A DNA stretch of 64,000 nucleotides from a virus, in the IMG/VR virus record IMGVR_UViG_3300044858_001565, positions 1-64,000 of that record. One strand, given 5' to 3'. The notes under the pieces were generated by a model. The model was not told the DNA's origin. It made no database searches and saw only the letters and a program-made list of their open reading frames with translations. Positions 1 to 64,000 of the stretch are shown here, piece after piece (within the stretch, counting starts at the first letter, position 1; each line of letters starts with the position of its first letter). Both the position numbers and the translations under genes were made by a program.

Positions 1-1
1 G

Positions 2-382
2 ATTACTTCTAATGCATCCCCTGTTGCTTGTTACTTGGAAGACTCTTTTAATGTAAAGGGTGTTTCTTGTGGATCAAATGCGGTGTTTGATGTGGCTTTC
101 CTTAGCCCAATGTCCAGCAAAGAGTATTCTGTCATACTGTCTTATGAAACAGAAGACCTGGAAGATGCGAACGCATACGCAAATCTGCAAGAATACTCCA
201 TGCTGCTTGTGCGGCGTGGAGCGTCCGATCAACACAAAACAGTGAATGGATTCCGTTTTGAGGTGCTGAAGCAGAATCCCACAAACAACGGATGGACTCT
301 GCAATCGTTCGTGTATCAATCTGGAAAGACTCAGAGAGTCCATTTCATGGTATTTGGAGGAGCCACCTTTGGATCACAGTAA
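2..382 (+). CDS. C-terminal part of an unidentified, probably structural protein (5' truncated)
   Basis: The reading frame is open to the left edge of the window, so the true start lies outside it; 126 codons are visible up to the stop. A TTG at 35 could in principle start it, but no ribosome binding site precedes it. The visible part is a soluble, mixed-charge sequence without membrane segments, ending in a hydrophobic, glycine-rich tail. It heads a run of plus-strand genes and overlaps the next one by 14 bases. I do not recognise the family. The structural guess rests only on composition and position near lysis-type genes. Confidence 0.6.
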   Translation: MTSNASPVACYLEDSFNVKGVSCGSNAVFDVAFLSPMSSKEYSVILSYETEDLEDANAYANLQEYSMLLVRRGASDQHKTVNGFRFEVLKQNPTNNGWTLQSFVYQSGKTQRVHFMVFGGATFGSQ

Positions 383-545
383 ACTAAAACCTTTTTCCTC
401 CTTCATTCGTGAGGAATTTCCTCCTCCGATGGCTGTGACACCACCCACTAATGTGGCAGACGGCACGAAGATTGCAGGGCTTCCCCCTGACCTGCCACCC
501 GTAAAGAAATCAAATATTCTGAAGAGAAAGAAGCGTAAAGCCTAA
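369..545 (+). CDS. Small proline-rich protein with basic C-terminus
   Basis: A 58-residue protein of unknown function. I choose the TTG at 369 because GGAGGAG (356-362) lies six bases upstream; another TTG at 354 has no such site. The start lies inside the end of the preceding gene, which suggests translational coupling. The middle is rich in Pro (FPPP, LPPDLPP) and the end is strongly basic (KRKKRKA). No membrane segment or known domain is visible. It sits just before a holin-like gene. Confidence 0.55.
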   Translation: MDHSKLKPFSSFIREEFPPPMAVTPPTNVADGTKIAGLPPDLPPVKKSNILKRKKRKA

Positions 546-548
546 ATA
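542..548 (+). promoter_or_regulatory. CTAAATA box, possible late promoter
   Basis: CTAAATA resembles the T4 late core TATAAATA and lies 22 bases before the ATG at 571. The bases TAAATACC (543-550) can also pair with GGTATTTA (565-572), forming a hairpin over the start codon, so the site could act in the RNA instead of, or as well as, in the DNA. Confidence 0.35.
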
Positions 549-570
549 CCTCTAGCAGAAAGGGGTATTT

Positions 571-1008
571 ATGTTTACACCAGAACTTATTTCACTTGTG
601 GGCGGTGCTGCCACGGGATTCATATTCCGTTACATGGCACAGAAGGCACAGGATCAGAAAGAGATTTTTGAACGCCTGATTGCCGCCAACAAGCAGACCA
701 CAGAGAATCAGGACAAGGCAGCACAGCGCGTTCCTATTGACCTAGGAAAGGGCATACGGCAACTCATAGTGCTTGCCATCCTGTTTGCCACTCTCCTCGC
801 TCCGTTCATCCTGCCGTTCTTTGGGCTACCCACATTCGTGGAGGTTGATGCTCGTACACCCGAAGGGCTGTTTGGACTCATTCCCGAAACCACCCGCAAA
901 TATTTCGTGGAGGTGAACGGATTCATCTACGCAAGCGAGACTCGTCAAATATTGGTGAGCATTGTGGGCTTCTACTTCGGCACTGCTGCTGCCGGAAACA
1001 AGTCTTAA
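571..1008 (+). CDS. Holin-like membrane protein
   Basis: A 145-residue protein preceded by AAAGGGG five bases before the ATG. It has a weak hydrophobic N-terminal segment (about 5-20), a charged helix (about 24-55), a strong membrane segment (about 64-86) and a further hydrophobic stretch near the C-terminus (about 126-140). Similar small proteins, with an N-terminal FTPELIS-type start, occur in marine T4-like phages, where they are usually left as hypothetical or called holins. The next gene is a lipoprotein with a membrane anchor, which fits a lysis pair. The holin call is inferred from topology and neighbourhood; a structural membrane-active protein is possible. Confidence 0.5.
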   Translation: MFTPELISLVGGAATGFIFRYMAQKAQDQKEIFERLIAANKQTTENQDKAAQRVPIDLGKGIRQLIVLAILFATLLAPFILPFFGLPTFVEVDARTPEGLFGLIPETTRKYFVEVNGFIYASETRQILVSIVGFYFGTAAAGNKS

Positions 1009-1018
1009 GGAGGCACCC

Positions 1019-1312
1019 ATGACCAGACTACTACTTCCAATACTGGCACTCGTTCTTGCGGCTTGCGAAACCGCACCAAAAATCATTCCTGATACCACTT
1101 CAGACTCCCCTATTGTGATGCGGCTCCGTCACGAAATACTCAATGGCAGCAAACTCACAAACAACTGGGGATGGATGCTGTGGTATCTTCCCGTGCTGCT
1201 GCTTGTGATAGCATGGGGATGGAAGGAGTTCTTCGGGCGCAAGCGCGAGGACTGCAAGGAAGAGGCAGAGAAGCCCGTAGAGGCGGCTCCTAGTCCTCCT
1301 CCGCAATCCTGA
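1019..1312 (+). CDS. Lipoprotein with transmembrane segment, candidate spanin
   Basis: A 97-residue protein starting at the ATG at 1019, after AAGGAGG. Residues 1-16 are a lipoprotein signal with lipobox LAAC (Cys16). A second hydrophobic segment (WGWMLWYLPVLLLVIAWGW, about 50-68) is followed by a charged, Pro-rich tail. An outer-membrane lipid anchor combined with an inner-membrane segment is the layout of unimolecular spanins (type T1 gp11), which disrupt the outer membrane in the last step of lysis. The linker of about 35 residues is short for spanning a periplasm, so this is a candidate only. The 3' end overlaps the convergent resolvase gene by 23 bases. Confidence 0.45.
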   Translation: MTRLLLPILALVLAACETAPKIIPDTTSDSPIVMRLRHEILNGSKLTNNWGWMLWYLPVLLLVIAWGWKEFFGRKREDCKEEAEKPVEAAPSPPPQS

Positions 1313-1871
1313 CATCTTCGGGCAGGCTCTCATACATCTTTTTGCAGATGTAATACGAGTCAACAATATCTGAAACAGGACTCACGGACTCTTGGCGCTT
1401 CGGTGTCAAGAGTCCTTTTAAATTGATCCCTGTCTCCAGCAGCCACGAATCGTACATGGCGTTCTTGTCTGCGTTGCCCTTGCCTGTGGCGTATTTCTTT
1501 ACTTCGGTGGGCGGGATCACCGTGACAGGAACGCTCAACTGGTACAGTTTGTATTTAAGAATGCCTGTGTTCTCTGCGATGTGGAACACCTTGCCGCTTG
1601 CGGAATACGCATAGCCTTCCAGTGCCACATGGGTGCAGCCCATCACAATGTCAATCGCCCAGTCTGCAATGGTTTCGTAGCGGTGCTGATCGTTGTCCCA
1701 ATCACTCAACCGCTCACCAAAAATATTCATGGTGCGGATCTCGGACTGCCGCTTGTTGTCGGTGAGGAAATAGAAGGAGCATCCGCTGTACGAGAACTTG
1801 CCTGTGCCGTTTGCGCGGAACAAGCAGATTGCGGGACCACACAGAGAATAGTCAATTCCTGCTATTACCAT
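1290..1871 (-). CDS. RuvC-like Holliday-junction resolvase / RNase H-fold nuclease
   Basis: A 193-residue protein with the RNase H-fold acidic residues expected of RuvC: Asp7 in AGIDYSL, Glu85 in ALEGYAY, and Asp168/Asp171 in SDIVDSYY. The stretch PPTEVKKYATGKGNADK (about 120-136) matches the conserved basic loop of phage RuvC-like proteins. Such enzymes cut branched DNA before packaging, a role T4 gives to the unrelated gp49. It is the only minus-strand gene in this plus-strand run and overlaps the spanin candidate tail to tail. Its start has little Shine-Dalgarno signal; a CTAAATA box sits five bases upstream. Confidence 0.8.
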   Translation of the reverse strand: MVIAGIDYSLCGPAICLFRANGTGKFSYSGCSFYFLTDNKRQSEIRTMNIFGERLSDWDNDQHRYETIADWAIDIVMGCTHVALEGYAYSASGKVFHIAENTGILKYKLYQLSVPVTVIPPTEVKKYATGKGNADKNAMYDSWLLETGINLKGLLTPKRQESVSPVSDIVDSYYICKKMYESLPEDVRIAEED

Positions 1872-1876
1872 ACCCT

Positions 1877-1883
1877 TATTTAG
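1877..1883 (-). promoter_or_regulatory. CTAAATA box ahead of the resolvase
   Basis: CTAAATA on the minus strand, five bases before the ATG at 1871. If used as a T4-late-type -10, transcription would begin at or next to the start codon. Confidence 0.3.
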
Positions 1884-1916
1884 GTGGTCTACATACAGGA
1901 GAGGAGGATACTATCC

Positions 1917-2102
1917 ATGATTGAAGCAGAGAATTACAATGAAACCGTGCTGATTCCCATCCTACAGGACAAGATCAATACACTGATGACGCAGGGCATC
2001 CTGCTTGAAGCCAAGTTGCAGATTGCCGAAAAGGAAAAGGCAGCACTGCAAAAGAAACTGGACGCGCTGACTGCGCCTCCTGTTGCCGAAACAGCAGAGT
2101 AA
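1917..2102 (+). CDS. Small coiled-coil protein (family B, copy 1)
   Basis: A 61-residue protein starting at ATG 1917, nine bases after GAGGAGG (1901-1907). It opens with YNETVLIPILQDK, followed by a heptad-like charged helix (LLEAKLQIAEKEKAALQKKL). Two clear relatives lie in the fibre locus at 11654-11881 and 22286-22507, each just upstream of a long shaft gene. This copy lacks their C-terminal basic stretch and DG..Y ending. Function unknown; the shared context suggests an assembly factor or minor virion component. It ends directly before a hairpin terminator. Confidence 0.65.
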   Translation: MIEAENYNETVLIPILQDKINTLMTQGILLEAKLQIAEKEKAALQKKLDALTAPPVAETAE

Positions 2103-2105
2103 AGC

Positions 2106-2125
2106 AAACCCCCGAAAGGGGGTTT
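2106..2125 (+). terminator. Rho-independent terminator, probably bidirectional
   Basis: Stem AAACCCCC (2106-2113), GAAA tetraloop, GGGGGTTT (2118-2125), followed on the plus strand by GTTGTTTT. It lies between two convergent genes, the coiled-coil gene and the protease, and the symmetric stem could end transcripts from both sides. Confidence 0.8.
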
Positions 2126-2131
2126 GTTGTT

Positions 2132-3538
2132 TTAACAGTCTCCCCATGCGGCTAATAGGATTCCTAAATCAATTCCATCAACTCTGTTATCTTTATTCAA
2201 ATCGGAGTCCTGATCCGATCCTCCCCACCCACCGAGCAGTATTCCCAAGTCGTTTCCGTTCACAACGGAATCCCTATTGATGTCCGCAGGACAGAGTGTT
2301 GGCAGAACGGATCGCAAAGCCTTTCCTGCGTCAATCATTCCCCACCCTGTAAAAATATCGTAGCCTGCCGTTCCCATGTCATCTGCCGTGGTATTCATAG
2401 CACTTTCTACTTGGGCAGGAGTTAGATTGGGATTTACTGAAAGAAGTAGTGCAGCAACACCTGCCGCATACGGAGAAGAGAATGATGTTCCGTCTATGGT
2501 CACCCAGTTTCCGCTGTTGTATCCTGAATTTCCGGTTCGGTCTGTTGTGTATATGGATTGACCTGGAGCAACAAAGGCAATTCCATTTCCGTAACTAGAA
2601 AAGGATGATCGTGTTCCATTTCGGGAAGAAGAGCCTACGGCATTCACGGTGCTGAGTCTGGCAGGAAACCCCATTCCATCGGTTCCTCCGTTTCCTGCAC
2701 TCGCAAAGTGAACGATTCCTGCGTTTCTGGTTGCGGAATACGCGCTGCTCATGGCATTGGATGTGCTGCCGTAATCGTTGCTGTTGTTTGTTACTCGTAT
2801 TCCGTTGCTTGCTGCCCAATTCAGTGCATTGACGGTCCAACTAGTCTGTCCGCTCCATGATCCGTTGCAAGGAGTGCTTGCAATTCCTACCTTTGCCGAA
2901 ACAACGGTGCAACCAGGTGCAATTCCTACGGTTCCAGATGAATTGTTTATCCGTGCAGACACGCATCCTGCCACCGCTGTTCCGTGATTGTCGCATGAAT
3001 TGGTGGGGCTTCCTCCTGCCACACCGTTCACCGCTCCTGTGGTGAAGTCTCGTCCTGTCTGTGTGTTCAAATCAGGATGGGTTTCTTCCACTCCGGTTTC
3101 TATCACCATTACCTTGATGTTGGGGTTTCCTGTTGTGATGCTCCATGCGTCAAGCGCACCCATGTCCCATCCTGCAACCCCACCCGCAGAGCCAGTGTTC
3201 CGCAATCCCCAGCACTGAGAAAATCCTGTATCGTTTGGTGGGGGGAATGACTGCCGTTCAACCGTGATCCATCGGTCTTCTTCAACAAATTCCACGCTTG
3301 GATTGGTGGACAGTTGTGCCACCGCTCTCTTCGCGGATCGGATATCCGTCATGTCCAGCAGTGTCAGGTTTGGGATATTTGAATAGTGGGTAGCCGACTC
3401 CACCCCACTGATAGACGACAGTATTTCGTTTTTGTTTGCGGAGTCTTTCCATTTCACAAACACGGTGTCTATGGGTGGAGCCGTGTCTACTGTTGGAGGC
3501 GAGTTCAGGTAAAGTGCGGCAAGTAGTGGTAGAACCAT
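2132..3538 (-). CDS. Secreted subtilisin-like (S8) serine protease with C-terminal dockerin-like repeats
   Basis: A 468-residue protein. I choose the ATG at 3538 because AAAGGAG lies just upstream. It has a short hydrophobic signal-like N-terminus, an I9-type inhibitory propeptide (about 24-90) and an S8 domain with His186 (HGTAVAG), the oxyanion Asn283 (ASAGNGG) and Ser352 (GTSFSSP). The catalytic Asp position (VIDTG in the family) is Glu147 here (VMVIETG). Residues 416-468 hold two EF-hand-like repeats with LGILLxxWG endings, as in type I dockerins of Planctomycetota. Such proteases are secreted and degrade or process proteins, here perhaps host surface layers. The tail points to acquisition from a host. 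A late-type promoter and a terminator flank it. Confidence 0.85.
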   Translation of the reverse strand: MVLPLLAALYLNSPPTVDTAPPIDTVFVKWKDSANKNEILSSISGVESATHYSNIPNLTLLDMTDIRSAKRAVAQLSTNPSVEFVEEDRWITVERQSFPPPNDTGFSQCWGLRNTGSAGGVAGWDMGALDAWSITTGNPNIKVMVIETGVEETHPDLNTQTGRDFTTGAVNGVAGGSPTNSCDNHGTAVAGCVSARINNSSGTVGIAPGCTVVSAKVGIASTPCNGSWSGQTSWTVNALNWAASNGIRVTNNSNDYGSTSNAMSSAYSATRNAGIVHFASAGNGGTDGMGFPARLSTVNAVGSSSRNGTRSSFSSYGNGIAFVAPGQSIYTTDRTGNSGYNSGNWVTIDGTSFSSPYAAGVAALLLSVNPNLTPAQVESAMNTTADDMGTAGYDIFTGWGMIDAGKALRSVLPTLCPADINRDSVVNGNDLGILLGGWGGSDQDSDLNKDNRVDGIDLGILLAAWGDC

Positions 3539-3595
3539 GATGATCTCCTTTGCCCGTATTACGAAATAACCCAATACAAAGTTCTCTCCATTTTG

Positions 3596-3603
3596 TATTT
3601 ATA
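3596..3603 (-). promoter_or_regulatory. TATAAATA, T4-type late promoter for the protease
   Basis: An exact match to the T4 late core on the minus strand, 57 bases upstream of the protease ATG and directly after the terminator of the reductase gene. That location, between a probable early gene and a probable late gene, supports it. Another TATAAATA, formed by the last codons of the reductase (3670-3677), lies upstream of the hairpin and is less likely to be used. Confidence 0.5.
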
Positions 3604-3611
3604 GAAAAGAA

Positions 3612-3636
3612 ACAACCCCCTCTAGAAGGGGGTTGT
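3612..3636 (-). terminator. Rho-independent terminator after the ribonucleotide reductase
   Basis: Ten-base-pair stem (ACAACCCCCT with AGGGGGTTGT) and a five-base loop; read on the minus strand it is followed by TTTCTTTTCT. It lies 31 bases after the reductase stop codon. Confidence 0.8.
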
Positions 3637-3666
3637 CGGGCGGGAGATGCTATCTCCTGCGGGGTA

Positions 3667-5586
3667 TTAAGTATTTATATCAACAACTTCGCACTTGTCA
3701 CCCGAACACGCAAAGGTTTGGGTGCCCTTTGTGGTGTCTTCTTTTTCAAACTTCGTCAACTCCGTCCAATCAATTTCCTTTGGAAGACGGGCTGCTGCTG
3801 CTTCGTACTGCTCCTGTGTGCAGTCCTGATACGGAGCCTGCTGATAAGTGTGGTCGGAGTGTGGCAGGAACGAGATGCCGCTGATCTCGTCAAAGTGCGA
3901 GTAAACCCACGCACCCACTTCCATCCATTCATGCTCACGAACCGTCACCGTGATGCTGGGCTTGTGTTCGCACCAGTGCCGCTGATAGGTGAGCCACAAC
4001 TCCAAGTGTTCGATTGCAGTCATGTCGTTGCGGGTCACGGAACCCACAGCCTTCATGGGGAACGAGAACACCATTGTGTGGTCGGGACGCATCACACACG
4101 GCTCCGCAGGAATCCCCTTGTCAATCATAAACTGGCACATGGGGTCTTTGCGGTCGGCACGGACGGTGCGGATGTAATACTCGTTGTGCCGTGCGTGGAT
4201 GCCTGACGCAGAATCGGTCAACTGCGACACCGTACCGCTTGGCTTTACACAAGTAATAGCCGCAGCGGGAGCGATTCCGATCCGCTTTGCCCACTCCTTG
4301 TTTGTCTCAACGGCATGAGCCTTCAGGGATTCAAGCAGGGCATCAAGTTCCCCACCCTGCTTACGCATCATTGCGTTGTCAAGAATGCCTGTGAGAGAAA
4401 CGCCAAGCAGCCGCTCCTCTTCGCAGTTCTTGCGCCAGTCGCTGCTGAGATACGGAAAGTGGGTAAGCGAGGCTTGCCATGTGCCCAAGATAGCCGCAAG
4501 GCGAACCTTTCGCTTCAGGGATTCTGCGGTGTCCTCTGCGCGGACAATCACTTCGCTCAGGTTGCAGAACTCCTTGTCTCGGAGAATGATCTCGGAGCAG
4601 GGATTGGTGCCGAACTCGTAGGTGTGGTCGCGGCGGTCGCCCAACTTCGCAACAGTCTTTTGTGCAGCCTGTCGGTTGAAGATGCCGCGCTCACCGCTCT
4701 TGCTCTTGTAGAGCGACACCCACTCTTCCATGAAGGTGCCGATCTCGGGCTTCTCCTTGTAGGCAACAGAGTTGTTTGCTAGTGCCCGTTGGGGATTCTC
4801 CAACCACCACTGTCCCACCTTAGCATCGCGCATTCGCTCGTCGGTGAGATTCGATAGCGAGATAAGAGCCGACCGACGAACTCCGCCGACCACGACAATC
4901 TCTGCAATCTTACAGACAATATCGTGGCACTCAATGGAAGTGAGTTTTCTGCCAGCACTCTTCTTAAAAGTACTGACGGTAAATCGGAACAGGTCTTCAA
5001 GCGGCTGCGGTCCACTTGCTCGTCCACCGAAAGTCTTGAGGCGCGCACCAGCAGGACGAATGTGAGACAAATCCCATCGGGGGATTTGACCTCCAATAAG
5101 TAGGGATACAAGTTCACGGAAGGCTTTTGCCCAACCTTCCTTGGAGTCCTTGACCACAATGACTGTATCACTGTTGGTAAACTCTTCAGCAATTGTAGGA
5201 AGTTTTTCAACATACTGGCGCTCCACGCTGAAGCCTACTCCGGTTCCGCACATGAGAACATACAGAATCTCATCAAATGCGCGAACCTTGTTTACAGCAA
5301 TGTATGAGCAGTTGTAACCAGCGGTGTTGTCCCGCTTCAGGGCTTCACCTGCGGTCATCAGCGACCGCATGGACGGCATGACCTCAAGATTCAGCACTGC
5401 TTCACGCAATTCTTCGCGGACTGCCTTATTTATCTTCACGCCCCCCTCGGTGAACTGCTCGTCAAAGAAGCGGAAGTAGCGATCCACCGTTTCCTCCCAA
5501 GACTCGCGGCGCTTTTCGGATTCAAGCCAGCGAGAGTAACGAGACAGATGGATGAACTCTTGGTAGAGTGTGGGAAGTCGCTTCAT
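3667..5586 (-). CDS. nrdJ: Adenosylcobalamin-dependent (class II) ribonucleoside-triphosphate reductase
   Basis: A 639-residue protein that reduces ribonucleotides to deoxyribonucleotides for phage DNA synthesis using a B12-generated radical. It resembles the monomeric Lactobacillus leichmannii enzyme (739 residues) but is about 100 residues shorter. Visible catalytic residues: Cys93 (GYNCSY), Cys330 and Cys341 in GTNPCSE...EFCNLSE with the family's 11-residue spacing and Glu332, and the C-terminal shuttle pair Cys627/Cys632 (ACSGDKC). The start follows AGGAG at seven bases. It is oxygen-independent and needs cobalamin from the host. It stands alone between two terminators. With ThyX and dUTPase elsewhere it forms the phage's dNTP supply. 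Confidence 0.92.
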   Translation of the reverse strand: MKRLPTLYQEFIHLSRYSRWLESEKRRESWEETVDRYFRFFDEQFTEGGVKINKAVREELREAVLNLEVMPSMRSLMTAGEALKRDNTAGYNCSYIAVNKVRAFDEILYVLMCGTGVGFSVERQYVEKLPTIAEEFTNSDTVIVVKDSKEGWAKAFRELVSLLIGGQIPRWDLSHIRPAGARLKTFGGRASGPQPLEDLFRFTVSTFKKSAGRKLTSIECHDIVCKIAEIVVVGGVRRSALISLSNLTDERMRDAKVGQWWLENPQRALANNSVAYKEKPEIGTFMEEWVSLYKSKSGERGIFNRQAAQKTVAKLGDRRDHTYEFGTNPCSEIILRDKEFCNLSEVIVRAEDTAESLKRKVRLAAILGTWQASLTHFPYLSSDWRKNCEEERLLGVSLTGILDNAMMRKQGGELDALLESLKAHAVETNKEWAKRIGIAPAAAITCVKPSGTVSQLTDSASGIHARHNEYYIRTVRADRKDPMCQFMIDKGIPAEPCVMRPDHTMVFSFPMKAVGSVTRNDMTAIEHLELWLTYQRHWCEHKPSITVTVREHEWMEVGAWVYSHFDEISGISFLPHSDHTYQQAPYQDCTQEQYEAAAARLPKEIDWTELTKFEKEDTTKGTQTFACSGDKCEVVDINT

Positions 5587-5625
5587 GGTTTTACTCCTGT
5601 TTTGTTGGGTAGATTATGTAGTCAC

Positions 5626-5631
5626 AGTATA
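5626..5631 (-). promoter_or_regulatory. TATACT, possible -10 for the reductase
   Basis: GCTATACT on the minus strand, 39 bases upstream of the ATG at 5586. The same octamer occurs ahead of uvsE and dut. No clear -35 is seen here because the expected place falls inside the upstream terminator hairpin. Confidence 0.3.
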
Positions 5632-5637
5632 GCGAAA

Positions 5638-5657
5638 AGAGAGGCTTGCGCCTCTCT
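5638..5657 (-). terminator. Rho-independent terminator at the end of the fibre locus
   Basis: Stem AGAGAGGC with GCCTCTCT and a TTGC loop, followed on the minus strand by TTTTCG. It closes the long fibre operon 27 bases after its last stop codon. Confidence 0.75.
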
Positions 5658-5684
5658 AAAGTATTCGCTGCGAGTATTTTAGTA

Positions 5685-6008
5685 TCAGGTAATTTCTAAC
5701 AAAGAAACAAAAACATGGACAAATCCGGTGAGTCCTGCTCTTGCTCTTAAATAATCATTTGCTTCTAGCACAATAGGAGAGTCCAGTGCCTGAAATGTTG
5801 TGGCAATAGGAACAGCAGCATTTGTTATAAGCGAACACGCTGTAGAACCTCGTACTGCCTCAAGAGTAACTTCCACTCCACCAAGGTTGCTCACATTGCT
5901 GAAGTTTACATTGTTGACGATTGCTGTTCCTGAACACAATCCATTGTAGATGTTTGTGTTTGCAGTGGTTCCAAGTAGTGTCATAAAACTTTTGTATGTC
6001 TCTGGCAT
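5685..6008 (-). CDS. Small beta-rich virion protein (family F, copy 1)
   Basis: A 107-residue protein beginning MPETYKSF and ending FVSLLEIT. Two paralogues (14780-15103 and 43143-43463) share the same start, the ALDxPIVLE core and the LEIT ending. Small phage structural proteins with this pattern (an IVN-type strand, then LE..D.L.A.AG, then LEIT) are common in tailed phages and are probably beta-sandwich virion components. Each copy is the last or near-last gene of an adhesin cassette. AAGGA precedes the start. The exact role is unknown; a fibre cap or decoration is inference. Confidence 0.75.
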   Translation of the reverse strand: MPETYKSFMTLLGTTANTNIYNGLCSGTAIVNNVNFSNVSNLGGVEVTLEAVRGSTACSLITNAAVPIATTFQALDSPIVLEANDYLRARAGLTGFVHVFVSLLEIT

Positions 6009-6011
6009 AAT

Positions 6012-6278
6012 TTATCCTTGTTCTTGTGGCGGTTCGTAATGCACGGTCATGTCTGTATATGTGGGTTCTTCACTCGGGGGAGGTGGATCTGTTATTCCGT
6101 GAAACGCCAGTGCGTCTTCGCGTGAATCAAACCACCTCCACCCATGCACAGGATACTCGTATTCTTCCCTGTGTTCTCTGCTGATGGAGTAATTAGGAGA
6201 GTCCACGAAGTTTGGTGCGTGAAGCAGTCCCGAAATAGTTCCATCTGTTTCCAATAGGTAAAATCCTGAAGTGTCCAT
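6012..6278 (-). CDS. Small protein following the adhesin (family E, copy 1)
   Basis: An 88-residue protein with a paralogue at 43456-43668. Shared features: DTSGFY.LE at the N-terminus, PNFV, and YPV.GW.WF.SR.DAL..GIT in the second half. Short proteins of this type occur beside fibre genes of T4-like cyanophages; their function is unknown. The C-terminal 25 residues are Pro/Glu-rich and absent from the paralogue. GGAGGAG precedes the ATG, and CATAAATA (6288-6295) overlaps that region. It could be a small chaperone or a fibre component. Confidence 0.7.
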   Translation of the reverse strand: MDTSGFYLLETDGTISGLLHAPNFVDSPNYSISREHREEYEYPVHGWRWFDSREDALAFHGITDPPPPSEEPTYTDMTVHYEPPQEQG

Positions 6279-6296
6279 TGCTCCTCCTATTTATGC

Positions 6297-7949
6297 TCAA
6301 GCAACCAAGCCTCCTCCAGTGAGGGTCACAGTCCATCCTTTTGATGTGGCTATTCCTGCACAACAGCCTCCAGTTCCCCAATTTCCTGTGAGATGAATAT
6401 TGTATGTGGTTCCCGACACTGTTGGAAGTCCAGTAAATATTTCGTTTATGGCAGTCGCAGACAGCATACAGCCAGCGAGAGAAATTGATGTGCGTAGATT
6501 GCTTGCCTCAAATCTTCGGAGGTGATAGTTTTGTCTGAACATACTGTTGGAGTTTGCAGTTCTTCCGTATCCGTTGTTCACTACCGCTCCAGCAGAAAAT
6601 CCTTTTACATGGACAGTCTTGCTGCCTAGCAGCATATTCTGAAACTGTGTTCCATTGGTATAGTCCATTGCAGGGAACACCATTACCTGATTGTATGTGA
6701 ACGCAGACTGCCAGTCACGCACATTTCCAGTGCTTAATCCTTCGGGAATTATTTTCAATCGTTTGCAGTTTGCTGCAAATCCGTTCAGGGATCTTGCATT
6801 CTGAAAATTGAACTTTGGAATTTCACGAAGGCTTGCACAGTTTTGGAACATGGAGGCAAATGTGCCACCGTTTACAGTGTTGTAGAGCGGAACGGTGGTG
6901 ATGTTTGCACAGCCCTGAAACATGGAAGTGAACAGGGTCACATTGGATGTGTCTATCTCTGGAGCCTCGCGCAGGGAATAGCACGCATTGAACATCGCAC
7001 TTGTGTTTGTTGCACTGCTAGTATTCATTTTCGGAAGGTGTTCTAGCAGGACACAACTCTGAAATGTCTGGTCAAACGATGTTGATTTGGAGAAGTCAAG
7101 AGGAGGAATGGTTTTTACTTTGGAGCAACCGTTGAATGCACGGAGGAAACTAGTTACCTTCCCTGTATCTGCCCACGGAATGCGGGTCATCAGGCGGCAC
7201 CCTTCAAAAAAAGAGTTCATGTTTGTCAGGTTTCTTGTATATTTTTCCAAGCCTGCAAACCAACGGAGAGAGTATCCATTGAAGAACGCTGATTGACCGC
7301 TCGTTGGGACGGGCATTTCTGTCGCAACTTCTATGAGGGCAAGGTGCTTCATTCCCACTCTCCACCCGTCAGAGAACACACTGCTTATTCCCACCCCTGC
7401 CATCTTGATGTATGCCCACATATGACTTGCATTGGGAGAGTTTGCAATGCTTGGAAGGGTGACTCCTGCTGCCGAGAAGCGTGAGTTCAGTGTTATGGTG
7501 GTAAGAGTTGCCCCTTGTGGGTGTGGCTGTGGATACGCCCGTATGAGAACTTGCCTGTATCCTTCGGGAGTGTCTGTGCCTGGAAAATCCGCCCAGTTGT
7601 ATTGGCGCTGTGCAACTGTGTTTGAGGCGTGTGAAGTGGTGACTCCGTTTCCCCAATCCACGGTGTATGTTCTGCCTGTTCCTGACATTGCAAGGAGAAA
7701 CGCTGCGTAGTTGGAGTCCGCAGACGCTCCAGAGTTGCCAGACGCTCCTTTTGCAAGATAGAATATGCCAGCAAACTCCTGTGCCGTTGGTCCCATTGCA
7801 GGCATTGGTATCCAGTAAGTGGGATACATCCACGGATCGCTTTTTGCGTATTCGCTGTACAGTTTGTTCACGGTCATTATTCCTTGGAGAGGGTGGATCT
7901 CCGAGGTTCCCACATAACCGCCATTTGATCTGTTCATTGAAAACTTCAT
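6297..7949 (-). CDS. Receptor-binding adhesin with BspA-type leucine-rich repeats (family D, copy 2)
   Basis: A 550-residue protein. The ATG at 7949 overlaps the upstream stop as ATGA, which fixes the start. The N-terminus carries the family's NGGYVG anchor motif. Residues of about 80-170 match the paralogues ([21 protein letters not shown]). The rest is BspA-like (DUF285) repeats of about 22-24 residues with patterns such as FNGCSKVKTIPPLDFS. BspA repeats are surface-binding modules in bacteria and protists; in a fibre they most likely bind the host surface. It ends in VTLTGGG, like the TVTG ends of its relatives. It lies directly after a second adhesin, so this cassette has two. Confidence 0.8.
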   Translation of the reverse strand: MKFSMNRSNGGYVGTSEIHPLQGIMTVNKLYSEYAKSDPWMYPTYWIPMPAMGPTAQEFAGIFYLAKGASGNSGASADSNYAAFLLAMSGTGRTYTVDWGNGVTTSHASNTVAQRQYNWADFPGTDTPEGYRQVLIRAYPQPHPQGATLTTITLNSRFSAAGVTLPSIANSPNASHMWAYIKMAGVGISSVFSDGWRVGMKHLALIEVATEMPVPTSGQSAFFNGYSLRWFAGLEKYTRNLTNMNSFFEGCRLMTRIPWADTGKVTSFLRAFNGCSKVKTIPPLDFSKSTSFDQTFQSCVLLEHLPKMNTSSATNTSAMFNACYSLREAPEIDTSNVTLFTSMFQGCANITTVPLYNTVNGGTFASMFQNCASLREIPKFNFQNARSLNGFAANCKRLKIIPEGLSTGNVRDWQSAFTYNQVMVFPAMDYTNGTQFQNMLLGSKTVHVKGFSAGAVVNNGYGRTANSNSMFRQNYHLRRFEASNLRTSISLAGCMLSATAINEIFTGLPTVSGTTYNIHLTGNWGTGGCCAGIATSKGWTVTLTGGGLVA

Positions 7950-9691
7950 CCAGTCACCGTCCATCCTTTTGCAGTTGCTATGGAGCGATCACAGGCAGCA
8001 GCGCCCCAGTTGTTCGTTATATTTATGGTGCAAGTTCCCTGACTCGTCACCCCTCCAAGACCAGTGAATATTCTGTTCAGTTCTGTTGGAGACAACACGC
8101 ATCCGCTGCTTGCAGAGCCTGTAAAATTGAGGCTTTTTCTTACATTTTCCATTGTTGCTCTGCGTATGTCAGGACACGCGTTGAATGTGTTAAACAGAGG
8201 ACCAGTGAATGAAAGAGTGGACCCACTCAAGTTGTTTGGAAACTTGAATCCATCTGGCAGATGGGTGAGTGCTGTGCAATTGTTGAACATGGTATTAAAA
8301 GTAGCGGATGTGCTGGAAAAACTGTAGGCAGGCACACTAATGAGATTAAGGCAACCGTCGTACATGGAAGAAAAGGCTGTTCCAGAAAGAGTTATGCCTC
8401 CGGTTGGTGTCCTTACTCGCGGAGCGTATCTGAGGTTGGAGCAACTGGCGAACAGGTTTTGCAGGTTCACCGTGACAGCACAGGTTATGCCTTCCACTTC
8501 GGTGAGTGTGAAGCACGAATTGAACAGGTTTGTTCCTACAGTGCAGTTGGGTGCATTGATGTGACCAACCCTTTCAAGACTGTCACAGTTTTGGAATGTG
8601 CTGGAAAGTGTTGTGGCAGCGTTGAATTGCCACGGTGGAAACTCACGAATACACCTCTGCCGCAGAAAGCAAGAGGACCAGTCGGTAATGAGTGCGGTGT
8701 TCCACATGGGGAGATTGCTCAATATTCCGCCAGGAGCCACAGAAGGCATAGGTGTGTCGCCAATTCCCACAGATTCTGTAAATCCCTGTTGCATATTTGT
8801 GACTTTGCTTGTCACGATGGGAGGGGCTTTTACTAGTCCTTTTGCATCACCTGCCCAATACTGAAGAGTAAGGAGCGCAGGGGTCTTCAGCAGAGGGAGC
8901 GAGCGGATGTTGATTGCACCACTGATAAAGTGGCGGAAGTCTGTCTGTCGTTCAGTCCAGTTCGTTCCCGTGATCCGCTCCACACCAGTGCAAGCGTGGA
9001 GGAATCCTGGAACATTTCCGAATCCCGTGAGACTGGTCATGTGCCCGATCATGTTCACTCTTTGCAGGAGGAAATGGCGGGTGCTGTTGTTGCCCGTGAA
9101 AGACGATCCGCCTATGATTACGCTTGAGAGGTTTGGTCCAGACATTGCCACATCAAGCCATTGGGTGGTTGACTTGAAATCTATGGTTGCTACCCCTGCT
9201 TGGGAGAAAGCCCTGTTCAGATTCACGGTTGTAAGAGTCTGTCCAGTCTGTGGATACGCTTGAATCACCACCTGACGGTATCCATCAGGTGTGAGTGTGG
9301 AAGCAGGCACATCCACCCAGTTGTATTGCCGCTGTGCATCGGTATTGGAGGTGTGTGCGGTGGTGACACCGTTGGGGTTTGCTGGTGTGGTTATTCCCCA
9401 ATCAACAATGTAGTTTCCCGAACAACGGAAAGACACAAAGTTGGAGTCAGCGGTGGAACCTGTGTTGCCAGATGCACCTTGAAATATAGCCACAAGCCCC
9501 ACAAATCTCTGCGTTCCCTCTGCGGGAACAGGAAGCGGCAGCCAGTAGGAAGGACGATTCCAGTCCTGAACCTCTCGCTCCACCAGATGGCATTTGTTTG
9601 GAGTAATAACACCGTATCCGTCCGTGTATCGGAGTGGATACCGTGCGCCTCCAACATATCCATTGTTCATTCGGCTGTTTCGTCTTCTCAT
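7946..9691 (-). CDS. Receptor-binding adhesin with BspA-type leucine-rich repeats (family D, copy 1)
   Basis: A 581-residue protein starting at ATG 9691, which overlaps the stop of the shaft gene as ATGA. The N-terminus RMNNGYVGGARYP matches the anchor motif of the other adhesins. A shared domain (YIVDWG...TTAHTSNTDAQRQYNW) spans about 70-150. BspA-type repeats (for example FNSCFTLTEVEG, FNNCTALTHLP) follow to the C-terminus, which ends TVTG. Its C-terminal 50 residues ([15 protein letters not shown], then NNWGAAACDRSIATAKGW) are nearly the same as in the adhesin at 43679-45913. It probably forms the distal tip on the preceding shaft protein. Confidence 0.8.
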   Translation of the reverse strand: MRRRNSRMNNGYVGGARYPLRYTDGYGVITPNKCHLVEREVQDWNRPSYWLPLPVPAEGTQRFVGLVAIFQGASGNTGSTADSNFVSFRCSGNYIVDWGITTPANPNGVTTAHTSNTDAQRQYNWVDVPASTLTPDGYRQVVIQAYPQTGQTLTTVNLNRAFSQAGVATIDFKSTTQWLDVAMSGPNLSSVIIGGSSFTGNNSTRHFLLQRVNMIGHMTSLTGFGNVPGFLHACTGVERITGTNWTERQTDFRHFISGAINIRSLPLLKTPALLTLQYWAGDAKGLVKAPPIVTSKVTNMQQGFTESVGIGDTPMPSVAPGGILSNLPMWNTALITDWSSCFLRQRCIREFPPWQFNAATTLSSTFQNCDSLERVGHINAPNCTVGTNLFNSCFTLTEVEGITCAVTVNLQNLFASCSNLRYAPRVRTPTGGITLSGTAFSSMYDGCLNLISVPAYSFSSTSATFNTMFNNCTALTHLPDGFKFPNNLSGSTLSFTGPLFNTFNACPDIRRATMENVRKSLNFTGSASSGCVLSPTELNRIFTGLGGVTSQGTCTINITNNWGAAACDRSIATAKGWTVTG

Positions 9692-11631
9692 ATAAACCAA
9701 TGCCTCGCCACGCTTGTGCCTGTAACCGCACCAGTCAATCCATTAAAACTTGTCACTCCATCTCCTCCTCCACCTCCTCCCGATGCTGCAATGGTGATGC
9801 CGCCAGCAACAGAAGAAGTAATAGTCACATTGGAACCTGCATTAAGAGTGATTCCACCAGAAATACCATTGAGAACTGTCACTACCCCGTTGGTGAGTGC
9901 CACCGTTCCAGTTTGGTTGGGAAAGATAATTGTTTTGTTGCTCGTTGCGGTATTTGGTGCGGATAGCGTAGTGGTGAATGCGTTGTTTGCATTTCCAAAA
10001 ATTATGTCTGATGGCTCTGTTATCTCTGAGTCGGATCGTGTTCCTAGATACAGATTTCCACCAGATATTTGAACCTGACCGGTTCCACTATCCGAGTTTT
10101 GTATCACTACTTTAGGAACAGTTCCACCAACTCCAATTCCGACTTGCTGTGGTTCAAAGATTAATTGACCGTATGGGTTGAACCACAGGGTTCTTGCAGT
10201 GGTTGATGTTCCAGAAAGAACCGTGAGTGTGGCACCAGGACTGACAATGGTGCTGACAGCCAAAGATGAATTGAAAGTGGCACCGCTGCCCACATAGAGG
10301 AATCCTGCATTGGTTATTCCTGCACTTGAGGAGTTTACGGTAAGAGTCTGTGAAGATTGCAATCCAGCAACACTCATGCAGATTCCACCAGCAAAAGATT
10401 GGGTGGCAGTGAATGTATTTGTTACCGCAGCACACACGCCACCAACAGCACCAGTCAATCCATTGAAAGACTGAACGCCGATGTTGGTGATTGTGACCGT
10501 ACCAGTGTTTGCGTTTACGCTGATACCTGTGCCAGCAACGGCTCGGGTGACACCAGCATTGGTGATTGTGACTGAACCGGTGGCACCCGACACGGAAATT
10601 CCGTCACCTGCCACCGCAGCGGAGACACCTTGCACCGAACCAGTCCTACCATTGAACGAGGTGACCGTATCTGCAACAATTTCGTTTTGGACAAATGCGG
10701 TAGTGGCAATCTGTGTGGTATTGGTACCAACGGCAGCAGTTGTTGATGCGGGAGTTCCTGTGAAGGTCGGAGATGCCAACAATGCATAACTTGCTGCTGC
10801 TACTCCCCCAAGTTGGGTAGAGTTGGTTGCTGTTGTGGCGGTGGTTGCGTTTCCGCTCAGAGGACCGCTGAAACCTGTTGCAGATGACTGTAGACCTGTG
10901 AATGTGTTGGCACCAAGTGATGCACCCGTCACCGCACCTGTTGCGCCGTTGAATGAATGAACTCCGGTGTTCTGCACAACAACTGCGCCAGTGGTGGGAG
11001 AAACAGATATCCCATTTCCTGAACCAGACACAGAAGAAACTGCTCCGCCTCCGCCACCACCAACAAGATTCGTGCCTACACTTGCACTGACACCAGACAG
11101 ATCAATGTAAACACCGCGATTGGTTCCACCACTTTCAAAGATACGCAATCTGTTTTGGTAAACATCAATTGCTACACCACCAGTCAAACTGGTGTTTGTG
11201 GCAGGCAAACCAAAATCTATTTGACCACCCTCGTCACCACCAACCGTCAGCATTCGGAGGTTTTGGGCATTCAATTGAACAGAGAAAGTTCCGCCGTTTG
11301 CGCTTACGCCAGAATTGAATGATTGTAGTGCGGTGAATGTGTTGGCTTGAGCGGCACAAACACCACCAACGGCACCGGTCAAACCATTGAAAGATGCCAC
11401 AAAGTTTCGCCGTGCATATTCGTATACCGCGTTCTGTGTGGGAACTCGGTTTTGTGAAGCAGCAGAACCTGCACCCATGTCCACGCCACCGGTTATTTCT
11501 CCGCCCATCCATCGCACCGCTGCGGTGTTTCCAATAAAGAGTCTGCTGGTAGCGGTATCAAAAGCAGGCTCACCAACGGTCAGACCGGTGGGAGTTGTGG
11601 TTCCTCTTTTGAATTGTATCTGTGTTGGCAA
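9688..11631 (-). CDS. Repetitive tail-fibre shaft protein (family C, copy 1)
   Basis: A 647-residue protein with a TTG start at 11631, eight bases after AGGAG. The N-terminus (IQFKRGTTTPTGLTVGEPAFDTA...LFIGN) is of the type found at the N-terminus of many phage fibres, Mtd-like. The body is made of fibre repeats rich in Gly, Ala, Ser and Thr, with SFNGLTGAVGG units and one copy of the SPTFTGTPASTTAAVGT block that recurs five times in the gene at 16988-22261. The C-terminus is RHWFI; the other two shafts also end in a Trp-Phe motif. It is followed with a four-base overlap by the adhesin it probably carries. Confidence 0.82.
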   Translation of the reverse strand: MPTQIQFKRGTTTPTGLTVGEPAFDTATSRLFIGNTAAVRWMGGEITGGVDMGAGSAASQNRVPTQNAVYEYARRNFVASFNGLTGAVGGVCAAQANTFTALQSFNSGVSANGGTFSVQLNAQNLRMLTVGGDEGGQIDFGLPATNTSLTGGVAIDVYQNRLRIFESGGTNRGVYIDLSGVSASVGTNLVGGGGGGAVSSVSGSGNGISVSPTTGAVVVQNTGVHSFNGATGAVTGASLGANTFTGLQSSATGFSGPLSGNATTATTATNSTQLGGVAAASYALLASPTFTGTPASTTAAVGTNTTQIATTAFVQNEIVADTVTSFNGRTGSVQGVSAAVAGDGISVSGATGSVTITNAGVTRAVAGTGISVNANTGTVTITNIGVQSFNGLTGAVGGVCAAVTNTFTATQSFAGGICMSVAGLQSSQTLTVNSSSAGITNAGFLYVGSGATFNSSLAVSTIVSPGATLTVLSGTSTTARTLWFNPYGQLIFEPQQVGIGVGGTVPKVVIQNSDSGTGQVQISGGNLYLGTRSDSEITEPSDIIFGNANNAFTTTLSAPNTATSNKTIIFPNQTGTVALTNGVVTVLNGISGGITLNAGSNVTITSSVAGGITIAASGGGGGGDGVTSFNGLTGAVTGTSVARHWFI

Positions 11632-11650
11632 CGGCGGCTCTCCTGACTAG

Positions 11651-11657
11651 TATTTAG
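11651..11657 (-). promoter_or_regulatory. CTAAATA box ahead of a shaft gene
   Basis: Minus-strand CTAAATA, partly formed by the stop codon of the coiled-coil gene, 19 bases before the TTG start of the shaft gene. The same box precedes the paralogous shaft gene at 22261. Confidence 0.3.
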
Positions 11658-11881
11658 TAGGTGGAGCCATCAAGTACGGGTGCGTCTTTTTTCCGCTTCT
11701 TGCCCTCGGCGGCTTCCAATTTTGCAATTCGTGCGGCTAGTTCGTTTGCTTGCTTCAGGAGGGCTTCCTTTTCCTGTTCAAGCAGGATGGTCTTTGCTTC
11801 AAGCATGATGTTCTGCGACAGCAGTTCGGCAACGCGCTTATTCAGCAGGGGGATAAGAATGGTTTCATTTGGATTACTCAT
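11654..11881 (-). CDS. Small coiled-coil protein (family B, copy 2)
   Basis: A 75-residue protein with AAAGGA eight bases before the ATG. It has an N-terminal PNETILIPLLNKR motif, a long charged helix (about 20-57, EAKTILLEQEKEALLKQ), a basic stretch (GKKRKKD) and the ending VLDGSTY. It aligns throughout with the protein at 22286-22507 and with the shorter one at 1917-2102. In both fibre blocks it sits between a family A structural gene and a family C shaft gene. A role in trimerisation or as a fibre assembly adaptor is inference. Confidence 0.7.
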   Translation of the reverse strand: MSNPNETILIPLLNKRVAELLSQNIMLEAKTILLEQEKEALLKQANELAARIAKLEAAEGKKRKKDAPVLDGSTY

Positions 11882-11911
11882 GGATATAGTCCTTTCACTA
11901 TTGGATCAAAA

Positions 11912-13336
11912 TCAAGTATACGAACCACCGTCTATGGCAGTAATGGTGACTGCTCCGCTAGTCACGGTGAAGTTAAACGAATCAAAACTGGCTAGACCCT
12001 TCACGGATGATGTGGCATTCTGTATTCTGTATTTACCGCTTGAGATTGTTGATACGCCGTTACCGCTAGCATCGGCAATCAGGAGTTCTCCCCATGCAAA
12101 AAGTCCTGCGCCATCTGCTTGAATCAAGTGTCCTTGTGTATTGCTTACTGCAAGTTTGGATAGAGCCGATCCTGCGGCAGCAGCATACAGTATGTCGCCC
12201 TTTGCATACGAACTGAATCCCGTGCCTCCATATGTTGCGCCAACCACGGTTCCTTGCCACACACCTGTAGAAATGGTTCCAACCTTTGTGAGGTTGGAGT
12301 TTACAATATTTGTCCCAAGGCTTGCACCATCAATGACTACCGTTCCATTGATGTAGTAGGCAGGATTTACGGACTTGGTAAGGTTTATGTCTTGGTTGAA
12401 GTTCCATGCAGCAGCAAGAGTGGTGCCTGATGTGGTGTTTGACCAAACAATGGTCTTGTCTGTTGCGCCCTTCAGGGAGATTCCACCGCCATCAGCCGTG
12501 GTGTCTGTGGGAGAGGTGACGCTTCCCAACTCAATGTTCTTGTCATCAACCGAGATGGTTGTGGAGTTTATGGTGGTTGTGGTGCCGTTGACCACAAAGT
12601 TTCCTGCCACCGTGAGGGTGGCACCCACATACAGATTGGAGTCAAATGTAGAACCGCCGTATGCCTGAATGCTGGTAGTGTTCAGGCTGCTGCTTGTGAT
12701 TCCCTGTGTGGCTGTGAGTAGACGGGAGAACGATGCGGTGGCTCCGTTGAGGGTGCCGGATACAGTGACTCCTGCGGCAAATCGTGCAACTCCACCAACA
12801 TCAAGCGTTGACTCTAGAGTGGTTCCACCAACGACATCAAGAATTCCACCAATATCAACTCTTCCTCCAAGCGTTGCTCCACCGTTTACCTGTAGTGTTC
12901 CACCGAAGGTAGAGCCGATGGACGAATACAGATAAGATGTGGTGATTCCTTGGCTTGCAGTCAACAGTCTGCTAAATGTGGCAGTCGCTCCGTCTACGGT
13001 GCCAGAGAATGTTACTCCGCCGCTGAATGTGTTTGTGCCTGTGAATGTGTTGTTGAGCGGCAGGATGTTTGTTCCTGTGCCCATCTGAAATTCTGTTGTC
13101 CATCCGCTGTTCGCTGTGGTGCCAATCAAGGCATAGTATGCAGACACTCCGCTCACATACACCATCATGCCGCGAGTACGGCGACGGTCAAAGATGTTGT
13201 TCAGATCAGCAGTGGTTCCAACGGTTCGCAGACCACCAAGCCCGTGGGCGGTGTCAAACAGGGGAAAAGTCTGTGTGTCCGTGAAAGGACTTATCTGACT
13301 GTTGATTCTTACATTTGTGCTTGGAAAGTCTGCCAT
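11912..13336 (-). CDS. T4-like phage virion structural protein (family A, copy 1)
   Basis: A 474-residue fibre-like protein. It contains the pattern VNGTTTTINSTTISVDDKN, then IELG, a nucleotide-free beta module familiar from structural proteins of T4-like marine phages, followed by GISLKGATDKTIVW, and it ends AIDGGSYT. The first half contains imperfect repeats (FSRLLTASQGIT and FSRLLTATQGIT). A paralogue is at 22525-24552. It lies between a family G fibre gene and the coiled-coil gene, as the paralogue does. Ribosome binding site weak (AGGGA). Confidence 0.78.
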   Translation of the reverse strand: MADFPSTNVRINSQISPFTDTQTFPLFDTAHGLGGLRTVGTTADLNNIFDRRRTRGMMVYVSGVSAYYALIGTTANSGWTTEFQMGTGTNILPLNNTFTGTNTFSGGVTFSGTVDGATATFSRLLTASQGITTSYLYSSIGSTFGGTLQVNGGATLGGRVDIGGILDVVGGTTLESTLDVGGVARFAAGVTVSGTLNGATASFSRLLTATQGITSSSLNTTSIQAYGGSTFDSNLYVGATLTVAGNFVVNGTTTTINSTTISVDDKNIELGSVTSPTDTTADGGGISLKGATDKTIVWSNTTSGTTLAAAWNFNQDINLTKSVNPAYYINGTVVIDGASLGTNIVNSNLTKVGTISTGVWQGTVVGATYGGTGFSSYAKGDILYAAAAGSALSKLAVSNTQGHLIQADGAGLFAWGELLIADASGNGVSTISSGKYRIQNATSSVKGLASFDSFNFTVTSGAVTITAIDGGSYT

Positions 13337-13351
13337 GTTAGTTTTTCCCTA

Positions 13352-14704
13352 TCATTCAGAATAGATGGAAATTGATGTAATGTCTGTTGGTTCTGCTGAA
13401 CGATACACTTTGTAATTTGCGGCAAATCCTGAAGCATTTGTTACTGAAAGGGTTGCTCCCAGAGGAGCGCCACCGTTTCCTGTCATTCCAAAACCAAATC
13501 CATCCTTTGATTCTTTCCAAGACGATATTGTGTTGTAGTAATCATGCACAAGAATGTACAAATACTGAAGTCCTCCTCCGCTTGCTTGGCTCGGAGTAAA
13601 TGTCAGAGTTGTTCCGCTTGTGTTTGCAAACGAAAGAGCAGCATTGGTGCTTGTAATCATTCTGGCACTTTGACCCATTCCAGTGCTCACCAACTGTGAT
13701 CTGTTTGTGATTGATGTTCCACTGGTGTATCCGAAATATATGTTTGAATACCAGTTTGTTGTTCCAAAACTGTAGGTTGCAGTTGCACCAGTGCTAATAT
13801 TTGATGGAATTGAAGAACCACCCGCTGCCTGATACGCAGTCCACTGGCTAGCCCTGGCGGTTACAGAGAAAGAACTGCCGATTGTGTAGCCGCGAATTTC
13901 TGGCAAAGATCCCACTCTGTTGCTTGTTGGACCGAATGAAGTGGCTCCCATCACGGTGCCAGACGCTATTCCGCCTCCACCCGTGTAGACCACAGACATT
14001 CCGAGCGAGTCAATATTGCTAGAATTTGACACATTCCAAGAGAAAGTATACAGTCCCAAATCAGCAGCAGTCTCTCCTAGTTCTAGGTTTCTTGTGTCGT
14101 ATTGGGGAGCAATGGTCGCTGATATAAAAGACACATTCTGATAGGAAAACAAGAGGCTTTCAAGAATATCAAACACGGTTTTGCCTGCCAGATTTGTTCC
14201 GTTTGCGATTCCGCCAACCGATCCTGCGTTTGTTGGGGTTGCCGATCCCCATGTGGCACCCGAAACCAAAAGAGCGCCGGTAGAACCACCGAAAATGGCA
14301 ACCACAGATTTCTTCCAGTCTCCACTCAACCCGAGAGTGCGAACACCGTTGTTTGTGACAGTGATGCTGCCTGACGCAGACGAAACCCCAATATTTGAAC
14401 CACCTAGAAGATTCAGTGTTCCTGTCAGGGAGTTCAGGCTAGCCACACCAGAGGTGTTTGTAGCCACATAATCCGTAACATAGTTCTTTACCGCTGCAAG
14501 ACTGGGAATCTGTAGTGTAAGCCCTGCCGCAATGTCTGAAGACAGACCGCTGATACGGGCACCAATCCACGCTGCCGTTACTCCTGCGCCCCGACCGATG
14601 TGAAGCGTCTGATCGGTAGTGTTGAACGCTGGCTCGCCAAGCGTGAGTCCCGAAGCCGCTGTTGGAGCCGCCGTTCCACGGCGTATAATGATTGTTGTTG
14701 GCAT
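13352..14704 (-). CDS. Tail-fibre protein with Mtd-like N-terminus (family G, copy 1)
   Basis: A 450-residue protein. The N-terminus (TIIIRRGTAAPTAASGLTLGEPAF...LHIGRG) is the same fibre-attachment type as in the shaft proteins. The middle contains GKTVFDILESLLFS and a beta-rich region (LGLYTFSWNVSNSSN) that corresponds to GKSPIEVILDALVEY and LGLTFSYN in the paralogue at 24572-26260. It starts the first fibre block and is preceded by AGGAA and, 43 bases up, by a CATAAATA box. Structural role probable, exact place in the tail unknown. Confidence 0.75.
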   Translation of the reverse strand: MPTTIIIRRGTAAPTAASGLTLGEPAFNTTDQTLHIGRGAGVTAAWIGARISGLSSDIAAGLTLQIPSLAAVKNYVTDYVATNTSGVASLNSLTGTLNLLGGSNIGVSSASGSITVTNNGVRTLGLSGDWKKSVVAIFGGSTGALLVSGATWGSATPTNAGSVGGIANGTNLAGKTVFDILESLLFSYQNVSFISATIAPQYDTRNLELGETAADLGLYTFSWNVSNSSNIDSLGMSVVYTGGGGIASGTVMGATSFGPTSNRVGSLPEIRGYTIGSSFSVTARASQWTAYQAAGGSSIPSNISTGATATYSFGTTNWYSNIYFGYTSGTSITNRSQLVSTGMGQSARMITSTNAALSFANTSGTTLTFTPSQASGGGLQYLYILVHDYYNTISSWKESKDGFGFGMTGNGGAPLGATLSVTNASGFAANYKVYRSAEPTDITSISIYSE

Positions 14705-14747
14705 GAGTGCTTCCTGTATTCAAATATTAGCAGTCTATTCCCTTTAT

Positions 14748-14755
14748 TATTTATG
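14748..14755 (-). promoter_or_regulatory. CATAAATA, T4-type late promoter of fibre block I
   Basis: A NATAAATA match on the minus strand in one of the few real intergenic gaps of the fibre locus (14705-14779), upstream of the first gene of the block. Nothing else is seen in that gap. Confidence 0.45.
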
Positions 14756-14779
14756 CGCCGCGCAACAGTCCGTCTATGG

Positions 14780-15103
14780 TCAGGTAATTTCTAAAACAGA
14801 AACAAAGGCATGGATGTATCCTGTTGCTCCGGCGGTGCAGCGCAGAGTGTTGCCTGTTTCCAACACAATAGGCGCGTCAAGTGCTTGCAGGGTGGACGAA
14901 AACGGCACTGCTGCTCCAGTGATGAGTGAGTATCCTGTAGAGCCTTTCACGGCTTCCAGTGTGGCAGTGGTGTTGTTGACACCGTTCACATTGCTCAACA
15001 TGACACCGTTCACGATGGTGGTTGTTGACGCTGGCGTGGTGTAGATGGTGGTTGCAGCAGTGGTGCCGAGAATGGTTCCGAAACTCTTGTAGGTGTCTGG
15101 CAT
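14780..15103 (-). CDS. Small beta-rich virion protein (family F, copy 2)
   Basis: A 107-residue protein, MPDTYKSFGTILGTTAATT to FVSVLEIT. It matches the copies at 5685-6008 and 43143-43463 along its whole length; shared residues include TIVNGV..SNV, TLEAVKGST.YSLIT and ALDAPIVLE. It closes fibre block II. Same probable virion role as its paralogues. Confidence 0.75.
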   Translation of the reverse strand: MPDTYKSFGTILGTTAATTIYTTPASTTTIVNGVMLSNVNGVNNTTATLEAVKGSTGYSLITGAAVPFSSTLQALDAPIVLETGNTLRCTAGATGYIHAFVSVLEIT

Positions 15104-15116
15104 GATGTCTCCTTAG

Positions 15117-15470
15117 TTAAGCAAATCTTCTCACTGGATGCGATGGCGGTGGTATAAGAGGGAGGTACTGTTTTTGTGCTTCGTACAATTCAGTGGTGGT
15201 TCGTAAATTGGTGTGCCATCGAGAATCCTTCACTCCACCACTTGCATCGAAAATGTTCCCACTATTTTTAAGTATTTCTGGTTCTGGCGGCGGCTCTATA
15301 CTTATATGCGGACCCATGTGGTCTACAGCCACCCCCGTGTTTTCCACAAAACAGGTTACGCCTTGAACTTGAACATAATGCCCAAGTCCTGCACCCACAA
15401 GACGAGACTCCATCTCTTCTTTGGTATCAGTTCTCAAATAATAATCGTAGTAATTATACAAGTTATACAC
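15117..15470 (-). CDS. Small protein following the lectin-type adhesin (position E, unrelated sequence)
   Basis: A 117-residue protein. The GTG at 15470 overlaps the end of the adhesin gene by eight bases; an ATG further in (MESRLVGAG) is an alternative. The N-terminus is unusually Tyr-rich (YNLYNYYDYYLRT), and the C-terminus is Pro-rich. It occupies the position that family E proteins hold in the other two cassettes but shows no similarity to them. It may be a partner matched to the lectin-type adhesin. Family not recognised. Confidence 0.6.
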   Translation of the reverse strand: MYNLYNYYDYYLRTDTKEEMESRLVGAGLGHYVQVQGVTCFVENTGVAVDHMGPHISIEPPPEPEILKNSGNIFDASGGVKDSRWHTNLRTTTELYEAQKQYLPLIPPPSHPVRRFA

Positions 15471-16980
15471 GGGTAATGTCTCTCATTTCCTGTGCTGTGA
15501 GTTCCCGAGGATAGAATCGAACTTTACGAATAATTCCATCGTAAAAATTAGAGTATCCACTTGTGAGTCCCGTGCTGCGAGAGCCAATGGTGATCCATTG
15601 TGCTGCGTCTATGTTGAAATCACTTGTGGCAATTCCTGATGCGGTTCCTCCGTTCAGGACTATTTGAACACTTGAACTTGCACCGCTTACTCCTCTTACT
15701 GAGAACGCAACACGATTTAGTCCAGTGACTCCACCAGGCGCAGTGGTGGAGCCTCCAGTCCACCGAAGTGCCACTGTTGTTCCACTTGGAACATGATCCA
15801 CGCAGATAAATCGTCCATTTACATTGTCCGTGGCAATAATGGTATTTTGCGTAATGTTTGTTCCGCTTGCTAACCCGTCCCTGCGATAGTATTCCACAAA
15901 GAAAGTACCAGGAAACTGCAACCAAGAGGTCACGCCAGAAATGTACACCTGATCGGCTTTTCGTGTTGAAACTGCGCCAGAAGGATTTATAACATATCCT
16001 GGAGGTTGATAAATTTCACCAATCGGATCGTAGTTTCCTGTCCGTATGTAAGATGTTGGATAGTACGCACCTAGTTCACTTTGGAATCCCCACAACAGCA
16101 TTCCTGTCTGACCAGGTGTGCTTGCCGTGTATCCGTTGTAAACGGGACCATACGGATTGGGAGTTTCGTTGTTTGAAGGATAGGCACCAATATTTGGTGT
16201 TATGATGCCTATTCTTGAAAACGAACACCGCCACCACCCATTCCCGTAATTTTCTATCCACGCAGAACATACACCCGCTTGTGATATAATAGTTCCGCTT
16301 ATTATGTTGTATCGGACATTAAAGGCATTGTTTCCAGCATCACCGATTTGCAGACGGGTGGGTGCGGTGCCGCCTTCCACCGTGACCCCGTAGACTTTTG
16401 CAAATATAGACATAACTCCGTGAGTGGCACCTGATTTTGTAATATATGGGTTACCGTGATAGCACATTTTCTGTCCAGCAGAACCCGGTACATATAAATC
16501 AGCAGTAGGAAATCCATCGGGAGCGCAGGCTCCCGCAAAATCAATGATGGACCATCCTCCGGTTGCACTTTGGGTGGCAGTCCACCCGCGTGTCCATTCA
16601 GGATTGAAGAAAATCCACGGTCCTCCGTAGATGTGGAATGTCTCGCTGTTACCGTTGCCCCAGTTTGAAGTTGTATGATTGGTGCTTTGGCGTTCCACCA
16701 AAAGACCAAGAGTCACGCCAGAGGTACGCCCGTATTCAATACGAAGAGCACCTGAGTTTGATCGTAGAGTCCCTGTGCTGTCCGTATATGAACCCAATGA
16801 CATACGATCAATATTTACTTTGCTATAGTATGATCCCGTGGTGAAATCGTATTCCACGAACCGTCCTTGGTTCATTGCGTCAAGGTATTCTGCACGGGGG
16901 CGGAATATACCATCGTTGCCAACACGCTTGTCTACGCCGATGAATCCACGATTGAGAGAATTGTTCCTGTTTACTGCCAT
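15463..16980 (-). CDS. Lectin-like receptor-binding adhesin (position D, fibre block II)
   Basis: A 505-residue protein. The N-terminus NNSLNRGFIGVDKRV...GIFRPRAEY is a variant of the anchor motif of the BspA-type adhesins. The middle (about 85-255) resembles fibre carbohydrate-binding modules (SIFAKVYG, then a GNGWWRCSFSR strand). Residues of about 345-500 look like a LamG/concanavalin-type lectin domain (FFVEYYRRDG, then DGIIRKVRFYPRELTAQEMRDI). It has no leucine-rich repeats, so the tip domain differs from cassettes I and III while the anchor is kept. It follows the largest shaft gene and probably binds a glycan. Confidence 0.78.
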   Translation of the reverse strand: MAVNRNNSLNRGFIGVDKRVGNDGIFRPRAEYLDAMNQGRFVEYDFTTGSYYSKVNIDRMSLGSYTDSTGTLRSNSGALRIEYGRTSGVTLGLLVERQSTNHTTSNWGNGNSETFHIYGGPWIFFNPEWTRGWTATQSATGGWSIIDFAGACAPDGFPTADLYVPGSAGQKMCYHGNPYITKSGATHGVMSIFAKVYGVTVEGGTAPTRLQIGDAGNNAFNVRYNIISGTIISQAGVCSAWIENYGNGWWRCSFSRIGIITPNIGAYPSNNETPNPYGPVYNGYTASTPGQTGMLLWGFQSELGAYYPTSYIRTGNYDPIGEIYQPPGYVINPSGAVSTRKADQVYISGVTSWLQFPGTFFVEYYRRDGLASGTNITQNTIIATDNVNGRFICVDHVPSGTTVALRWTGGSTTAPGGVTGLNRVAFSVRGVSGASSSVQIVLNGGTASGIATSDFNIDAAQWITIGSRSTGLTSGYSNFYDGIIRKVRFYPRELTAQEMRDITRV

Positions 16981-16987
16981 AGTGTCC

Positions 16988-19900
16988 TCACATGAACCAG
17001 CCTCTGGCGTTGCTCTTGGTTTCCAGAGCGACGGTTCCGCTTTCGTTTGGAAGGGTTATGGTCTTGTCGCTCCCTGATGGATTAGCCGTTAGTGTGGTGT
17101 AACGAATCGGAAAAGAGGTTCCAGTGAATTCCAAAGCGACTGGTGTGTAATCTTCTCCATTAGCAGATTTTGTCCCGAGAACCAGATCAGAGCCATTGAC
17201 AGTGACTGAACCGTCAGCATTTCCAGTTCCAGCATTCAAAAGCAACTCTGCATAGGTGCCTAGTCCAATTCCTCCACTAGGATTAGACGAATACAGACCA
17301 ATGTTTCCAGAAGCATAAACATTTAAAGGGCAATTTCCAGCAAAACCAGAGGTTGTTCCTGTGTATACATTAAAAATAGAGTTGTTCAACAGATTCAGCG
17401 GTCCCCCGCGAACGGTGAGTGGAGCGCCGCTTGCAGAGCCAAGCGTGGTTCCGCGATCCACGATCAAGCCTCCAGCATTGTCTATGTTGGATGATACTCT
17501 GGTCTGCCGCAATCCGTATTCAAAAACCACTCCTTGTGGTGCGCCAAATGTGGTTCCTCCTCCGTTTACATACAGTCCACCACTATTGATGGTCTGCAAG
17601 CCATTGAATGTGTTCGCACCAAGCGATGCACCCGTGACCGCACCAGTGGCTCCGTTGAATGACAGGACACCACTATTCGTGATTGTAACCGTACCAGTAT
17701 TTGCATTTACGCTGATGCCAGTTCCCGCAACCGCTCGGGTGACACCAGCATTGGTGATGGTAACGGAACCAGTGGCACCTGAAACAGTTATGCCGTCACC
17801 GGCAACAGCAGCAGAGACACCTTGAACTGAACCAGTGCGCCCGTTGAAAGCAGTGACTGTATCAGCAACTATTTCATTCTGAACGAAAGCAGTAGTAGCA
17901 ATCTGTGTTGTATTGGTTCCAACAGCAGCAGTGGTTGATGCAGGAGTTCCGGTGAAGGTTGGAGATGCTAGCAGTGCATAACTGGCAGCAGCAACACCAC
18001 CCAATTGAGAAGCATTGGTTGCACTTGTGGCATTTCCAGTCAATGGACCGCTAAAGCCCGTAGCCGATGTCTGTAGACCTGTGAAGGTGTTTGCTGATCC
18101 TAGTTGTGCCCACCCACTGGCAGCGGTATTTCCTAGAGCAGACGAATTGGAAGCAGTTCCCGTCAACGAAGCAGTAATAGTACCAGCAGAGAAGTTTCCG
18201 CTGGCATCACGGAATACTATTGTGGAAGCAGTGTTTGCATTGGTTGCGTTTGATGTAACAGTGAATGTAGCGGCACTGGATTGATTGGCAGTAAATGTCT
18301 GAGTACCAGAAATTCCGTTGCCGCTGGTGTTCATCGTCAGGGTTCCATTGTTCACCGTTGGAACAGTCGCATTTATTGTGACTGCACCCGTTCCGCCTGT
18401 GGGGGAGATGGTGACATTGGAACCAGCGACGATTGAACCCACACCTGATATAGCACCAGTGCTGCCGTTGAATGACTGCACACCATTATTTGTTACTGTT
18501 ACAGCACCTGTGCTTGCATTGACTCCAATACCAGTTCCTGCTGCAAGACTGGTGACACCGCTATTGGTTATGGTAACCGTACCAGTGTTTGCGTTTACAC
18601 TGATGCCAGTGCCAGCAACCGCTCGGGTGACACCAGCATTGGTGATGGTTACAGAACCAGTGGCACCTGATACGGTTATGCCGTCACCAGCAACGGCAGC
18701 AGAAACACCCTGTACCGCACCCGTGCGACCGTTGAATGAGGTTACGGTGTCGGCAATAATCTCGTTCTGAACAAATGCGGTGGTAGCAATCTGTGTGGTA
18801 TTGGTGCCAACGGCGGCAGTGGTTGATGCAGGAGTCCCCGTAAAGGTTGGGGATGCTAGCAATGCATAGTTGGCAGCAGCAACACCACCCAATTGGGTGG
18901 AATTGGTTGCGGTGGTGGCAGTGGTTGCGTTTCCAGTCAACGGACCACTAAAACCTGTAGCCGATGTCTGTAGACCAGTGAATGTATTTGCTGCCGCGAG
19001 TTGTGCCCATCCACTAGCAGCAGTATTTCCCAAAGCAGACGCATTTGATGCGGTTCCAGTCAGTGCAGCAGTAATAGTTCCTGCGGAGAAGTTGCCACTG
19101 GCATTGCGGAACACAATGGTGGAAGCGGTGTTTGCATCAGTGGCATTGGATGCCACTGTGAATGTAGCGGCACTGGATTGATTTGCGGTGAATGTTTGAG
19201 TACCAGAAATCCCGTTGCCACTGGTGTTCATCGTCAGGGTTCCATTGTTCACCGTTGGAACCGTTGCGTTGATGGTAACAGCACCCGTGCCACCTGTGGG
19301 TGAGATGGTGACATTTGAACCAGCGACGATTGAGCCTACGCCAGTGATTGCACCAGTGCTGCCGTTGAAAGACTGAACTCCATTGTTGGTGACAGTAACA
19401 GCACCAGTGCTTGCATTTACGCCGACGCCGGTTCCTGCTGCAAGACTAGTGACACCGCTATTGGTTATGGTAACCGTACCAGTATTTGCGTTTACACTGA
19501 TGCCCGTGCCAGCAACGGCTCGGGTGACACCAGCATTGGTGATGGTTACAGAACCAGTGGCACCTGATACGGTTATGCCGTCACCTGCCACTGCTGCCGA
19601 TACACCTTGTACCGAACCAGTGCGTCCATTGAACGCGGTTACGGTGTCGGCAACAATCTCGTTCTGAACGAAAGCAGTGGTGGCAATCTGTGTGGTGTTG
19701 GTTCCAACAGCAGCGGTGGTTGATGCAGGAGTTCCCGTAAAGGTTGGTGATGCAAGGAGTGCCCAAGAAGCGGCGGCTGTTCCACCCAATTGGGTGGAAT
19801 TGGTTGCGGTGGCTGCGTTACCTGTGATGCTGATGCCCCAAGTGCCGCTAGCGCCTCCGCCAGTGGTTCCTGCCTTGTTCGCAAGAGAATTGGTTATGGT

Positions 19901-22261
19901 TGTGGAGAAGTTTGCGTCGTTTCCTAGAGCAGCAGCCAGTTCATTCAGTGTGTCTAGTGCAGCGGGCGCAGCATTCACCAAATTTGTAATTTCAGTTCTA
20001 ACAAATTGAGTGGTGGCAACCTGTGTGGTATTGGTTCCTGATGTGGCAGTAGGTGCTGTGGGTGTTCCTGTGAGGCTTGGAGACACCAAAGTAATTCCAG
20101 CAGCAGCAGAAATGCCGCCAGTAAAGGTTTGCAGAGCAGTGAATGTATTCGCTGTTCCTGTTCCGACTGCACCGATTTCACCAAGAGTCCATGAAACATC
20201 TGCGCTGCCGTTCACTGACTTTCCAGTGGAACCAATGGTTATGGTTCTGCTCGTTCCCCAGTTCGCTGTGGTAATGTCGGCGGAACCATTGAAAGCGGTT
20301 CCGTTGATGTTTCTAGCGGTCTGTAGGGTGGTTGCAGTGGTGGCATTTCCTGTTACAGCACCTGTAATAGGACCACTGAATCCAGTTGCTGATGTCTGTA
20401 GACCCGTGAAGGTGTTTGCACCTAGAGATGCACCCGTGACCGCACCGGCGTTCCCGTTGAACGACAGGACACCAGTATTTGAAATGGTCACAGAACCAGT
20501 TGCAGCCGATACTGAAATTCCACTGCCTGCCACTGCTGCCGATACACCTTGTACAGAACCAGTGCGACCATTGAAAGCGGTCACTGTGTCAGCAACAATT
20601 TCATTCTGAACGAAAGCAGTAGTTGCTATTTGTGTGGTATTGGTTCCAACAGCAGCAGTGGTTGATGCAGGAGTCCCCGTAAAGGTTGGTGATGCTAGCA
20701 GTGCGTAACTAGCAGCAGCAACCCCACCCAATTGTGTGGAATTGGTTGCGGTTGTGGCATTTCCTGTGAGAGGACCACTGAAACCCGTAGCCGATGTTTG
20801 TAGACCTGTAAATGTATTCGCGCCAAGAGATGCACCCGTCACTGCACCAGTGGCTCCGTTGAAGGACTGAACACCTATGTTCGTGACGGTCACGGCACCA
20901 GTTCCCGCACTGACGGCAACACCCGTTCCTGCGGCAAGACTTGTGACACCACTGTTTGTGATAGTAACTGTACCAGTGTTAGCCGAAACGGAAATTCCTG
21001 TGCCAGCAACCGCTCGGGTGACACCCGCATTTGTAATAGTTACTGCGCCAGTAGCACCAGAAACGCTTATGCCGTCGCCTGCTACCGCTGCTGATACTCC
21101 CTGAACTGAACCAGTTCTACCATTGAACGAGGTGACCGTATCCGCAACAATTTCGTTTTGAACAAATGCAGTAGTGGCAATCTGTGTGGTGTTGGTTCCA
21201 ACGGCGGCAGTGGTTGATGCAGGGGTTCCCGTGAAAGTGGGAGATGCCAGTAGTGCGTAACTGGCGGCGGCAACGCCTCCCAACTGAGTTGAGTTGGTTG
21301 CTGTAGTGGCAGTGGTTGCGTTTCCAGTAAGAGGACCGCTGAAACCAGTAGCCGATGTCTGTAGACCTGTGAATGTATTTGCACCAAGGGATGCGCCTGT
21401 GACTGCACCTGTTCTTCCATTGAAAGATGTAACTATGCCATCAGATACTATTGCAGTTTTTAGATTTGTAAACGAAATGAATCCACTGGTCAGTCCAGGA
21501 TCTGATCCACACGCTCCTTGAAAGCCATTGAGATTAAATTGTGGAAGTGCTGAAGTTGCATCTCCAGCACCAAATCCTGTTGGTGGTCCTTCTGTGTTTA
21601 TTTCCGTGTACAATGCAACCTTCAGGGCAGGAAGGTTTGCAAGGTACATTGAATTGGGCGTTCCGCTCTGTTGAAATGCAATCCAGTCTTCCGGACCTAT
21701 CTTTTTCGACGGCATCGTTGAGCCACCGAACAGGTAATTTAGATTGATGTGAAATGTGTTTCCCGCCGGAGACATGGGGAATGTTATTCCAAGACCGGCA
21801 GACAATCCAACTGTGCCGGTTTTTCCGTTTACAGATGAAACAAGAGTGGTAATTCGTGTTCCGTTTAGGGTGATTCCTGAAGTAGAGATGCCGAGTGGAG
21901 TATTAACATATGCATTTCCAAATTGCACATAAGGACTTGTCAGAGCATCAATAGAGTCAACTCCAATGTTTGCGTAGAAAAACGCACTAGTGTCAAATTG
22001 TGCTTGACCAGAAACGAGAATACTTTCATTGAAAGTTGCCGATTCATCGAAATACACAGGCTGAAGGAAGGCTGCTCTTCCGGTGAATGTGTTTCCAGCA
22101 CCAAGACCAACCAACTCAAGGGTGTTAGCAGTGCTGCCAATGAACATTCGATTCTGAACAAGGTTGACAGCCAATTCACCTGTAGTAAGACCAGATGCTC
22201 CATCAAATGTGGGAATTCCACCTGCTCCATTGGTGCTGTATTTGATCTTGATTTTTGCCAT
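16988..22261 (-). CDS. Giant repetitive tail-fibre shaft protein (family C, copy 2)
   Basis: A 1757-residue protein, the largest in the window. It has an Mtd-like N-terminus (IKIKYSTNGAGG...LTTGELAVNLVQNRMFIGS), a unique region to about residue 270, then long near-identical repeats (SFNGRTGAVTGASLGANTF, then SPTFTGTPASTTAAVGT and TTAFVQNEI), five copies of the last, and a C-terminal domain ending RGWFM. Such repeats form long triple-stranded shafts in phage fibres. The block also occurs once in the shaft gene at 9688-11631. No Shine-Dalgarno is visible; a CTAAATA box lies ten bases before the ATG. It probably carries the lectin-like adhesin encoded next. Confidence 0.85.
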   Translation of the reverse strand: MAKIKIKYSTNGAGGIPTFDGASGLTTGELAVNLVQNRMFIGSTANTLELVGLGAGNTFTGRAAFLQPVYFDESATFNESILVSGQAQFDTSAFFYANIGVDSIDALTSPYVQFGNAYVNTPLGISTSGITLNGTRITTLVSSVNGKTGTVGLSAGLGITFPMSPAGNTFHINLNYLFGGSTMPSKKIGPEDWIAFQQSGTPNSMYLANLPALKVALYTEINTEGPPTGFGAGDATSALPQFNLNGFQGACGSDPGLTSGFISFTNLKTAIVSDGIVTSFNGRTGAVTGASLGANTFTGLQTSATGFSGPLTGNATTATTATNSTQLGGVAAASYALLASPTFTGTPASTTAAVGTNTTQIATTAFVQNEIVADTVTSFNGRTGSVQGVSAAVAGDGISVSGATGAVTITNAGVTRAVAGTGISVSANTGTVTITNSGVTSLAAGTGVAVSAGTGAVTVTNIGVQSFNGATGAVTGASLGANTFTGLQTSATGFSGPLTGNATTATNSTQLGGVAAASYALLASPTFTGTPASTTAAVGTNTTQIATTAFVQNEIVADTVTAFNGRTGSVQGVSAAVAGSGISVSAATGSVTISNTGVLSFNGNAGAVTGASLGANTFTGLQTSATGFSGPITGAVTGNATTATTLQTARNINGTAFNGSADITTANWGTSRTITIGSTGKSVNGSADVSWTLGEIGAVGTGTANTFTALQTFTGGISAAAGITLVSPSLTGTPTAPTATSGTNTTQVATTQFVRTEITNLVNAAPAALDTLNELAAALGNDANFSTTITNSLANKAGTTGGGASGTWGISITGNAATATNSTQLGGTAAASWALLASPTFTGTPASTTAAVGTNTTQIATTAFVQNEIVADTVTAFNGRTGSVQGVSAAVAGDGITVSGATGSVTITNAGVTRAVAGTGISVNANTGTVTITNSGVTSLAAGTGVGVNASTGAVTVTNNGVQSFNGSTGAITGVGSIVAGSNVTISPTGGTGAVTINATVPTVNNGTLTMNTSGNGISGTQTFTANQSSAATFTVASNATDANTASTIVFRNASGNFSAGTITAALTGTASNASALGNTAASGWAQLAAANTFTGLQTSATGFSGPLTGNATTATTATNSTQLGGVAAANYALLASPTFTGTPASTTAAVGTNTTQIATTAFVQNEIIADTVTSFNGRTGAVQGVSAAVAGDGITVSGATGSVTITNAGVTRAVAGTGISVNANTGTVTITNSGVTSLAAGTGIGVNASTGAVTVTNNGVQSFNGSTGAISGVGSIVAGSNVTISPTGGTGAVTINATVPTVNNGTLTMNTSGNGISGTQTFTANQSSAATFTVTSNATNANTASTIVFRDASGNFSAGTITASLTGTASNSSALGNTAASGWAQLGSANTFTGLQTSATGFSGPLTGNATSATNASQLGGVAAASYALLASPTFTGTPASTTAAVGTNTTQIATTAFVQNEIVADTVTAFNGRTGSVQGVSAAVAGDGITVSGATGSVTITNAGVTRAVAGTGISVNANTGTVTITNSGVLSFNGATGAVTGASLGANTFNGLQTINSGGLYVNGGGTTFGAPQGVVFEYGLRQTRVSSNIDNAGGLIVDRGTTLGSASGAPLTVRGGPLNLLNNSIFNVYTGTTSGFAGNCPLNVYASGNIGLYSSNPSGGIGLGTYAELLLNAGTGNADGSVTVNGSDLVLGTKSANGEDYTPVALEFTGTSFPIRYTTLTANPSGSDKTITLPNESGTVALETKSNARGWFM
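17600..21420 (-). repeat. Long internal repeats of the giant shaft gene
   Basis: Copies of the segment encoding TTAFVQNEI fall near 17870, 18760, 19650, 20590 and 21140, so the period is roughly 890, 890, 940 and 550 bases. A related copy lies near 10670 in the other shaft gene. Copies differ mostly at third codon positions, so the repeats are old enough to have drifted yet remain under protein-level constraint. Confidence 0.85.
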
Positions 22262-22271
22262 AGTGTATCAG

Positions 22272-22278
22272 TATTTAG
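22272..22278 (-). promoter_or_regulatory. CTAAATA box ahead of the giant shaft gene
   Basis: Minus-strand CTAAATA in the 24-base gap between the coiled-coil gene and the shaft gene, ten bases before the ATG. Confidence 0.35.
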
Positions 22279-22285
22279 CGACAGA

Positions 22286-22507
22286 TTAGTAGACCTGTCC
22301 GTCCAAATGAGGCTCTTCACGCTTTTTGCGCTTGGACTGTGATTCTATTTTGGATTGCAGTTCTTCTATTTGCTTGTGTAGAAAAGCATTCCGTTCCCGT
22401 TCTATGAACAGGTTTGCTTCAAGGATCAGATTCTGATTTGTAAGTTCTCTAAACTTGTTTTGTAAAAAAGGAATGACAACAGTTTCATTGTAATTAGGTT
22501 CACTCAT
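22286..22507 (-). CDS. Small coiled-coil protein (family B, copy 3)
   Basis: A 73-residue protein, N-terminus PNYNETVVIPFLQNK, then a charged helix (LEANLFIERERNAFLHKQIEEL, split here as LEANLFIERE and LHKQIEEL), a KRKKRE stretch and the ending HLDGQVY. It aligns with the copies at 11654-11881 and 1917-2102. Same position between family A and family C genes as in fibre block I. Confidence 0.7.
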   Translation of the reverse strand: MSEPNYNETVVIPFLQNKFRELTNQNLILEANLFIERERNAFLHKQIEELQSKIESQSKRKKREEPHLDGQVY

Positions 22508-22524
22508 GGGGATTCTCCTTTAGA

Positions 22525-24552
22525 TCAAGACCAGACACCACCGTCTATGGTGGCTTCAATTTGTGTGCAACTCAAAATATTTGTATTCGCATTAAATGTT
22601 ATTCCAGAAGCCTTGTCAATCCACAGGTCTAGTGCGTCACCAGCATCAGCCACAAAAGTAAGGAACATTTCTCCATTAGTGGTGTTTCTGTCCTGAACTT
22701 TAACTTTGTTTGCCGTTCCTACGGTGAGTCCCGTTGGAGAAGTAAAAACAGGAACTCCAGAAGCATTGGCAAGCAGAATTTGTCCATTCGTACCAGCAGC
22801 GGTTGCAGTAAGACTAGTGGCTGTCTTATAAATTACTCCATTTGTTGCAACCCCACTTATGTCTGCTCCTGCACCACCGTAAGCAAGACCAATCGCGGTT
22901 GCGTTCCATGTTCCGTTGGTAACGGTTCCCACGGATGCCAGGCTTGATCCAACAACTCCACTTCCAAGGAATGTTGATGCAAGAGCAGTGGCTCCATTTA
23001 TTCTGTATGCATAACCAGAATCTAAATTGAAGTGCTGATTGCTTGTCCAAGCACCACCATTATCGTTTTTCCACAGGAGTGTTTTCTGTGTAGGATTTCC
23101 TGTTGTGTTTACTGCAATACCTGACCCATCCATTGCAGAATCAGTACCGGTAGAGCCACCTCCAATTCCGTTGTTTCCAAGTTCAAAAATCTTGTCGTCT
23201 ATCTGAACATTGGTTGAATTTATTGTGGTCTGTGTTCCGTTTACAAACAGGTTTCCACTGACAGTAAGAGTAGCACCTATGGTAGCATTTCCAACTGTAT
23301 CAAAAGTGGTGTTTCCTGCACTGCCAATAATAGTCAGTGTTTCGTTAACAGCAACTTTACCGTTGAAAGTAATTCCGCCAGCAGCAGACAGTCCTGCGGT
23401 GAGGGTTTGCAGACCAGTGAATGTGTTTGCACCAAGAGATGCGCCTGTGGCATTTAGTGTGATTGCTGCCGATCCATTGTAGGGACCACCTGATAGGAGG
23501 TGACCAGCAGACAGGTTTGCAAGGTCACTGCCCAGTGCAATACCAGAAATGGTTGAATTGGCTAGTTTGGTATTCGCTATTGAACCAGTGGGAATTGTGG
23601 TGGTCAGAGTGACATTTGCAGTACCATCAAAGTTGACTGCTGGAGCCGTAATATCACCAGAAAGCGAGAACCCTCTGGGTGTATTTAGAGCGGTTGCAGT
23701 AGAAGCATTTCCTGTCAGGCTGCCAGTGAATGTAGCGGCACGAACCGCGCCTGCAAAATCAACTGCTCGTTCAAATGTGGTTCCCACACGAACATACATT
23801 ACTCCCTGTGTTCCGCCTGGCAGAACTCCTCCGCTCGGACCAATCAGCACATTCCCATTGAAACCGGCATTGGTCAGAACAGCAAAGGAAATTCCCTGAC
23901 CAAGAGATGTGCCAGCAGGAATATTTGCTAGTGGATATGTTACTCCACCCAAAGTTCCAAATATGTTTTCTGTATGCAATCGTGCGTAACTGGCACCCGA
24001 AATACCTGCAAGATTCCACGAATCGTTTGCAATTCCGTTTAGATTGCCAGTAAATGTGGTGGCAGTTACAGATCCACCAAATGTGGCATTTCCATTAAGA
24101 GACAACCCATTCATTCCATAGACAAGACCCGCAAATGTGGCACCATTAGACACCCACAGATTAGATGTGGTGATTCCTTGCAGTGCGTTCACAAGTCTGG
24201 TGAATGTCGCACCAGCAGCGGATATTCCCGTGACAAACTCTGATCCTGTTGCTGAACCAGACGCAAACTCTACGAGATCACCGTTACCTGTTCCACCACG
24301 ATACCAATACACATATGCCTGAGTGACACCACCTGGAACTCCTGGTGTGCTGTTTGCAACAATTATTACCTTTTGACCAATGTAACGAACACCGGGAACA
24401 ATCAAGCCATTTACTAGTGCAACACCAGCGGCGGTTGTTCCAAGCGGATCTTCCCACGGACCCAGATACGCATCTGCTGGTCGTGGAACGAGAACCTTGA
24501 AACCCTTTGCGGGTTCATTGTTTGCTTGGAATGCAGAGTATCCTATAGGCAT
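22525..24552 (-). CDS. T4-like phage virion structural protein (family A, copy 2)
   Basis: A 675-residue protein. It shares with the 11912-13336 protein the module VNGTQTTINSTNVQIDDK, then FELG, and the later GTVTNGTWNATAIGLAYGG, and ends ATIDGGVWS. The N-terminal 100 residues (FKVLVPRPADAYLGPWEDP) differ. The middle has fibre-type repeats (SLGANTFTGLQTLTAGLS). Probably a fibre or baseplate-associated virion protein. Second gene of fibre block II. Confidence 0.78.
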   Translation of the reverse strand: MPIGYSAFQANNEPAKGFKVLVPRPADAYLGPWEDPLGTTAAGVALVNGLIVPGVRYIGQKVIIVANSTPGVPGGVTQAYVYWYRGGTGNGDLVEFASGSATGSEFVTGISAAGATFTRLVNALQGITTSNLWVSNGATFAGLVYGMNGLSLNGNATFGGSVTATTFTGNLNGIANDSWNLAGISGASYARLHTENIFGTLGGVTYPLANIPAGTSLGQGISFAVLTNAGFNGNVLIGPSGGVLPGGTQGVMYVRVGTTFERAVDFAGAVRAATFTGSLTGNASTATALNTPRGFSLSGDITAPAVNFDGTANVTLTTTIPTGSIANTKLANSTISGIALGSDLANLSAGHLLSGGPYNGSAAITLNATGASLGANTFTGLQTLTAGLSAAGGITFNGKVAVNETLTIIGSAGNTTFDTVGNATIGATLTVSGNLFVNGTQTTINSTNVQIDDKIFELGNNGIGGGSTGTDSAMDGSGIAVNTTGNPTQKTLLWKNDNGGAWTSNQHFNLDSGYAYRINGATALASTFLGSGVVGSSLASVGTVTNGTWNATAIGLAYGGAGADISGVATNGVIYKTATSLTATAAGTNGQILLANASGVPVFTSPTGLTVGTANKVKVQDRNTTNGEMFLTFVADAGDALDLWIDKASGITFNANTNILSCTQIEATIDGGVWS

Positions 24553-24571
24553 ATGTCCTCTTCCTACTTAA

Positions 24572-26260
24572 TCAGGGTGCCGATGTTTCATCCGACCAAA
24601 TCGTTCCATTGAATGCGACAACTAGGTTTTGATTGCCTCCATAAGCACTACCAAGAGTCATACTGTAAATAACATAACCATGAGCCACGCCTGATACATC
24701 ATCAGCCTGAGCCAATGATATTTGATTAAACGAGTCGTTTTCTTGAACAGAATTTCCAAATAGAGTTTCATTACCAGCGTCTATATTCACCACTCCTTTG
24801 ATAGACTGGTTTTTATCATTTAGGGTTAGACCTCGTGGAAGGGCTATGACAAATGTTGAGTATTGCGTTCCTGATGCCATATTAAAGGTTGATCCAGCAA
24901 CCCCCGCTGCAATCGCGGTACCAGAAGTTGGTCCCAAGAACGAATTTGGAAGACTTCTTACAGCGGCAGAGGTGGTTGGAACGCTTGCTGTTGGTCCATA
25001 GAAAATTCTCTTTCGGAACGACACATATGTGTTTGTTCCGTCTGCAAGCATCTGTATACCGTTTCCAGTGTTTGCAGTCAGACCTTCTTTTGCGAAGAAT
25101 CGGAACATCATTGAGGTAAGACCAGCAGCAGGATTTACGGGATTGTTCACCGTAAATGTTGTTCCTGTTGATCCCACATTTGGAGTAACCAAAACAAAGT
25201 TTACTCCGTTTTCAGTATGAGTAGTGCTGTACCAGTTTGTGCCGTTGTTTGGCGAGTACTGCATTCCCACTTCTGCAATATTGTGGTATGTAGTACTCAT
25301 GTTGGGTCCAACAGCAATGGTCACATTTACACTTGTGCCTGTGTTTCCGCGTTCTCTCCGTCTTCCAATTTCTCCTATATGGACACCCGTGAGGGTGGTT
25401 GTCCCCGTAACTCCAGTTGCACTTACTGTTGCGGTGGGATTAGCGAATGTCTGTGGCTGTATTGTGGTGTAGGTAAGTGTAAATCCAGTTGGCTGACCAG
25501 AATTGTCCTTGACTGTATATCTGTAGTGGTATGGAGTGGTTATCCACTGCGTGATGTTTGCCGTATGGGTTGCACTTGCGGTGTATCCTCCTCCATTTAC
25601 GCTCGGAAACTCTGCAAATGGAGCGGATGTATCGTGGAATGGAGATCCGCTGATGGAAGTTGTTGACCACCCACCAGGATTGGCAATAGCGGCGGCAAGA
25701 CTGGCGGCTTGTTGCCATTCAAGTGTTGATCCATTAGCAGTATATCCTGGAGTGAGCAAGTTATAACTAAAAGTCAATCCGAGAGAGACATTTCCCTGAA
25801 CTCCATACAAAATTGTGTTTGCCTGTGTATGCGAAGTGAGATGTATTCTCATGGTAATATACTCTACCAACGCGTCCAAAATTACTTCAATTGGACTCTT
25901 TCCCGCTGATAGTATTGTTTCTCCTGTCCTAAATCTTCCAAAACTTTTATTATCACTCAGGTTTAGTGTCACATTGGATGTGAAAAGAGTGGCACCAGCA
26001 ATGGCAGCAGCAAGATCGTATATGCCTTTGACGGTGCTGAGAGTTGCAGCGGCAGTAATGCCTGTGGGACCGCCCTGAATGTTCAGCAGATTTCCGTTTG
26101 TGATGCCTGCTCCGACCCATACAGAGCCGCCATCTGCATTTCCAATGTACACTCTGTTTGCAAAAGTGCCACCAGTCTGACCCATGAAAGCAAATTCACC
26201 AAAGGTCAATCCGCTTGGGACTGTAGTGGTTGTGGTGCGCTTGATCCTAATAATTGCCAT
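24572..26260 (-). CDS. Tail-fibre protein with Mtd-like N-terminus (family G, copy 2)
   Basis: A 562-residue protein. Its N-terminus (IIRIKRTTTTTVPSGLTFGEFAF...RVYIGNADGG) is the fibre-attachment type. Then comes a region with SDNKSFGRFRTGET, GKSPIEVILDALVEY and beta-rich Ig-like sequence with LGLTFSYN. It is paralogous to 13352-14704 but longer. GGAGGAG precedes the ATG, inside the end of the upstream gene. It opens fibre block II. Confidence 0.75.
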   Translation of the reverse strand: MAIIRIKRTTTTTVPSGLTFGEFAFMGQTGGTFANRVYIGNADGGSVWVGAGITNGNLLNIQGGPTGITAAATLSTVKGIYDLAAAIAGATLFTSNVTLNLSDNKSFGRFRTGETILSAGKSPIEVILDALVEYITMRIHLTSHTQANTILYGVQGNVSLGLTFSYNLLTPGYTANGSTLEWQQAASLAAAIANPGGWSTTSISGSPFHDTSAPFAEFPSVNGGGYTASATHTANITQWITTPYHYRYTVKDNSGQPTGFTLTYTTIQPQTFANPTATVSATGVTGTTTLTGVHIGEIGRRRERGNTGTSVNVTIAVGPNMSTTYHNIAEVGMQYSPNNGTNWYSTTHTENGVNFVLVTPNVGSTGTTFTVNNPVNPAAGLTSMMFRFFAKEGLTANTGNGIQMLADGTNTYVSFRKRIFYGPTASVPTTSAAVRSLPNSFLGPTSGTAIAAGVAGSTFNMASGTQYSTFVIALPRGLTLNDKNQSIKGVVNIDAGNETLFGNSVQENDSFNQISLAQADDVSGVAHGYVIYSMTLGSAYGGNQNLVVAFNGTIWSDETSAP

Positions 26261-26262
26261 TT

Positions 26263-26712
26263 TTAGAACTCTCCTCCGTCAAGGGATACATCCGTTATTG
26301 GTTCCACAGTACCGTCTAGTGTGAATCCACTGAAGCCTGTCTTGGAAACAATCACACCATCCACGAGCAGTTTTCCTGTGATATTTATATCACCAACCAC
26401 TCCCAGAGTGCTTGAGAGAGTCACCCCCGAAGGGCTTCCGCTAAAGGTGTTTCCATTAACATTGAAATATTGAGCAGTGAGGGTGTCTGTTACAGTCACA
26501 TTGTCGGGCAACCCTATGGTGTAGGTGTTGCCGCTGGCTGTGATCTCTATTTCATTTTCCGTTCCAACCAGTGCAGCACCACCCGATGCACCGCTTGCAC
26601 CTATTACAGTAAAGGTGTACGACTCCCACCCCTCGCCGTTCCACCGCCAGGTCTTGCCGTAGGCAGTGTAGAGTTGATTGGAAACCGGTGAGTTGGGAAA
26701 GTTCAGGGGCAT
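26263..26712 (-). CDS. Small fibre/baseplate-type structural protein
   Basis: A 149-residue protein. The N-terminus LNFPNSP...YTAYGKTWRWNGEGWE is a short module with the WxWNG pattern seen in many phage fibre proteins. A Gly/Ala-rich segment and a beta-rich half follow, and it ends SLDGGEF, close to the DGG-aromatic ends of family A. It overlaps the upstream gene by one base (TAATG). Confidence 0.7.
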   Translation of the reverse strand: MPLNFPNSPVSNQLYTAYGKTWRWNGEGWESYTFTVIGASGASGGAALVGTENEIEITASGNTYTIGLPDNVTVTDTLTAQYFNVNGNTFSGSPSGVTLSSTLGVVGDINITGKLLVDGVIVSKTGFSGFTLDGTVEPITDVSLDGGEF

Positions 26713-27953
26713 TACAGTAGTTCAAACCATCCCAATTCACCCAAGAACGATGTTCCGTCCGTATACGGGGACACCACAAGGGTCACGGTATCGGATGTGC
26801 CGCCAATGGTGTGTCCCAACTGGTACGAAAACTCACGCGCACCATCCGATCCGCCCAACTCCATTATCGCATTAGAATCAAAATATCCTGACCGTATAGA
26901 AGTTCCGCCGGACACGGATATGGCTCCCCCTGACGGATACGCATACTCCACCGCGCTGTTCGCGCTGTGTGCAGTCCACCCTGCGTTGGTGAGGGTGGCA
27001 TTGGAGAACAGTTCCCACCGAACCACACGGGGCTGATTTGCATTGAGAGGAATAATTGCAGCAGAAATGTTTGCAGGAATCACGATGGAGTCCAATCGGT
27101 CACTCCTCAGCCGTATGGACGCAACATGGTAATACTGCCCTGCGGTGGCAAGATTGACTGGAGCAAGAGTGGTTCCCACATGGAACAGGGGAGATATGGG
27201 TTCAAATCCACCCTCTGATATCACGGACGAGCATATGGTCTTCAGAGTGCTGCCACTGCCAGCGGTGTTGCCGTTGAATATCTCTGCCCGTATGGGAAGA
27301 CACGCGGTAGTCATGTACGGGGTGCTGTACAGGTTGTCATTGTGGAAGGTGTGTGCAATCACTGGCTTGCCGTCGTGGAAGAATCCGCAACGAACATCAC
27401 CCACACCAAGCCACTCCACATCCATCCAGAAAATGTTGCCCTTTGTTGGGTCAAGGGTTATTCCTGAAGCCCCGCTGCCGTCTAGTTTGTCTCCGTTCCA
27501 CTGACCCTGATACACGCGCCGCTCTGCGGAAGAACCAGTGACGCTTGAGCGCAGCACGAACGCAAGACTTACTCCCATCAGCCCTGCCTGCTCAAAATAT
27601 ATTCCGTTGTCTTGGTTGTAGAAGCCCACGCGCTGTGTAAGATTGGCTTTTCCAGGATTCATAACAAAGGTGTTCAGCACCAACAGGGACTTGCCTGGCT
27701 GATACGCAAAAATTCGTTTGGTCTGACGAATCACGGACGCTCCTGCCGTGGTGCCGATCACCATGTCTACGGAACTCTGATTTGACAGATAGGATGTGGT
27801 TCCGCCGTTCACCACAGCAGTATCAAACTTTCCGTTGTCCTTGTATCGGTGCTGCGAATCAAACAGGGTGAACGGCGTGGCTACCTTCAGGCGGTTGAAT
27901 GCGTCAATCGCACCGTCTTCAAAGCCAACCTTGTTGTTGAACAAGTAACTCAT
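26712..27953 (-). CDS. Conserved T4-like phage structural protein
   Basis: A 413-residue protein. The ATG at 27953 overlaps the upstream stop as ATGA and follows GGTGGAG. The N-terminal half (FNRLKVATPFTLFDSQHRYKD, split as FNRLKV and TPFTLFDSQHRY; then FAYQPGKSLLVLNTFVMNPG) matches a structural protein widely found in marine T4-like phages. The second half is beta-rich. Its position between a collagen-like protein and the fibre blocks suggests a tail or baseplate component. Precise function unknown. Confidence 0.75.
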   Translation of the reverse strand: MSYLFNNKVGFEDGAIDAFNRLKVATPFTLFDSQHRYKDNGKFDTAVVNGGTTSYLSNQSSVDMVIGTTAGASVIRQTKRIFAYQPGKSLLVLNTFVMNPGKANLTQRVGFYNQDNGIYFEQAGLMGVSLAFVLRSSVTGSSAERRVYQGQWNGDKLDGSGASGITLDPTKGNIFWMDVEWLGVGDVRCGFFHDGKPVIAHTFHNDNLYSTPYMTTACLPIRAEIFNGNTAGSGSTLKTICSSVISEGGFEPISPLFHVGTTLAPVNLATAGQYYHVASIRLRSDRLDSIVIPANISAAIIPLNANQPRVVRWELFSNATLTNAGWTAHSANSAVEYAYPSGGAISVSGGTSIRSGYFDSNAIMELGGSDGAREFSYQLGHTIGGTSDTVTLVVSPYTDGTSFLGELGWFELL

Positions 27954-29725
27954 ACGATTCTCCACCCGTTTCTGTATATGAAGTGTAGAGCAGCACTATT
28001 TATGTTGATTACCGCAGACGATTTGTTGTCTATGAGTTCACCATCCGCTCCCACGATGGTTATTCTCTTGTTCCAGTTTCCGCTATGTCCTGCTTCATCC
28101 TTCACGATGATTTCGCGTCCTGTTTCTGGCTCGGAAGGCATCACCACCGTGGTTGGACCGTTGTAACTGATTCCAATATAGTAGTCCAACTGCGTGGCAG
28201 AATAAGTCTCGCCCGTGTACCCAACCACCGTATTGATGGTTGGGCTGATGATGCTCGGAACACTGGGCTGAACCCACTGCTGCGAGTTTCCGTCATCAAT
28301 GTAAATATACTCTTGACCATTTTCCGAGTCCATCCACCGCGAACCAACGGTGACTCCTGCCACCGGAGGAGTTGTCTGATAGAAGAAGTTTGTTCCTCCA
28401 TCTGCTGTTGCAGTGGATGATATGGTCACCGCACCAGTGGAACCGGATATGGTTATGTTTGATCCTGCGATGAGTTGGCTTACACCAGTGACATCACCAG
28501 TTGAACCGTTGAATGTTTTTACATAGTCTCCGCTTATTCCACCAGATGCAGCACCGTTTATATTAACGGTGACCTTTCCTCCCACCTTGGTGTGAGTTAC
28601 AGTAACTCCTGTGCCAGTAAAGTCAAGAACACGAACATCAGGAGTTACTTTTGTTCCGTTCACATATACAGCCACCTTGCCACCACCGCCAGTGGATGCA
28701 AGCCATCCCATGTCTGCTGCGGAAACAGACTTTCCACCAATTATTCGTTTGAGGATTTTTTCTAGTCTCTGCTCGTCAATCTTGATTGACTTCTCGTCTT
28801 TGTCGTAGACAAGAGGAAACTCTGCACTTATTACGCCAGATTCTCCTGTGTCGCCACGATCACCCCTTTCGCCTTTTGATCCCTTCGGACCACGCTTGCC
28901 AGCAGCACCCGGCTTGCCGTCACTACCGCGCTCACCTCTTTCACCACGCGGACCAACAGGACCAATAGGACCAGCAGGACCGACTGCGCCAGCAACACCA
29001 TTCTGTCCTTTGTCTCCCTTGTCGCCCTTTTCGCCGCGCTGTCCCCGTTCTCCCCGTTCTCCCTTTTCACCACGATCACCCTTCTGTCCCTTTTCACCCC
29101 GCTCACCCCTTTCACCTCGCGGACCAATTTCTCCACGATCACCCTTATCGCCCTTTTCTCCTGTTGATCCGCGCTCTCCCTGCGGACCAGTGGCTCCAAT
29201 AGCACCAGCAGGACCAGTGGCACCCATCGGTCCCGCATCGCCTTTCGGTCCACGATCACCCTGCACTCCTTGGAAGCCACGGGTTCCGCGTTCCCCCCGC
29301 TCTCCCCGTTCACCCTTGACCACAGGGGACGGCAGTGCCTGAACCTGCTCGTTTAATCGCTCAACTTGCTTCTGTAGAACGGATTCTTCGGGTGGGGCAG
29401 TCTCTTCCGCCTCCTCCAACACCATCTCAAATGGAGTTTCCACATATTCAAATATGGAATCAATCTGTTTGTCGCCTGCCTCTATCTTCAGAGGCAGACC
29501 ACGGGGATCGGTGAAGAAGGCTTCACCCACTCCACCCAATTTCAATATATTAGGATCATGGCAGTCTGCTTCATCCAAAAGCATGAATTGATCGCCCACA
29601 GAGTACGCGGAACCACGGATTTCGCGCACTAAACGAAACAGCGAACCCGACACGAACTGACCAGTTGAAATGGCGGCAGTTCGGCGTGGCTCTGTGGGCT
29701 TGGATGACTTGCGAGGTCTATTCAT
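27950..29725 (-). CDS. Collagen-like virion protein
   Basis: A 591-residue protein. Residues 1-137 form an unknown N-terminal domain with an acidic, coiled-coil-like end. Residues 138-297 are about 53 uninterrupted Gly-X-Y triplets rich in GER, GDR and GEK, typical of phage collagen-like triple helices. The C-terminal part has fibre-type beta sequence (FNGSTGDVTGVSQLIAGSN) and a terminal domain (GREIIVKDEAGHSGNWNKRI) common at the end of phage structural proteins. The start has no Shine-Dalgarno; CTAAATA lies six bases upstream. First gene of the fibre locus after thyX. Confidence 0.82.
   Translation of the reverse strand: MNRPRKSSKPTEPRRTAAISTGQFVSGSLFRLVREIRGSAYSVGDQFMLLDEADCHDPNILKLGGVGEAFFTDPRGLPLKIEAGDKQIDSIFEYVETPFEMVLEEAEETAPPEESVLQKQVERLNEQVQALPSPVVKGERGERGERGTRGFQGVQGDRGPKGDAGPMGATGPAGAIGATGPQGERGSTGEKGDKGDRGEIGPRGERGERGEKGQKGDRGEKGERGERGQRGEKGDKGDKGQNGVAGAVGPAGPIGPVGPRGERGERGSDGKPGAAGKRGPKGSKGERGDRGDTGESGVISAEFPLVYDKDEKSIKIDEQRLEKILKRIIGGKSVSAADMGWLASTGGGGKVAVYVNGTKVTPDVRVLDFTGTGVTVTHTKVGGKVTVNINGAASGGISGDYVKTFNGSTGDVTGVSQLIAGSNITISGSTGAVTISSTATADGGTNFFYQTTPPVAGVTVGSRWMDSENGQEYIYIDDGNSQQWVQPSVPSIISPTINTVVGYTGETYSATQLDYYIGISYNGPTTVVMPSEPETGREIIVKDEAGHSGNWNKRITIVGADGELIDNKSSAVININSAALHFIYRNGWRIV
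28835..29314 (-). repeat. Collagen Gly-X-Y repeat region
   Basis: About 53 consecutive nine-base units coding Gly-X-Y, with Glu-Arg, Asp-Arg and Glu-Lys the commonest pairs. Charged triplets of this type stabilise bacterial and phage collagens, which lack hydroxyproline. Confidence 0.9.
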
Positions 29726-29731
29726 CGCAAG

Positions 29732-29738
29732 TATTTAG
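29732..29738 (-). promoter_or_regulatory. CTAAATA box at the thyX / fibre locus boundary
   Basis: Minus-strand CTAAATA in the 18-base gap between thyX and the collagen-like gene, six bases before its ATG. A T4-late-type start site would fall on or beside the initiation codon. Confidence 0.4.
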
Positions 29739-29743
29739 GCGCG

Positions 29744-30460
29744 TCAGACAGGCTCTTTGCCCGTCAAAGCCGCCCAAGAATGGGGGAAAAGAGGCTGAAT
29801 TATTGTGTGTATTCCCTCTGCATACTGGCGGCACTCCCATTGGGCGTGTGGATCGCTCCGCTGCGAGAACACCCGTGCATACGCTGAAAGCGAACCCGTC
29901 CACCACCACTCCGTATATGTTCCCTGCGGCAGGACAGCCCGTGCCTGCTCTGGAGCCACGCCCCGCTTCAGGAGTTCGTCGTATGTGAGCAATGCCTCTT
30001 TCACAGTCATTTCATAGTGACGGTTCACCGTGTTGTAGTCTTCGTCTATGGGCATGAAGTCTTCCGACCCCTGCTTTGCACCATTGATGGGCTTGCCTCT
30101 CCACCGTGGCATATACACAGTTGGGGGATCGCTCACATAACGGCGGCTCACCTCGTTCTCCGTGAATCCCACCTTGTGCTTGAACAGTTGAGTCCGCACA
30201 AAGATGGGAGCCTTGATCCGCAGGGTGATCTGTGGATGTGCGAACGGAGTCCAGTGCTTATGTGTAGCGAGATACTTGATGAGTTTGCGATCCCGATCAG
30301 ACAGTTTCTGCTTTCGGTAGCCTGTCCAATTAGGTTCACTGTCCCAATCGCTCTCCTTGTTGAATGAAACTCGGGCAGCGTTCACCACCGTAAGATCGTT
30401 GCCTAGATGGTCAACATACTCAACGAATCCACTATCAAGCACTAGAACATTTTTTGTCAT
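29744..30460 (-). CDS. thyX: Flavin-dependent thymidylate synthase ThyX
   Basis: A 238-residue enzyme that methylates dUMP to dTMP using FAD, NADPH and methylenetetrahydrofolate. The ThyX signature (family RHRxxSxNExSxRY) appears as KHKVGFTENEVSRRY at 94-108, with Lys for the two arginines. The C-terminal substrate-binding part (RAVLPQGTYTEWWWTGS, then QWECRQYA) is well kept. It works with the reductase and dUTPase to supply dTTP. It overlaps the previous gene by four bases (ATGA) and is the last gene of the replication operon before the fibre locus. Confidence 0.93.
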   Translation of the reverse strand: MTKNVLVLDSGFVEYVDHLGNDLTVVNAARVSFNKESDWDSEPNWTGYRKQKLSDRDRKLIKYLATHKHWTPFAHPQITLRIKAPIFVRTQLFKHKVGFTENEVSRRYVSDPPTVYMPRWRGKPINGAKQGSEDFMPIDEDYNTVNRHYEMTVKEALLTYDELLKRGVAPEQARAVLPQGTYTEWWWTGSLSAYARVFSQRSDPHAQWECRQYAEGIHTIIQPLFPHSWAALTGKEPV

Positions 30461-30687
30461 GGCTGATTTTCCTTCTCTAGTTCACTGATCCTTGCACGCA
30501 GAGTCTTTATCTCCTCCGCAGAGGCTATAAGCGTTTCCTGTATTTCCTTCCAAAAAGAAAACATCTGAGACATGGACGCAGCCTGAGTGCGTTCAACGAT
30601 GTCCATGTTTGTGATTCTGTTGTGAAGCAACCTTCCGTTTTCGGTGTTGCAAAATTCATTTATTGGGTTCAATTCATAATGACTCAT
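30457..30687 (-). CDS. Small protein with C-terminal coiled coil
   Basis: A 76-residue protein of unknown family. The ATG at 30687 overlaps the primase stop (ATGA) and has GGAG upstream; longer in-frame starts lie inside the primase gene and are unlikely. The N-terminus is polar (NPINEFCNTENG), and residues of about 45-76 form a probable helix (IKTLRARISELEKENQ). Coupled between primase and thyX. Confidence 0.6.
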   Translation of the reverse strand: MSHYELNPINEFCNTENGRLLHNRITNMDIVERTQAASMSQMFSFWKEIQETLIASAEEIKTLRARISELEKENQP

Positions 30688-31673
30688 CGCACTCTCCATT
30701 GTGAAAATCGTGCCAGTGCAGTCAATCCGCTGCACGAACACTCGTCAATGATACGCTGAACTTCCTGCGGGGATCGTCCCGCAAGCACCATGTCGTTGAT
30801 GTCCTTCTCGCCTATGCTGTCGCTCCACACACATACGGAATATCCACCTCGTATGGCTTCTTCGATTTTCTTGGTGATTTCTGAATTGCGTGGCTCATTA
30901 TCATAAACAATAACGCAATCACGGAACAACTTGACAGCAGAAGCCAGTTCACAGCCAGCGAGAGCAACGCTATTATCAAGAAATACAGAATCAAGTGGAC
31001 CCTCAACAACATAAACCCTCTTGGAATAATCCAACCGATCCTCTCCGTAAATGGCTCTGCCGTCCTTGCTGAACTTTACGGTGATGTATCGGATTGAGTT
31101 CTTGGAGCCGCTTATGCTGCGTCCTTGCGCTGCAACGAGTTCTCCTGCCTTGTTCACGAATGGGATGACGATACGCTCGTCATTCGGGATGGTGGTGTAT
31201 GTAGGGTCAATGGCACGAACCCAGTCACCAAACGCATTTGAAAAATAGAACCTGTCCAATTCTTTAATTCCTCTGCCTTCCAAATACAGCCGTGCTGCGT
31301 GATCTGGTGGCAGAGTGTCGCACCGAGGAAGTTTGATATTTGCATTTGGCAGGAGTTTGGGTTCTTCGGGCTTTACATAATTGCTCTTCCCGTTCTCACC
31401 GTTTCTCCACCGCTCAAGTGCATACTCTTGAGCCATTGCAGGAGCAACAATCTCAAGAAATCTGTAGACCGAGTGCCCTGCTCCGCAGTTGTGGCACTTG
31501 AAAAAGTAGTCGTTCTTCTTTGGAAAGAAAAACCCACGCGCCTTGCTCTTGTTCTTCCGCGAGTCTCCGCAGATAGGGCAACGGCAGTTTGCAAGGTTCG
31601 GACCCTTCCACTTGAATCGCTCAAGTTGAGCCGACACCATGTTGATGTATTTCTTGTCAATATACGCAGACAT
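30684..31673 (-). CDS. 61: DnaG-type DNA primase (T4 gp61-like)
   Basis: A 329-residue primase that makes RNA primers for lagging-strand synthesis together with the helicase encoded next to it. The N-terminal zinc-binding domain shows CPIC (32-35) and CHNC (60-63). A TOPRIM domain follows: YVVEGPLDSVF with Glu224 and Asp228, then VIVYDNEPRN. T4 gp61 has about 340 residues, so the length is normal. The start overlaps the helicase stop as TAATG. Confidence 0.9.
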   Translation of the reverse strand: MSAYIDKKYINMVSAQLERFKWKGPNLANCRCPICGDSRKNKSKARGFFFPKKNDYFFKCHNCGAGHSVYRFLEIVAPAMAQEYALERWRNGENGKSNYVKPEEPKLLPNANIKLPRCDTLPPDHAARLYLEGRGIKELDRFYFSNAFGDWVRAIDPTYTTIPNDERIVIPFVNKAGELVAAQGRSISGSKNSIRYITVKFSKDGRAIYGEDRLDYSKRVYVVEGPLDSVFLDNSVALAGCELASAVKLFRDCVIVYDNEPRNSEITKKIEEAIRGGYSVCVWSDSIGEKDINDMVLAGRSPQEVQRIIDECSCSGLTALARFSQWRVR

Positions 31674-33088
31674 TATATCGTCCAGTCGCTTGTGTCTCGC
31701 TTGTCGCCAAACTTTGCCTTGAAGTCCTTTGCACCGAACCCTGCTCCGTATCCGTCGTTCTCACCCTTCTCAATGTTGGAGTCCATGAGGTCTTCGGATA
31801 GTTCGCTGTCAATATCATAGAACTTCATCTTGGCGTAGTTCAAGCCCACGATGAATTTCTTGTTTGCAGTCTTGCCGTTGTAGCGATTCTTCAACTGCTT
31901 CACCATGATCTGCCCTGCCTTTTCCAACTCGTCCGTTGTGATGAGGGCAATCATCAGGTCAGCGGTGTGGGGCAAGCCAAACGATTCTGAAGTATCCGTG
32001 AGGTCAACATCGGTGGACGAGAAGCCTGCTCGGTTTACCTGTGTGGCACTCACGATGGGCACATCCCGTTCCATTGCCAACCCACGCAACTCCTCTGCAA
32101 TAGCCTTGATGTATCCGTATGAATTGATGTTGTTGCCGTGCTTGAACCGTGCAGACGAGCAGATATTGATATAGTCCACGAAAATAATGTCAGGCGTGAA
32201 CTGCTTCTTTAGCCGCAACTCGTCCAACAGGACACGGAAGTGGTTCACATTCGCAAACGAAGTGGGATACTCCTTTACGATGAGTTTTCCGCTTACTCCC
32301 CGTGTGCTACCAAGCAGCCGCTTCTCATACATTTCAAGCGGCAGGTCTTGCAGTTCATCCATCGTGATGTCCATGATGTTTGCATCAATTCGCTCTGCAA
32401 TCCGTTCCTCTGCCATTTCAAGAGTGATATACAGCACATTCTTGTTCTGCATGAGGCAAGCAGCCGCGTGATGGCACATGAACAGGGACTTGCCCACACC
32501 TGTGCCTGCCATGATGATGTTCAGAGTCTTGGGCGAGATTCCGCCCTTTGTGATGACATTGAACATCTCAAGATCAAACGGAATCTTCTTCTCCACCCTG
32601 TGGTAGAACTCATGCCGCTTCTCGTAGTCCTCAAGGAAATCGTGTCCCACATTGGTGTCAAACGAAACCGCAAGTGCCTTGGACAGGATTTCAGGCAGGG
32701 CATGGGGCGTGAGGTTCTTGTCCTTGCCGTCAATAATCTGAATGGACTGCAAGATGGCATTGTAGATCGCTTTGTCCTTGCAGAACTTTTCCGTGGTGTC
32801 TGTGAGCCACGCGGTGTCCTGCTGCGGACTCTTGCCCATGTCCACTACAAGAGTCTTGCACTTGGAGAACTCGTCCTCCGTCAGCCCCTTGTTGTCTTCA
32901 AGTGCAATAAGCAGGGCATCCTTTGTGGGAATGCCCTTGTACTGATTGACGAAATCCCTGATGGATCGGAACACTGCACGATCCACTCGGTCAAGGAAAT
33001 ACTCCTCCTGCAAGAACGGAATGGTCCGCTTGCAGTATTCGCTGTCGTTAAGCAGCCCCGCCAGTATTGTCTTTTCGGTTTGGCTCAT
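31673..33088 (-). CDS. 41: DnaB-type replicative helicase (T4 gp41-like)
   Basis: A 471-residue hexameric helicase that unwinds DNA at the fork. An N-terminal helical domain is followed by a RecA-type core: Walker A AGTGVGKS (194-201), Walker B IIFVDYIN (about 301-308) and SATQVNRAG. T4 gp41 has 475 residues. It forms the primosome with the gp61-like primase encoded immediately downstream. The start overlaps the preceding small gene by 41 bases. Confidence 0.93.
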   Translation of the reverse strand: MSQTEKTILAGLLNDSEYCKRTIPFLQEEYFLDRVDRAVFRSIRDFVNQYKGIPTKDALLIALEDNKGLTEDEFSKCKTLVVDMGKSPQQDTAWLTDTTEKFCKDKAIYNAILQSIQIIDGKDKNLTPHALPEILSKALAVSFDTNVGHDFLEDYEKRHEFYHRVEKKIPFDLEMFNVITKGGISPKTLNIIMAGTGVGKSLFMCHHAAACLMQNKNVLYITLEMAEERIAERIDANIMDITMDELQDLPLEMYEKRLLGSTRGVSGKLIVKEYPTSFANVNHFRVLLDELRLKKQFTPDIIFVDYINICSSARFKHGNNINSYGYIKAIAEELRGLAMERDVPIVSATQVNRAGFSSTDVDLTDTSESFGLPHTADLMIALITTDELEKAGQIMVKQLKNRYNGKTANKKFIVGLNYAKMKFYDIDSELSEDLMDSNIEKGENDGYGAGFGAKDFKAKFGDKRDTSDWTI

Positions 33089-33449
33089 TTAGTCCAAGTT
33101 CCTCATCAAGTTCAGCCAGACGATCCATTGCTTCCTGACGCTCTTTGTATTCGGGGGTTTCCCGCAACTGAAGAAAATACTCCAATGCACCATCTGCTGT
33201 AGGGGCATTATACATTGCTTCCGAGCGATCATCAATCTCTTTCTGCAACTTCTTGCCGTCTTCTGATGCCTTCCACGCTTCAATCGCAGGATGGTCGCAG
33301 GAACATACAAGAGCCTCATGGGAGTTTGGTCCTACGAGCATACCGTCCCACTCAAGGCACCAATGCCACCCTGCTTCAAACTCTTCAGGAGTCAACTTCT
33401 CTTCCCAATTGTCCATGAGGAAGATGTATCTCTCTCTACTCATCTCCAT
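33048..33449 (-). CDS. Hypothetical acidic protein between uvsX and the helicase gene
   Basis: A 133-residue protein. The ATG at 33449 follows GGAGGAG by nine bases; a second ATG at 33443 is possible. It overlaps uvsX by 14 bases and the helicase gene by 41. It is Glu/Trp-rich near the N-terminus (WEEKLTPEEFEAGWHWCLEW), has a CSCDH motif and a charged helical C-terminal half. I do not recognise the family. Position suggests a replication or recombination accessory role. Confidence 0.65.
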   Translation of the reverse strand: MEMSRERYIFLMDNWEEKLTPEEFEAGWHWCLEWDGMLVGPNSHEALVCSCDHPAIEAWKASEDGKKLQKEIDDRSEAMYNAPTADGALEYFLQLRETPEYKERQEAMDRLAELDEELGLNEPNRKDNTGGAA

Positions 33450-34485
33450 TCGATGGCTCCTCCGCTGGCTTTTCGTCTGTGCCGTAGCAAAATTCCTTTC
33501 GGACGGCAAGATCAATAGCCTTCAGGACATCTTCCGTGAAATACTTCTCGGGATCGCGGTTGATCTGTGATTCGAAAGCAGTCTTCCCGTTGGGCAACTG
33601 AATCTTTGTGGACACCTTTTGGAAAATTCCATACTTGATGGCAATGTCCAAAAGCCCGTAATACTTGTTCAGCCCTGTCTCAAAGTTCAACTGAACATCC
33701 ACCATCTTGTCCTGCTTCGTCAGTCGGCTCTTGTAAGTCTTGCAATGGATGATGTTGCCAACCACCTCGTTGTCCACCTTGTCCTTCTTCTTGGACAGGT
33801 AGATGATGGTGGACGCAGCATACTTCAGACCACTACCGCCGCCCATCTCCTTCGTGGGCACATACGCACCCACCACATCGTAGGTGTGATTCGTCATCAG
33901 CAGGGGAATCCGTGCGTGACCCAACTTGATGGTGAGAACGCGGAACGCCGCCTTCGTGACCTGTGCGCGAGTCATGTCGCGGGTGGTCTTGCCCTCTGCG
34001 GTATCGTTCATCTCCTTCTCGGTGGACAACATTCCAAGCGAGTCAAGCACGATCATCATGCGGGGGCGAGTGTCCTTGTCCTCTTCAAGATACTTGTCCA
34101 CAGACAGGACGCACTGGTGACGGAACTCTTCCACCGTGGCAACAGGCAGCACAGCCACGCGGTCGGTGTCAATCCCGCGTCCACGGAGCAGATCAGAGGT
34201 AATGGCTTGTTCCGTATCAAAATACAACACCATTGCCTTCGGATCGGAATTCAGGAACTCACGCACCACATTGAGAGCAAAGTAGGTCTTGCCCGTGGCT
34301 TGCTCTCCTGCAAGAGCAACGATCTTGTTGTCGGGAATACCACCGTGGATCGAACCGCTCAAGAGCGCGTTGAACGAATACGATCCCGTGGAGATGAACC
34401 CCTTGACATCGCTGCCCTCAAGCCCTTCGGATGCCACGGTTGCGTACTTGTTTCCTGCTGCCTTCAGAATGTCCTTCAGTTTCAT
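33436..34485 (-). CDS. uvsX: UvsX recombinase (RecA family)
   Basis: A 349-residue strand-exchange protein used for recombination-dependent replication and repair. Walker A GEQATGKT is at 60-67 and Walker B MMIVLDSLG at about 143-151; MTNHTYD and a glycine-rich GGGSGLKYAAS loop follow. T4 UvsX has 391 residues; the C-terminus is shorter here. The ATG overlaps the stop of the small gene upstream (ATGA). A sigma70-like promoter lies within that small gene, 55-60 bases upstream. Confidence 0.92.
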   Translation of the reverse strand: MKLKDILKAAGNKYATVASEGLEGSDVKGFISTGSYSFNALLSGSIHGGIPDNKIVALAGEQATGKTYFALNVVREFLNSDPKAMVLYFDTEQAITSDLLRGRGIDTDRVAVLPVATVEEFRHQCVLSVDKYLEEDKDTRPRMMIVLDSLGMLSTEKEMNDTAEGKTTRDMTRAQVTKAAFRVLTIKLGHARIPLLMTNHTYDVVGAYVPTKEMGGGSGLKYAASTIIYLSKKKDKVDNEVVGNIIHCKTYKSRLTKQDKMVDVQLNFETGLNKYYGLLDIAIKYGIFQKVSTKIQLPNGKTAFESQINRDPEKYFTEDVLKAIDLAVRKEFCYGTDEKPAEEPSNGDE

Positions 34486-34655
34486 AGTCTCTCCAATGAT
34501 TTGGTCTGTGTGTCAATGAGAACCATCTCGTTCTCGTTAGCCCTTATTGTATCCAGGGGCGTGAGTTTGTCAACGATCATCTGCTGCGTTTCACGGCGCA
34601 GCAGGTCTTTTCGCGCTGCGAGAAGACCTTTCAAGTATTCAATATTAAGATTCAT
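34482..34655 (-). CDS. 57-residue hypothetical protein upstream of uvsX
   Basis: A short gene fixed by its overlaps: its ATG overlaps the previous stop (TGATG) and its stop overlaps the uvsX start (ATGA). It is a charged, mostly helical protein (MNLNIEYLKGLLAARKDLLR at the start) with no recognised family. It may serve mainly to couple translation, or encode a small partner of UvsX. Confidence 0.65.
   Translation of the reverse strand: MNLNIEYLKGLLAARKDLLRRETQQMIVDKLTPLDTIRANENEMVLIDTQTKSLERL
34546..34573 (-). promoter_or_regulatory. Sigma70-like promoter for uvsX
   Basis: On the minus strand TTGACA (34573-34568), a 16-base spacer and TACAAT (34551-34546). The predicted start site is about 55 bases before the uvsX ATG, inside the 57-residue gene. 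It would allow uvsX and the helicase/primase genes to be expressed independently of the upstream polymerase gene. Confidence 0.55.
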
Positions 34656-34984
34656 CAGGTTGTAATCTTTAGACCTGGAGCCTTAACGCCCTTGTCGGGC
34701 ACCACGATTCCGCTGCCGAACGCAGAACTGAATTCATTCATAAGGTCAGTCATGGGTTCAGCAGTGAACATTACATACGATGCAGGAACAGTGATAGCCT
34801 GATCCTTTACCGAAGCCATCCACGGCACGACCGCGATGTTTGCGCCGCCGCCCTTTGTAGGCACGGGCACAACCATGCACGGATTCTTCAGCGTGTATGC
34901 CACGATCTTTTCGCCTTCAAACTTCTCGGTGACCGATGCAATGAGTTCTTCGCCGGTCTGAACCTTCACGATCTTTATAGCCAT
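34655..34984 (-). CDS. Small conserved phage protein, possibly Sm-like
   Basis: A 109-residue protein with AAGGA before the ATG. The N-terminus IKIVKVQTGEELIASV, the middle NPCMVVPVP and ASYVMFTAEP match in outline a short conserved protein found beside gp43 in T4-like marine phages, whose beta strands suggest an Sm-like barrel. It lies between polymerase and uvsX genes. Function unknown; the fold is inferred. Confidence 0.6.
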   Translation of the reverse strand: MAIKIVKVQTGEELIASVTEKFEGEKIVAYTLKNPCMVVPVPTKGGGANIAVVPWMASVKDQAITVPASYVMFTAEPMTDLMNEFSSAFGSGIVVPDKGVKAPGLKITT

Positions 34985-35018
34985 GATATATCCTTTTTGT
35001 AAGAGTTACAGTATGTAG

Positions 35019-37571
35019 TCAAGCGAACAGAGATTCAAGAGTATTTCGTTCTTCGGGACTCCACCCCACTGCATTTGTGATTGCGCGAAGCGGTTCAAGA
35101 AATGTCTTTTCAAATTGGAGTTGGCGATTGATGTATTTCTCAAGCGCGAACTCCTTTGGGATGGATGACGGAAAACCAATGACACTTTCGTGAAATGGAT
35201 TGGGTGTCTTCAAGTAGATGAACTTGATCTTCTCGCCGTCACCGATGGTGCGGTACTTCTTGTCTAGTTTCATCCGCTTTATGTGGTGATTGTACAGCAG
35301 CGCACCCTTGACTGCAATAGGCGTGGACTTTTTGTATACGGTGCCGCTGTGTGCGTACTCTTCCATTCCCGATACGGATCGGGGAGAAGCCACATCCTCA
35401 ACAGGCAGGGACATGAACTCCTTCTCCGTTGCCTTCACAAACTGCTGAAGTGTGCCCTCGTCGCGCATGAGGATCATCTCAATGGCAGTCTTCAGTGCCT
35501 TGCGGACATACGCAGGAGTGGATGAACGGGCAGTCTCAATACCCATGATCTTGAACTTCGGAGTCTTGTAGCGGACACCCTCTGCATCCCATACGGACAG
35601 CATATACCTCTTCTTCGCAGTCCACACGCCCTGCTCGGCAATGACTTCGCGTCCCATCACCATCTTGTTGGAGTAGGCGTTCATGCAGTCCGCAAGGGTG
35701 GCGAACTCCCGCTCAATCTGTGGCTGAATCACCCGCTCACAGAATCCGTTCAGGAAGTCCACCACCCGTTGCGTGTCCCGCTCGCCCTTGAAGGACGAAT
35801 CCACCACCTTGCCAAGTCTCAAATACACGGAGTCGGTGTCCATGTAGATCACATACACCTCGCCGTCCGTCTTCAGGATGCGGTTCAGGAATCGGTTGAG
35901 TGCTTCACCGATCCATCGGATGCTCAATTGCCCTGAAAGCGTGATGGCTTCCGCAAGCGCCACATCAAAGAATCTGAAGTATTGGTTGCCGATTGCGCCG
36001 TATGCGGAGTTCAACTGAATCTTACGCACCAACTGAAAGTTGTGATACTTGGAAATCTCGTATTCAATCTTTCGCCGCTCGGACTCGGGAGCGTTCTTGT
36101 CCAATTCCACAAGCCGCTTCTGTGCTGCAATCATCAGGCTCTTGTAGTGCTTGCGTTCCACATACATCTTTTCCATCAGTTCGGGAAGGAAGCCTTGGCG
36201 GTCGCGGACGAACGCAACACCGTTTGCGGCAACACTCGCCCCGTCTGCCTTCGCAGCGTTGAGATATTCCGCAGGATCAACAAACTCCTTCACCGACTCT
36301 CCGCTGTTGCGGGACAGCAAGGACTCTGGAGTAATGCTCCCGCGCCGCCACACGGGATTGGTGTGCTTTGTCTCGGGCGAGATGTTGTACTGCATGATGA
36401 GGTGTGGATACAGGGAGTTCAGGTCAAAACTCACCACCCAATCGTGCTTGCCCACGATGGGGTCCATCACATACGCACCCGCGTACTGATCGTCTTTCTT
36501 TTGTTCGGTCTTCTGCGGGATCACCATGCCCTTGCTCATCAGGTGGTGGTGGATGATGGCATCCCATGTGCGAACTTGGGAAAACACATCCTCAAAGTTC
36601 ACCCGTGCCGAATACGCAAGGGCTACAGCCAGTTCCATCAGTTTCAGTTTGGATTCCAAGCGGTCAACGAGCCGCACATCCTGAAGGTTATACTCCATGA
36701 ACTTCTGAAAGTTCTGTGCGTAGAATTCCTGAATCGTTTCGTATTCCGCATACGACAGTTTTTCCTCACCCAACTCCACCTTGGAAATGTGGTTCAGGGA
36801 ATACGCTTCCTGCTTCACATAGGTGAAAGTCCTGTACAACTCAAGGTAGTCAAGGGTGGCTACACCGCTAATCACATACGCGGTCTGATCGCGTCCCATG
36901 CGGTTCACCACAGTCTCGCGCAGTCTGCCCCACGGCGAGAGGGAGTTTCCCCATCCTTCTTCAAGATAGTTCATCCGTGCCACAAGGTACGGAATGTCAA
37001 AGAAACGGATGTTCCATCCTGTCACGATGTCGGGATCAAGGAACTTCCACAGTTCAATGAATCCCGCGAGGAGTTCTCGTTCGTCATCGTAAGGAATGCA
37101 GGACACTCCCTCTCCCTCAATATGAAAGTCTCCCAAGCCTAGCACATAGGTCTTGTCACCCATTGAGATCGTGATCGCAATGACTCGCTCCGTGGGAGCG
37201 GAGGGCGTGGGAAAACCGCCGTCACACGATGTCTCAATGTCCAAGTTGGCTATGCGGAGGCTGCTGAAGTCATAATCCACTTCATTGGGAAACTCCTTGT
37301 AAAGGTATTGGTAAACAAAGTTCGTGTTGCCGTAGATTGGATAGTTCCCCACATCCTTGAACTTATCCATGAACTCTCGGGCTTCTCCAATACCGTCAAA
37401 CTGCACAGGCTGCACAGGCTTGCCGTTGATGGTGGTGAACTCCCCCGCCTCCTTGGACGGAATGTATAGTGTGGGACAGAACGGAACGCGGAGGTGCTGC
37501 CTCTGCCCGTTCTTCCATCCACGATACAGGATGTTCTTGCCACGAATATCAACGGAAGTGTAGAAGTCCAT
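35019..37571 (-). CDS. 43: Family B DNA polymerase (T4 gp43-like)
   Basis: An 850-residue replicative polymerase with proofreading exonuclease (T4 gp43 has 898). Exo I appears as ANLDIETSCDG; polymerase motif A is FDLNSLYPHLI, motif B QLNSAYGAIGNQ, and motif C YMDTDSVYL. The C-terminus carries a short tail where gp43 contacts the clamp. The ATG at 37571 overlaps the stop of the GroES-like gene (TAATG); a longer in-frame start lies inside that gene. No intein or split is seen. Confidence 0.95.
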   Translation of the reverse strand: MDFYTSVDIRGKNILYRGWKNGQRQHLRVPFCPTLYIPSKEAGEFTTINGKPVQPVQFDGIGEAREFMDKFKDVGNYPIYGNTNFVYQYLYKEFPNEVDYDFSSLRIANLDIETSCDGGFPTPSAPTERVIAITISMGDKTYVLGLGDFHIEGEGVSCIPYDDERELLAGFIELWKFLDPDIVTGWNIRFFDIPYLVARMNYLEEGWGNSLSPWGRLRETVVNRMGRDQTAYVISGVATLDYLELYRTFTYVKQEAYSLNHISKVELGEEKLSYAEYETIQEFYAQNFQKFMEYNLQDVRLVDRLESKLKLMELAVALAYSARVNFEDVFSQVRTWDAIIHHHLMSKGMVIPQKTEQKKDDQYAGAYVMDPIVGKHDWVVSFDLNSLYPHLIMQYNISPETKHTNPVWRRGSITPESLLSRNSGESVKEFVDPAEYLNAAKADGASVAANGVAFVRDRQGFLPELMEKMYVERKHYKSLMIAAQKRLVELDKNAPESERRKIEYEISKYHNFQLVRKIQLNSAYGAIGNQYFRFFDVALAEAITLSGQLSIRWIGEALNRFLNRILKTDGEVYVIYMDTDSVYLRLGKVVDSSFKGERDTQRVVDFLNGFCERVIQPQIEREFATLADCMNAYSNKMVMGREVIAEQGVWTAKKRYMLSVWDAEGVRYKTPKFKIMGIETARSSTPAYVRKALKTAIEMILMRDEGTLQQFVKATEKEFMSLPVEDVASPRSVSGMEEYAHSGTVYKKSTPIAVKGALLYNHHIKRMKLDKKYRTIGDGEKIKFIYLKTPNPFHESVIGFPSSIPKEFALEKYINRQLQFEKTFLEPLRAITNAVGWSPEERNTLESLFA

Positions 37572-37834
37572 TATCGCTCCACTACGGCAACCCAATCCTG
37601 ATGCACCATGTCCTTGTCTTCGTGACCCTGCCCCTTGTTCTGTGTACGATCCCAAAGAACACGGTCACCTACGCGAATGTCTTCCGACAGTTTATCACCG
37701 ATTGCCACAACCGTAGCCCAAATGTAGCGAGAATTGATTATTTCGTTGTAAACAATTCCTGCCGATGTGGTGGTCTGACCTCCAAGGTGAGACTGCACCC
37801 AAATCCATTTTCCAATTGGCTTGAATTTACCCAT
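37571..37834 (-). CDS. GroES-like co-chaperonin (functional analogue of T4 gp31)
   Basis: An 87-residue protein. The pattern FKPIGKWIWVQ at the start, then AGIVYNE in the mobile-loop region, VVAIGDKL, VRVGDRVLW and the C-terminal DWVAVVE follows GroES (Cpn10). T4 gp31 replaces host GroES so that GroEL can fold the major capsid protein; a similar role is likely. It overlaps the methylase gene by eight bases and is followed by gp43. Confidence 0.72.
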   Translation of the reverse strand: MGKFKPIGKWIWVQSHLGGQTTTSAGIVYNEIINSRYIWATVVAIGDKLSEDIRVGDRVLWDRTQNKGQGHEDKDMVHQDWVAVVER

Positions 37835-38792
37835 TTAGAATCTCCTCAAGTGTTTGTGGAACGGCTTCCTTGATCCGTTCCTCTGCGATTTTAACATATT
37901 CAGGATTCAGTTCTGTTCCGATGTAGTTGCGTCCATTTTTGAGTGCAACCACAGCAGTGGTGCCGCTGCCTGTGAACGGATCAAACACAGTGCCTCCCAC
38001 GGGGCATCCTGCCAGCACACACGGCTCAATCAGGTTCTCGGGATACACCGCAAAGTGTGCGCCCTTGTAGCCTTTTGAGTTTACCGTCCAGACAGACCGC
38101 TTGTTTTTTAGTCCACTACTCAAATTACCAACAGCCTTCATGTTACCGTTGGTCTTTGCTCCACCGTTTGCTCGGGTAGAACCAGTTTGTGATTGGATGT
38201 TCTGTTGTAGTCGTGAAACGGAACTTTCTGCCAGTGGCTCCTTGATGGCTTCAAAATCGTAGTAATACTTGGGCTTCTTGGACAGAAGGAAGATGTATTC
38301 ATGCGACTTTGTGCAGCGGTCTTCCACGCTTTCGGGCATGGGATTTGGCTTGCTCCAAATTATGTCCTGCCGCAGATACCACCCGTCCGCTTGCAGCGCA
38401 AAGGCTACGCGCCAAGGAATGCCAATCAAGTCCTTGGTCTTCAGCCCCTTCTGATCTTTGCGGTTTGCAGGAACAAAGTCTGAAGGCATTCCGCGCTGAC
38501 CGCCCTGAGTCTGCGGGGGCGGGGCGCAGTTCTTTGCGCTCATGTACGAGTCGCCAAGGTTCAGCCACAGGGTGCCGTCATCACGCAGGATACGGCGCAC
38601 CTCGCGGAATACTTCGGTCATCTTCTGCACATAACCCTCAACGGTGTCTTCTTGACCGATCTCGCTGTCCCCGCCACCGTAGTCGCGGAGTCCGAAATAG
38701 GGAGGTGATGTAATGCAAGTGTTAACGATTCCATCGGGCAGCGTCTTCATGCCCTCAATGCAGTCTCCGACAATAATGCGGTGGGTGTTCAT
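37827..38792 (-). CDS. DNA methyltransferase, SPPY type, probable modification half of an R-M pair
   Basis: A 321-residue beta-class amino-methyltransferase: catalytic motif IV TSPPY at 28-32 comes before the S-adenosylmethionine motif (FDPFTGSGTT, 270-279). SPPY is typical of N4-cytosine methylases; N6-adenine is not excluded. The central region is a target-recognition segment. A BglII-type endonuclease gene lies 21 bases upstream in the same direction. The BglII family enzyme BglII is paired with an N4-cytosine methylase, so the pair makes sense. Base composition is ordinary for this genome, unlike the endonuclease. Confidence 0.88.
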   Translation of the reverse strand: MNTHRIIVGDCIEGMKTLPDGIVNTCITSPPYFGLRDYGGGDSEIGQEDTVEGYVQKMTEVFREVRRILRDDGTLWLNLGDSYMSAKNCAPPPQTQGGQRGMPSDFVPANRKDQKGLKTKDLIGIPWRVAFALQADGWYLRQDIIWSKPNPMPESVEDRCTKSHEYIFLLSKKPKYYYDFEAIKEPLAESSVSRLQQNIQSQTGSTRANGGAKTNGNMKAVGNLSSGLKNKRSVWTVNSKGYKGAHFAVYPENLIEPCVLAGCPVGGTVFDPFTGSGTTAVVALKNGRNYIGTELNPEYVKIAEERIKEAVPQTLEEILNG

Positions 38793-38813
38793 ATACTATT
38801 ATTCCACATAATT

Positions 38814-39398
38814 CTACTTGTCTGATATTCCTATAACGACAACTGGAACAGAAGGGGATGTGTTTCCTATCATGTTTAAATCCCACACTAATTGTTCGTA
38901 ACATGATACACCACTACACATAGATTCCGCAAATCTTTTTGTTGGAACTATTTCTACACCACAGTCTATTAATCCTAGTTTCTTAAAAACTGGAATCTTT
39001 CCTAGAATGTCATAGACCATGAATGAATATTTACCAAACTGAACTTCCACTCCAACTTTAGATTTTACAAAATCAATTTCTCTGAAACCTTTCAAAAATT
39101 TGGTTTGGGGCACAACCCCGTCCTTGTACTGAAGAGGAACATAATCACAGTCTATTCTCTTTCTTTCCCACCCACCATCAATATCTTGTGTTCCGAAGAG
39201 TCTTTTAAACTCCGAATTCAATTTCACCTGACTATACAGAAGTTTTCCTTTCATCTTCTTCTCTTTGCTAACCTTCGTTTTAAACTTACGAGCATTTATC
39301 TTTTCTATAACTGTCTGAATTTGTTTTAACTCGCAATTATGATATTCGTTCATAAACTCTATACCACCATTGAACGAATAAATTGAAGATATTTTCAC
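38814..39398 (-). CDS. Type II restriction endonuclease of the BglII/BstYI family
   Basis: A 194-residue protein. I choose the GTG at 39398 because AAAGGAG lies eight bases upstream; longer starts run into the SpeD-like gene. The active site of BglII (Asp84, Glu93, Gln95) is matched by Asp109 in FREIDF and Glu118/Gln120 in GVEVQFGKYSF, with identical spacing. The rest of the C-terminal half (GLIDCGVEIVP, MCSGVSCYEQLVWDL) also fits the family. BglII cuts AGATCT and BstYI cuts RGATCY; the exact site here cannot be read off. The gene is visibly AT-rich compared with its neighbours, suggesting recent acquisition. Confidence 0.85.
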   Translation of the reverse strand: MKISSIYSFNGGIEFMNEYHNCELKQIQTVIEKINARKFKTKVSKEKKMKGKLLYSQVKLNSEFKRLFGTQDIDGGWERKRIDCDYVPLQYKDGVVPQTKFLKGFREIDFVKSKVGVEVQFGKYSFMVYDILGKIPVFKKLGLIDCGVEIVPTKRFAESMCSGVSCYEQLVWDLNMIGNTSPSVPVVVIGISDK

Positions 39399-39420
39399 TT
39401 GCTGGTCTCCTTTACGATAA

Positions 39421-39816
39421 TCATCTGATATCTCCGTATCCCATCCCACGCACAAAGAAATGCTCTTCGTGCTGCTGAAACCCAAAGCACTCCCGTGCGT
39501 AGTCAAGAATGATCTGCTTGTCAAACTTGTTGCACGAATACACATCAAGGGTAATGAATCGCTTTGGTTCCATTGAGTGAATCTGAATACCGCTCTCAAT
39601 GAGTGGAACCCATCCGCTGACTCCTGCCTTGTCGGGATAGAGTTCCACACCAAAAGCAGTTGGACCGTGAATCACGATGGGCTGACTCATGCGGGTCATG
39701 CCGATCTTGTCCACCACTCGCTCAAGAAAGCGGTAGTGGAGTTCTAGATCATCGGCTGCACCGATGCGACAGTTGTACATATCAAGGTAATACGAATATC
39801 CGAATGGCTTGCTCAT
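39421..39816 (-). CDS. speD: S-adenosylmethionine decarboxylase-like protein (SpeD)
   Basis: A 131-residue protein resembling SpeD, which makes decarboxylated S-adenosylmethionine for spermidine. The self-cleavage site LxES is present (Glu74-Ser75) within LIESGIQIH, as are the later TLDVYSCN with Cys95 and His80. The residue after the processing Ser, normally His (ESH), is Gly here, so processing or activity may differ. Phage-borne speD is known in cyanophages. It overlaps the HNH gene by four bases. Confidence 0.75.
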   Translation of the reverse strand: MSKPFGYSYYLDMYNCRIGAADDLELHYRFLERVVDKIGMTRMSQPIVIHGPTAFGVELYPDKAGVSGWVPLIESGIQIHSMEPKRFITLDVYSCNKFDKQIILDYARECFGFQQHEEHFFVRGMGYGDIR

Positions 39817-40622
39817 GTGAAAAAATCCTCTAATGTTGGCTTGCTCTTTAGCGGCTTGCCTGTAATCAATGCGTCCAAATCGTCTTCACCCAATCCTAGT
39901 CCGTCCGCAAGTTGTCGCACAAACTCCCATGCTCGTTCAGGGCTGACCCGCTCAGTATACAGGCGGAAATGATCGGGCGCAAGAGCAATCGCTTCGGGAA
40001 GGAGTTTTGCATTTTTTGATTGATTTTCGGAGCCTTCAAGTATTCTCAAGTTGAGGGGGTGATGGATGCCACCGTGAATGATCGGAAGAATATGGTCAAT
40101 GTGATATTCTCGTCCTGTCTCCCTTTGGAGTTCTTGGCGAGTGCGTTCTAAAATGAGAAGTTGTTGGTTTTCATTTGCGGTCAAGTGAATTGATGCATTT
40201 CTCTCTCTGCATCTTCGTCTTCTACCTCTTTCCGCTACTCGTTCGGGATTGCGTTCACGCCAAGCCTTGCTTGCTGCCGCTGCTCGTTCGGGATTGCGTT
40301 CAGCCCAAGCCTTGCGTACTGCCGCTGCTCGTTCACGATTGAGTTCACGCCAAGCCTTGTCTGTTTCCGCTTTCCGTTCACGATTGCGTTCAGCCCAAGC
40401 CTTGGCTACTGCTGCTTTCCGTTCACGATTGCGTTCACGCCAAGCCTTGTCTGCTGCCGCTTTCTGTTCACGATTGCGTTCACGCCAAGCCTTGCGTACT
40501 GCCAATGCTTGTTCACGATTGCGTTCATACCAAGCCTTGGCTACTGCCGCTACTCGTTCACGATTGCGTTCACGATAAGCCTTTTCTGTTGCCTTCTTTT
40601 TTTCGGGATCTTTGTATGCCAC
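39813..40622 (-). CDS. HNH endonuclease with N-terminal helical repeats
   Basis: A 269-residue protein. Residues 17-121 are seven copies of a 15-residue basic/amphipathic repeat (RERNRERKAAVAKAW type), and a degenerate copy follows. An HNH nuclease domain spans about 150-210: YHIDHILPIIHGG, then HHPLNLRIL and NQSKNAKL. Proteins with this plan (KAW-type repeats plus HNH) occur in many phages and large viruses and are often mobile homing-type nucleases; the repeats probably bind DNA. It sits beside the restriction endonuclease and SpeD genes. Confidence 0.8.
   Translation of the reverse strand: MAYKDPEKKKATEKAYRERNRERVAAVAKAWYERNREQALAVRKAWRERNREQKAAADKAWRERNRERKAAVAKAWAERNRERKAETDKAWRELNRERAAAVRKAWAERNPERAAAASKAWRERNPERVAERGRRRRCRERNASIHLTANENQQLLILERTRQELQRETGREYHIDHILPIIHGGIHHPLNLRILEGSENQSKNAKLLPEAIALAPDHFRLYTERVSPERAWEFVRQLADGLGLGEDDLDALITGKPLKSKPTLEDFFT
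40260..40574 (-). repeat. Seven tandem 45-base repeats in the HNH gene
   Basis: Seven in-frame 45-base units with the core TTCACGATTGCGTTCACGCC read on the plus strand. Copies are highly similar at DNA level, so copy number could change by slippage or recombination. Confidence 0.9.
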
Positions 40623-40625
40623 ATC

Positions 40626-41012
40626 TCACCCCCGCATCGCCTTCACGATCTTACGCCAATACTTCAGGGTTCCCGACAGGCGGTGCCCCTTTGGACCGCC
40701 GTTGTGAATCCGTGCCAACTGCTCAACAGTCGCGCCCTTCGGGGCATACCGCGTCCAATACGCACGGATGATCCGCTCCGAATACGCCTTGTCCATGCAG
40801 TCACGATACGAGCCGCCGATGGAAGGATCGTGTTCCACAGCGTCCTGCCAGTACTCGCGCCAAATCTGATACGGACCAATGGCGCGTCCACCGTCACCCA
40901 CAAGATTCTTGCCACTGGTGGACTCCACCGCATACATGGCATCAAGCAGAGGACGGGTATCAACGGTGGGGGGAACAAGGCACAGAACTGCGGACAGAAT
41001 CAAACCAAACAT
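40626..41012 (-). CDS. Invertebrate-type lysozyme-like endolysin candidate with signal peptide
   Basis: A 128-residue protein. Residues 1-14 form a hydrophobic export signal (MFGLILSAVLCLVPP). The mature part follows the destabilase/i-type lysozyme pattern: Glu30 in YAVESTSGKN, GDGGRAIGPYQI (39-50), WREYW, and RIHNGGPKG (101-109). The many disulfide cysteines of animal i-type lysozymes are missing, as expected for a bacterial or phage form. It probably cleaves peptidoglycan, with the signal sending it to the periplasm. A soluble lytic transglycosylase is the main alternative. It overlaps uvsE by 13 bases. Confidence 0.7.
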   Translation of the reverse strand: MFGLILSAVLCLVPPTVDTRPLLDAMYAVESTSGKNLVGDGGRAIGPYQIWREYWQDAVEHDPSIGGSYRDCMDKAYSERIIRAYWTRYAPKGATVEQLARIHNGGPKGHRLSGTLKYWRKIVKAMRG

Positions 41013-41932
41013 GGCGAGTAGACCTTTCTGTACTCTAGTAGAGCCAAATCCTTTGCTTTGGCTTCAATCATCACATCGTACTCCACCGTATCCGACAGTG
41101 GAGGAATTTCCTTGCGAATGTAGTCGGAGTGGGCTTGCGGTCGCGCACCTTCCTTGGATTCGGAGTAGTGAACTTTTGGAATCTCGCAGAAGCCGCTCCA
41201 TGTGCGGAATGCCATGTCTGCTGCTTCGCGCAGGGACTCCTGCTGACAGAAGCGGTGGTGGTGGATGTCCAACACTAGTTTCACAGTGCAGTGCTTGCCA
41301 ACCTCCTTGAACAGTTCGGTCATGCTCCACATTGAGGGCTTGTCATCGTTCTCAAGTGTGAGCCGCCGCTTGATGTTGTCAGGGAGTCGGGAGAACTCGC
41401 GGAGAAACCGCCCTGCGGTTTGGTGCTTGTCGCCGTAGACTCCGCCCATGTGGATGTTGATGGCAAACTCGTCCCCGTAGCCCAACAGGTCTGCAATGAG
41501 CGAGTGCATTTGGAGACACAGCACACTCTTCTTAACGGTGTCGGGATCAGGGGACGCAATACAGGTGTAAGGACCGGGATGGCACGACAGGCGCAACCCG
41601 TTTGCCTTGCCGTAGTCCCCTGCTGCCTTCAGTGCCGCACGGATTGCCCCTTCGTGTTGTGGGGACAACTTCCCGATCCCGTAGCCAAGTGTGGGGTGAT
41701 CCATGAACGGAAACATCCCGCTGCCAATGCGGAAGAATCGAATCCCGTTGGCAACATTCCACTGTAGGATGGGGAGGAGATCGGCAGCGTTCCGCGCACC
41801 AAGTTCTCCCACACGCTCTAGAGAAAAGCGATCCATCCGCAGGGTTCGGTCTGTGAAGAACCGATCCTTTGCTTTCCGTCCCTCACACAGGGACAGGTTT
41901 TGACAGGCGTAGCCTAGGTGTCGGATGGGCAT
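41000..41932 (-). CDS. uvsE: UV damage endonuclease UvsE/UvdE
   Basis: A 310-residue TIM-barrel endonuclease that nicks 5' of UV photoproducts. The N-terminal LGYACQNLSL is characteristic. Metal-ligand stretches are LSCHPGPY, NIHMGGVYGDK, LENDD and LDIHHHRF, and the C-terminal part has PKVHYSESKEG and AHSDYI. The ATG at 41932 has no ribosome binding site; a TATACT -10 lies six bases upstream, so the message may be leaderless. It overlaps the lysozyme-like gene. Confidence 0.92.
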   Translation of the reverse strand: MPIRHLGYACQNLSLCEGRKAKDRFFTDRTLRMDRFSLERVGELGARNAADLLPILQWNVANGIRFFRIGSGMFPFMDHPTLGYGIGKLSPQHEGAIRAALKAAGDYGKANGLRLSCHPGPYTCIASPDPDTVKKSVLCLQMHSLIADLLGYGDEFAINIHMGGVYGDKHQTAGRFLREFSRLPDNIKRRLTLENDDKPSMWSMTELFKEVGKHCTVKLVLDIHHHRFCQQESLREAADMAFRTWSGFCEIPKVHYSESKEGARPQAHSDYIRKEIPPLSDTVEYDVMIEAKAKDLALLEYRKVYSPCLV

Positions 41933-41938
41933 GGGTGC

Positions 41939-41944
41939 AGTATA
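41939..41944 (-). promoter_or_regulatory. Extended -10 (TGCTATACT) ahead of uvsE
   Basis: TGC-TATACT on the minus strand ending six bases before the uvsE ATG. The -35 is poor (TAGATT at the right spacing), but the TG of an extended -10 is present. Predicted start of transcription is the ATG itself. Confidence 0.4.
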
Positions 41945-41983
41945 GCAGACGGCATTATTTCAATCTACCGTGGACTGAATATT

Positions 41984-42310
41984 TTACGGCTTCTGTGCTT
42001 CTTTGTCTTTCAAATATGCAGCAAGCAGCACCATGTAATTAATAACATCCACACAGGTGTCCTTGAAAGACTCGTCCTTGATGTGCATCTTACCAGCGCG
42101 GACAAACGAGGACAGGCGACTCATCTTGTCCGTGAGGCGCACCATGAACCCCTGCTCTGTCTTGCAGATGCCCATAGCCTCCACACGGGTAAAGTTTGCA
42201 AACGGCTCAAGCCCTTCGTTTCCTGCGTAGTCCCGATTCTTCAGGCTCATCAGGTCACGGGCTTCCTTTGTGATCTCTTCGTGAAACTTCAGCAGTTCAT
42301 CTCGGGTCAT
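41984..42310 (-). CDS. DUF1599-type (nucleotide modification associated) protein
   Basis: A 108-residue protein. The ATG at 42310 overlaps the dut stop (ATGA) and has AGGAG eight bases upstream. The sequence NRDYAGNEGLEPFANFTRVEAMGI, here split as NRDYAG and PFANF, then RLTDKMSRLSSF and DTCVDVINYMVLL, matches the DUF1599 / nucleotide modification associated domain 1 family. Members are linked to modified nucleotide metabolism in phages but have no settled activity. Its coupling to dUTPase fits a role in nucleotide pools. Confidence 0.72.
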   Translation of the reverse strand: MTRDELLKFHEEITKEARDLMSLKNRDYAGNEGLEPFANFTRVEAMGICKTEQGFMVRLTDKMSRLSSFVRAGKMHIKDESFKDTCVDVINYMVLLAAYLKDKEAQKP

Positions 42311-42885
42311 GGCTGTGCTCCTGGGTTTGCGTCCCAACTAAACTGTCCTGTGCTGCCGAATCCACCGTCGCGCTGTGTCTTCTGCATGGGTGGGTGGTCA
42401 ATCCGTGCCAGCGACACGGGCTGATTCCGCACCAGTTCGCCTTGGCAAATGCGCGACCCGTTAGGAACGGACACGATGCACGACGAGATTGCGGTGACCA
42501 TGATCTTCAATTCGTCCGTGTAGTCGGAGTCAATTACCCCCTCCGCATTCGCAAGCACCAAGCCCTCCTTCAGCGCAAGTCCGCTCCGTGCATGGAGCCG
42601 AACGGAGTAGCCCTGCGGAATATCCAAAATCAGTCCTGTGGGAATGAGGAAACGCCAACCCGCAGGCACATCCAACACCCCATTCGTGGGGTGGAGTTCC
42701 ATGCGGACATTCTGTGGTCCGTAGGCAACCACTGTCTTGTATGCGGTCCAGTCACCTTCGGAATTGGTGGGATCGTGATGGAATCGGGCACAGATGTCAA
42801 AACACGCAGAGCCGTCTGTGGCAAACGCGGGAACCTCTGCGCCTGTGTCTGGAATGATATAGAAACCGAGTGTGGGTGTATCCAT
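42307..42885 (-). CDS. dut: dUTPase
   Basis: A 192-residue trimeric-type dUTP pyrophosphatase that keeps uracil out of DNA and supplies dUMP to ThyX. Motif 1 is TDGSACFDI (23-31), motif 2 HARSGLAL (98-105), motif 3 NAEGVIDSDYTDEL (113-126), motif 4 NGSRICQGE (142-150) and motif 5 RDGGFGSTG (172-180). It is longer than the usual 150 residues because of an insertion at about 34-66. AAGGAG and a near-consensus sigma70 promoter precede it. Confidence 0.93.
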   Translation of the reverse strand: MDTPTLGFYIIPDTGAEVPAFATDGSACFDICARFHHDPTNSEGDWTAYKTVVAYGPQNVRMELHPTNGVLDVPAGWRFLIPTGLILDIPQGYSVRLHARSGLALKEGLVLANAEGVIDSDYTDELKIMVTAISSCIVSVPNGSRICQGELVRNQPVSLARIDHPPMQKTQRDGGFGSTGQFSWDANPGAQP

Positions 42886-42906
42886 GATGTAGTCTCCTTG
42901 GGGTGG

Positions 42907-42934
42907 AGTATAGCACAGGGTGCAGGAGTGTCAA
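42907..42934 (-). promoter_or_regulatory. Near-consensus sigma70 promoter for dut
   Basis: On the minus strand TTGACA (42934-42929), a 16-base spacer and TATACT (42912-42907), with TGC before the -10. It lies in the gap between the third adhesin cassette and dut, 21 bases upstream of the ATG. Confidence 0.7.
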
Positions 42935-43146
42935 TCGTTTTGCTTCAGGATTTTGGTGAACTTTTCTTTTTGCAAAATTACCCCTGTGAGTTCATCGGTT
43001 TTCAGCACAGAGCGGTTGTTTGTTTTTTGAAGCACCACACCGCTTGGCTTGGGTTTCACCGAGATTTCGCTTGTCCGCACCACCACCTTGCCCTCTGTCT
43101 GCTTGGGCTTAGTGTCGTGGGAACGGGTCTTGATCCGTATCTTCAT
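42931..43146 (-). CDS. Small basic hypothetical protein at the end of adhesin cassette III
   Basis: A 71-residue protein whose ATG overlaps the previous stop (ATGA). Lys/Thr-rich (MKIRIKTRS, KPKPSGVVLQK, ILQKEKFTKIL) with two VxLQK-like repeats (SGVVLQK and TGVILQK). No family recognised. It is the last gene of the cassette and has no counterpart in blocks I and II. Confidence 0.6.
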   Translation of the reverse strand: MKIRIKTRSHDTKPKQTEGKVVVRTSEISVKPKPSGVVLQKTNNRSVLKTDELTGVILQKEKFTKILKQND

Positions 43147-43463
43147 GTTATTTCAAGCACCGAAACCACTGCATGAACAGAACCGGTATTACCTGCTGTG
43201 GCACGGAGAGTGTCGTTTTCCTGCAACACCAACGAAGAGTCAAGTGCCTGTAATGATGTGCTGTTTGGAAGCACTCCGCGAGTGAGGAGTGAATACGCCG
43301 TGAGTCCACGAACCATTTCAAGAGTAACGGTGGTGGAGTTTGAAGGGTGAACATTTGAAAACACTACGGCATTGACAATGGCAGTTCCGCTCAAGCCCGG
43401 ATATAGTGCTGTTGCAGCAGTGGTTCCCATGACTACAGGATAACTTCGGTATGTGTTAGGCAT
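43143..43463 (-). CDS. Small beta-rich virion protein (family F, copy 3)
   Basis: A 106-residue protein; I choose the ATG at 43463 (MPNTYRSYPVVMGTTAAT) because it aligns with the starts of the copies at 5685-6008 and 14780-15103. An upstream in-frame start at 43499 would add 12 residues. It ends VVSVLEIT and keeps the core ALDSSLVLQENDTLRA. Its start lies inside the end of the family E gene. Confidence 0.75.
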   Translation of the reverse strand: MPNTYRSYPVVMGTTAATALYPGLSGTAIVNAVVFSNVHPSNSTTVTLEMVRGLTAYSLLTRGVLPNSTSLQALDSSLVLQENDTLRATAGNTGSVHAVVSVLEIT

Positions 43464-43668
43464 TGGTGTCCTCGCTCTGTTCGTCCGCAGTGATTCCAAA
43501 ATGGGTCAGTGCATCGGTTCGTGAACCAAACCACCACCACCCGTTCACAGGATATGTATGGGTTGAGTGGCTGTCCCTGTACAGGGCAAAGTCTGGTCCT
43601 TCCACGAAATTTGGTCCGTAGAAGAGTTCGGTGTTTTCTAGTTTGTAAAATCCTGATGTGTCTTCCAT
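43456..43668 (-). CDS. Small protein following the adhesin (family E, copy 2)
   Basis: A 70-residue protein paralogous to 6012-6278: DTSGFYKLE, PNFVEGPDF and YPVNGWWWFGSRTDAL. It lacks the Pro-rich tail of that copy. It lies between the BspA-type adhesin and family F, as in cassette I. Confidence 0.7.
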   Translation of the reverse strand: MEDTSGFYKLENTELFYGPNFVEGPDFALYRDSHSTHTYPVNGWWWFGSRTDALTHFGITADEQSEDTNA

Positions 43669-43678
43669 ATGGTCCTCT

Positions 43679-45913
43679 TTATCCGGTTACGGTCCAGCCC
43701 TTGCCTGTTGCAATGCTCCTGTTGCAGGCAGCAGCGCCCCAGTTTCCGGTGATGGTTACGGTTTTTCCTGCGCCAGTGGACGACAGATTGGTGAATATGC
43801 GGTTCAGTTCAGTCGGAGACAGGTTGCAGTTTTGATATGAGATGCTTGCGTTTGTTCCATACAGAGTGGCAACAGACAGGTTGTAGCAGTTGGAGAATGT
43901 GCTAGAAAATGATGTTATGGAAGACGCGGTGAATCCTCCAATAGAAGACAGCCTAGAGCAGTTTGAGAACATACTTGTCACACTGTTAGAAGCAGATGAG
44001 GGCATAGTGATATAACCCACACTCTGTAATGACAGACATCCAAAGAACATACTGCCAAAAGAAGTGCATAATGGAGCGTTTATATCTGAAACTCTTTTGA
44101 GAGAAGTGCAACTGGAGAACATACTCGAAAGACTTATAGCCTTCGATACATCCAAATTAGGAACTTGTTCCAAAGAATAACAGGAGGTGAACATCTGAGA
44201 GAAATCTGTTGCTTTTGATGTATTCAGTTCTGGAACAGTAATCAAAGCCCCACAACTATCAAACATACCCGAAAGACTGTTTCCATTAACGGTATTCAAC
44301 GAAGATACCTGCCTCAAGGCTCGGCAATTCCTAAAAATATTAGCAAATGTCTGACAGGAGGAAGTGTCTCCAAAAGCAACTGTTTCTAGACTTCTACAAC
44401 CAGAGAACATGGCTGTCATGTTCGTTGCTTTGGATGTATTGAAAACAGGAACACTCTTCAGACTAGTGCATCCTTCAAACATATATGTAAAATTCAAACA
44501 TCCACTCGTATCGAAAAGAGGAATCTCACTCAAACTATTGCAACCGTTAAACATATATGAGCAACTTGTTATGTTTTGAGTATTGATTAGTCTGGGAACA
44601 ACTCTTAGTGCGTAGCAATTTACAAACATATTAGCCGTAGAATTGCAATTGCCTAGAGAATATACACCCTGAACATCTCTGAGAGATTTGCAGTTCCAAA
44701 ACATCTGAAATACACTAGTGCATTTGCTCAAATCTAGGGGGGGAACTGATAGCAGAGACTCACAACCCAAAAACATATTTCCAAAATCCGTTCCTTTGGA
44801 TGTGTTCAACTGAGGAATGGTCTTCAAAGCCTGACAACTTCCAAACATGGTATTGAACATTGTTCCATTTGATGTGTCTAGTGGAGGAATTTTTTTCAAG
44901 GAATAACAACCAGCAAACATTCCAAAGAAATTACTAACTTTTGATGTGTCTATGAGTGGAATGCTTTTCAATGCAAAGCATTGATTAAACATATAACCAC
45001 AATCATTGTTTCTAGAGGTATCAAGTGCTGGTATTGCGGGTAAAGACCAGCACTCAGCGAACATACCATTCATGTTTTGTCCATTTGATGTATTGAACCT
45101 AGAAATATTCACAAGGGACCGACACCCATCAAACATATTTGAAAAATTTGTTCCGTTTGATGTCCAATCAGTACCAGAAACATTTCTAAGACCCCGACAC
45201 TTACCAAGTATATACGAAAAATTTGAAATGGAACTAGATCCAACCCATTCAAAGTTTTGCAAAAGGTCTAGTGTTACTACGGGAGTTGTAATTGGCTGCT
45301 TCAGTCCAAAAAAACAACCAGTGATTCCAGATCCTGCAATCTTGATGTCTAACCAATTTGCTCCAAGATTTCCTGTTGGAGTTGCACTACCATAGAAAGT
45401 AACTCCAGGTTCACGATACTGTTTCTGCAAATCAATGAATGTCAGTGTTGCTCCGCCGACATATGCAGGATATGCCTTAATGAGCACCTGCCTGAATCCA
45501 CCAGATGTTGTTGTTTCTGCTGATACTCCATCATAATTGTACCGGTATTGTGCTGTTGCTCCAGAAGCATACTGTTGAGTTACACCATTTCCCCAGTCAA
45601 CAATGTAATCTCTTGCCAATCCATTCAATCCTAGAGAAAAAGCAACAAAATTGCTGTCAGCAGATGCTCCCGAATTTCCACTCGCTCCCTGATAAATAGC
45701 AAGTATTCCACAAAACATCTGATCGCTCGGTGTGAGTGTTGGCATTGGCAGCCAGTCCGCAGGGCGATTCCATGCCGTTGGAAGTTCTGCATCAGATTCA
45801 TTGGTTTCTACCCCACGAACATATCGTTTAGACGGAGAAACCAATCCCCTATCTTCATAGTCAAGGGCATTTAGAGCAATATATCCGTTGTTGTATCTGT
45901 TCTTCTTGCTCAT
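43679..45913 (-). CDS. Large BspA-type leucine-rich repeat adhesin (family D, copy 3)
   Basis: A 744-residue protein starting at ATG 45913, which overlaps the collagen-like gene stop as ATGA. Anchor motif [10 protein letters not shown] is at the N-terminus. The shared domain ([23 protein letters not shown]) follows. About twenty repeats of 22-24 residues span roughly 230-690, with the pattern LDTSK....F..MF.GC.SLK.IP. It ends in the same [17 protein letters not shown] and TVTG as the copy at 7946-9691. It is the richest repeat array of the three BspA-type tips and probably binds a host surface structure. Confidence 0.82.
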
Positions 45914-47565
45914 GCGAAAAACCAAGAAAGAGTGCTGTCTCCTCCACCGCCGCCGATGGAAGATATGGTCAAAGTCTGTCCAGATACCGTTATAGTGATG
46001 TTTGTTCCTGCTGATATACCCACTGGTCCGGACAGTCCGTTCAGAGAAGAAACATAAAAATCAACTGGTCCAGTGTCTCCCTTTGGACCAGTGGGACCAG
46101 TGTTTCCTTGTGGTCCCGTTGGACCAGTCGGACCCGTTGGACCAGGAACTGTGGAGTCTGCGCCAGTATTTCCTTGTGGACCTGTTGGTCCGGTGTTTCC
46201 TTGTGGTCCCGTTGGACCTATTGGACCAATCGGACCAGTTTCACCTGTGCTGCCTTGCGGTCCTGTCGGACCCATCGGACCTGTTGGACCAATCGGACCA
46301 GTTTCACCTGTGCTTCCCTGTGGACCAGTCGGTCCCGTATTGCCTTGTGGACCAGTCGGACCCATTGGACCAATCGGACCAGTTTCACCTGTGCTGCCTT
46401 GCGGTCCTGTCGGACCCATCGGACCTGTTGGACCAGGAACCGTGGAGTCTGCACCAGTATTGCCTTGTGGACCTGTTGGACCTGTCGGACCCATAGGACC
46501 TGTTGGACCAGGAACCGTGGAGTCTGCGCCAGTATTGCCTTGTGGACCTGTTGGTCCCGTGTTGCCTTGTGGACCAGTCGGACCTGTTGGACCTATTGAT
46601 CCTGTATTTCCTTGAGGACCAGTTTCACCTGTGTTGCCTTGTGGTCCTGTCGGACCTGCTGGACCAGGAACGGTGGAGTCTGCACCGGTATTACCCTGTA
46701 GACCAGTCGGTCCCGTATTGCCTTGTGGACCAGTCGGACCTATTGGTCCTGTATTTCCTTGAGGACCAGTTTCACCTGTGTTGCCTTGTGGTCCTGTCGG
46801 ACCTGTTGGACCAGGAACGGTGGAGTCTGCACCAGTATTGCCTTGTGGACCTGTTGGACCAGTCGGACCTACAGAACCAGTTTCGCCCTTGCTGCCTTGT
46901 GGTCCTATCGGACCTGCTGGACCAGGAACTGTGGAGTCTGCGCCAGTATTGCCTTGTGGACCTGTTGGTCCGGTGTTTCCTTGTGGTCCCGTTGGACCTA
47001 TGGGACCAGTTTCACCCTTGCTGCCCTGCGGACCCGGAATCAACACCTGATTTGCAGAAACAAGATTTCCAAAAATGTTTGTTCCGAGAGCAAGAGTAAC
47101 ACCGACAAAACTCAGAGTTGCACCAGGCAGAACCGCTGTCCCCAACCTAGTCACTTTTGGGCTCACCACAAACTGACCACTCATCAGTTCTTCGGTTCTT
47201 CCATCCTTTGCCAGATCAATAGAATATTTCCACGAACCAACACGAACATAACTCATCGAAACAGCATCTGCTGAAATGAATATGCCACCAGTCATGGTGG
47301 CACCCGTTGATCCCTTGTTTAGATAAACGCCTCCCACACCAGCAAGACCGCCAGTTGCTCCAAAGTCTCCTGCTGTGCCGCCGCTGATTACTTCACTGTT
47401 TGAAATATGAAGATATAGACGACTGCTTTCTGTGTTCGGTCGCACTTGCAGGCGTACAGTATAGCCAGTCAGATCAACAGGATCACCGTTTTCATCGTAA
47501 TACTCTATGTGAAAATTAAAGGTGGAACTCTGCTGAGTATTGATGTCGTAGTATGCGGATGCCAT
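45910..47565 (-). CDS. Collagen-like fibre shaft with paralogous N-terminal domain
   Basis: A 551-residue protein. Residues 1-140 ([16 protein letters not shown] to VVSPKVTR) form a beta-rich domain that is repeated as a separate gene at 47593-47988. Residues 178-501 are about 108 Gly-X-Y triplets, uncharged and dominated by GPT, GPQ and GNT, with recurring GADSTVPGP interruptions of fixed phase. The C-terminal 50 residues end LSWFFA, matching the Trp-Phe ends of the other shafts. It is the shaft of cassette III and is followed by the adhesin with a four-base overlap. Confidence 0.85.
46063..47034 (-). repeat. Collagen Gly-X-Y repeat region of the cassette III shaft
   Basis: About 108 nine-base units. 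Higher-order repeats of 60-130 bases are obvious, each containing the segment coding [11 protein letters not shown] or [10 protein letters not shown]. Long identical stretches make length change by recombination likely. Confidence 0.92.
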
Positions 47566-47592
47566 TACCCTGTTCCCCCTGTGATCGGTTGG

Positions 47593-47988
47593 TCATCCTC
47601 TAGTAACTTTAGGCAATACCACGAATCTCCCGTGCATGATTTCCTCTGTTGTGTCACCGGCAGTGAGTTCAAGCGAATAGTGCCACGATCCTTCAGGAAC
47701 ATATCCCATAGATTCGGTGTCAGCAAATATCCTGACCCCACCCGTAAGCACTCCACCTGTCTCACCACAATTCAAATATATTCCACCACTTCCACCCGTG
47801 ACCCCACTGGTCACGCCAGAACCCGTTATTTCCAAGTAACGCACATCCGAAGCGGAACTGGGCTTTACATGAAAACGAGCAGAGTACTGTCCCATATTTA
47901 TAGGAGTTTCGTCATCGGCAAGATACTCTAAATGCAAATCCAAAGTGGAGTCTTGCTGTGCCTGTATATCGTAATACGCGGATGCCAT
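47593..47988 (-). CDS. Stand-alone copy of the collagen shaft's N-terminal domain
   Basis: A 131-residue protein, [22 protein letters not shown] at the start (shared MASAYYDI) and FVVLPKVTRG at the end. It aligns along its full length with residues 1-140 of the next gene. It may be an adaptor that pairs with or caps the fibre, or a duplicated domain left by recombination. Overlaps the upstream small gene by one base (TAATG). Confidence 0.75.
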   Translation of the reverse strand: MASAYYDIQAQQDSTLDLHLEYLADDETPINMGQYSARFHVKPSSASDVRYLEITGSGVTSGVTGGSGGIYLNCGETGGVLTGGVRIFADTESMGYVPEGSWHYSLELTAGDTTEEIMHGRFVVLPKVTRG

Positions 47989-48125
47989 TACAATGCCTTT
48001 TCCTTGTTTAAAATATTTTGGTGACGATTCTGACTCTTTACCAAAACCCTATGCTTTCGTGTCCTGCGAGTGGCACTGCTTGCAAATCCACCACGACCTT
48101 TTCCAGACGGAGAATTTCTAGCCAT
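47988..48125 (-). CDS. 45-residue basic protein heading adhesin cassette III
   Basis: A short gene defined by TAATG overlaps at both ends. Its product (MARNSPSGKGRGGF at the start, then TRRTRKHRV) is Arg/Lys-rich and probably binds nucleic acid or is disordered. No family recognised. A TATAAATA box lies 37 bases upstream, in the end of the glycosyltransferase gene. Confidence 0.6.
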   Translation of the reverse strand: MARNSPSGKGRGGFASSATRRTRKHRVLVKSQNRHQNILNKEKAL

Positions 48126-49348
48126 TATCGCTTCCTCTTCTTGAAGGTCTTTGCCTTCACTGTATTTATAGTGGTCACCATAGGCTGTGAAATGGGCGAA
48201 GAACGCAGCATATTCAATGCATCAGGGTGACTCGCCTTTATCTGATTGATGCGTTCCATGTATGAAGCGTGGTTCTTTTGATTACGCTCAATCTCACTCT
48301 GCGGCAAACGGTTTTCTTTGAGCAACTTCTCGCAGGCAGCAAGACCTGTCATGTAGTCGTGAACATAAAAAGCGGTAGAACCCAGTTCGTCCAGTGCCAT
48401 CCAGTTGTATACATTGTTGTCAATGAAAAGGATGTCCTGATGTGGATACGGAATTTGAGCCGCTTCTTTTGCAAACAGGTAGGCAGCACGGGGTCGCCCG
48501 TTCATCCGCAGAAATCGCGCAATAGCATGGAGAGGTTCTGCACGGCACGGACGGAAATCATATGAGTCCAAGAACTTCTGCTGCACTGTCGTCCACGGAG
48601 ACTCCTTGGAGATTTCACACAGAGCGATGCGGAACAGGGAGTAGTAGCACTCCTCTTCCCATCCACCCATCTCCACGCGCTTGTAGTATGCTGCAATAGC
48701 CTTGTCCCACTGCTGTGAGTCAAAATACGACTGCGCGAGATAGAACTGATAGCGCGTGTTGTTTGGGTCTGTCTCAAGAGCCTTCTCAAGCAGAATGGCA
48801 TCCTTGGAATACTTCTCCACGGGGGTGATGTTCACATTTCGGTGACCAATTGTCCGTGCTTCGAGATGATAATTTCCATCAATCTTGAGTTGATTGAGTG
48901 GCTGCTTGTCGCAGTGCGCGTATTCATGTAGGATTCCCACATACTTCCAACCGATTCCCGTCTTGAAGATTTGATTGCGCCACCAGATGCACTGATCGCG
49001 TCCGCACTTCAGAGCATATCCATCGTGAATCAGGTTCTTGCCGTTGGGATACACAAAGTTTCCAACAATACGGTCATCTGCATCAATCATCCAAGCATAG
49101 TCCGCCTTTCCATCACAGAGTGCTAGAGCCTCGGAACGATTGTGTCCAAAGTCAACCCACGGACGCTCATGGAGTTCTCCAGGAATTCCCTTTTCAGCAA
49201 AATACTTCTTAATAAGTTCTTGTGTTCCGTCAGTAGAACCCGTATCCACAATCACCCAATAGTCTATATGTGGAGAGATAGAGTCCAAGCATTCGTGGAT
49301 AATGTGCGTTTCATTCTTTACAATCATTGATAGACATACTGTAGACAT
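48125..49348 (-). CDS. Family 2 glycosyltransferase with C-terminal TPR-like region
   Basis: A 407-residue protein starting at ATG 49348 after AGGAG. GT-A fold features: LSMIVKNE at the N-terminus, VDTGSTDGTQ, and MIDADDRI as the metal-binding motif. Residues of about 175-330 form TPR-like helices (TRYQFYLAQSYFDSQQWDKA), the layout of SunS-type and SPBc2-type glycosyltransferases. It probably transfers a sugar to a protein or glycan. Last gene of the glycosylation island; its 3' end contains the late promoter of cassette III. Confidence 0.82.
   Translation of the reverse strand: MSTVCLSMIVKNETHIIHECLDSISPHIDYWVIVDTGSTDGTQELIKKYFAEKGIPGELHERPWVDFGHNRSEALALCDGKADYAWMIDADDRIVGNFVYPNGKNLIHDGYALKCGRDQCIWWRNQIFKTGIGWKYVGILHEYAHCDKQPLNQLKIDGNYHLEARTIGHRNVNITPVEKYSKDAILLEKALETDPNNTRYQFYLAQSYFDSQQWDKAIAAYYKRVEMGGWEEECYYSLFRIALCEISKESPWTTVQQKFLDSYDFRPCRAEPLHAIARFLRMNGRPRAAYLFAKEAAQIPYPHQDILFIDNNVYNWMALDELGSTAFYVHDYMTGLAACEKLLKENRLPQSEIERNQKNHASYMERINQIKASHPDALNMLRSSPISQPMVTTINTVKAKTFKKRKR
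48163..48170 (-). promoter_or_regulatory. TATAAATA, T4-type late promoter of adhesin cassette III
   Basis: Exact TATAAATA on the minus strand, 37 bases before the first ATG of the cassette (48125), inside the last codons of the glycosyltransferase gene. Confidence 0.5.
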
Positions 49349-49371
49349 TACGATTCTCCTGTTTATTTCAA

Positions 49372-49959
49372 TCAAGACCACTCATGGACTATGATGTTAT
49401 TTAGCCTCAATTGATCTATGAGTTCTTTCTTTTCGGCTATCTTTTTTTCGTGATTTGGATACCAGAATCTATCGTGCCACTCAATGTAGATTTCCTTGAC
49501 ACAGTTTAGTCTGCTGCTCTTTAGCAAATCCGATAGGAACAAAAACTCTGCTCCTTCTATATCACACTTTATCTTTATGTTATCAGTTTCGCTTGCATCA
49601 CAAACATATAGAAGTGTCTCCGCACAAATACTATTGACTGGAATTTGCGACCAAGAAAAAGATGCTCCATAAACAACATCCATCTCTGGAGGAGACTCTA
49701 GAGCGTTACAAGCATTACTTGTTTTATTTTTCTCTATGTTGAACGGAACTATTCCGTCAGTATCAAGAACAGCACAGTTATAAACGGTGAGACTGGAAAA
49801 TCGGTTTCGTATGACATCTGCTCGGTCTAATGCTTTCACATAGACATATGGATTTGCCTCAAAACTATAAACAGAATATGTGTGGTCTATTGCTCCCGTA
49901 GACAGTATGCTTTCTAGACCTTCTAATCCATGACAACCTAAATCTATAAACTTGTTCAC
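49372..49959 (-). CDS. FkbM-type methyltransferase
   Basis: A 195-residue protein. I choose the GTG at 49959 because TTGGAGG lies eight bases upstream. Motif I is FIDLGCHGLEG; EANPYVY follows, and KCDIEGAEF and EIYIEWHD are typical of FkbM-family O-methyltransferases that act on sugars. Part of the AT-rich glycan island; likely methylates a sugar added by the neighbouring transferases. Confidence 0.78.
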   Translation of the reverse strand: MNKFIDLGCHGLEGLESILSTGAIDHTYSVYSFEANPYVYVKALDRADVIRNRFSSLTVYNCAVLDTDGIVPFNIEKNKTSNACNALESPPEMDVVYGASFSWSQIPVNSICAETLLYVCDASETDNIKIKCDIEGAEFLFLSDLLKSSRLNCVKEIYIEWHDRFWYPNHEKKIAEKKELIDQLRLNNIIVHEWS

Positions 49960-49978
49960 TTGTATATCCTCCAAGAGG

Positions 49979-50911
49979 TCAACTAGAAACCACCGAATCA
50001 AACTTCTGATCTATGATCTTTCTAAGCACATCAAACTTAGATCCTTCTTCCACAGAAGCATTCCACCTTCTGGCGCTATGCCAGTGCCAAGCAAAACAGC
50101 CTTCATGTGGATCGTAAGCGTAGTCGTGCTTCTTGAGGTGATTGAAATCCGATGGCATATTGGCAAGCAACTCTATATTGAACCAAGAGCAGGGCAGTTT
50201 ATACAAATTGGGATCTTGCACGACATCATACAAAGCACACCCCCAACATACACTGTTTGGAACGGGTCTAATATATCGTAGTTGTTCTAGGAATCTAAAT
50301 GCTGTAATGCTTTCCTTTTGCAACCCCATTATCGCGCCGTTACAGAGTATTCTTTTTGGTGGCGGACCACCCATTGGATTTAGAGCGTCAGGATTGGCTC
50401 CAGTATCTCCCCATTGATACAGAAAATTCAGATCATTGAGCGGACTCATATCCCGTAGGATGAAGACATCCATATCAACAAAAAATCCACCGTACTTGTA
50501 TAAACACAAAATCTTGAACAGGTCTATTCCTAGCCAGCACAAAGAATCATCTACTACCACGGACTTAAAATAGTCTATGTGATCCTCTAGTGGGGTTCCT
50601 ACCATCTCTTCTAGCGGATTCCAAAGCCGATGCTTCACGAAAGGAGAAACCGGCTTCAAGATTTCGTTTTGACTCAAATCAAGATTAGACCACAGATTAA
50701 TCTCGTAATTTTCGTGATTCATCTCTTCGTGGTTTGCAACTATGGATTTCAGACAGGTAAGATGTTTGTCTCCCACATCGGAGGGAACTCTCCAATACAG
50801 ATGAAACTGCATCTTGTTTGGTGTTCTGTTCGGCTTGAGTGTTTTTGCAAAAGATAAAGCGTCAGTATAATCTTTGCAGTATAAATTTGGATGTGTGTTT
50901 ATTGATATCAT
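49979..50911 (-). CDS. Glycosyltransferase with DxD sugar-binding motif (GT32-like)
   Basis: A 310-residue protein. The segment SLCWLGIDLFKILCLYKYGG and FVDMDVFI, with the DMD metal motif, is characteristic of the Gly_transf_sug / capsule-type family. Downstream, CNGAIMG and WHWHSARRW fit the acceptor side of such enzymes. No signal or membrane segment, so it acts in the cytoplasm. Confidence 0.8.
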   Translation of the reverse strand: MISINTHPNLYCKDYTDALSFAKTLKPNRTPNKMQFHLYWRVPSDVGDKHLTCLKSIVANHEEMNHENYEINLWSNLDLSQNEILKPVSPFVKHRLWNPLEEMVGTPLEDHIDYFKSVVVDDSLCWLGIDLFKILCLYKYGGFFVDMDVFILRDMSPLNDLNFLYQWGDTGANPDALNPMGGPPPKRILCNGAIMGLQKESITAFRFLEQLRYIRPVPNSVCWGCALYDVVQDPNLYKLPCSWFNIELLANMPSDFNHLKKHDYAYDPHEGCFAWHWHSARRWNASVEEGSKFDVLRKIIDQKFDSVVSS

Positions 50912-50938
50912 GTAAACCTCTACTCTAAATGACGATAA

Positions 50939-51787
50939 TCATAATACTGAACCATCTTTGCAAATAGAACTATAGTAATCACACATATACTTTATTCCAT
51001 CCGAAATACTAGTCTTTGGTTTCCAATAGTTCAAGATGTTTGTATTGGGATCATTTCTTGCATTTCGCTGAATGCAATCAACATCCACCGAAGGAACTAT
51101 ATCACATTGTATGTTGGATTGAATAATCTTAGCAATATCTATTATCTTCACCCACTCAAAACTAGACACATGAAAATCTTCTGACCTATCAATAGAATCG
51201 TAAATAGTGGATAGTTGGTGTAGGCACTCGCAGCAGTCATCAGCATATAGAAACTGACGCTCTTCCATTCCATCAGTCATCATATCAATAGTTCCAGTGT
51301 TGATAGCCTTCTTTATAAAGTCGGTTATAACATGAGATTTCTCTTCATCGTGTTCAATTCCATACACATTCCAAAACCTAGCAACCAAGCCATTTAGCGA
51401 TCTTGTATAGCGTTCACCGAGTCTTTTAAGCGTTCCATATGAAGAATATTCCATACTAGACATCTGCGAAGACGCAAACAAAAACGGCTTTTTTGATTCG
51501 TTCAAATAATAAAAGCCCGTATTCATTATTTTTATGTTGTTGTCTATGAACTGGTAAGTATCTTGATATCGTTTCAAGTATCTTGATCCACCAACATCAA
51601 ACGCTAGAAAATACACAAAATCTGCGGTATTGATCTTTTCTTTCAAAAGATCATTTGGATACTTTCTGATATCGTGATCTTCTGACAAAACTATATCAAA
51701 AGTGTCGGCAATGTGTCCCCGATCAATTAGAAATTTTGTTAGATGACTACCGATTTGTCCAGAAGAACCAAGGATCAAATATCGCAT
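50939..51787 (-). CDS. NAD-dependent sugar epimerase/dehydratase
   Basis: A 282-residue extended SDR enzyme. The ATG at 51787 overlaps the previous stop (TGATG). The Rossmann motif LGSSGQIGSHL is at the N-terminus (glycine pattern GxxGxxG), and FLIDRGH follows. The catalytic region has SSQMSSMEYSSYGTLK, in which Y-G-T-L-K is the YxxxK pair, and WNVYGIEHD follows. It probably converts a nucleotide sugar for the transferases nearby. Confidence 0.85.
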   Translation of the reverse strand: MRYLILGSSGQIGSHLTKFLIDRGHIADTFDIVLSEDHDIRKYPNDLLKEKINTADFVYFLAFDVGGSRYLKRYQDTYQFIDNNIKIMNTGFYYLNESKKPFLFASSQMSSMEYSSYGTLKRLGERYTRSLNGLVARFWNVYGIEHDEEKSHVITDFIKKAINTGTIDMMTDGMEERQFLYADDCCECLHQLSTIYDSIDRSEDFHVSSFEWVKIIDIAKIIQSNIQCDIVPSVDVDCIQRNARNDPNTNILNYWKPKTSISDGIKYMCDYYSSICKDGSVL

Positions 51788-52353
51788 CAGTATTTCCTCA
51801 ATATGGTGAGTCCATTGCAAAACGGAAGAGTAGAGTATTCCCAAACATCAGAATCAAGACCACATACTGCGCCAAATGGTCCGCCGTTTCCAAACTCACC
51901 GTATCCAACATCTGTGTTGTAATTCGGATGAGTCCTAGCCATCAGATCATGGAGGAGTACTACAGTATTTTTATTGCAATACGGTTCTAGAAGGTCTATC
52001 TCTTTTTTAACATGAATACCATCATGCCAATCATCAATAAAAATCAAATCGAATGAAGTCTGATTTTTTTCTAGAAAGTCGATTGCATCGCTCTTTAAGA
52101 AATTCCAATTTGGTTTTAAATCTTCTGGACAATCAAAGGTCGTTTCTTCAATATCGACAGATGTTACAGTTGCACCCAATTCCTTTGCTGCTGCTAAAAG
52201 AGGAAGAGTGGTGTGTCCCTCTCTAACACCAAGTTCAAGAAATCTCTTTCCTCTAGTCGTGAGTGCAATCCCAAAAATTGCGGCGCACAATTGTTCCGAA
52301 TCACCCGATCCATTGACAGTAGTGTGTATTATTTTTTCAATATAACTATTCAT
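51787..52353 (-). CDS. Class I SAM-dependent methyltransferase
   Basis: A 188-residue protein. Motif I is FLELGVREGHTTLPL, then TSVDIEE, FDLIFIDDWHDG and VVLLHDL, which is the Methyltransf_24 / cephalosporin-hydroxylase-like layout. Acts probably on a sugar nucleotide or glycan. It overlaps both neighbours by one or two bases. Confidence 0.78.
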   Translation of the reverse strand: MNSYIEKIIHTTVNGSGDSEQLCAAIFGIALTTRGKRFLELGVREGHTTLPLLAAAKELGATVTSVDIEETTFDCPEDLKPNWNFLKSDAIDFLEKNQTSFDLIFIDDWHDGIHVKKEIDLLEPYCNKNTVVLLHDLMARTHPNYNTDVGYGEFGNGGPFGAVCGLDSDVWEYSTLPFCNGLTILRKY

Positions 52354-53198
52354 CAGTGTACACTTTCTTCAAATGTTTTGTCTGCATATCCCCACAACTC
52401 TGAATTGTGAGTAACCACATACTTGTTGAACGCATCCTCTTTGTTGTTTCTTATAATCGTATTGTCCTTTGTCCAGAAGTATGGATTATTTTTGTGTTCT
52501 AGATGAAACCAATCAATATCTAAAAGTTCAACAGAATGTCCTTTTAGATTTGCAACCTTTGCTTGCACATTGGAATCACTAAAACATCTATGATAAAGTG
52601 CCTCTTCAAACCCACGAATAGTATTCCATACAGACCGGTGTGCTGCTTGAAAATCTCCACAACCAATTACTAGAGAATATCTGTCTGCTGGATCATATTT
52701 TTCTATTCTTTCCATCTTTTCAAGAATGTTTCTATTTTGAATTAGAGCAGATATCTTGTCTGATGGACTGAGATTCAATAGATGTATCAGGTGTATGTTC
52801 TCTGGAACATTCCACTTTGCTATGGTATAGATTTTTTTAGGATCAAGTGTCTGTTCTGAAAATGGAGTTGGTATATTGTCTATGTTGCAGGAGACAATCC
52901 AATCTCCTTTTGCTCTGCGTATTCCGACATTTCTAGCCAAGACTTCGCAGCATGGCTGTGCTTCTTTTGGCAGATTGGCTGCGACAAACCCTTTATCGAC
53001 AGTAATACATCGCAGTTTTCCTGTCGGTTGGACAAAATCTTTTATCTGATCTATCATTGGAACACCATGAGGAGAGTTCCAATCTACGAGTATAACCTCA
53101 TCAAAAACCTCTACCATGCAGTTCAAACACTGAATTGCTCTTTCTGCCAAGAACATCCCGTAATTATCATTTCTAGTTGGTATTACAGCAGTTTTCAC
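52353..53198 (-). CDS. Glycosyltransferase, GT-A fold (family 2-like)
   Basis: A 281-residue protein. The N-terminus TAVIPTRNDNYG and VILVDWNSPHG, then ARNVGIRRAKGDWIVSCNID, with NID in the DxD place, fit a family 2-like transferase. The C-terminal half has GCGDFQAAHRSVW and DIDWFHLEHKNN. Cytoplasmic; substrate unknown. Confidence 0.75.
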   Translation of the reverse strand: MKTAVIPTRNDNYGMFLAERAIQCLNCMVEVFDEVILVDWNSPHGVPMIDQIKDFVQPTGKLRCITVDKGFVAANLPKEAQPCCEVLARNVGIRRAKGDWIVSCNIDNIPTPFSEQTLDPKKIYTIAKWNVPENIHLIHLLNLSPSDKISALIQNRNILEKMERIEKYDPADRYSLVIGCGDFQAAHRSVWNTIRGFEEALYHRCFSDSNVQAKVANLKGHSVELLDIDWFHLEHKNNPYFWTKDNTIIRNNKEDAFNKYVVTHNSELWGYADKTFEESVH

Positions 53199-53212
53199 AT
53201 GAAACTCTCTTT

Positions 53213-53908
53213 CTAGTAATGAACTTTAGTCCACTCATTTTTTCTAGAAAACTCAATGTCGTGAACTTTGCACATATGATAAAAAAGTTTACCAGAAAGT
53301 CTACTCATAGATTCGACTAAATGGATGAAAGATGAATCTATACAATGTACTTCCGTTGCCTTTTCTACAACACACATCCAGTCAAACATGGAAGATTCGC
53401 TGCTTGTGTGACGAACTCTGACTATTGGTAGATCAGTGTCTATTTTCAAATCATACTTTCCAATACTAGAAACATCGTGAACCAATAAAAATTTTTCAGG
53501 AAGGTTTAGTTCTGCTATGAGTTTTTGCTCGCTAATGTGATTTCTCTTGATGTAGAAAGAATCCCATCTTTCGCTGAAAGGAACACCGACAGAATCATAC
53601 ATTGACTTATCAAACTCAGAATTGATACACTTCTCAAAACCTGCACGAACCAATCTAATTTTTGACCAATCATATGGCATATTGTATAAATCCTGATCGT
53701 GCTGAACAGGAAGTATCTTTATGCGTGGTTCATCTGCATACATGGCTTTTACATTATTTCCATATTTATTTTTAGTCACTAGCCACAAGCAAGATGGAGA
53801 TGCGTGTTTGAGTATATATCGTACCATTCCATTGCAAATGATATGATCTCCTAGTCCAAGATGGTGATGAACTATTATTGAATTAGGATCAAAATCAATA
53901 TGCTGCAT
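53213..53908 (-). CDS. Glycosyltransferase family 9-like protein
   Basis: A 231-residue protein starting at the ATG 53908, inside the end of the upstream gene, with GAGG eight bases before it. The N-terminal VHHHLGLGDHIICNGMVRY and the late ATEVHCIDSSFIHLVE resemble the ADP-heptose-type GT-B fold, in which a GxGD loop and a C-terminal SF-H motif bind substrate. Shorter than typical heptosyltransferases (about 350 residues). Function tentative. Confidence 0.6.
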   Translation of the reverse strand: MQHIDFDPNSIIVHHHLGLGDHIICNGMVRYILKHASPSCLWLVTKNKYGNNVKAMYADEPRIKILPVQHDQDLYNMPYDWSKIRLVRAGFEKCINSEFDKSMYDSVGVPFSERWDSFYIKRNHISEQKLIAELNLPEKFLLVHDVSSIGKYDLKIDTDLPIVRVRHTSSESSMFDWMCVVEKATEVHCIDSSFIHLVESMSRLSGKLFYHMCKVHDIEFSRKNEWTKVHY

Positions 53909-54266
53909 ATGATTTTTCCTCAAACAAAGAAGATCCTGTTTGCTCGTTTATCTTTCTTTTTATTGAAGCGCGAGCATCGTTGACAATGTAAACCTTTCTA
54001 GCCAACTCAATAAACTCTTGATCGAATTCTTTCGCTCTTTCTTTGTCTCTTATTGCGTCTTCAATTATCCACAACTCGGCGTTCACGGACTTTAGTTGTT
54101 GAAACAGAGGATGATCTGTTTCCATAAAAGAATTCATGCCAGGTAGTATGGCATTCAGTTCACTGATGACATTAGAAATCTTTTCTGGATTGGATAGTCT
54201 TTCTTTCTTTATCATCAGAATAGAAACCTTGTCTGCTATCTCTCCATTAGAAACTTCTATCTTCAT
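53895..54266 (-). CDS. DUF6165-type protein
   Basis: A 123-residue protein with ATG at 54266 overlapping the previous stop (ATGA). The start MKIEVSNGEIADKVSIL and the helical ELWIIEDAIRDKE and FIELARKVYIVND match the DUF6165 family, often found in glycan gene clusters. Mostly helical; function unknown. Confidence 0.7.
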   Translation of the reverse strand: MKIEVSNGEIADKVSILMIKKERLSNPEKISNVISELNAILPGMNSFMETDHPLFQQLKSVNAELWIIEDAIRDKERAKEFDQEFIELARKVYIVNDARASIKRKINEQTGSSLFEEKSYAAY

Positions 54267-54973
54267 CGTGGATCTCGCGTGTGAATAAGGAACTGATGCT
54301 CTTCTCCATTTTCTCCGTGCTGAACTCCCCATTGCGTGGGATCTGGCATCATAGTAATGGAATGCTTCTTTGTCAATAGACTCCATATAGATTGATCGTG
54401 ACGATGATCCACGAATCCTAGTTCAATCCATCCGTCCTCATTCGGACCATCCATTATTAGTTTGGGATTGCAGCAGAGAGACAGATATTCATTTGCAATG
54501 AATCTAGCAAAATCCGTTCCTCTGAAACACATGAAACTAGCCATCCTCTGGGGTGTATCAGTGTACTCTGGCGTTACTGCATCCATGTAAGTAAATACAT
54601 CTCTTTTAGTATAGTACTTTTCTAGATGCTTTCCTGCAAGATTAAAAGAAATAACACCTCTTGCATCCAAATGAACTTCATTAAACACAGGCTCCATTCT
54701 ACGAACAAACACAGAACCAGAATCGGAGTAAAAAAGAACATCATCTGGTGTTAATGTTGACAGTATTTTTGTTATGAAGTATGGTTTCCACAACCAATAC
54801 CCAACTCCTCTTTTCTGTGACAGTATGTTGTTGTTTGTCTTCATAAAATCGGAGTCTATATCAGAACGACCCATGTTGTAGACAACATTAAATCCCGATG
54901 CCAATCCAGTTTGGCTGTTCAACAACTGCGAGTGTAAAAACTTTCCATCAGCGTAGTTTAATAGAACCTTCAT
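54263..54973 (-). CDS. Putative glycosyltransferase (GYWLWKP type)
   Basis: A 236-residue protein with KRGVGYWLWKPYFI and DVLFYSDSGSVFV, where DSG stands in the DxD place. This combination is typical of short putative glycosyltransferases in polysaccharide clusters. GRSDIDSDFM and the C-terminal HRHDQSIWSLL also fit. First gene of the strongly AT-rich stretch when read in the direction of transcription. Confidence 0.7.
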   Translation of the reverse strand: MKVLLNYADGKFLHSQLLNSQTGLASGFNVVYNMGRSDIDSDFMKTNNNILSQKRGVGYWLWKPYFITKILSTLTPDDVLFYSDSGSVFVRRMEPVFNEVHLDARGVISFNLAGKHLEKYYTKRDVFTYMDAVTPEYTDTPQRMASFMCFRGTDFARFIANEYLSLCCNPKLIMDGPNEDGWIELGFVDHRHDQSIWSLLTKKHSITMMPDPTQWGVQHGENGEEHQFLIHTRDPR

Positions 54974-55608
54974 TGCTGCTCCTGTGGGACAAGCGATTCG
55001 GTGGTCTTTGAATTGTAAATGTAACCATGAAGGGATTCTGGAATGTGATACTCCGTCTGCACCTTTGGATACAACCGCATGAGCCAGTCAATATCTTCAC
55101 TAGACTGACCATTTGATCCATATACTGGATTGAATGCCTCGCTGACCGCGATCTCACGCCGCCACACACACATATGGTACGGCGGACGCTTGATGTCACC
55201 AAGGAATCCCTCCTCGTCGCGCCACAACTGCCCATGCGGATTACCGATGCCAAACTCCACATCCATCGGCTCACCGTCAAGGCTGCACCACTGGTTGAAT
55301 GTAATGCAGTCCACATCGTTCTCGTCAATAGCAGTCAGTATCTTGCTCATATAATCCATGCTGACCGCATCATCATCATCCAAGAAAGCAATATACTTGC
55401 CCCGTGCCATCTGCAAAAGATCATTGCGCTTCTCGGAAATGCTCTTGGACTTGTTGTCAAGCAGAACAAGAATCTCAACAGACTTGCCCTGCCCCGTGGC
55501 ATCGACTTGTTCCTGTAGATGCGTGACCGCCGCCTTCAGCGATTCAAATCGGGACGGGATGGACAGAATCAGAATGCTGAACTTGATTTCACTTGCTGGT
55601 ACCGGCAT
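54970..55608 (-). CDS. Family 2 glycosyltransferase
   Basis: A 212-residue protein starting at ATG 55608 with GGAG upstream; it overlaps the previous gene by 20 bases. FSILILSIPSRFESL at the start, then VLLDNKSKSISEKRNDLL and YIAFLDDDDAVS with the DDDD metal motif, are classic GT2 features. Base composition is close to the genome norm, unlike the genes downstream, so the island probably has more than one origin. Confidence 0.82.
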   Translation of the reverse strand: MPVPASEIKFSILILSIPSRFESLKAAVTHLQEQVDATGQGKSVEILVLLDNKSKSISEKRNDLLQMARGKYIAFLDDDDAVSMDYMSKILTAIDENDVDCITFNQWCSLDGEPMDVEFGIGNPHGQLWRDEEGFLGDIKRPPYHMCVWRREIAVSEAFNPVYGSNGQSSEDIDWLMRLYPKVQTEYHIPESLHGYIYNSKTTESLVPQEQQ

Positions 55609-56293
55609 AGAACATCTTCTCCATGTCAAATTTATTGGCTGCACGACGCTTGAAGGTTTCACCGTCGATTCCGTACATTTCCTTATTTTCATTCCGTGCA
55701 TGGAGCGTATCCCACGGTTCTCCGCTCCACTGATGCTGAATGATGCACAGATCACACCGCCGCAACTTGCCCAACGCCATGCACACCTGCGTCTGCTCAT
55801 TGTCGCAGTACAGGGACTTGTATTCAGGATTGTAAATGTATCCAAACCGCTTGTATAAGGGGAATCCCATGACCGTGAGGGTCATCAGGGGGTCTTCCTT
55901 TGGACGCAATCCGTCCCAGAACTTGATGGCACCATCGTAATCGGGAAAAGCCTGTGCGTACACCTGACTGATGATCTCGTCGTATCCCATGTGGACTGGC
56001 ACCATATCGTCCGATGCCAGCATCAGAACATCGCCGTCCACTCCCTCTAGATTGGCGTTGCAAGCCTCAATCTTCGTCTTGGAGTGCCCGTAAAAGCACT
56101 CTATTTGGGCACAGCGGGCACGGGTGGCAATCCACTGCTGCATGGCATCGTTGTTCATGGTTGCGTCATCCTCGTCCATAGTGAGGATGAACCGCACATC
56201 ATGCCGACCACTGAGGAATGTCAGGTATCGGGTGAATACGGCTTTGAACTTGTCCGGACGATTACGGGTGGGGAACTTTATCACTAGTCTCAT
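55589..56293 (-). CDS. Glycosyltransferase-like protein
   Basis: A 234-residue protein. IKFPTRNRPDKFKAVFTRYL at the start (split as FPTRNRPDKF), LTMDEDDATMN, and VLMLASDDMVPV give a GT-A fold with a DD metal motif. Similar proteins occur in T4-like phages as putative transferases. First gene of the glycan island in the transcription direction, following regA. Confidence 0.72.
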   Translation of the reverse strand: MRLVIKFPTRNRPDKFKAVFTRYLTFLSGRHDVRFILTMDEDDATMNNDAMQQWIATRARCAQIECFYGHSKTKIEACNANLEGVDGDVLMLASDDMVPVHMGYDEIISQVYAQAFPDYDGAIKFWDGLRPKEDPLMTLTVMGFPLYKRFGYIYNPEYKSLYCDNEQTQVCMALGKLRRCDLCIIQHQWSGEPWDTLHARNENKEMYGIDGETFKRRAANKFDMEKMFYAGTSK

Positions 56294-56308
56294 TATGAAT
56301 CTCCATTT

Positions 56309-56746
56309 TCACTCTTCGGGTTTAATGTTCTTCTTGGAACGCCCTATGTGGTATTTAGGACACAATTCCCACTCGCCCTTCTCCTTGTACGGGAGAATCT
56401 TTATTTTGTTCAGCGGGACTCGCTCTTCAGCCTTTTTCTTGTCAACAATCTTGACAAGCCCCCACTCTTCCAGCAGACACGCAATGGTATTTCTCCGTCC
56501 AATGTCTTCGGAATTTATGGATGTGGGTAGATCATCCAGAGCAAACATCTCCTTGAAGTGGACAATGTAGTATTTGCCCTTCTTGTGGAGAATGTGGCAG
56601 GACTGCCACAGTTTCTTTTCAGTACGGGACGAAACGCCAATTCGGGTAAGCGTTTCACGGACTTTCAAAAAGTCATCAGGCTTTTGTAGGGTGACCTCTA
56701 GAAGATCGGTTGCTTCAAGGTCGATATAGCGTTCGTCTTGTTCCAT
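56309..56746 (-). CDS. regA: RegA translational repressor
   Basis: A 145-residue protein that in T4 binds the start regions of early mRNAs and lowers their translation. LQKPDDFLKVRETLTRIG, then QSCHILHKKGKYYIVHFKEM (read here as SCHILHKKGKYYIVHF) and LLEEWGLVKIV are strongly RegA-like, as is WELCPKYHIG. It is longer than T4 RegA (122 residues), with extra residues at the N-terminus and the basic C-terminus. It lies directly after the clamp loader genes, as in T4. Confidence 0.92.
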   Translation of the reverse strand: MEQDERYIDLEATDLLEVTLQKPDDFLKVRETLTRIGVSSRTEKKLWQSCHILHKKGKYYIVHFKEMFALDDLPTSINSEDIGRRNTIACLLEEWGLVKIVDKKKAEERVPLNKIKILPYKEKGEWELCPKYHIGRSKKNIKPEE

Positions 56747-56784
56747 GTTCTGTTCACTCCGTTAATTCTGAACTGACACGGAAC

Positions 56785-56791
56785 TATTTAG
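56785..56791 (-). promoter_or_regulatory. CTAAATA box ahead of regA
   Basis: Minus-strand CTAAATA in the 49-base gap between gp62 and regA, 38 bases before the ATG. Nothing else is seen in the gap. Confidence 0.3.
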
Positions 56792-56795
56792 AAAT

Positions 56796-57179
56796 CTATC
56801 GCTTTCCACCCTTGCTCACTAGAGCCACAATATCAGAAACTACATCCTCTGTCAGAACGGTGAGGGCTTCCCGTGCCTTTCGGCTAGAGATGCCGTAATA
56901 CTCCACCAGAGCCGCCACACGCTCGTCCTCCTCCCGCTTCAGCCACTTGGAGAACCGCTTGCGTGGACGGACTGCACCCCGCAGAAAGTCAAAGTGCATT
57001 TTTGAATCCATCACGGGACGAATATTTACTTCGTTGGCAGCAAACAGGGTATCGGGAAAATACGAAAGGCACCGTGCCACCACGAACGGGGGATACGAGT
57101 GCTTTGCGTAAACCTCACTCTCGTCCATGAGGGGTTCCTTGTTCACATTGATGGCATTCAAATAATCAGACAGATTCAC
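56796..57179 (-). CDS. 62: Clamp loader small subunit (T4 gp62-like)
   Basis: A 127-residue protein. The GTG at 57179 overlaps the gp44 stop (GTGA) and has GGAGG nine bases upstream, so I prefer it over a longer start. VVARCLSYFPDTLFAANE, VRPRKRFSKWLK and YYGISSRKAREALTVL are gp62 hallmarks. T4 gp62 has 187 residues, so this is a short form. It joins gp44 to load the clamp. Confidence 0.85.
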   Translation of the reverse strand: MNLSDYLNAINVNKEPLMDESEVYAKHSYPPFVVARCLSYFPDTLFAANEVNIRPVMDSKMHFDFLRGAVRPRKRFSKWLKREEDERVAALVEYYGISSRKAREALTVLTEDVVSDIVALVSKGGKR

Positions 57180-58129
57180 TTGAACTTTACCTCCATCATC
57201 AACTGAACCAGACACGCGGTGGTATTGATCTCCGCATCAGCCGCAAACGCAGCCTTATACTGATAGTCCGAAAGGATCAGGATGGCAGGAGGAATGGATG
57301 CGGGTTCGGCATATTCATACAGGCTGTCGTAGATGGATCGGTAGATACGGGTCTGATCGTTGTCTAGGTTCTCCACCACCCACTTGCGGACTGCCGTAAA
57401 GTCCTTTGCCTTCATGGACTTCATCAGGGACTTCACCTGAACATCGCCCATTGTCTGTAGAATACCCACATCAATCTTGCCGTTCACCGAATACCGCTGC
57501 AACTCGTTCAGAGTCCTGCGGAAGTCAGGGAAGTGCTTGCTGATAAGTTGGGCAACCACCTTCTGATCGTATTCCACTCCCTCTTCCCCAAGAATCTCCT
57601 CCGCTCGCTTCAGGAACTTTACTGCGAGTTGAGCCTTCTCTTTCGTGGGAATTCTGAAATCAATGGGTGTGCATCGGGAGTGCAGCGGCTCAATGATCCG
57701 ATTCTTGAAATTGCAGGTCAGAATGAATCGGCAGTTGTTCGCAAACTCCTCAATGAAACCGCGAAGGGCAGGTTGAGTGGACTGTGCGTTTGAGTAGTCA
57801 AACTCGTCCAGTATCACCACTTTCCTTACTCCATCCATGAGAGACACGGTGGATGCAAAGTTTCGGATGCGAGTCCGCAGCGTATCAATGTTGCCATCCT
57901 CGGAGCAGTTCACCACAATATGGTCGCAATCAAGATCATTGCACAATGCTCGGGCAACAGAGGTCTTTCCACAGCCAGCGCCCCCACTCAGGAGCAGATT
58001 CTGTGGTTCGCCGCGCTCTACCATCTGCATGAAAAGATCATGCGTTTCCTGTGGCAGGATACAGTCGCCCACACTGCGTGGACGATACTTCTCAACCCAA
58101 AGACCCTTCACGGTTTCAGTTGTAGTCAC
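57176..58129 (-). CDS. 44: Clamp loader large subunit, AAA+ ATPase (T4 gp44-like)
   Basis: A 317-residue ATPase (T4 gp44 has 319). The GTG at 58129 follows GAGG and lies just after the clamp stop. WVEKYRPRSVGDC is at the N-terminus; Walker A is LSGGAGCGKTS, Walker B VVILDEFDYS, and the SRC motif SRCTPIDFR. It opens and loads the gp45 clamp with gp62. Confidence 0.93.
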   Translation of the reverse strand: MTTTETVKGLWVEKYRPRSVGDCILPQETHDLFMQMVERGEPQNLLLSGGAGCGKTSVARALCNDLDCDHIVVNCSEDGNIDTLRTRIRNFASTVSLMDGVRKVVILDEFDYSNAQSTQPALRGFIEEFANNCRFILTCNFKNRIIEPLHSRCTPIDFRIPTKEKAQLAVKFLKRAEEILGEEGVEYDQKVVAQLISKHFPDFRRTLNELQRYSVNGKIDVGILQTMGDVQVKSLMKSMKAKDFTAVRKWVVENLDNDQTRIYRSIYDSLYEYAEPASIPPAILILSDYQYKAAFAADAEINTTACLVQLMMEVKFK

Positions 58130-58131
58130 GA

Positions 58132-58830
58132 TCAAGCCTCGTAAGTGGAATCGGCGTTCAGAGCAATCCAATAGGTAATAGGTTCATTCTTGTTGGAGAA
58201 GCACGACACAACCTTCTCCGAAATCTCAACGGTGTAGTCGCCGGGAATCATCTTCAAGTTGTCCACATCAAAGATGAATTCAAACTTCGCACCAGAGGTG
58301 TTTTCTCCCACATCCACACAGAACGAATTGGAAGTCCTGTCGCTCTTGTCAGACACCGCCAGTTCAATCCGCGAACCGTCTTCCGATGAACGCACAATCA
58401 TGTGCATCACCTGAAGCACGGATGCTGCCTTCAGAACTTCGGCAAACTCCTTCCCGTCAAGATCAAACTTAACGACAGCCTTCGGCATATTGATCCGCTT
58501 GTTGGTTGACACCACAAGAGTGGGATCGCAATACCAATACTTCACACTAGCCTTGCCGCTCTTGATGAGGATGTAGTTGTCCTCAAACACAAACTCTGGA
58601 TCCTTGAACAGACTGACCGTTCCAAGAAACTTGTTCAACTCGTAGATGGAAAACTTCTTCGGGAAGGTTTCGGTCACACGAGCCTCTGCCACGATGCTCT
58701 TGCCTGATTCAACGGTGTTCAGCACATTGCCTTCGTTCACCGTGATGCCAGAATTGATGGCAGAGAAGTTCTTCAGAATGTCAAGAGTCTTCTTTGAAAT
58801 GGTAATTGTATTAGTCTTCGTAGTCGTCAT
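58132..58830 (-). CDS. 45: Sliding clamp (T4 gp45-like)
   Basis: A 232-residue clamp (T4 gp45 has 228). The ATG at 58830 gives MTTTKTNTITISKKTLDIL; LKNFSAINSGI follows, and the C-terminal half has the expected beta-rich pattern (KFEFIFDVDNLKMIPGDY). In T4 the clamp also acts in late transcription, which fits the late-type promoters here. It overlaps the preceding small gene by 20 bases. Confidence 0.9.
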   Translation of the reverse strand: MTTTKTNTITISKKTLDILKNFSAINSGITVNEGNVLNTVESGKSIVAEARVTETFPKKFSIYELNKFLGTVSLFKDPEFVFEDNYILIKSGKASVKYWYCDPTLVVSTNKRINMPKAVVKFDLDGKEFAEVLKAASVLQVMHMIVRSSEDGSRIELAVSDKSDRTSNSFCVDVGENTSGAKFEFIFDVDNLKMIPGDYTVEISEKVVSCFSNKNEPITYWIALNADSTYEA

Positions 58831-58987
58831 AATCAAAATCTCGCTTTCCTGCGTTGTAGTCTTCCACATATCGCTTCAGGTGTTCTTTTCCATCGTGACG
58901 GCGGCGGCTCTTGTGCTTGCGATCAGCACTCTTTCGCGCCTTCTTTGCGGCAGGGTCACGGCTGTCGTAGTCAAAACGGTCTTCCAT
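58811..58987 (-). CDS. 58-residue highly charged protein
   Basis: A short gene whose ATG overlaps the RNase H stop (TAATG) and whose end overlaps the clamp gene by 20 bases. The product has an acidic/aromatic start (MEDRFDYDSRD), a basic centre (HKSRRRHDGK) and an acidic tail (DFDYDDYED). No family recognised. Its place next to gp45 suggests a replication or transcription accessory protein; this is only positional. Confidence 0.65.
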   Translation of the reverse strand: MEDRFDYDSRDPAAKKARKSADRKHKSRRRHDGKEHLKRYVEDYNAGKRDFDYDDYED

Positions 58988-59835
58988 TAGAAATCCTGGA
59001 TGTCTCCAATAAGGTTGCGTAGCCCCTTCTCTATCATGTAGGGAAGAATCTTGCTGCGGGAAGGGGAAAAAGGTTTATTCCATTCGGCTTCAATTTTTTC
59101 TTCATAGTCCGTTGGAATACGCAACAAGTCAATTAGTTTAGCGTTTCTGTCCCAATTTGCTGCGTACTTTTCAGGAACCTTTCCTGTTGCCGCAAGATGG
59201 TCAAGAATCTCTTCAATCCGCTTCTTTGTCACGGGCTTCTGCCGCTTGTCCTCTGCCATGAAGCAGTCATCATCCGAAAGAATGTTCGGCACTCCATCCG
59301 ACGAATCGCCCTTGATGATGTGTTCAAGAAGGAACTGCTTCGGGTTTTCCACCGTCACGAACTTCTTCAGCATGGGCGAGTATTGTGCCACATTGGGGTG
59401 CAACTGCAACTGACCGAAATCCTTGTCACCGCTGAGGATCAAAACCTTTTCGCGCTGGCAATATCGCTTTGCAAGGAAAGCAATCACATCATCGGCTTCG
59501 CAGCCCTGAACATGAACGCACCGATACGGAAAGTTTGCGGCAACCTCTTCTCGGATGATATTGATGATGTCATAGAACCGCTGCCACTGCTCTTCGTTTT
59601 CCTTCCGCTCGGCACGACGCTTGGCTTTGTATAGAGGGAAGAACTGCCGCCTCCATGACGCTCCACCGTCCTCGCAAATCACAAGTTCTCCGTATTCGCG
59701 GAAGAACTTCTTGCGATAGGTTCGATAGGTGTTCAGCACCATGTGCCGCACTAGGTCTTCGTTCACCCCATCCAAGTTTCGCTGCTGTGCGAAAATGGAT
59801 GCCATTATCACTTGTGTATTGTCAACGAGAATCAT
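58987..59835 (-). CDS. rnh: RNase H / 5'-3' exonuclease (T4 rnh-like, FEN family)
   Basis: A 282-residue nuclease that removes RNA primers. ATG at 59835 overlaps the previous stop (TAATG). Acidic metal ligands lie in LVDNTQ, ICEDGGASWRR, GCEADDVIAF, LSGDKDFGQL and KGDSSDGVPN. T4 RNase H has 305 residues. Confidence 0.9.
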   Translation of the reverse strand: MILVDNTQVIMASIFAQQRNLDGVNEDLVRHMVLNTYRTYRKKFFREYGELVICEDGGASWRRQFFPLYKAKRRAERKENEEQWQRFYDIINIIREEVAANFPYRCVHVQGCEADDVIAFLAKRYCQREKVLILSGDKDFGQLQLHPNVAQYSPMLKKFVTVENPKQFLLEHIIKGDSSDGVPNILSDDDCFMAEDKRQKPVTKKRIEEILDHLAATGKVPEKYAANWDRNAKLIDLLRIPTDYEEKIEAEWNKPFSPSRSKILPYMIEKGLRNLIGDIQDF

Positions 59836-60947
59836 TAGTTTACCTGTAGCAGCAAGCAGTGCTTGTTGATCCGTCCTGTTGGTTCGGAGTTCTTGGTCTT
59901 CACGCCGCTGAGGTAACGAACCGCAGAGGCAAAAGTCTTTCGGCAACCATCAGCATTCTTCAGGAATTCATCAGGCTTCCGCACAGTCTTTTCAAAAGAC
60001 TTTGCAGGATCAAATCCCGTCAAGGTGGAACCCTTGACTCCCAAACCGCTCTTGGGTTCAGAAGCCACGAATACCGTTGCCTTGTTGGTGTTGGTGTTGA
60101 ACACGATGAGTCCTTGTGCCCCGATGATAGCCTCTGGCTTCGCAGAGTCAACCCCAAACTGCTCGTTTCTGACGCAGTAGTTCAACTTTTTGATTTGAGA
60201 TTCCGCACTCTTGGCTTTACGCTTTCGGGGCTTTCGTGAAGCCTTCAGGACTCCTAGCCTGTCGTTCAGCACCGAAACCGCTGAATTCAAATTATCAACC
60301 ATGTGCTTCAGGCTTGTCTTTTTGAAATGGGAGTAGCCCTCGCGCAGATCAGGATCAGTGCCGTCCCGTGCAGCGGCTACCTCGTCAAGCAGAGACTGAA
60401 TGCGATCACGCACAATAAGCGCAAGTGGACGGTTCAGATCACTCCGATCAATCCACTCCTTCAGGGAATTGTCTACCTTCTTGCCCCCTTGGACAGAAGC
60501 CACCACGCGATCAATAACAGGCTCAAGATCACAAAGAACGGCATCAGCCTTCGCAGCGATACGGTCTTGGACGGTGGGACGGGTTTCTGCGGGAGCGTTG
60601 GAACGAGCATTGTCTAGTAATTCTCCAAGGTGCTTTGCGATCAGTGACTGAAACTTCTCTCCGAGAGGGAAGCCCCGAACAGCCATGCGGCAGTAGGGAG
60701 CAACAAATCGGAAATTGCTCTTGTCTGCGCGACCGCAAATTTCGGAATCTTCGGTTCGTCCAACAGACTGTAGATATTCCCGAACCCAAGACTTGGCTGT
60801 GGGTAGACGGTAGTTCTGTCTGTACCAGTACAGTGCTTTTTCAATTGCGAGATCAAGTTCATCTGCCTTGGTCTGCGGGTCGTATTGAGGCTCTGCTCCA
60901 CCCGCAAGGATGCGCTGTGCCCGTTCTTTTGAAAGTTTCCGACTCAT
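59835..60947 (-). CDS. Hypothetical protein between gp46 and RNase H
   Basis: A 370-residue protein (ATG at 60947; an ATG at 60956 overlaps the gp46 gene). The start MSRKLSKERAQRILAGG is followed by a helical region to about 240 and a basic stretch (SRKPRKRKAKS). The C-terminal half is beta-rich (GLIVFNTNTNKATVFVAS). Proteins of similar outline occupy this position in T4-like marine phages, but I cannot name a function. Soluble, likely DNA- or RNA-associated given the basic centre. Confidence 0.75.
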   Translation of the reverse strand: MSRKLSKERAQRILAGGAEPQYDPQTKADELDLAIEKALYWYRQNYRLPTAKSWVREYLQSVGRTEDSEICGRADKSNFRFVAPYCRMAVRGFPLGEKFQSLIAKHLGELLDNARSNAPAETRPTVQDRIAAKADAVLCDLEPVIDRVVASVQGGKKVDNSLKEWIDRSDLNRPLALIVRDRIQSLLDEVAAARDGTDPDLREGYSHFKKTSLKHMVDNLNSAVSVLNDRLGVLKASRKPRKRKAKSAESQIKKLNYCVRNEQFGVDSAKPEAIIGAQGLIVFNTNTNKATVFVASEPKSGLGVKGSTLTGFDPAKSFEKTVRKPDEFLKNADGCRKTFASAVRYLSGVKTKNSEPTGRINKHCLLLQVN

Positions 60948-60949
60948 GG

Positions 60950-62662
60950 TTAGCATAGTTTGCTGAAGTTGTTGACCTTCTTGTAGGTCAGGATGTTCTG
61001 GAACTTATCTAGCAATTGGTCAGACTTGTGGGAGATCACGAAGATGTTGTTGGAACCGCCCATGCTCTGGAGAATCTTGATGACTTCCTCAGTACCCACG
61101 GCATCCAAAGAAGAATCAAATACCTCGTCCAAGATGAGGAGATTGGTGTTGGCACAGTTCTTCATTCTAGCAATGTCTCGCCACGCAAGCAAGAGGGAAA
61201 GATCAATACGCAATTTTTCACCCTCACTGAAATTTTCATACGAAAATTCATCGCGGTGGCGGCTCTTGATTATTTCAACAAAGTCCTCGTTCAGGGTGAA
61301 CTGAGCAAAAAAGTCCATTGAAATCAAATACTTGTTGATGATTTTGTTTAGTGCGGGGATATATTTACGAATGATCTTGCGCTTGATGCCGCTGTCCTTC
61401 AGCAGCACCGTGGCAATTTCCATTGTGTGGAGATCCTGCACCAACTCCTTTTTCTGTGCTTCCGCTTCCTCTTCCTGTGCTTGCAGATCGGTCATGGCAT
61501 CCCGCTCTGTCTGTAGGGAAGCCTTTTCGCTGCGAACCTTTTCGGCAAGTTCCTGCAACTGCTTCAGATATTTCTTGGATGAGGCAATAGCCGAATCGGT
61601 CTTGTGTGACTCCTGCCGCTTGTCTTCCATCTGCTTTACCACCACATTTGCAATATCCAATTTCGTCCGAGCGTCCTCAAGCATCTGATTCATCTTCTGT
61701 AGAGCAAGAGCCAGTTCGGTTTCGCGTGACTCCTTCTTTCCGATCATCTCCTGACGGAACTCTTCGGACAGATCGTGCTTGCACACGGGGCACTCTTCGT
61801 TCTGCTCGTAGAACGCTCGTTCTTCCTGAGCCTTCTTTGCGTTGCCCTGCATCTGCTTGCGTAGCGCAGTCATCTGTGAAATGGAGTCACGCTGCTTGTC
61901 CACGGACGCAACGCTTTCCGCGAGAGCGGCAATCTCGCTTTGCAGGGTAGCCTTCCGTTCAAGCAGGGCTTGCAGGGCTTCCTGCTCCTCCGTAGCGGAC
62001 TTCTTGTAGGACTCCAACTGCGTATCGGACTTCTCTTCAATCTTCTTGATGAGATCCGCCTTATGCTCAGTCTTCATCCGTATTGTGGTGATTTCGGTTT
62101 CCACTCCACGCAATTCTTCCTTTGAGGAAGTCAAGCGAGACTTCAAGGCTTCGTTCATCTTGGAGAACACATCAATATCCAACAGGTTTTCCACGATGTT
62201 GCGGCGATCCGCAGCAGGGAGCCGCATAAACGGCACATAATTCGTGGAGCCAAGAATCACTACCTGACAGAATGTCTTGTAGTTCATCTTCAGGATTTGC
62301 CCCTCTAGAATGGCTTGGTAGTCCTTGGCATTGGCAGTCTGATCCACCGCCTTGCCGTCCTTCTCAATAAGAAAGACCTTTGGTGCCTGACCGCGTGTCA
62401 CCTTGTATTTGCTGCCGTTGCTAGTGAATTCAATCTCCACCACACAGTCCTTGCCGTTGATGGAGTTCACCAACTGGGGCAGATTGATGTTGCGGAATGG
62501 CTTGCCGTACAGCACGAATGTGAGCGCATCCAGCATCGTGGTCTTGCCTGCTCCGTTCTCGCCGCAGACAAGGGTGGTGGAGTGCTTGTCCAACTGGACT
62601 TCAGTGAACAGGTTTCCTGTACTGAGCAGGTTCTTCCATCGAATCTTGTTGAAGGTAATCAT
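60950..62662 (-). CDS. 46: Recombination endonuclease subunit, SbcC/Rad50-like (T4 gp46)
   Basis: A 570-residue ATPase (T4 gp46 has 560). The ATG at 62662 overlaps the gp47 stop (ATGA). Walker A is CGENGAGKT (33-41). Two coiled-coil arms flank a zinc hook CPVC (about 297-300). The signature FSEGEKLRIDLSLLL and Walker B LLILDEVFDSS lie near the C-terminus. With gp47 it processes DNA ends for recombination-dependent replication. Confidence 0.93.
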   Translation of the reverse strand: MITFNKIRWKNLLSTGNLFTEVQLDKHSTTLVCGENGAGKTTMLDALTFVLYGKPFRNINLPQLVNSINGKDCVVEIEFTSNGSKYKVTRGQAPKVFLIEKDGKAVDQTANAKDYQAILEGQILKMNYKTFCQVVILGSTNYVPFMRLPAADRRNIVENLLDIDVFSKMNEALKSRLTSSKEELRGVETEITTIRMKTEHKADLIKKIEEKSDTQLESYKKSATEEQEALQALLERKATLQSEIAALAESVASVDKQRDSISQMTALRKQMQGNAKKAQEERAFYEQNEECPVCKHDLSEEFRQEMIGKKESRETELALALQKMNQMLEDARTKLDIANVVVKQMEDKRQESHKTDSAIASSKKYLKQLQELAEKVRSEKASLQTERDAMTDLQAQEEEAEAQKKELVQDLHTMEIATVLLKDSGIKRKIIRKYIPALNKIINKYLISMDFFAQFTLNEDFVEIIKSRHRDEFSYENFSEGEKLRIDLSLLLAWRDIARMKNCANTNLLILDEVFDSSLDAVGTEEVIKILQSMGGSNNIFVISHKSDQLLDKFQNILTYKKVNNFSKLC

Positions 62663-63723
62663 GGCTTGGCAGTCTCGTTTGCAATGCATTCCGCATACAG
62701 GTCACGAACAAGGGTCTTCAACCTGTTGGGATCAGAAATATTCTGAAGGGCTTCTATTTCCTTGTTGATGATGGAGATGGTGTCTTCTCCCAAATCCACT
62801 AGGTCGCTGTCCCCGTTTTGGTCGGGTTGCAGGTCTTCTATAATGGTCACGCCGTGGGGCGACGATGCGTATACCGAATCCACGAATTTCTCAAACAGAT
62901 ACGGCTTGGTCTTGTTCTCCACGATGATGCGGACAAACTTGCCCCGTGTGCGCTCATCTTCCACCGACAGGGGCACCGTATCGCTTGCTGCGGAGTCATC
63001 ATAGCGGATCTGCGTGAAGATCGTATGGGGATTCTTCACGAACTCCAACTCGCGGGTTTCGGTGTCAAGAATATGAAATCCCTTCTTGTCGCCGTAATCG
63101 TTCATGGTGATCTGATACGGGCATCCCAAGTAGTGGATGTTTTCCCGCGAGTGTCGTGTGTGGAAGTGCCCCGTATACACGGCAGAATACCGGTCAAATA
63201 TGTCGGATTTCATGCCGCCGTCAAACGGGGTGTTCCGCAGCACCTGAAATCCGTTCAATTCAAGGTGCCCACACAGGATGTCTGCCTCTGCTTCCTGCAC
63301 AAACTTCAGAGACTCTGCTTCGTTTTCCCGATTGATCCACGGCAGCAGTGCAATAGGCAGACCGTCAAAATCCATAACCGTTGGCTTGTGATGCACCACG
63401 AACTTGTCCGAGAACAGTTCCTGTAGTGAGTTCACCTCGCTCTTGTTCTTGAAGAAGATATCGTGATTCCCGAGAATGCAGTGCATAGTGGCACCGCTCT
63501 CCTCCAACCGCTTCAAGAATCCGTTTCGCACCGCGTTCAGTGTCAGAAAGTTCACGAACTTGCGACGATCCAAGAAGTCTCCCAAATGGATAATGGTAGT
63601 GATTCCCTCCGCTTGAATGCGCGGAAAGAACACGCGGTCAAAGAACCGCATGAAGTGTTCCATGAATATGGGGGAGTCGTTACGCGCACCAAAGTGCGTG
63701 TCCGTCACAAGGGCAATCTTCAC
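62659..63723 (-). CDS. 47: Recombination endonuclease subunit, SbcD/Mre11-like (T4 gp47)
   Basis: A 354-residue phosphoesterase (T4 gp47 has 339). The start is GTG at 63723, overlapping the upstream stop as GTGA. Metal-binding motifs are VTDTHFG, HLGDFLDRR, ILGNHD and YTGHFHTR. Partner of gp46. Confidence 0.93.
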   Translation of the reverse strand: MKIALVTDTHFGARNDSPIFMEHFMRFFDRVFFPRIQAEGITTIIHLGDFLDRRKFVNFLTLNAVRNGFLKRLEESGATMHCILGNHDIFFKNKSEVNSLQELFSDKFVVHHKPTVMDFDGLPIALLPWINRENEAESLKFVQEAEADILCGHLELNGFQVLRNTPFDGGMKSDIFDRYSAVYTGHFHTRHSRENIHYLGCPYQITMNDYGDKKGFHILDTETRELEFVKNPHTIFTQIRYDDSAASDTVPLSVEDERTRGKFVRIIVENKTKPYLFEKFVDSVYASSPHGVTIIEDLQPDQNGDSDLVDLGEDTISIINKEIEALQNISDPNRLKTLVRDLYAECIANETAKP

Positions 63724-64000
63724 TTCTTCTTGTCCTTCTTCTTGGGCTTGGCAGCAGGCTTTTTTGCCTTTGGCTTTCTCGTAGTCTTTCGTGCTTTCTT
63801 TGGCTTTTCAATAACAGGCTCGGGTTCGGTTTTCTTCTCAAAATTCTGAATATCGTTTTCCGTCAGGAAGGTGGGAAGTGTTTCAAAATTGTCACCCACC
63901 TTCAGGTAGTTCTCACGGAACCACTTCTTCATTGCCGAGTCCACATCGCTCATCTCAATCTTCTTCAGTTTGATATATGCCTGCTTCTTTTCCTTTTGAA
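63720..64000 (-). CDS. Hypothetical protein with Lys-rich tail (5' end outside the window)
   Basis: The frame is open to the right edge; at least 93 residues are visible. An ATG at 63953 could start it, but in-frame codons upstream (KKQAYIKLKKIE) read naturally and no ribosome binding site is seen, so it may begin outside. It contains AMKKWFRENYLKVGD and ends in a long run of Lys/Pro/Ala (KKPAAKPKKKDKKK). I do not recognise it. The overlap with gp47 suggests co-expression. Confidence 0.6.
   Translation of the reverse strand, partial: QKEKKQAYIKLKKIEMSDVDSAMKKWFRENYLKVGDNFETLPTFLTENDIQNFEKKTEPEPVIEKPKKARKTTRKPKAKKPAAKPKKKDKKK

Follow-up and report, generated by a model that had tools for sequence, protein, structure and literature searches.

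Why would a T4-like phage encode a protease that ends in a dockerin, a module known mainly from cellulosome-type complexes, in which dockerins serve as plugs that fix bacterial enzymes to surface scaffolds? The gene lies in the window, by which we mean the whole stretch of 64,000 nucleotides analysed here (positions 1 to 64,000 of IMGVR_UViG_3300044858_001565); the full record is an IMG/VR contig of 80,516 bp and is probably partial. Its assignment to the T4-like phages, already made in the preliminary description, is borne out by strong PHROG matches (E 1e-56 to 0) for homologues of gp17, gp18, gp20, gp23, gp41, gp43, gp46 and UvsX. Our leading reading, to which we give an even chance, is that the gene encodes an exported protease docked on a scaffold at the host surface and constitutes an accessory cassette of T4-like phages.

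Architecture of the protease and its dockerin tail

The protease starts at the ATG at 3538, preceded by the Shine-Dalgarno sequence AAGGAGATCATC, and the TTG at 3574 is not the true start (Table 1). Pfam PF00082 matches the protein at E 5.4e-43 (147.8 bits; cut-off 21.8) on a record with T4-like PHROG genes, in agreement with the earlier claim of a phage-encoded protease. The hydrophobic leader contains no Lys or Arg in the window member and begins with MK in clade-B relatives. In the full-length AlphaFold model, the prodomain-like region is confident, with elements in the order beta-alpha-beta-beta-alpha-beta, and the catalytic domain is poorly predicted; a check for an I9-type prodomain with PF22148 gave a weak match under the cut-off (17.2 bits). 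Across an alignment of 16 representatives, His185, Ser352 and Asn283 are invariant, whereas the Asp-His-Ser triad is incomplete, with Glu replacing Asp in all 16; Asp is retained at this site, as part of a DTG motif, in the closest faecal phage-like record. Because the substitution is found in all relatives, the activity of the protease may be low or altered.

With the S8 subtilases (PF00082), the protein thus shares the fold family, the His, Ser and Asn residues, the prodomain-like region and an export leader, and it differs from them in the Glu at the catalytic Asp site, the C-terminal dockerin and the phage origin. Mycosin (TIGR03921) and dentilisin PrtP (NF033595) are its closest NCBIfam models, and it scores far under the cut-off of each. 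An S8 domain is also encoded by Bacillus and Staphylococcus phages (PHROG 3677), but identity to these subtilases is about 36% or less over the domain, and the tail has no significant match there.

The reading frame ends in CPADINRDSVVNGNDLGILLGGWGGSDQDSDLNKDNRVDGIDLGILLAAWGDC, and the tail reads CPADINRD...LGILLGGWG...DLNKD...LGILLAAWGDC in the translation of the minus-strand frame, which agrees exactly with the wording and place first noted. The identification of these 53 residues as a dockerin-like tail with two calcium-binding repeats is likewise supported. Ligand positions 1, 3, 5 and 12 are filled in both loops (D419/N421/D423/D430 and D446/N448/D450/D457). The 'GC-type dockerin' model NF041540, whose name points to a C-terminal site ending in Cys, matched the tail at E 2.6e-4 (21.3 bits) in a library scan and at 1.7e-6 (25.3 bits) in a search of the record itself, both under the curated cut-off of 29; the match spans residues 417-466, numbered on a 469-residue version of the protease. 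The tails of the closest relatives pass the same cut-off at 34-38 bits (38.4 bits in G003 and G010). PF00404 gave no match to the window tail at E <= 0.001. Furthermore, the top PDB sequence matches of a profile built from the phage tails are dockerins (6kg9, 7.9e-5), and AlphaFold modelled the tail alone with a pLDDT of 95.1. Foldseek placed 2y3n_B first for this model (TM 0.89, rmsd 1.4 Å), and ranks 1-22 in the PDB are all dockerin-containing structures; the Foldseek E-value is only 1.9e-3, a level to be expected of such a short domain. The match of the tail to dockerins is therefore far beyond chance.

The tail shares with NF041540 the Cys-x-x-Asp opener, the two calcium repeats and the C-terminal W-G-x-C, the window member differing by its score below the cut-off. 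Type I and type II cellulosome dockerins (2y3n, 2ozn, 6kg9) have the fold and the calcium ligands in common with it, whereas the phage tail has LLxxWG helices and framing cysteines and sits on a phage protease, next to which no cohesin was found. The residues through which cellulosomal dockerins classically contact cohesin are not obvious in the tail.

Table 1. Features of the protease locus (coordinates in the window).
Feature	Position	Strand	Basis or remark
Gene for 468-aa subtilisin-like (S8) protease with C-terminal dockerin	2132..3538	-	PF00082, Shine-Dalgarno, translation, about 30 viral relatives
Stop codon	2132-2134	-	
Short N-terminal hydrophobic leader, signal-peptide-like	3494..3538	-	Sequence; model helix 2-11
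Prodomain-like region, residues 24-95	3254..3469	-	Model pLDDT about 70-90
Catalytic subtilase domain	2330..3148	-	PF00082; subtilisin E and Carlsberg alignments
Glu147, at the catalytic Asp32 site of subtilisins	3098..3100	-	Subtilisin alignments; invariant in 16 relatives
Catalytic His185	2984..2986	-	Alignment, translation
Oxyanion-hole Asn283	2690..2692	-	Alignment, translation
Catalytic Ser352	2483..2485	-	Alignment, translation
C-terminal dockerin, residues 416-468, framed by Cys416 and Cys468	2135..2293	-	NF041540; PDB dockerins; model
Calcium loop 1, D419-x-N-x-D423-...-D430	2249..2284	-	D419, D423, D430 invariant
Calcium loop 2, D446-x-N-x-D450-...-D457	2168..2203	-	D446, D450, D457 invariant
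GAAC-N17-CGTA element, ECF-sigma-promoter-like	3560..3584	-	21 nt before start codon
TATAAATA, T4 late-promoter consensus	3596..3603	-	Second upstream copy at 3672-3679
Terminator-like hairpin after RNR gene, upstream of protease	3611..3637	-	12-bp stem and T-rich tail
Terminator-like hairpin downstream of protease	2105..2126	-	9-bp stem

Conservation, exchange and transcription of the gene

Two scans yielded 28 viral loci encoding the protease, to which two probable ones were added later, giving about 30. The tail is C-terminal every time and never absent. Among the 16 aligned relatives, Cys416, Cys468 and the six loop aspartates are invariant, as are the key Trp and Gly residues of the helices, while loop position 3 is Asn or Thr; W-G-x-C occurs in all 16 and is followed by P or QA in some. 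The median dN/dS is about 0.07 for the catalytic domain and 0.21 for the tail, indicating that both are under purifying selection.

The neighbours of the gene differ in most relatives, without synteny: it adjoins gp19- and gp23-like genes in G005 and G011, and elsewhere clamp-loader genes or RNR. Moreover, the protease tree groups the window phage with G003 and G002 (100/100), in conflict with the gp23 capsid tree, which groups G003 with G005 and G011 (95/82). The lack of synteny and the conflict between trees identify an accessory gene that moves as a unit between T4-like lineages. The G+C content of the phages that carry it ranges from 34 to 50%, which suggests several hosts. A dockerin is not common to the whole clade closest in gp23: of 50 such records, the majority being fragments, 2 have one.

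Upstream of the gene, the pattern (G/A)AAC-N16-18-CGTA is present in 20 of 21 relatives (13 distinct upstreams, several of the 21 being near-duplicates), against a null of 0.7% per shuffled 80-mer, and lies 18-25 nt from the start codon with a single exception at 38 nt. In this record, it is the sole such site 5-60 bp ahead of a gene. Promoters of ECF sigma factors carry AAC at -35 and CGT at -10; judged by its motifs and its 16-18 spacer, the element would be of the ECF-sigma-promoter type. The T4 late-promoter consensus occurs 5 times in the window, compared with an expectation of 0.56. Lying between two terminator-like hairpins, the protease gene appears to be its own transcription unit. 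No tRNA was found in the window, and Rfam gave no match in window positions 1-12000.

Several other genes drew our attention. A destabilase-type lysozyme with a signal-like leader (PF05497; window 40626-41012, minus strand) carries LVPPTVDT, which resembles NSPPTVDT in the protease leader; its G003 homologue is without this motif. In G003, a trypsin-like protease with a lipoprotein-like leader (122417-123214; PF13365, 67.5 bits) lies immediately upstream of the dockerin protease, and the related G003:119266-120033 and G004:3939-4688 have signal-like leaders and, by eye, the look of outer-membrane barrels, with no Pfam match above the cut-off. The window also holds two adjacent DUF285 (BspA-like) repeat proteins (6297-9691, minus strand), of which the first alone exceeds the Pfam cut-off, and a minus-strand region of lower G+C (48125-56293; 36-45%) with about a dozen putative sugar- or surface-modification genes, judged by their N-termini.

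Dockerins in other phage proteins and competing explanations

A scan with the tail alignment found matches in at least 94 viral contigs. Virion proteins are among the carriers: a baseplate-wedge-like frame of 2149 residues with about 18 tandem dockerin stretches (L128:629-7078, IMGVR_UViG_3300032302_000043; PF00404, 323 bits), a T4-type tail tube protein carrying a dockerin half-module close to the N-terminus (L152:2964-3821; phrog_45) and a tail fibre with a dockerin module (L151). The module is thus not limited to secreted proteins. It also occurs in G002:50026-53283, which is collagen-like and carries GACC repeats, in a further protein at G011:18257-19336 and, with a signal-like leader and Dockerin_1 above the cut-off, at G005:15833-16594; modules in these three phages pass PF00404 (G005 35.2, G011 28.4 and G002 23.8 bits). 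The N-terminal part of the G005 protein looks cohesin-like by eye only and is without a Pfam match. Proteins of roughly 200 residues that begin with a signal-like leader and end in a dockerin form a family recurring in many viral contigs (L103, L105, L110, L132 and others); BFVD entry A0A516MFS6 (199 aa), which matches the tail model at TM 0.89, may belong to it. Two proteins of 440-470 residues without a family match (L147:3827-5239 and L153:3863-5185) have an N-terminal dockerin half-module and a body that is enzyme-like by eye.

This spread allows the tail to be read as a generic calcium-stabilised structural cap, shared among aquatic phages and uninformative about scaffold or phylum. The modules sit at varied positions in many unrelated phage proteins, general dockerin models also match genomes chosen as relatives of a Patescibacteria MAG, the carriers vary widely in G+C, and the nearest named phages are cyanophages (portal 53%, DNA polymerase 49% identity). 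Nevertheless, the calcium ligands, the helix Trp and Gly residues and the framing cysteines do not vary, the tail is never missing from the protease or placed elsewhere than at its C-terminus, and a search of 50,697 phage records gave it no significant match. We consider such a cap rather unlikely.

The virion-borne dockerins also raise an unlikely alternative, in which the dockerin fixes the protease to the particle and the enzyme cuts the protein coat of the host at entry. Beyond the baseplate, tail tube and fibre proteins of other phages, the gp19- and gp23-like neighbours in G005 and G011 and the late-promoter consensus upstream of the window gene are in keeping with a place in the virion. 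The signal-like leader and the prodomain-like region argue against it, as do the absence of synteny with tail genes, the clamp-loader and RNR neighbours elsewhere, the lack of a second dockerin module in this phage record and the lack of cohesin (PF00963) in 49 phage records.

That the protein is a pseudo-protease or a low-activity decoy, in which the change from Asp to Glu kills or slows catalysis and leaves a binder or blocker at the host surface, seems very improbable. The uniform Glu, set against the DTG of the faecal record, favours it; however, it is usually His or Ser that a dead enzyme has lost, and here both are conserved, along with the oxyanion Asn and the prodomain-like region, and the catalytic domain has the low dN/dS given above. 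Finally, a tail worded like bacterial secreted proteins might reflect host DNA placed in a viral contig by errors of assembly or binning. Such contamination is rejected because about 30 viral contigs contain the gene, several of them together with T4-like genes (gp17, gp18, gp20, gp21 or gp23), head genes included; its probability is negligible.

Docking partner, host and implications

Taken together, the leader, the catalytic residues, the prodomain-like region and the dockerin suggest that the enzyme is exported and docks beyond the cytoplasm. In the docked-protease reading, the hydrophobic leader would direct the protease, probably through the host Sec system, out of the cytoplasm of the infected cell, and removal of the prodomain would mature it. 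The dockerin, with calcium bound and probably held shut by a disulfide between Cys416 and Cys468, would then plug into a cohesin-type receptor on a surface or extracellular protein scaffold of the host, where the docked protease might cut host surface proteins and so help lysis and release, or stop further phage adsorption. Since the 49 phage records contain no cohesin, the docking partner would be host-encoded, most likely a host cohesin. Against the docked-protease reading stand the uniform Glu in place of the triad Asp, the short leader of the window member, which has no positive charge, the absence of cohesin from these phage records, the want of obvious cohesin-contact residues, the missed NF041540 and PF00404 cut-offs and the dockerins of virion proteins.

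The preliminary description had taken the wording of the tail as a clue to a planctomycete host. We hold a Planctomycetota host to be a plausible lead and lean towards it, on a resemblance of the tail to secreted planctomycete proteins, the name of the GC-type model, PEP-CTERM-like and GACC features in phages that carry the protease, and a report of cohesin/dockerin peptidase machinery in freshwater Phycisphaerae (Nemodlikiaceae; PMC6461901); another scaffold-bearing phylum may serve as well. The 'Planctosome' complexes proposed there are likewise freshwater and dockerin-attached, but their peptidases are bacterial M12B and M14 zinc enzymes, whereas the present one is a phage serine protease. 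The PEP-CTERM-like ends score 13-14.6 bits, below the Pfam cut-off, and a PEP-CTERM search of the 50 nearest gp23 relatives gave no match, the controls being equally silent. Three phage proteins of 130-151 residues, homologous to one another (G004:9514-9969, G005:3394-3849 and G006:4719-5111), have such ends, in the form VPAPS/G-hydrophobic-RK.

At 49-53% identity in portal and polymerase, the cyanophages are too distant to assign a host. Searches of plasmids gave no planctomycete match: the tail had no significant match among 72,556 plasmids, nor was there one on Phycisphaera plasmid pPSMK1, the only planctomycete sequence covered. From genome contigs, a single scan returned a distant subtilase of Patescibacteria and nothing else. 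NF041540 cannot serve as a marker of planctomycetes alone, since it matches 2 of 59 genomes chosen as relatives of a Patescibacteria MAG; the one of these two that was read is without Cys-framed ends and LLxxWG helix wording. The open-access literature yielded no dockerin-bearing planctomycete phage, and one coliphage paper mentions merely a dockerin-type carbohydrate-binding module. To our knowledge, few phages of freshwater planctomycetes have been described.

A broader proposal, possible though doubtful, is that a group of aquatic T4-like phages has co-opted the host's cohesin-dockerin plug, placing it on exported enzymes and, in further lineages, on tail tube, baseplate and fibre, so that both enzymes and particles dock on the host scaffold, with the protease as a mobile cassette whose dedicated promoter a host ECF (stress) sigma factor would recognise. 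A conserved, exchanged dockerin protease, together with the tail dockerins, would mean that cohesin-dockerin pairs take part in infection and would supply a marker with which to trace the phages of scaffold-building bacteria, possibly freshwater planctomycetes.
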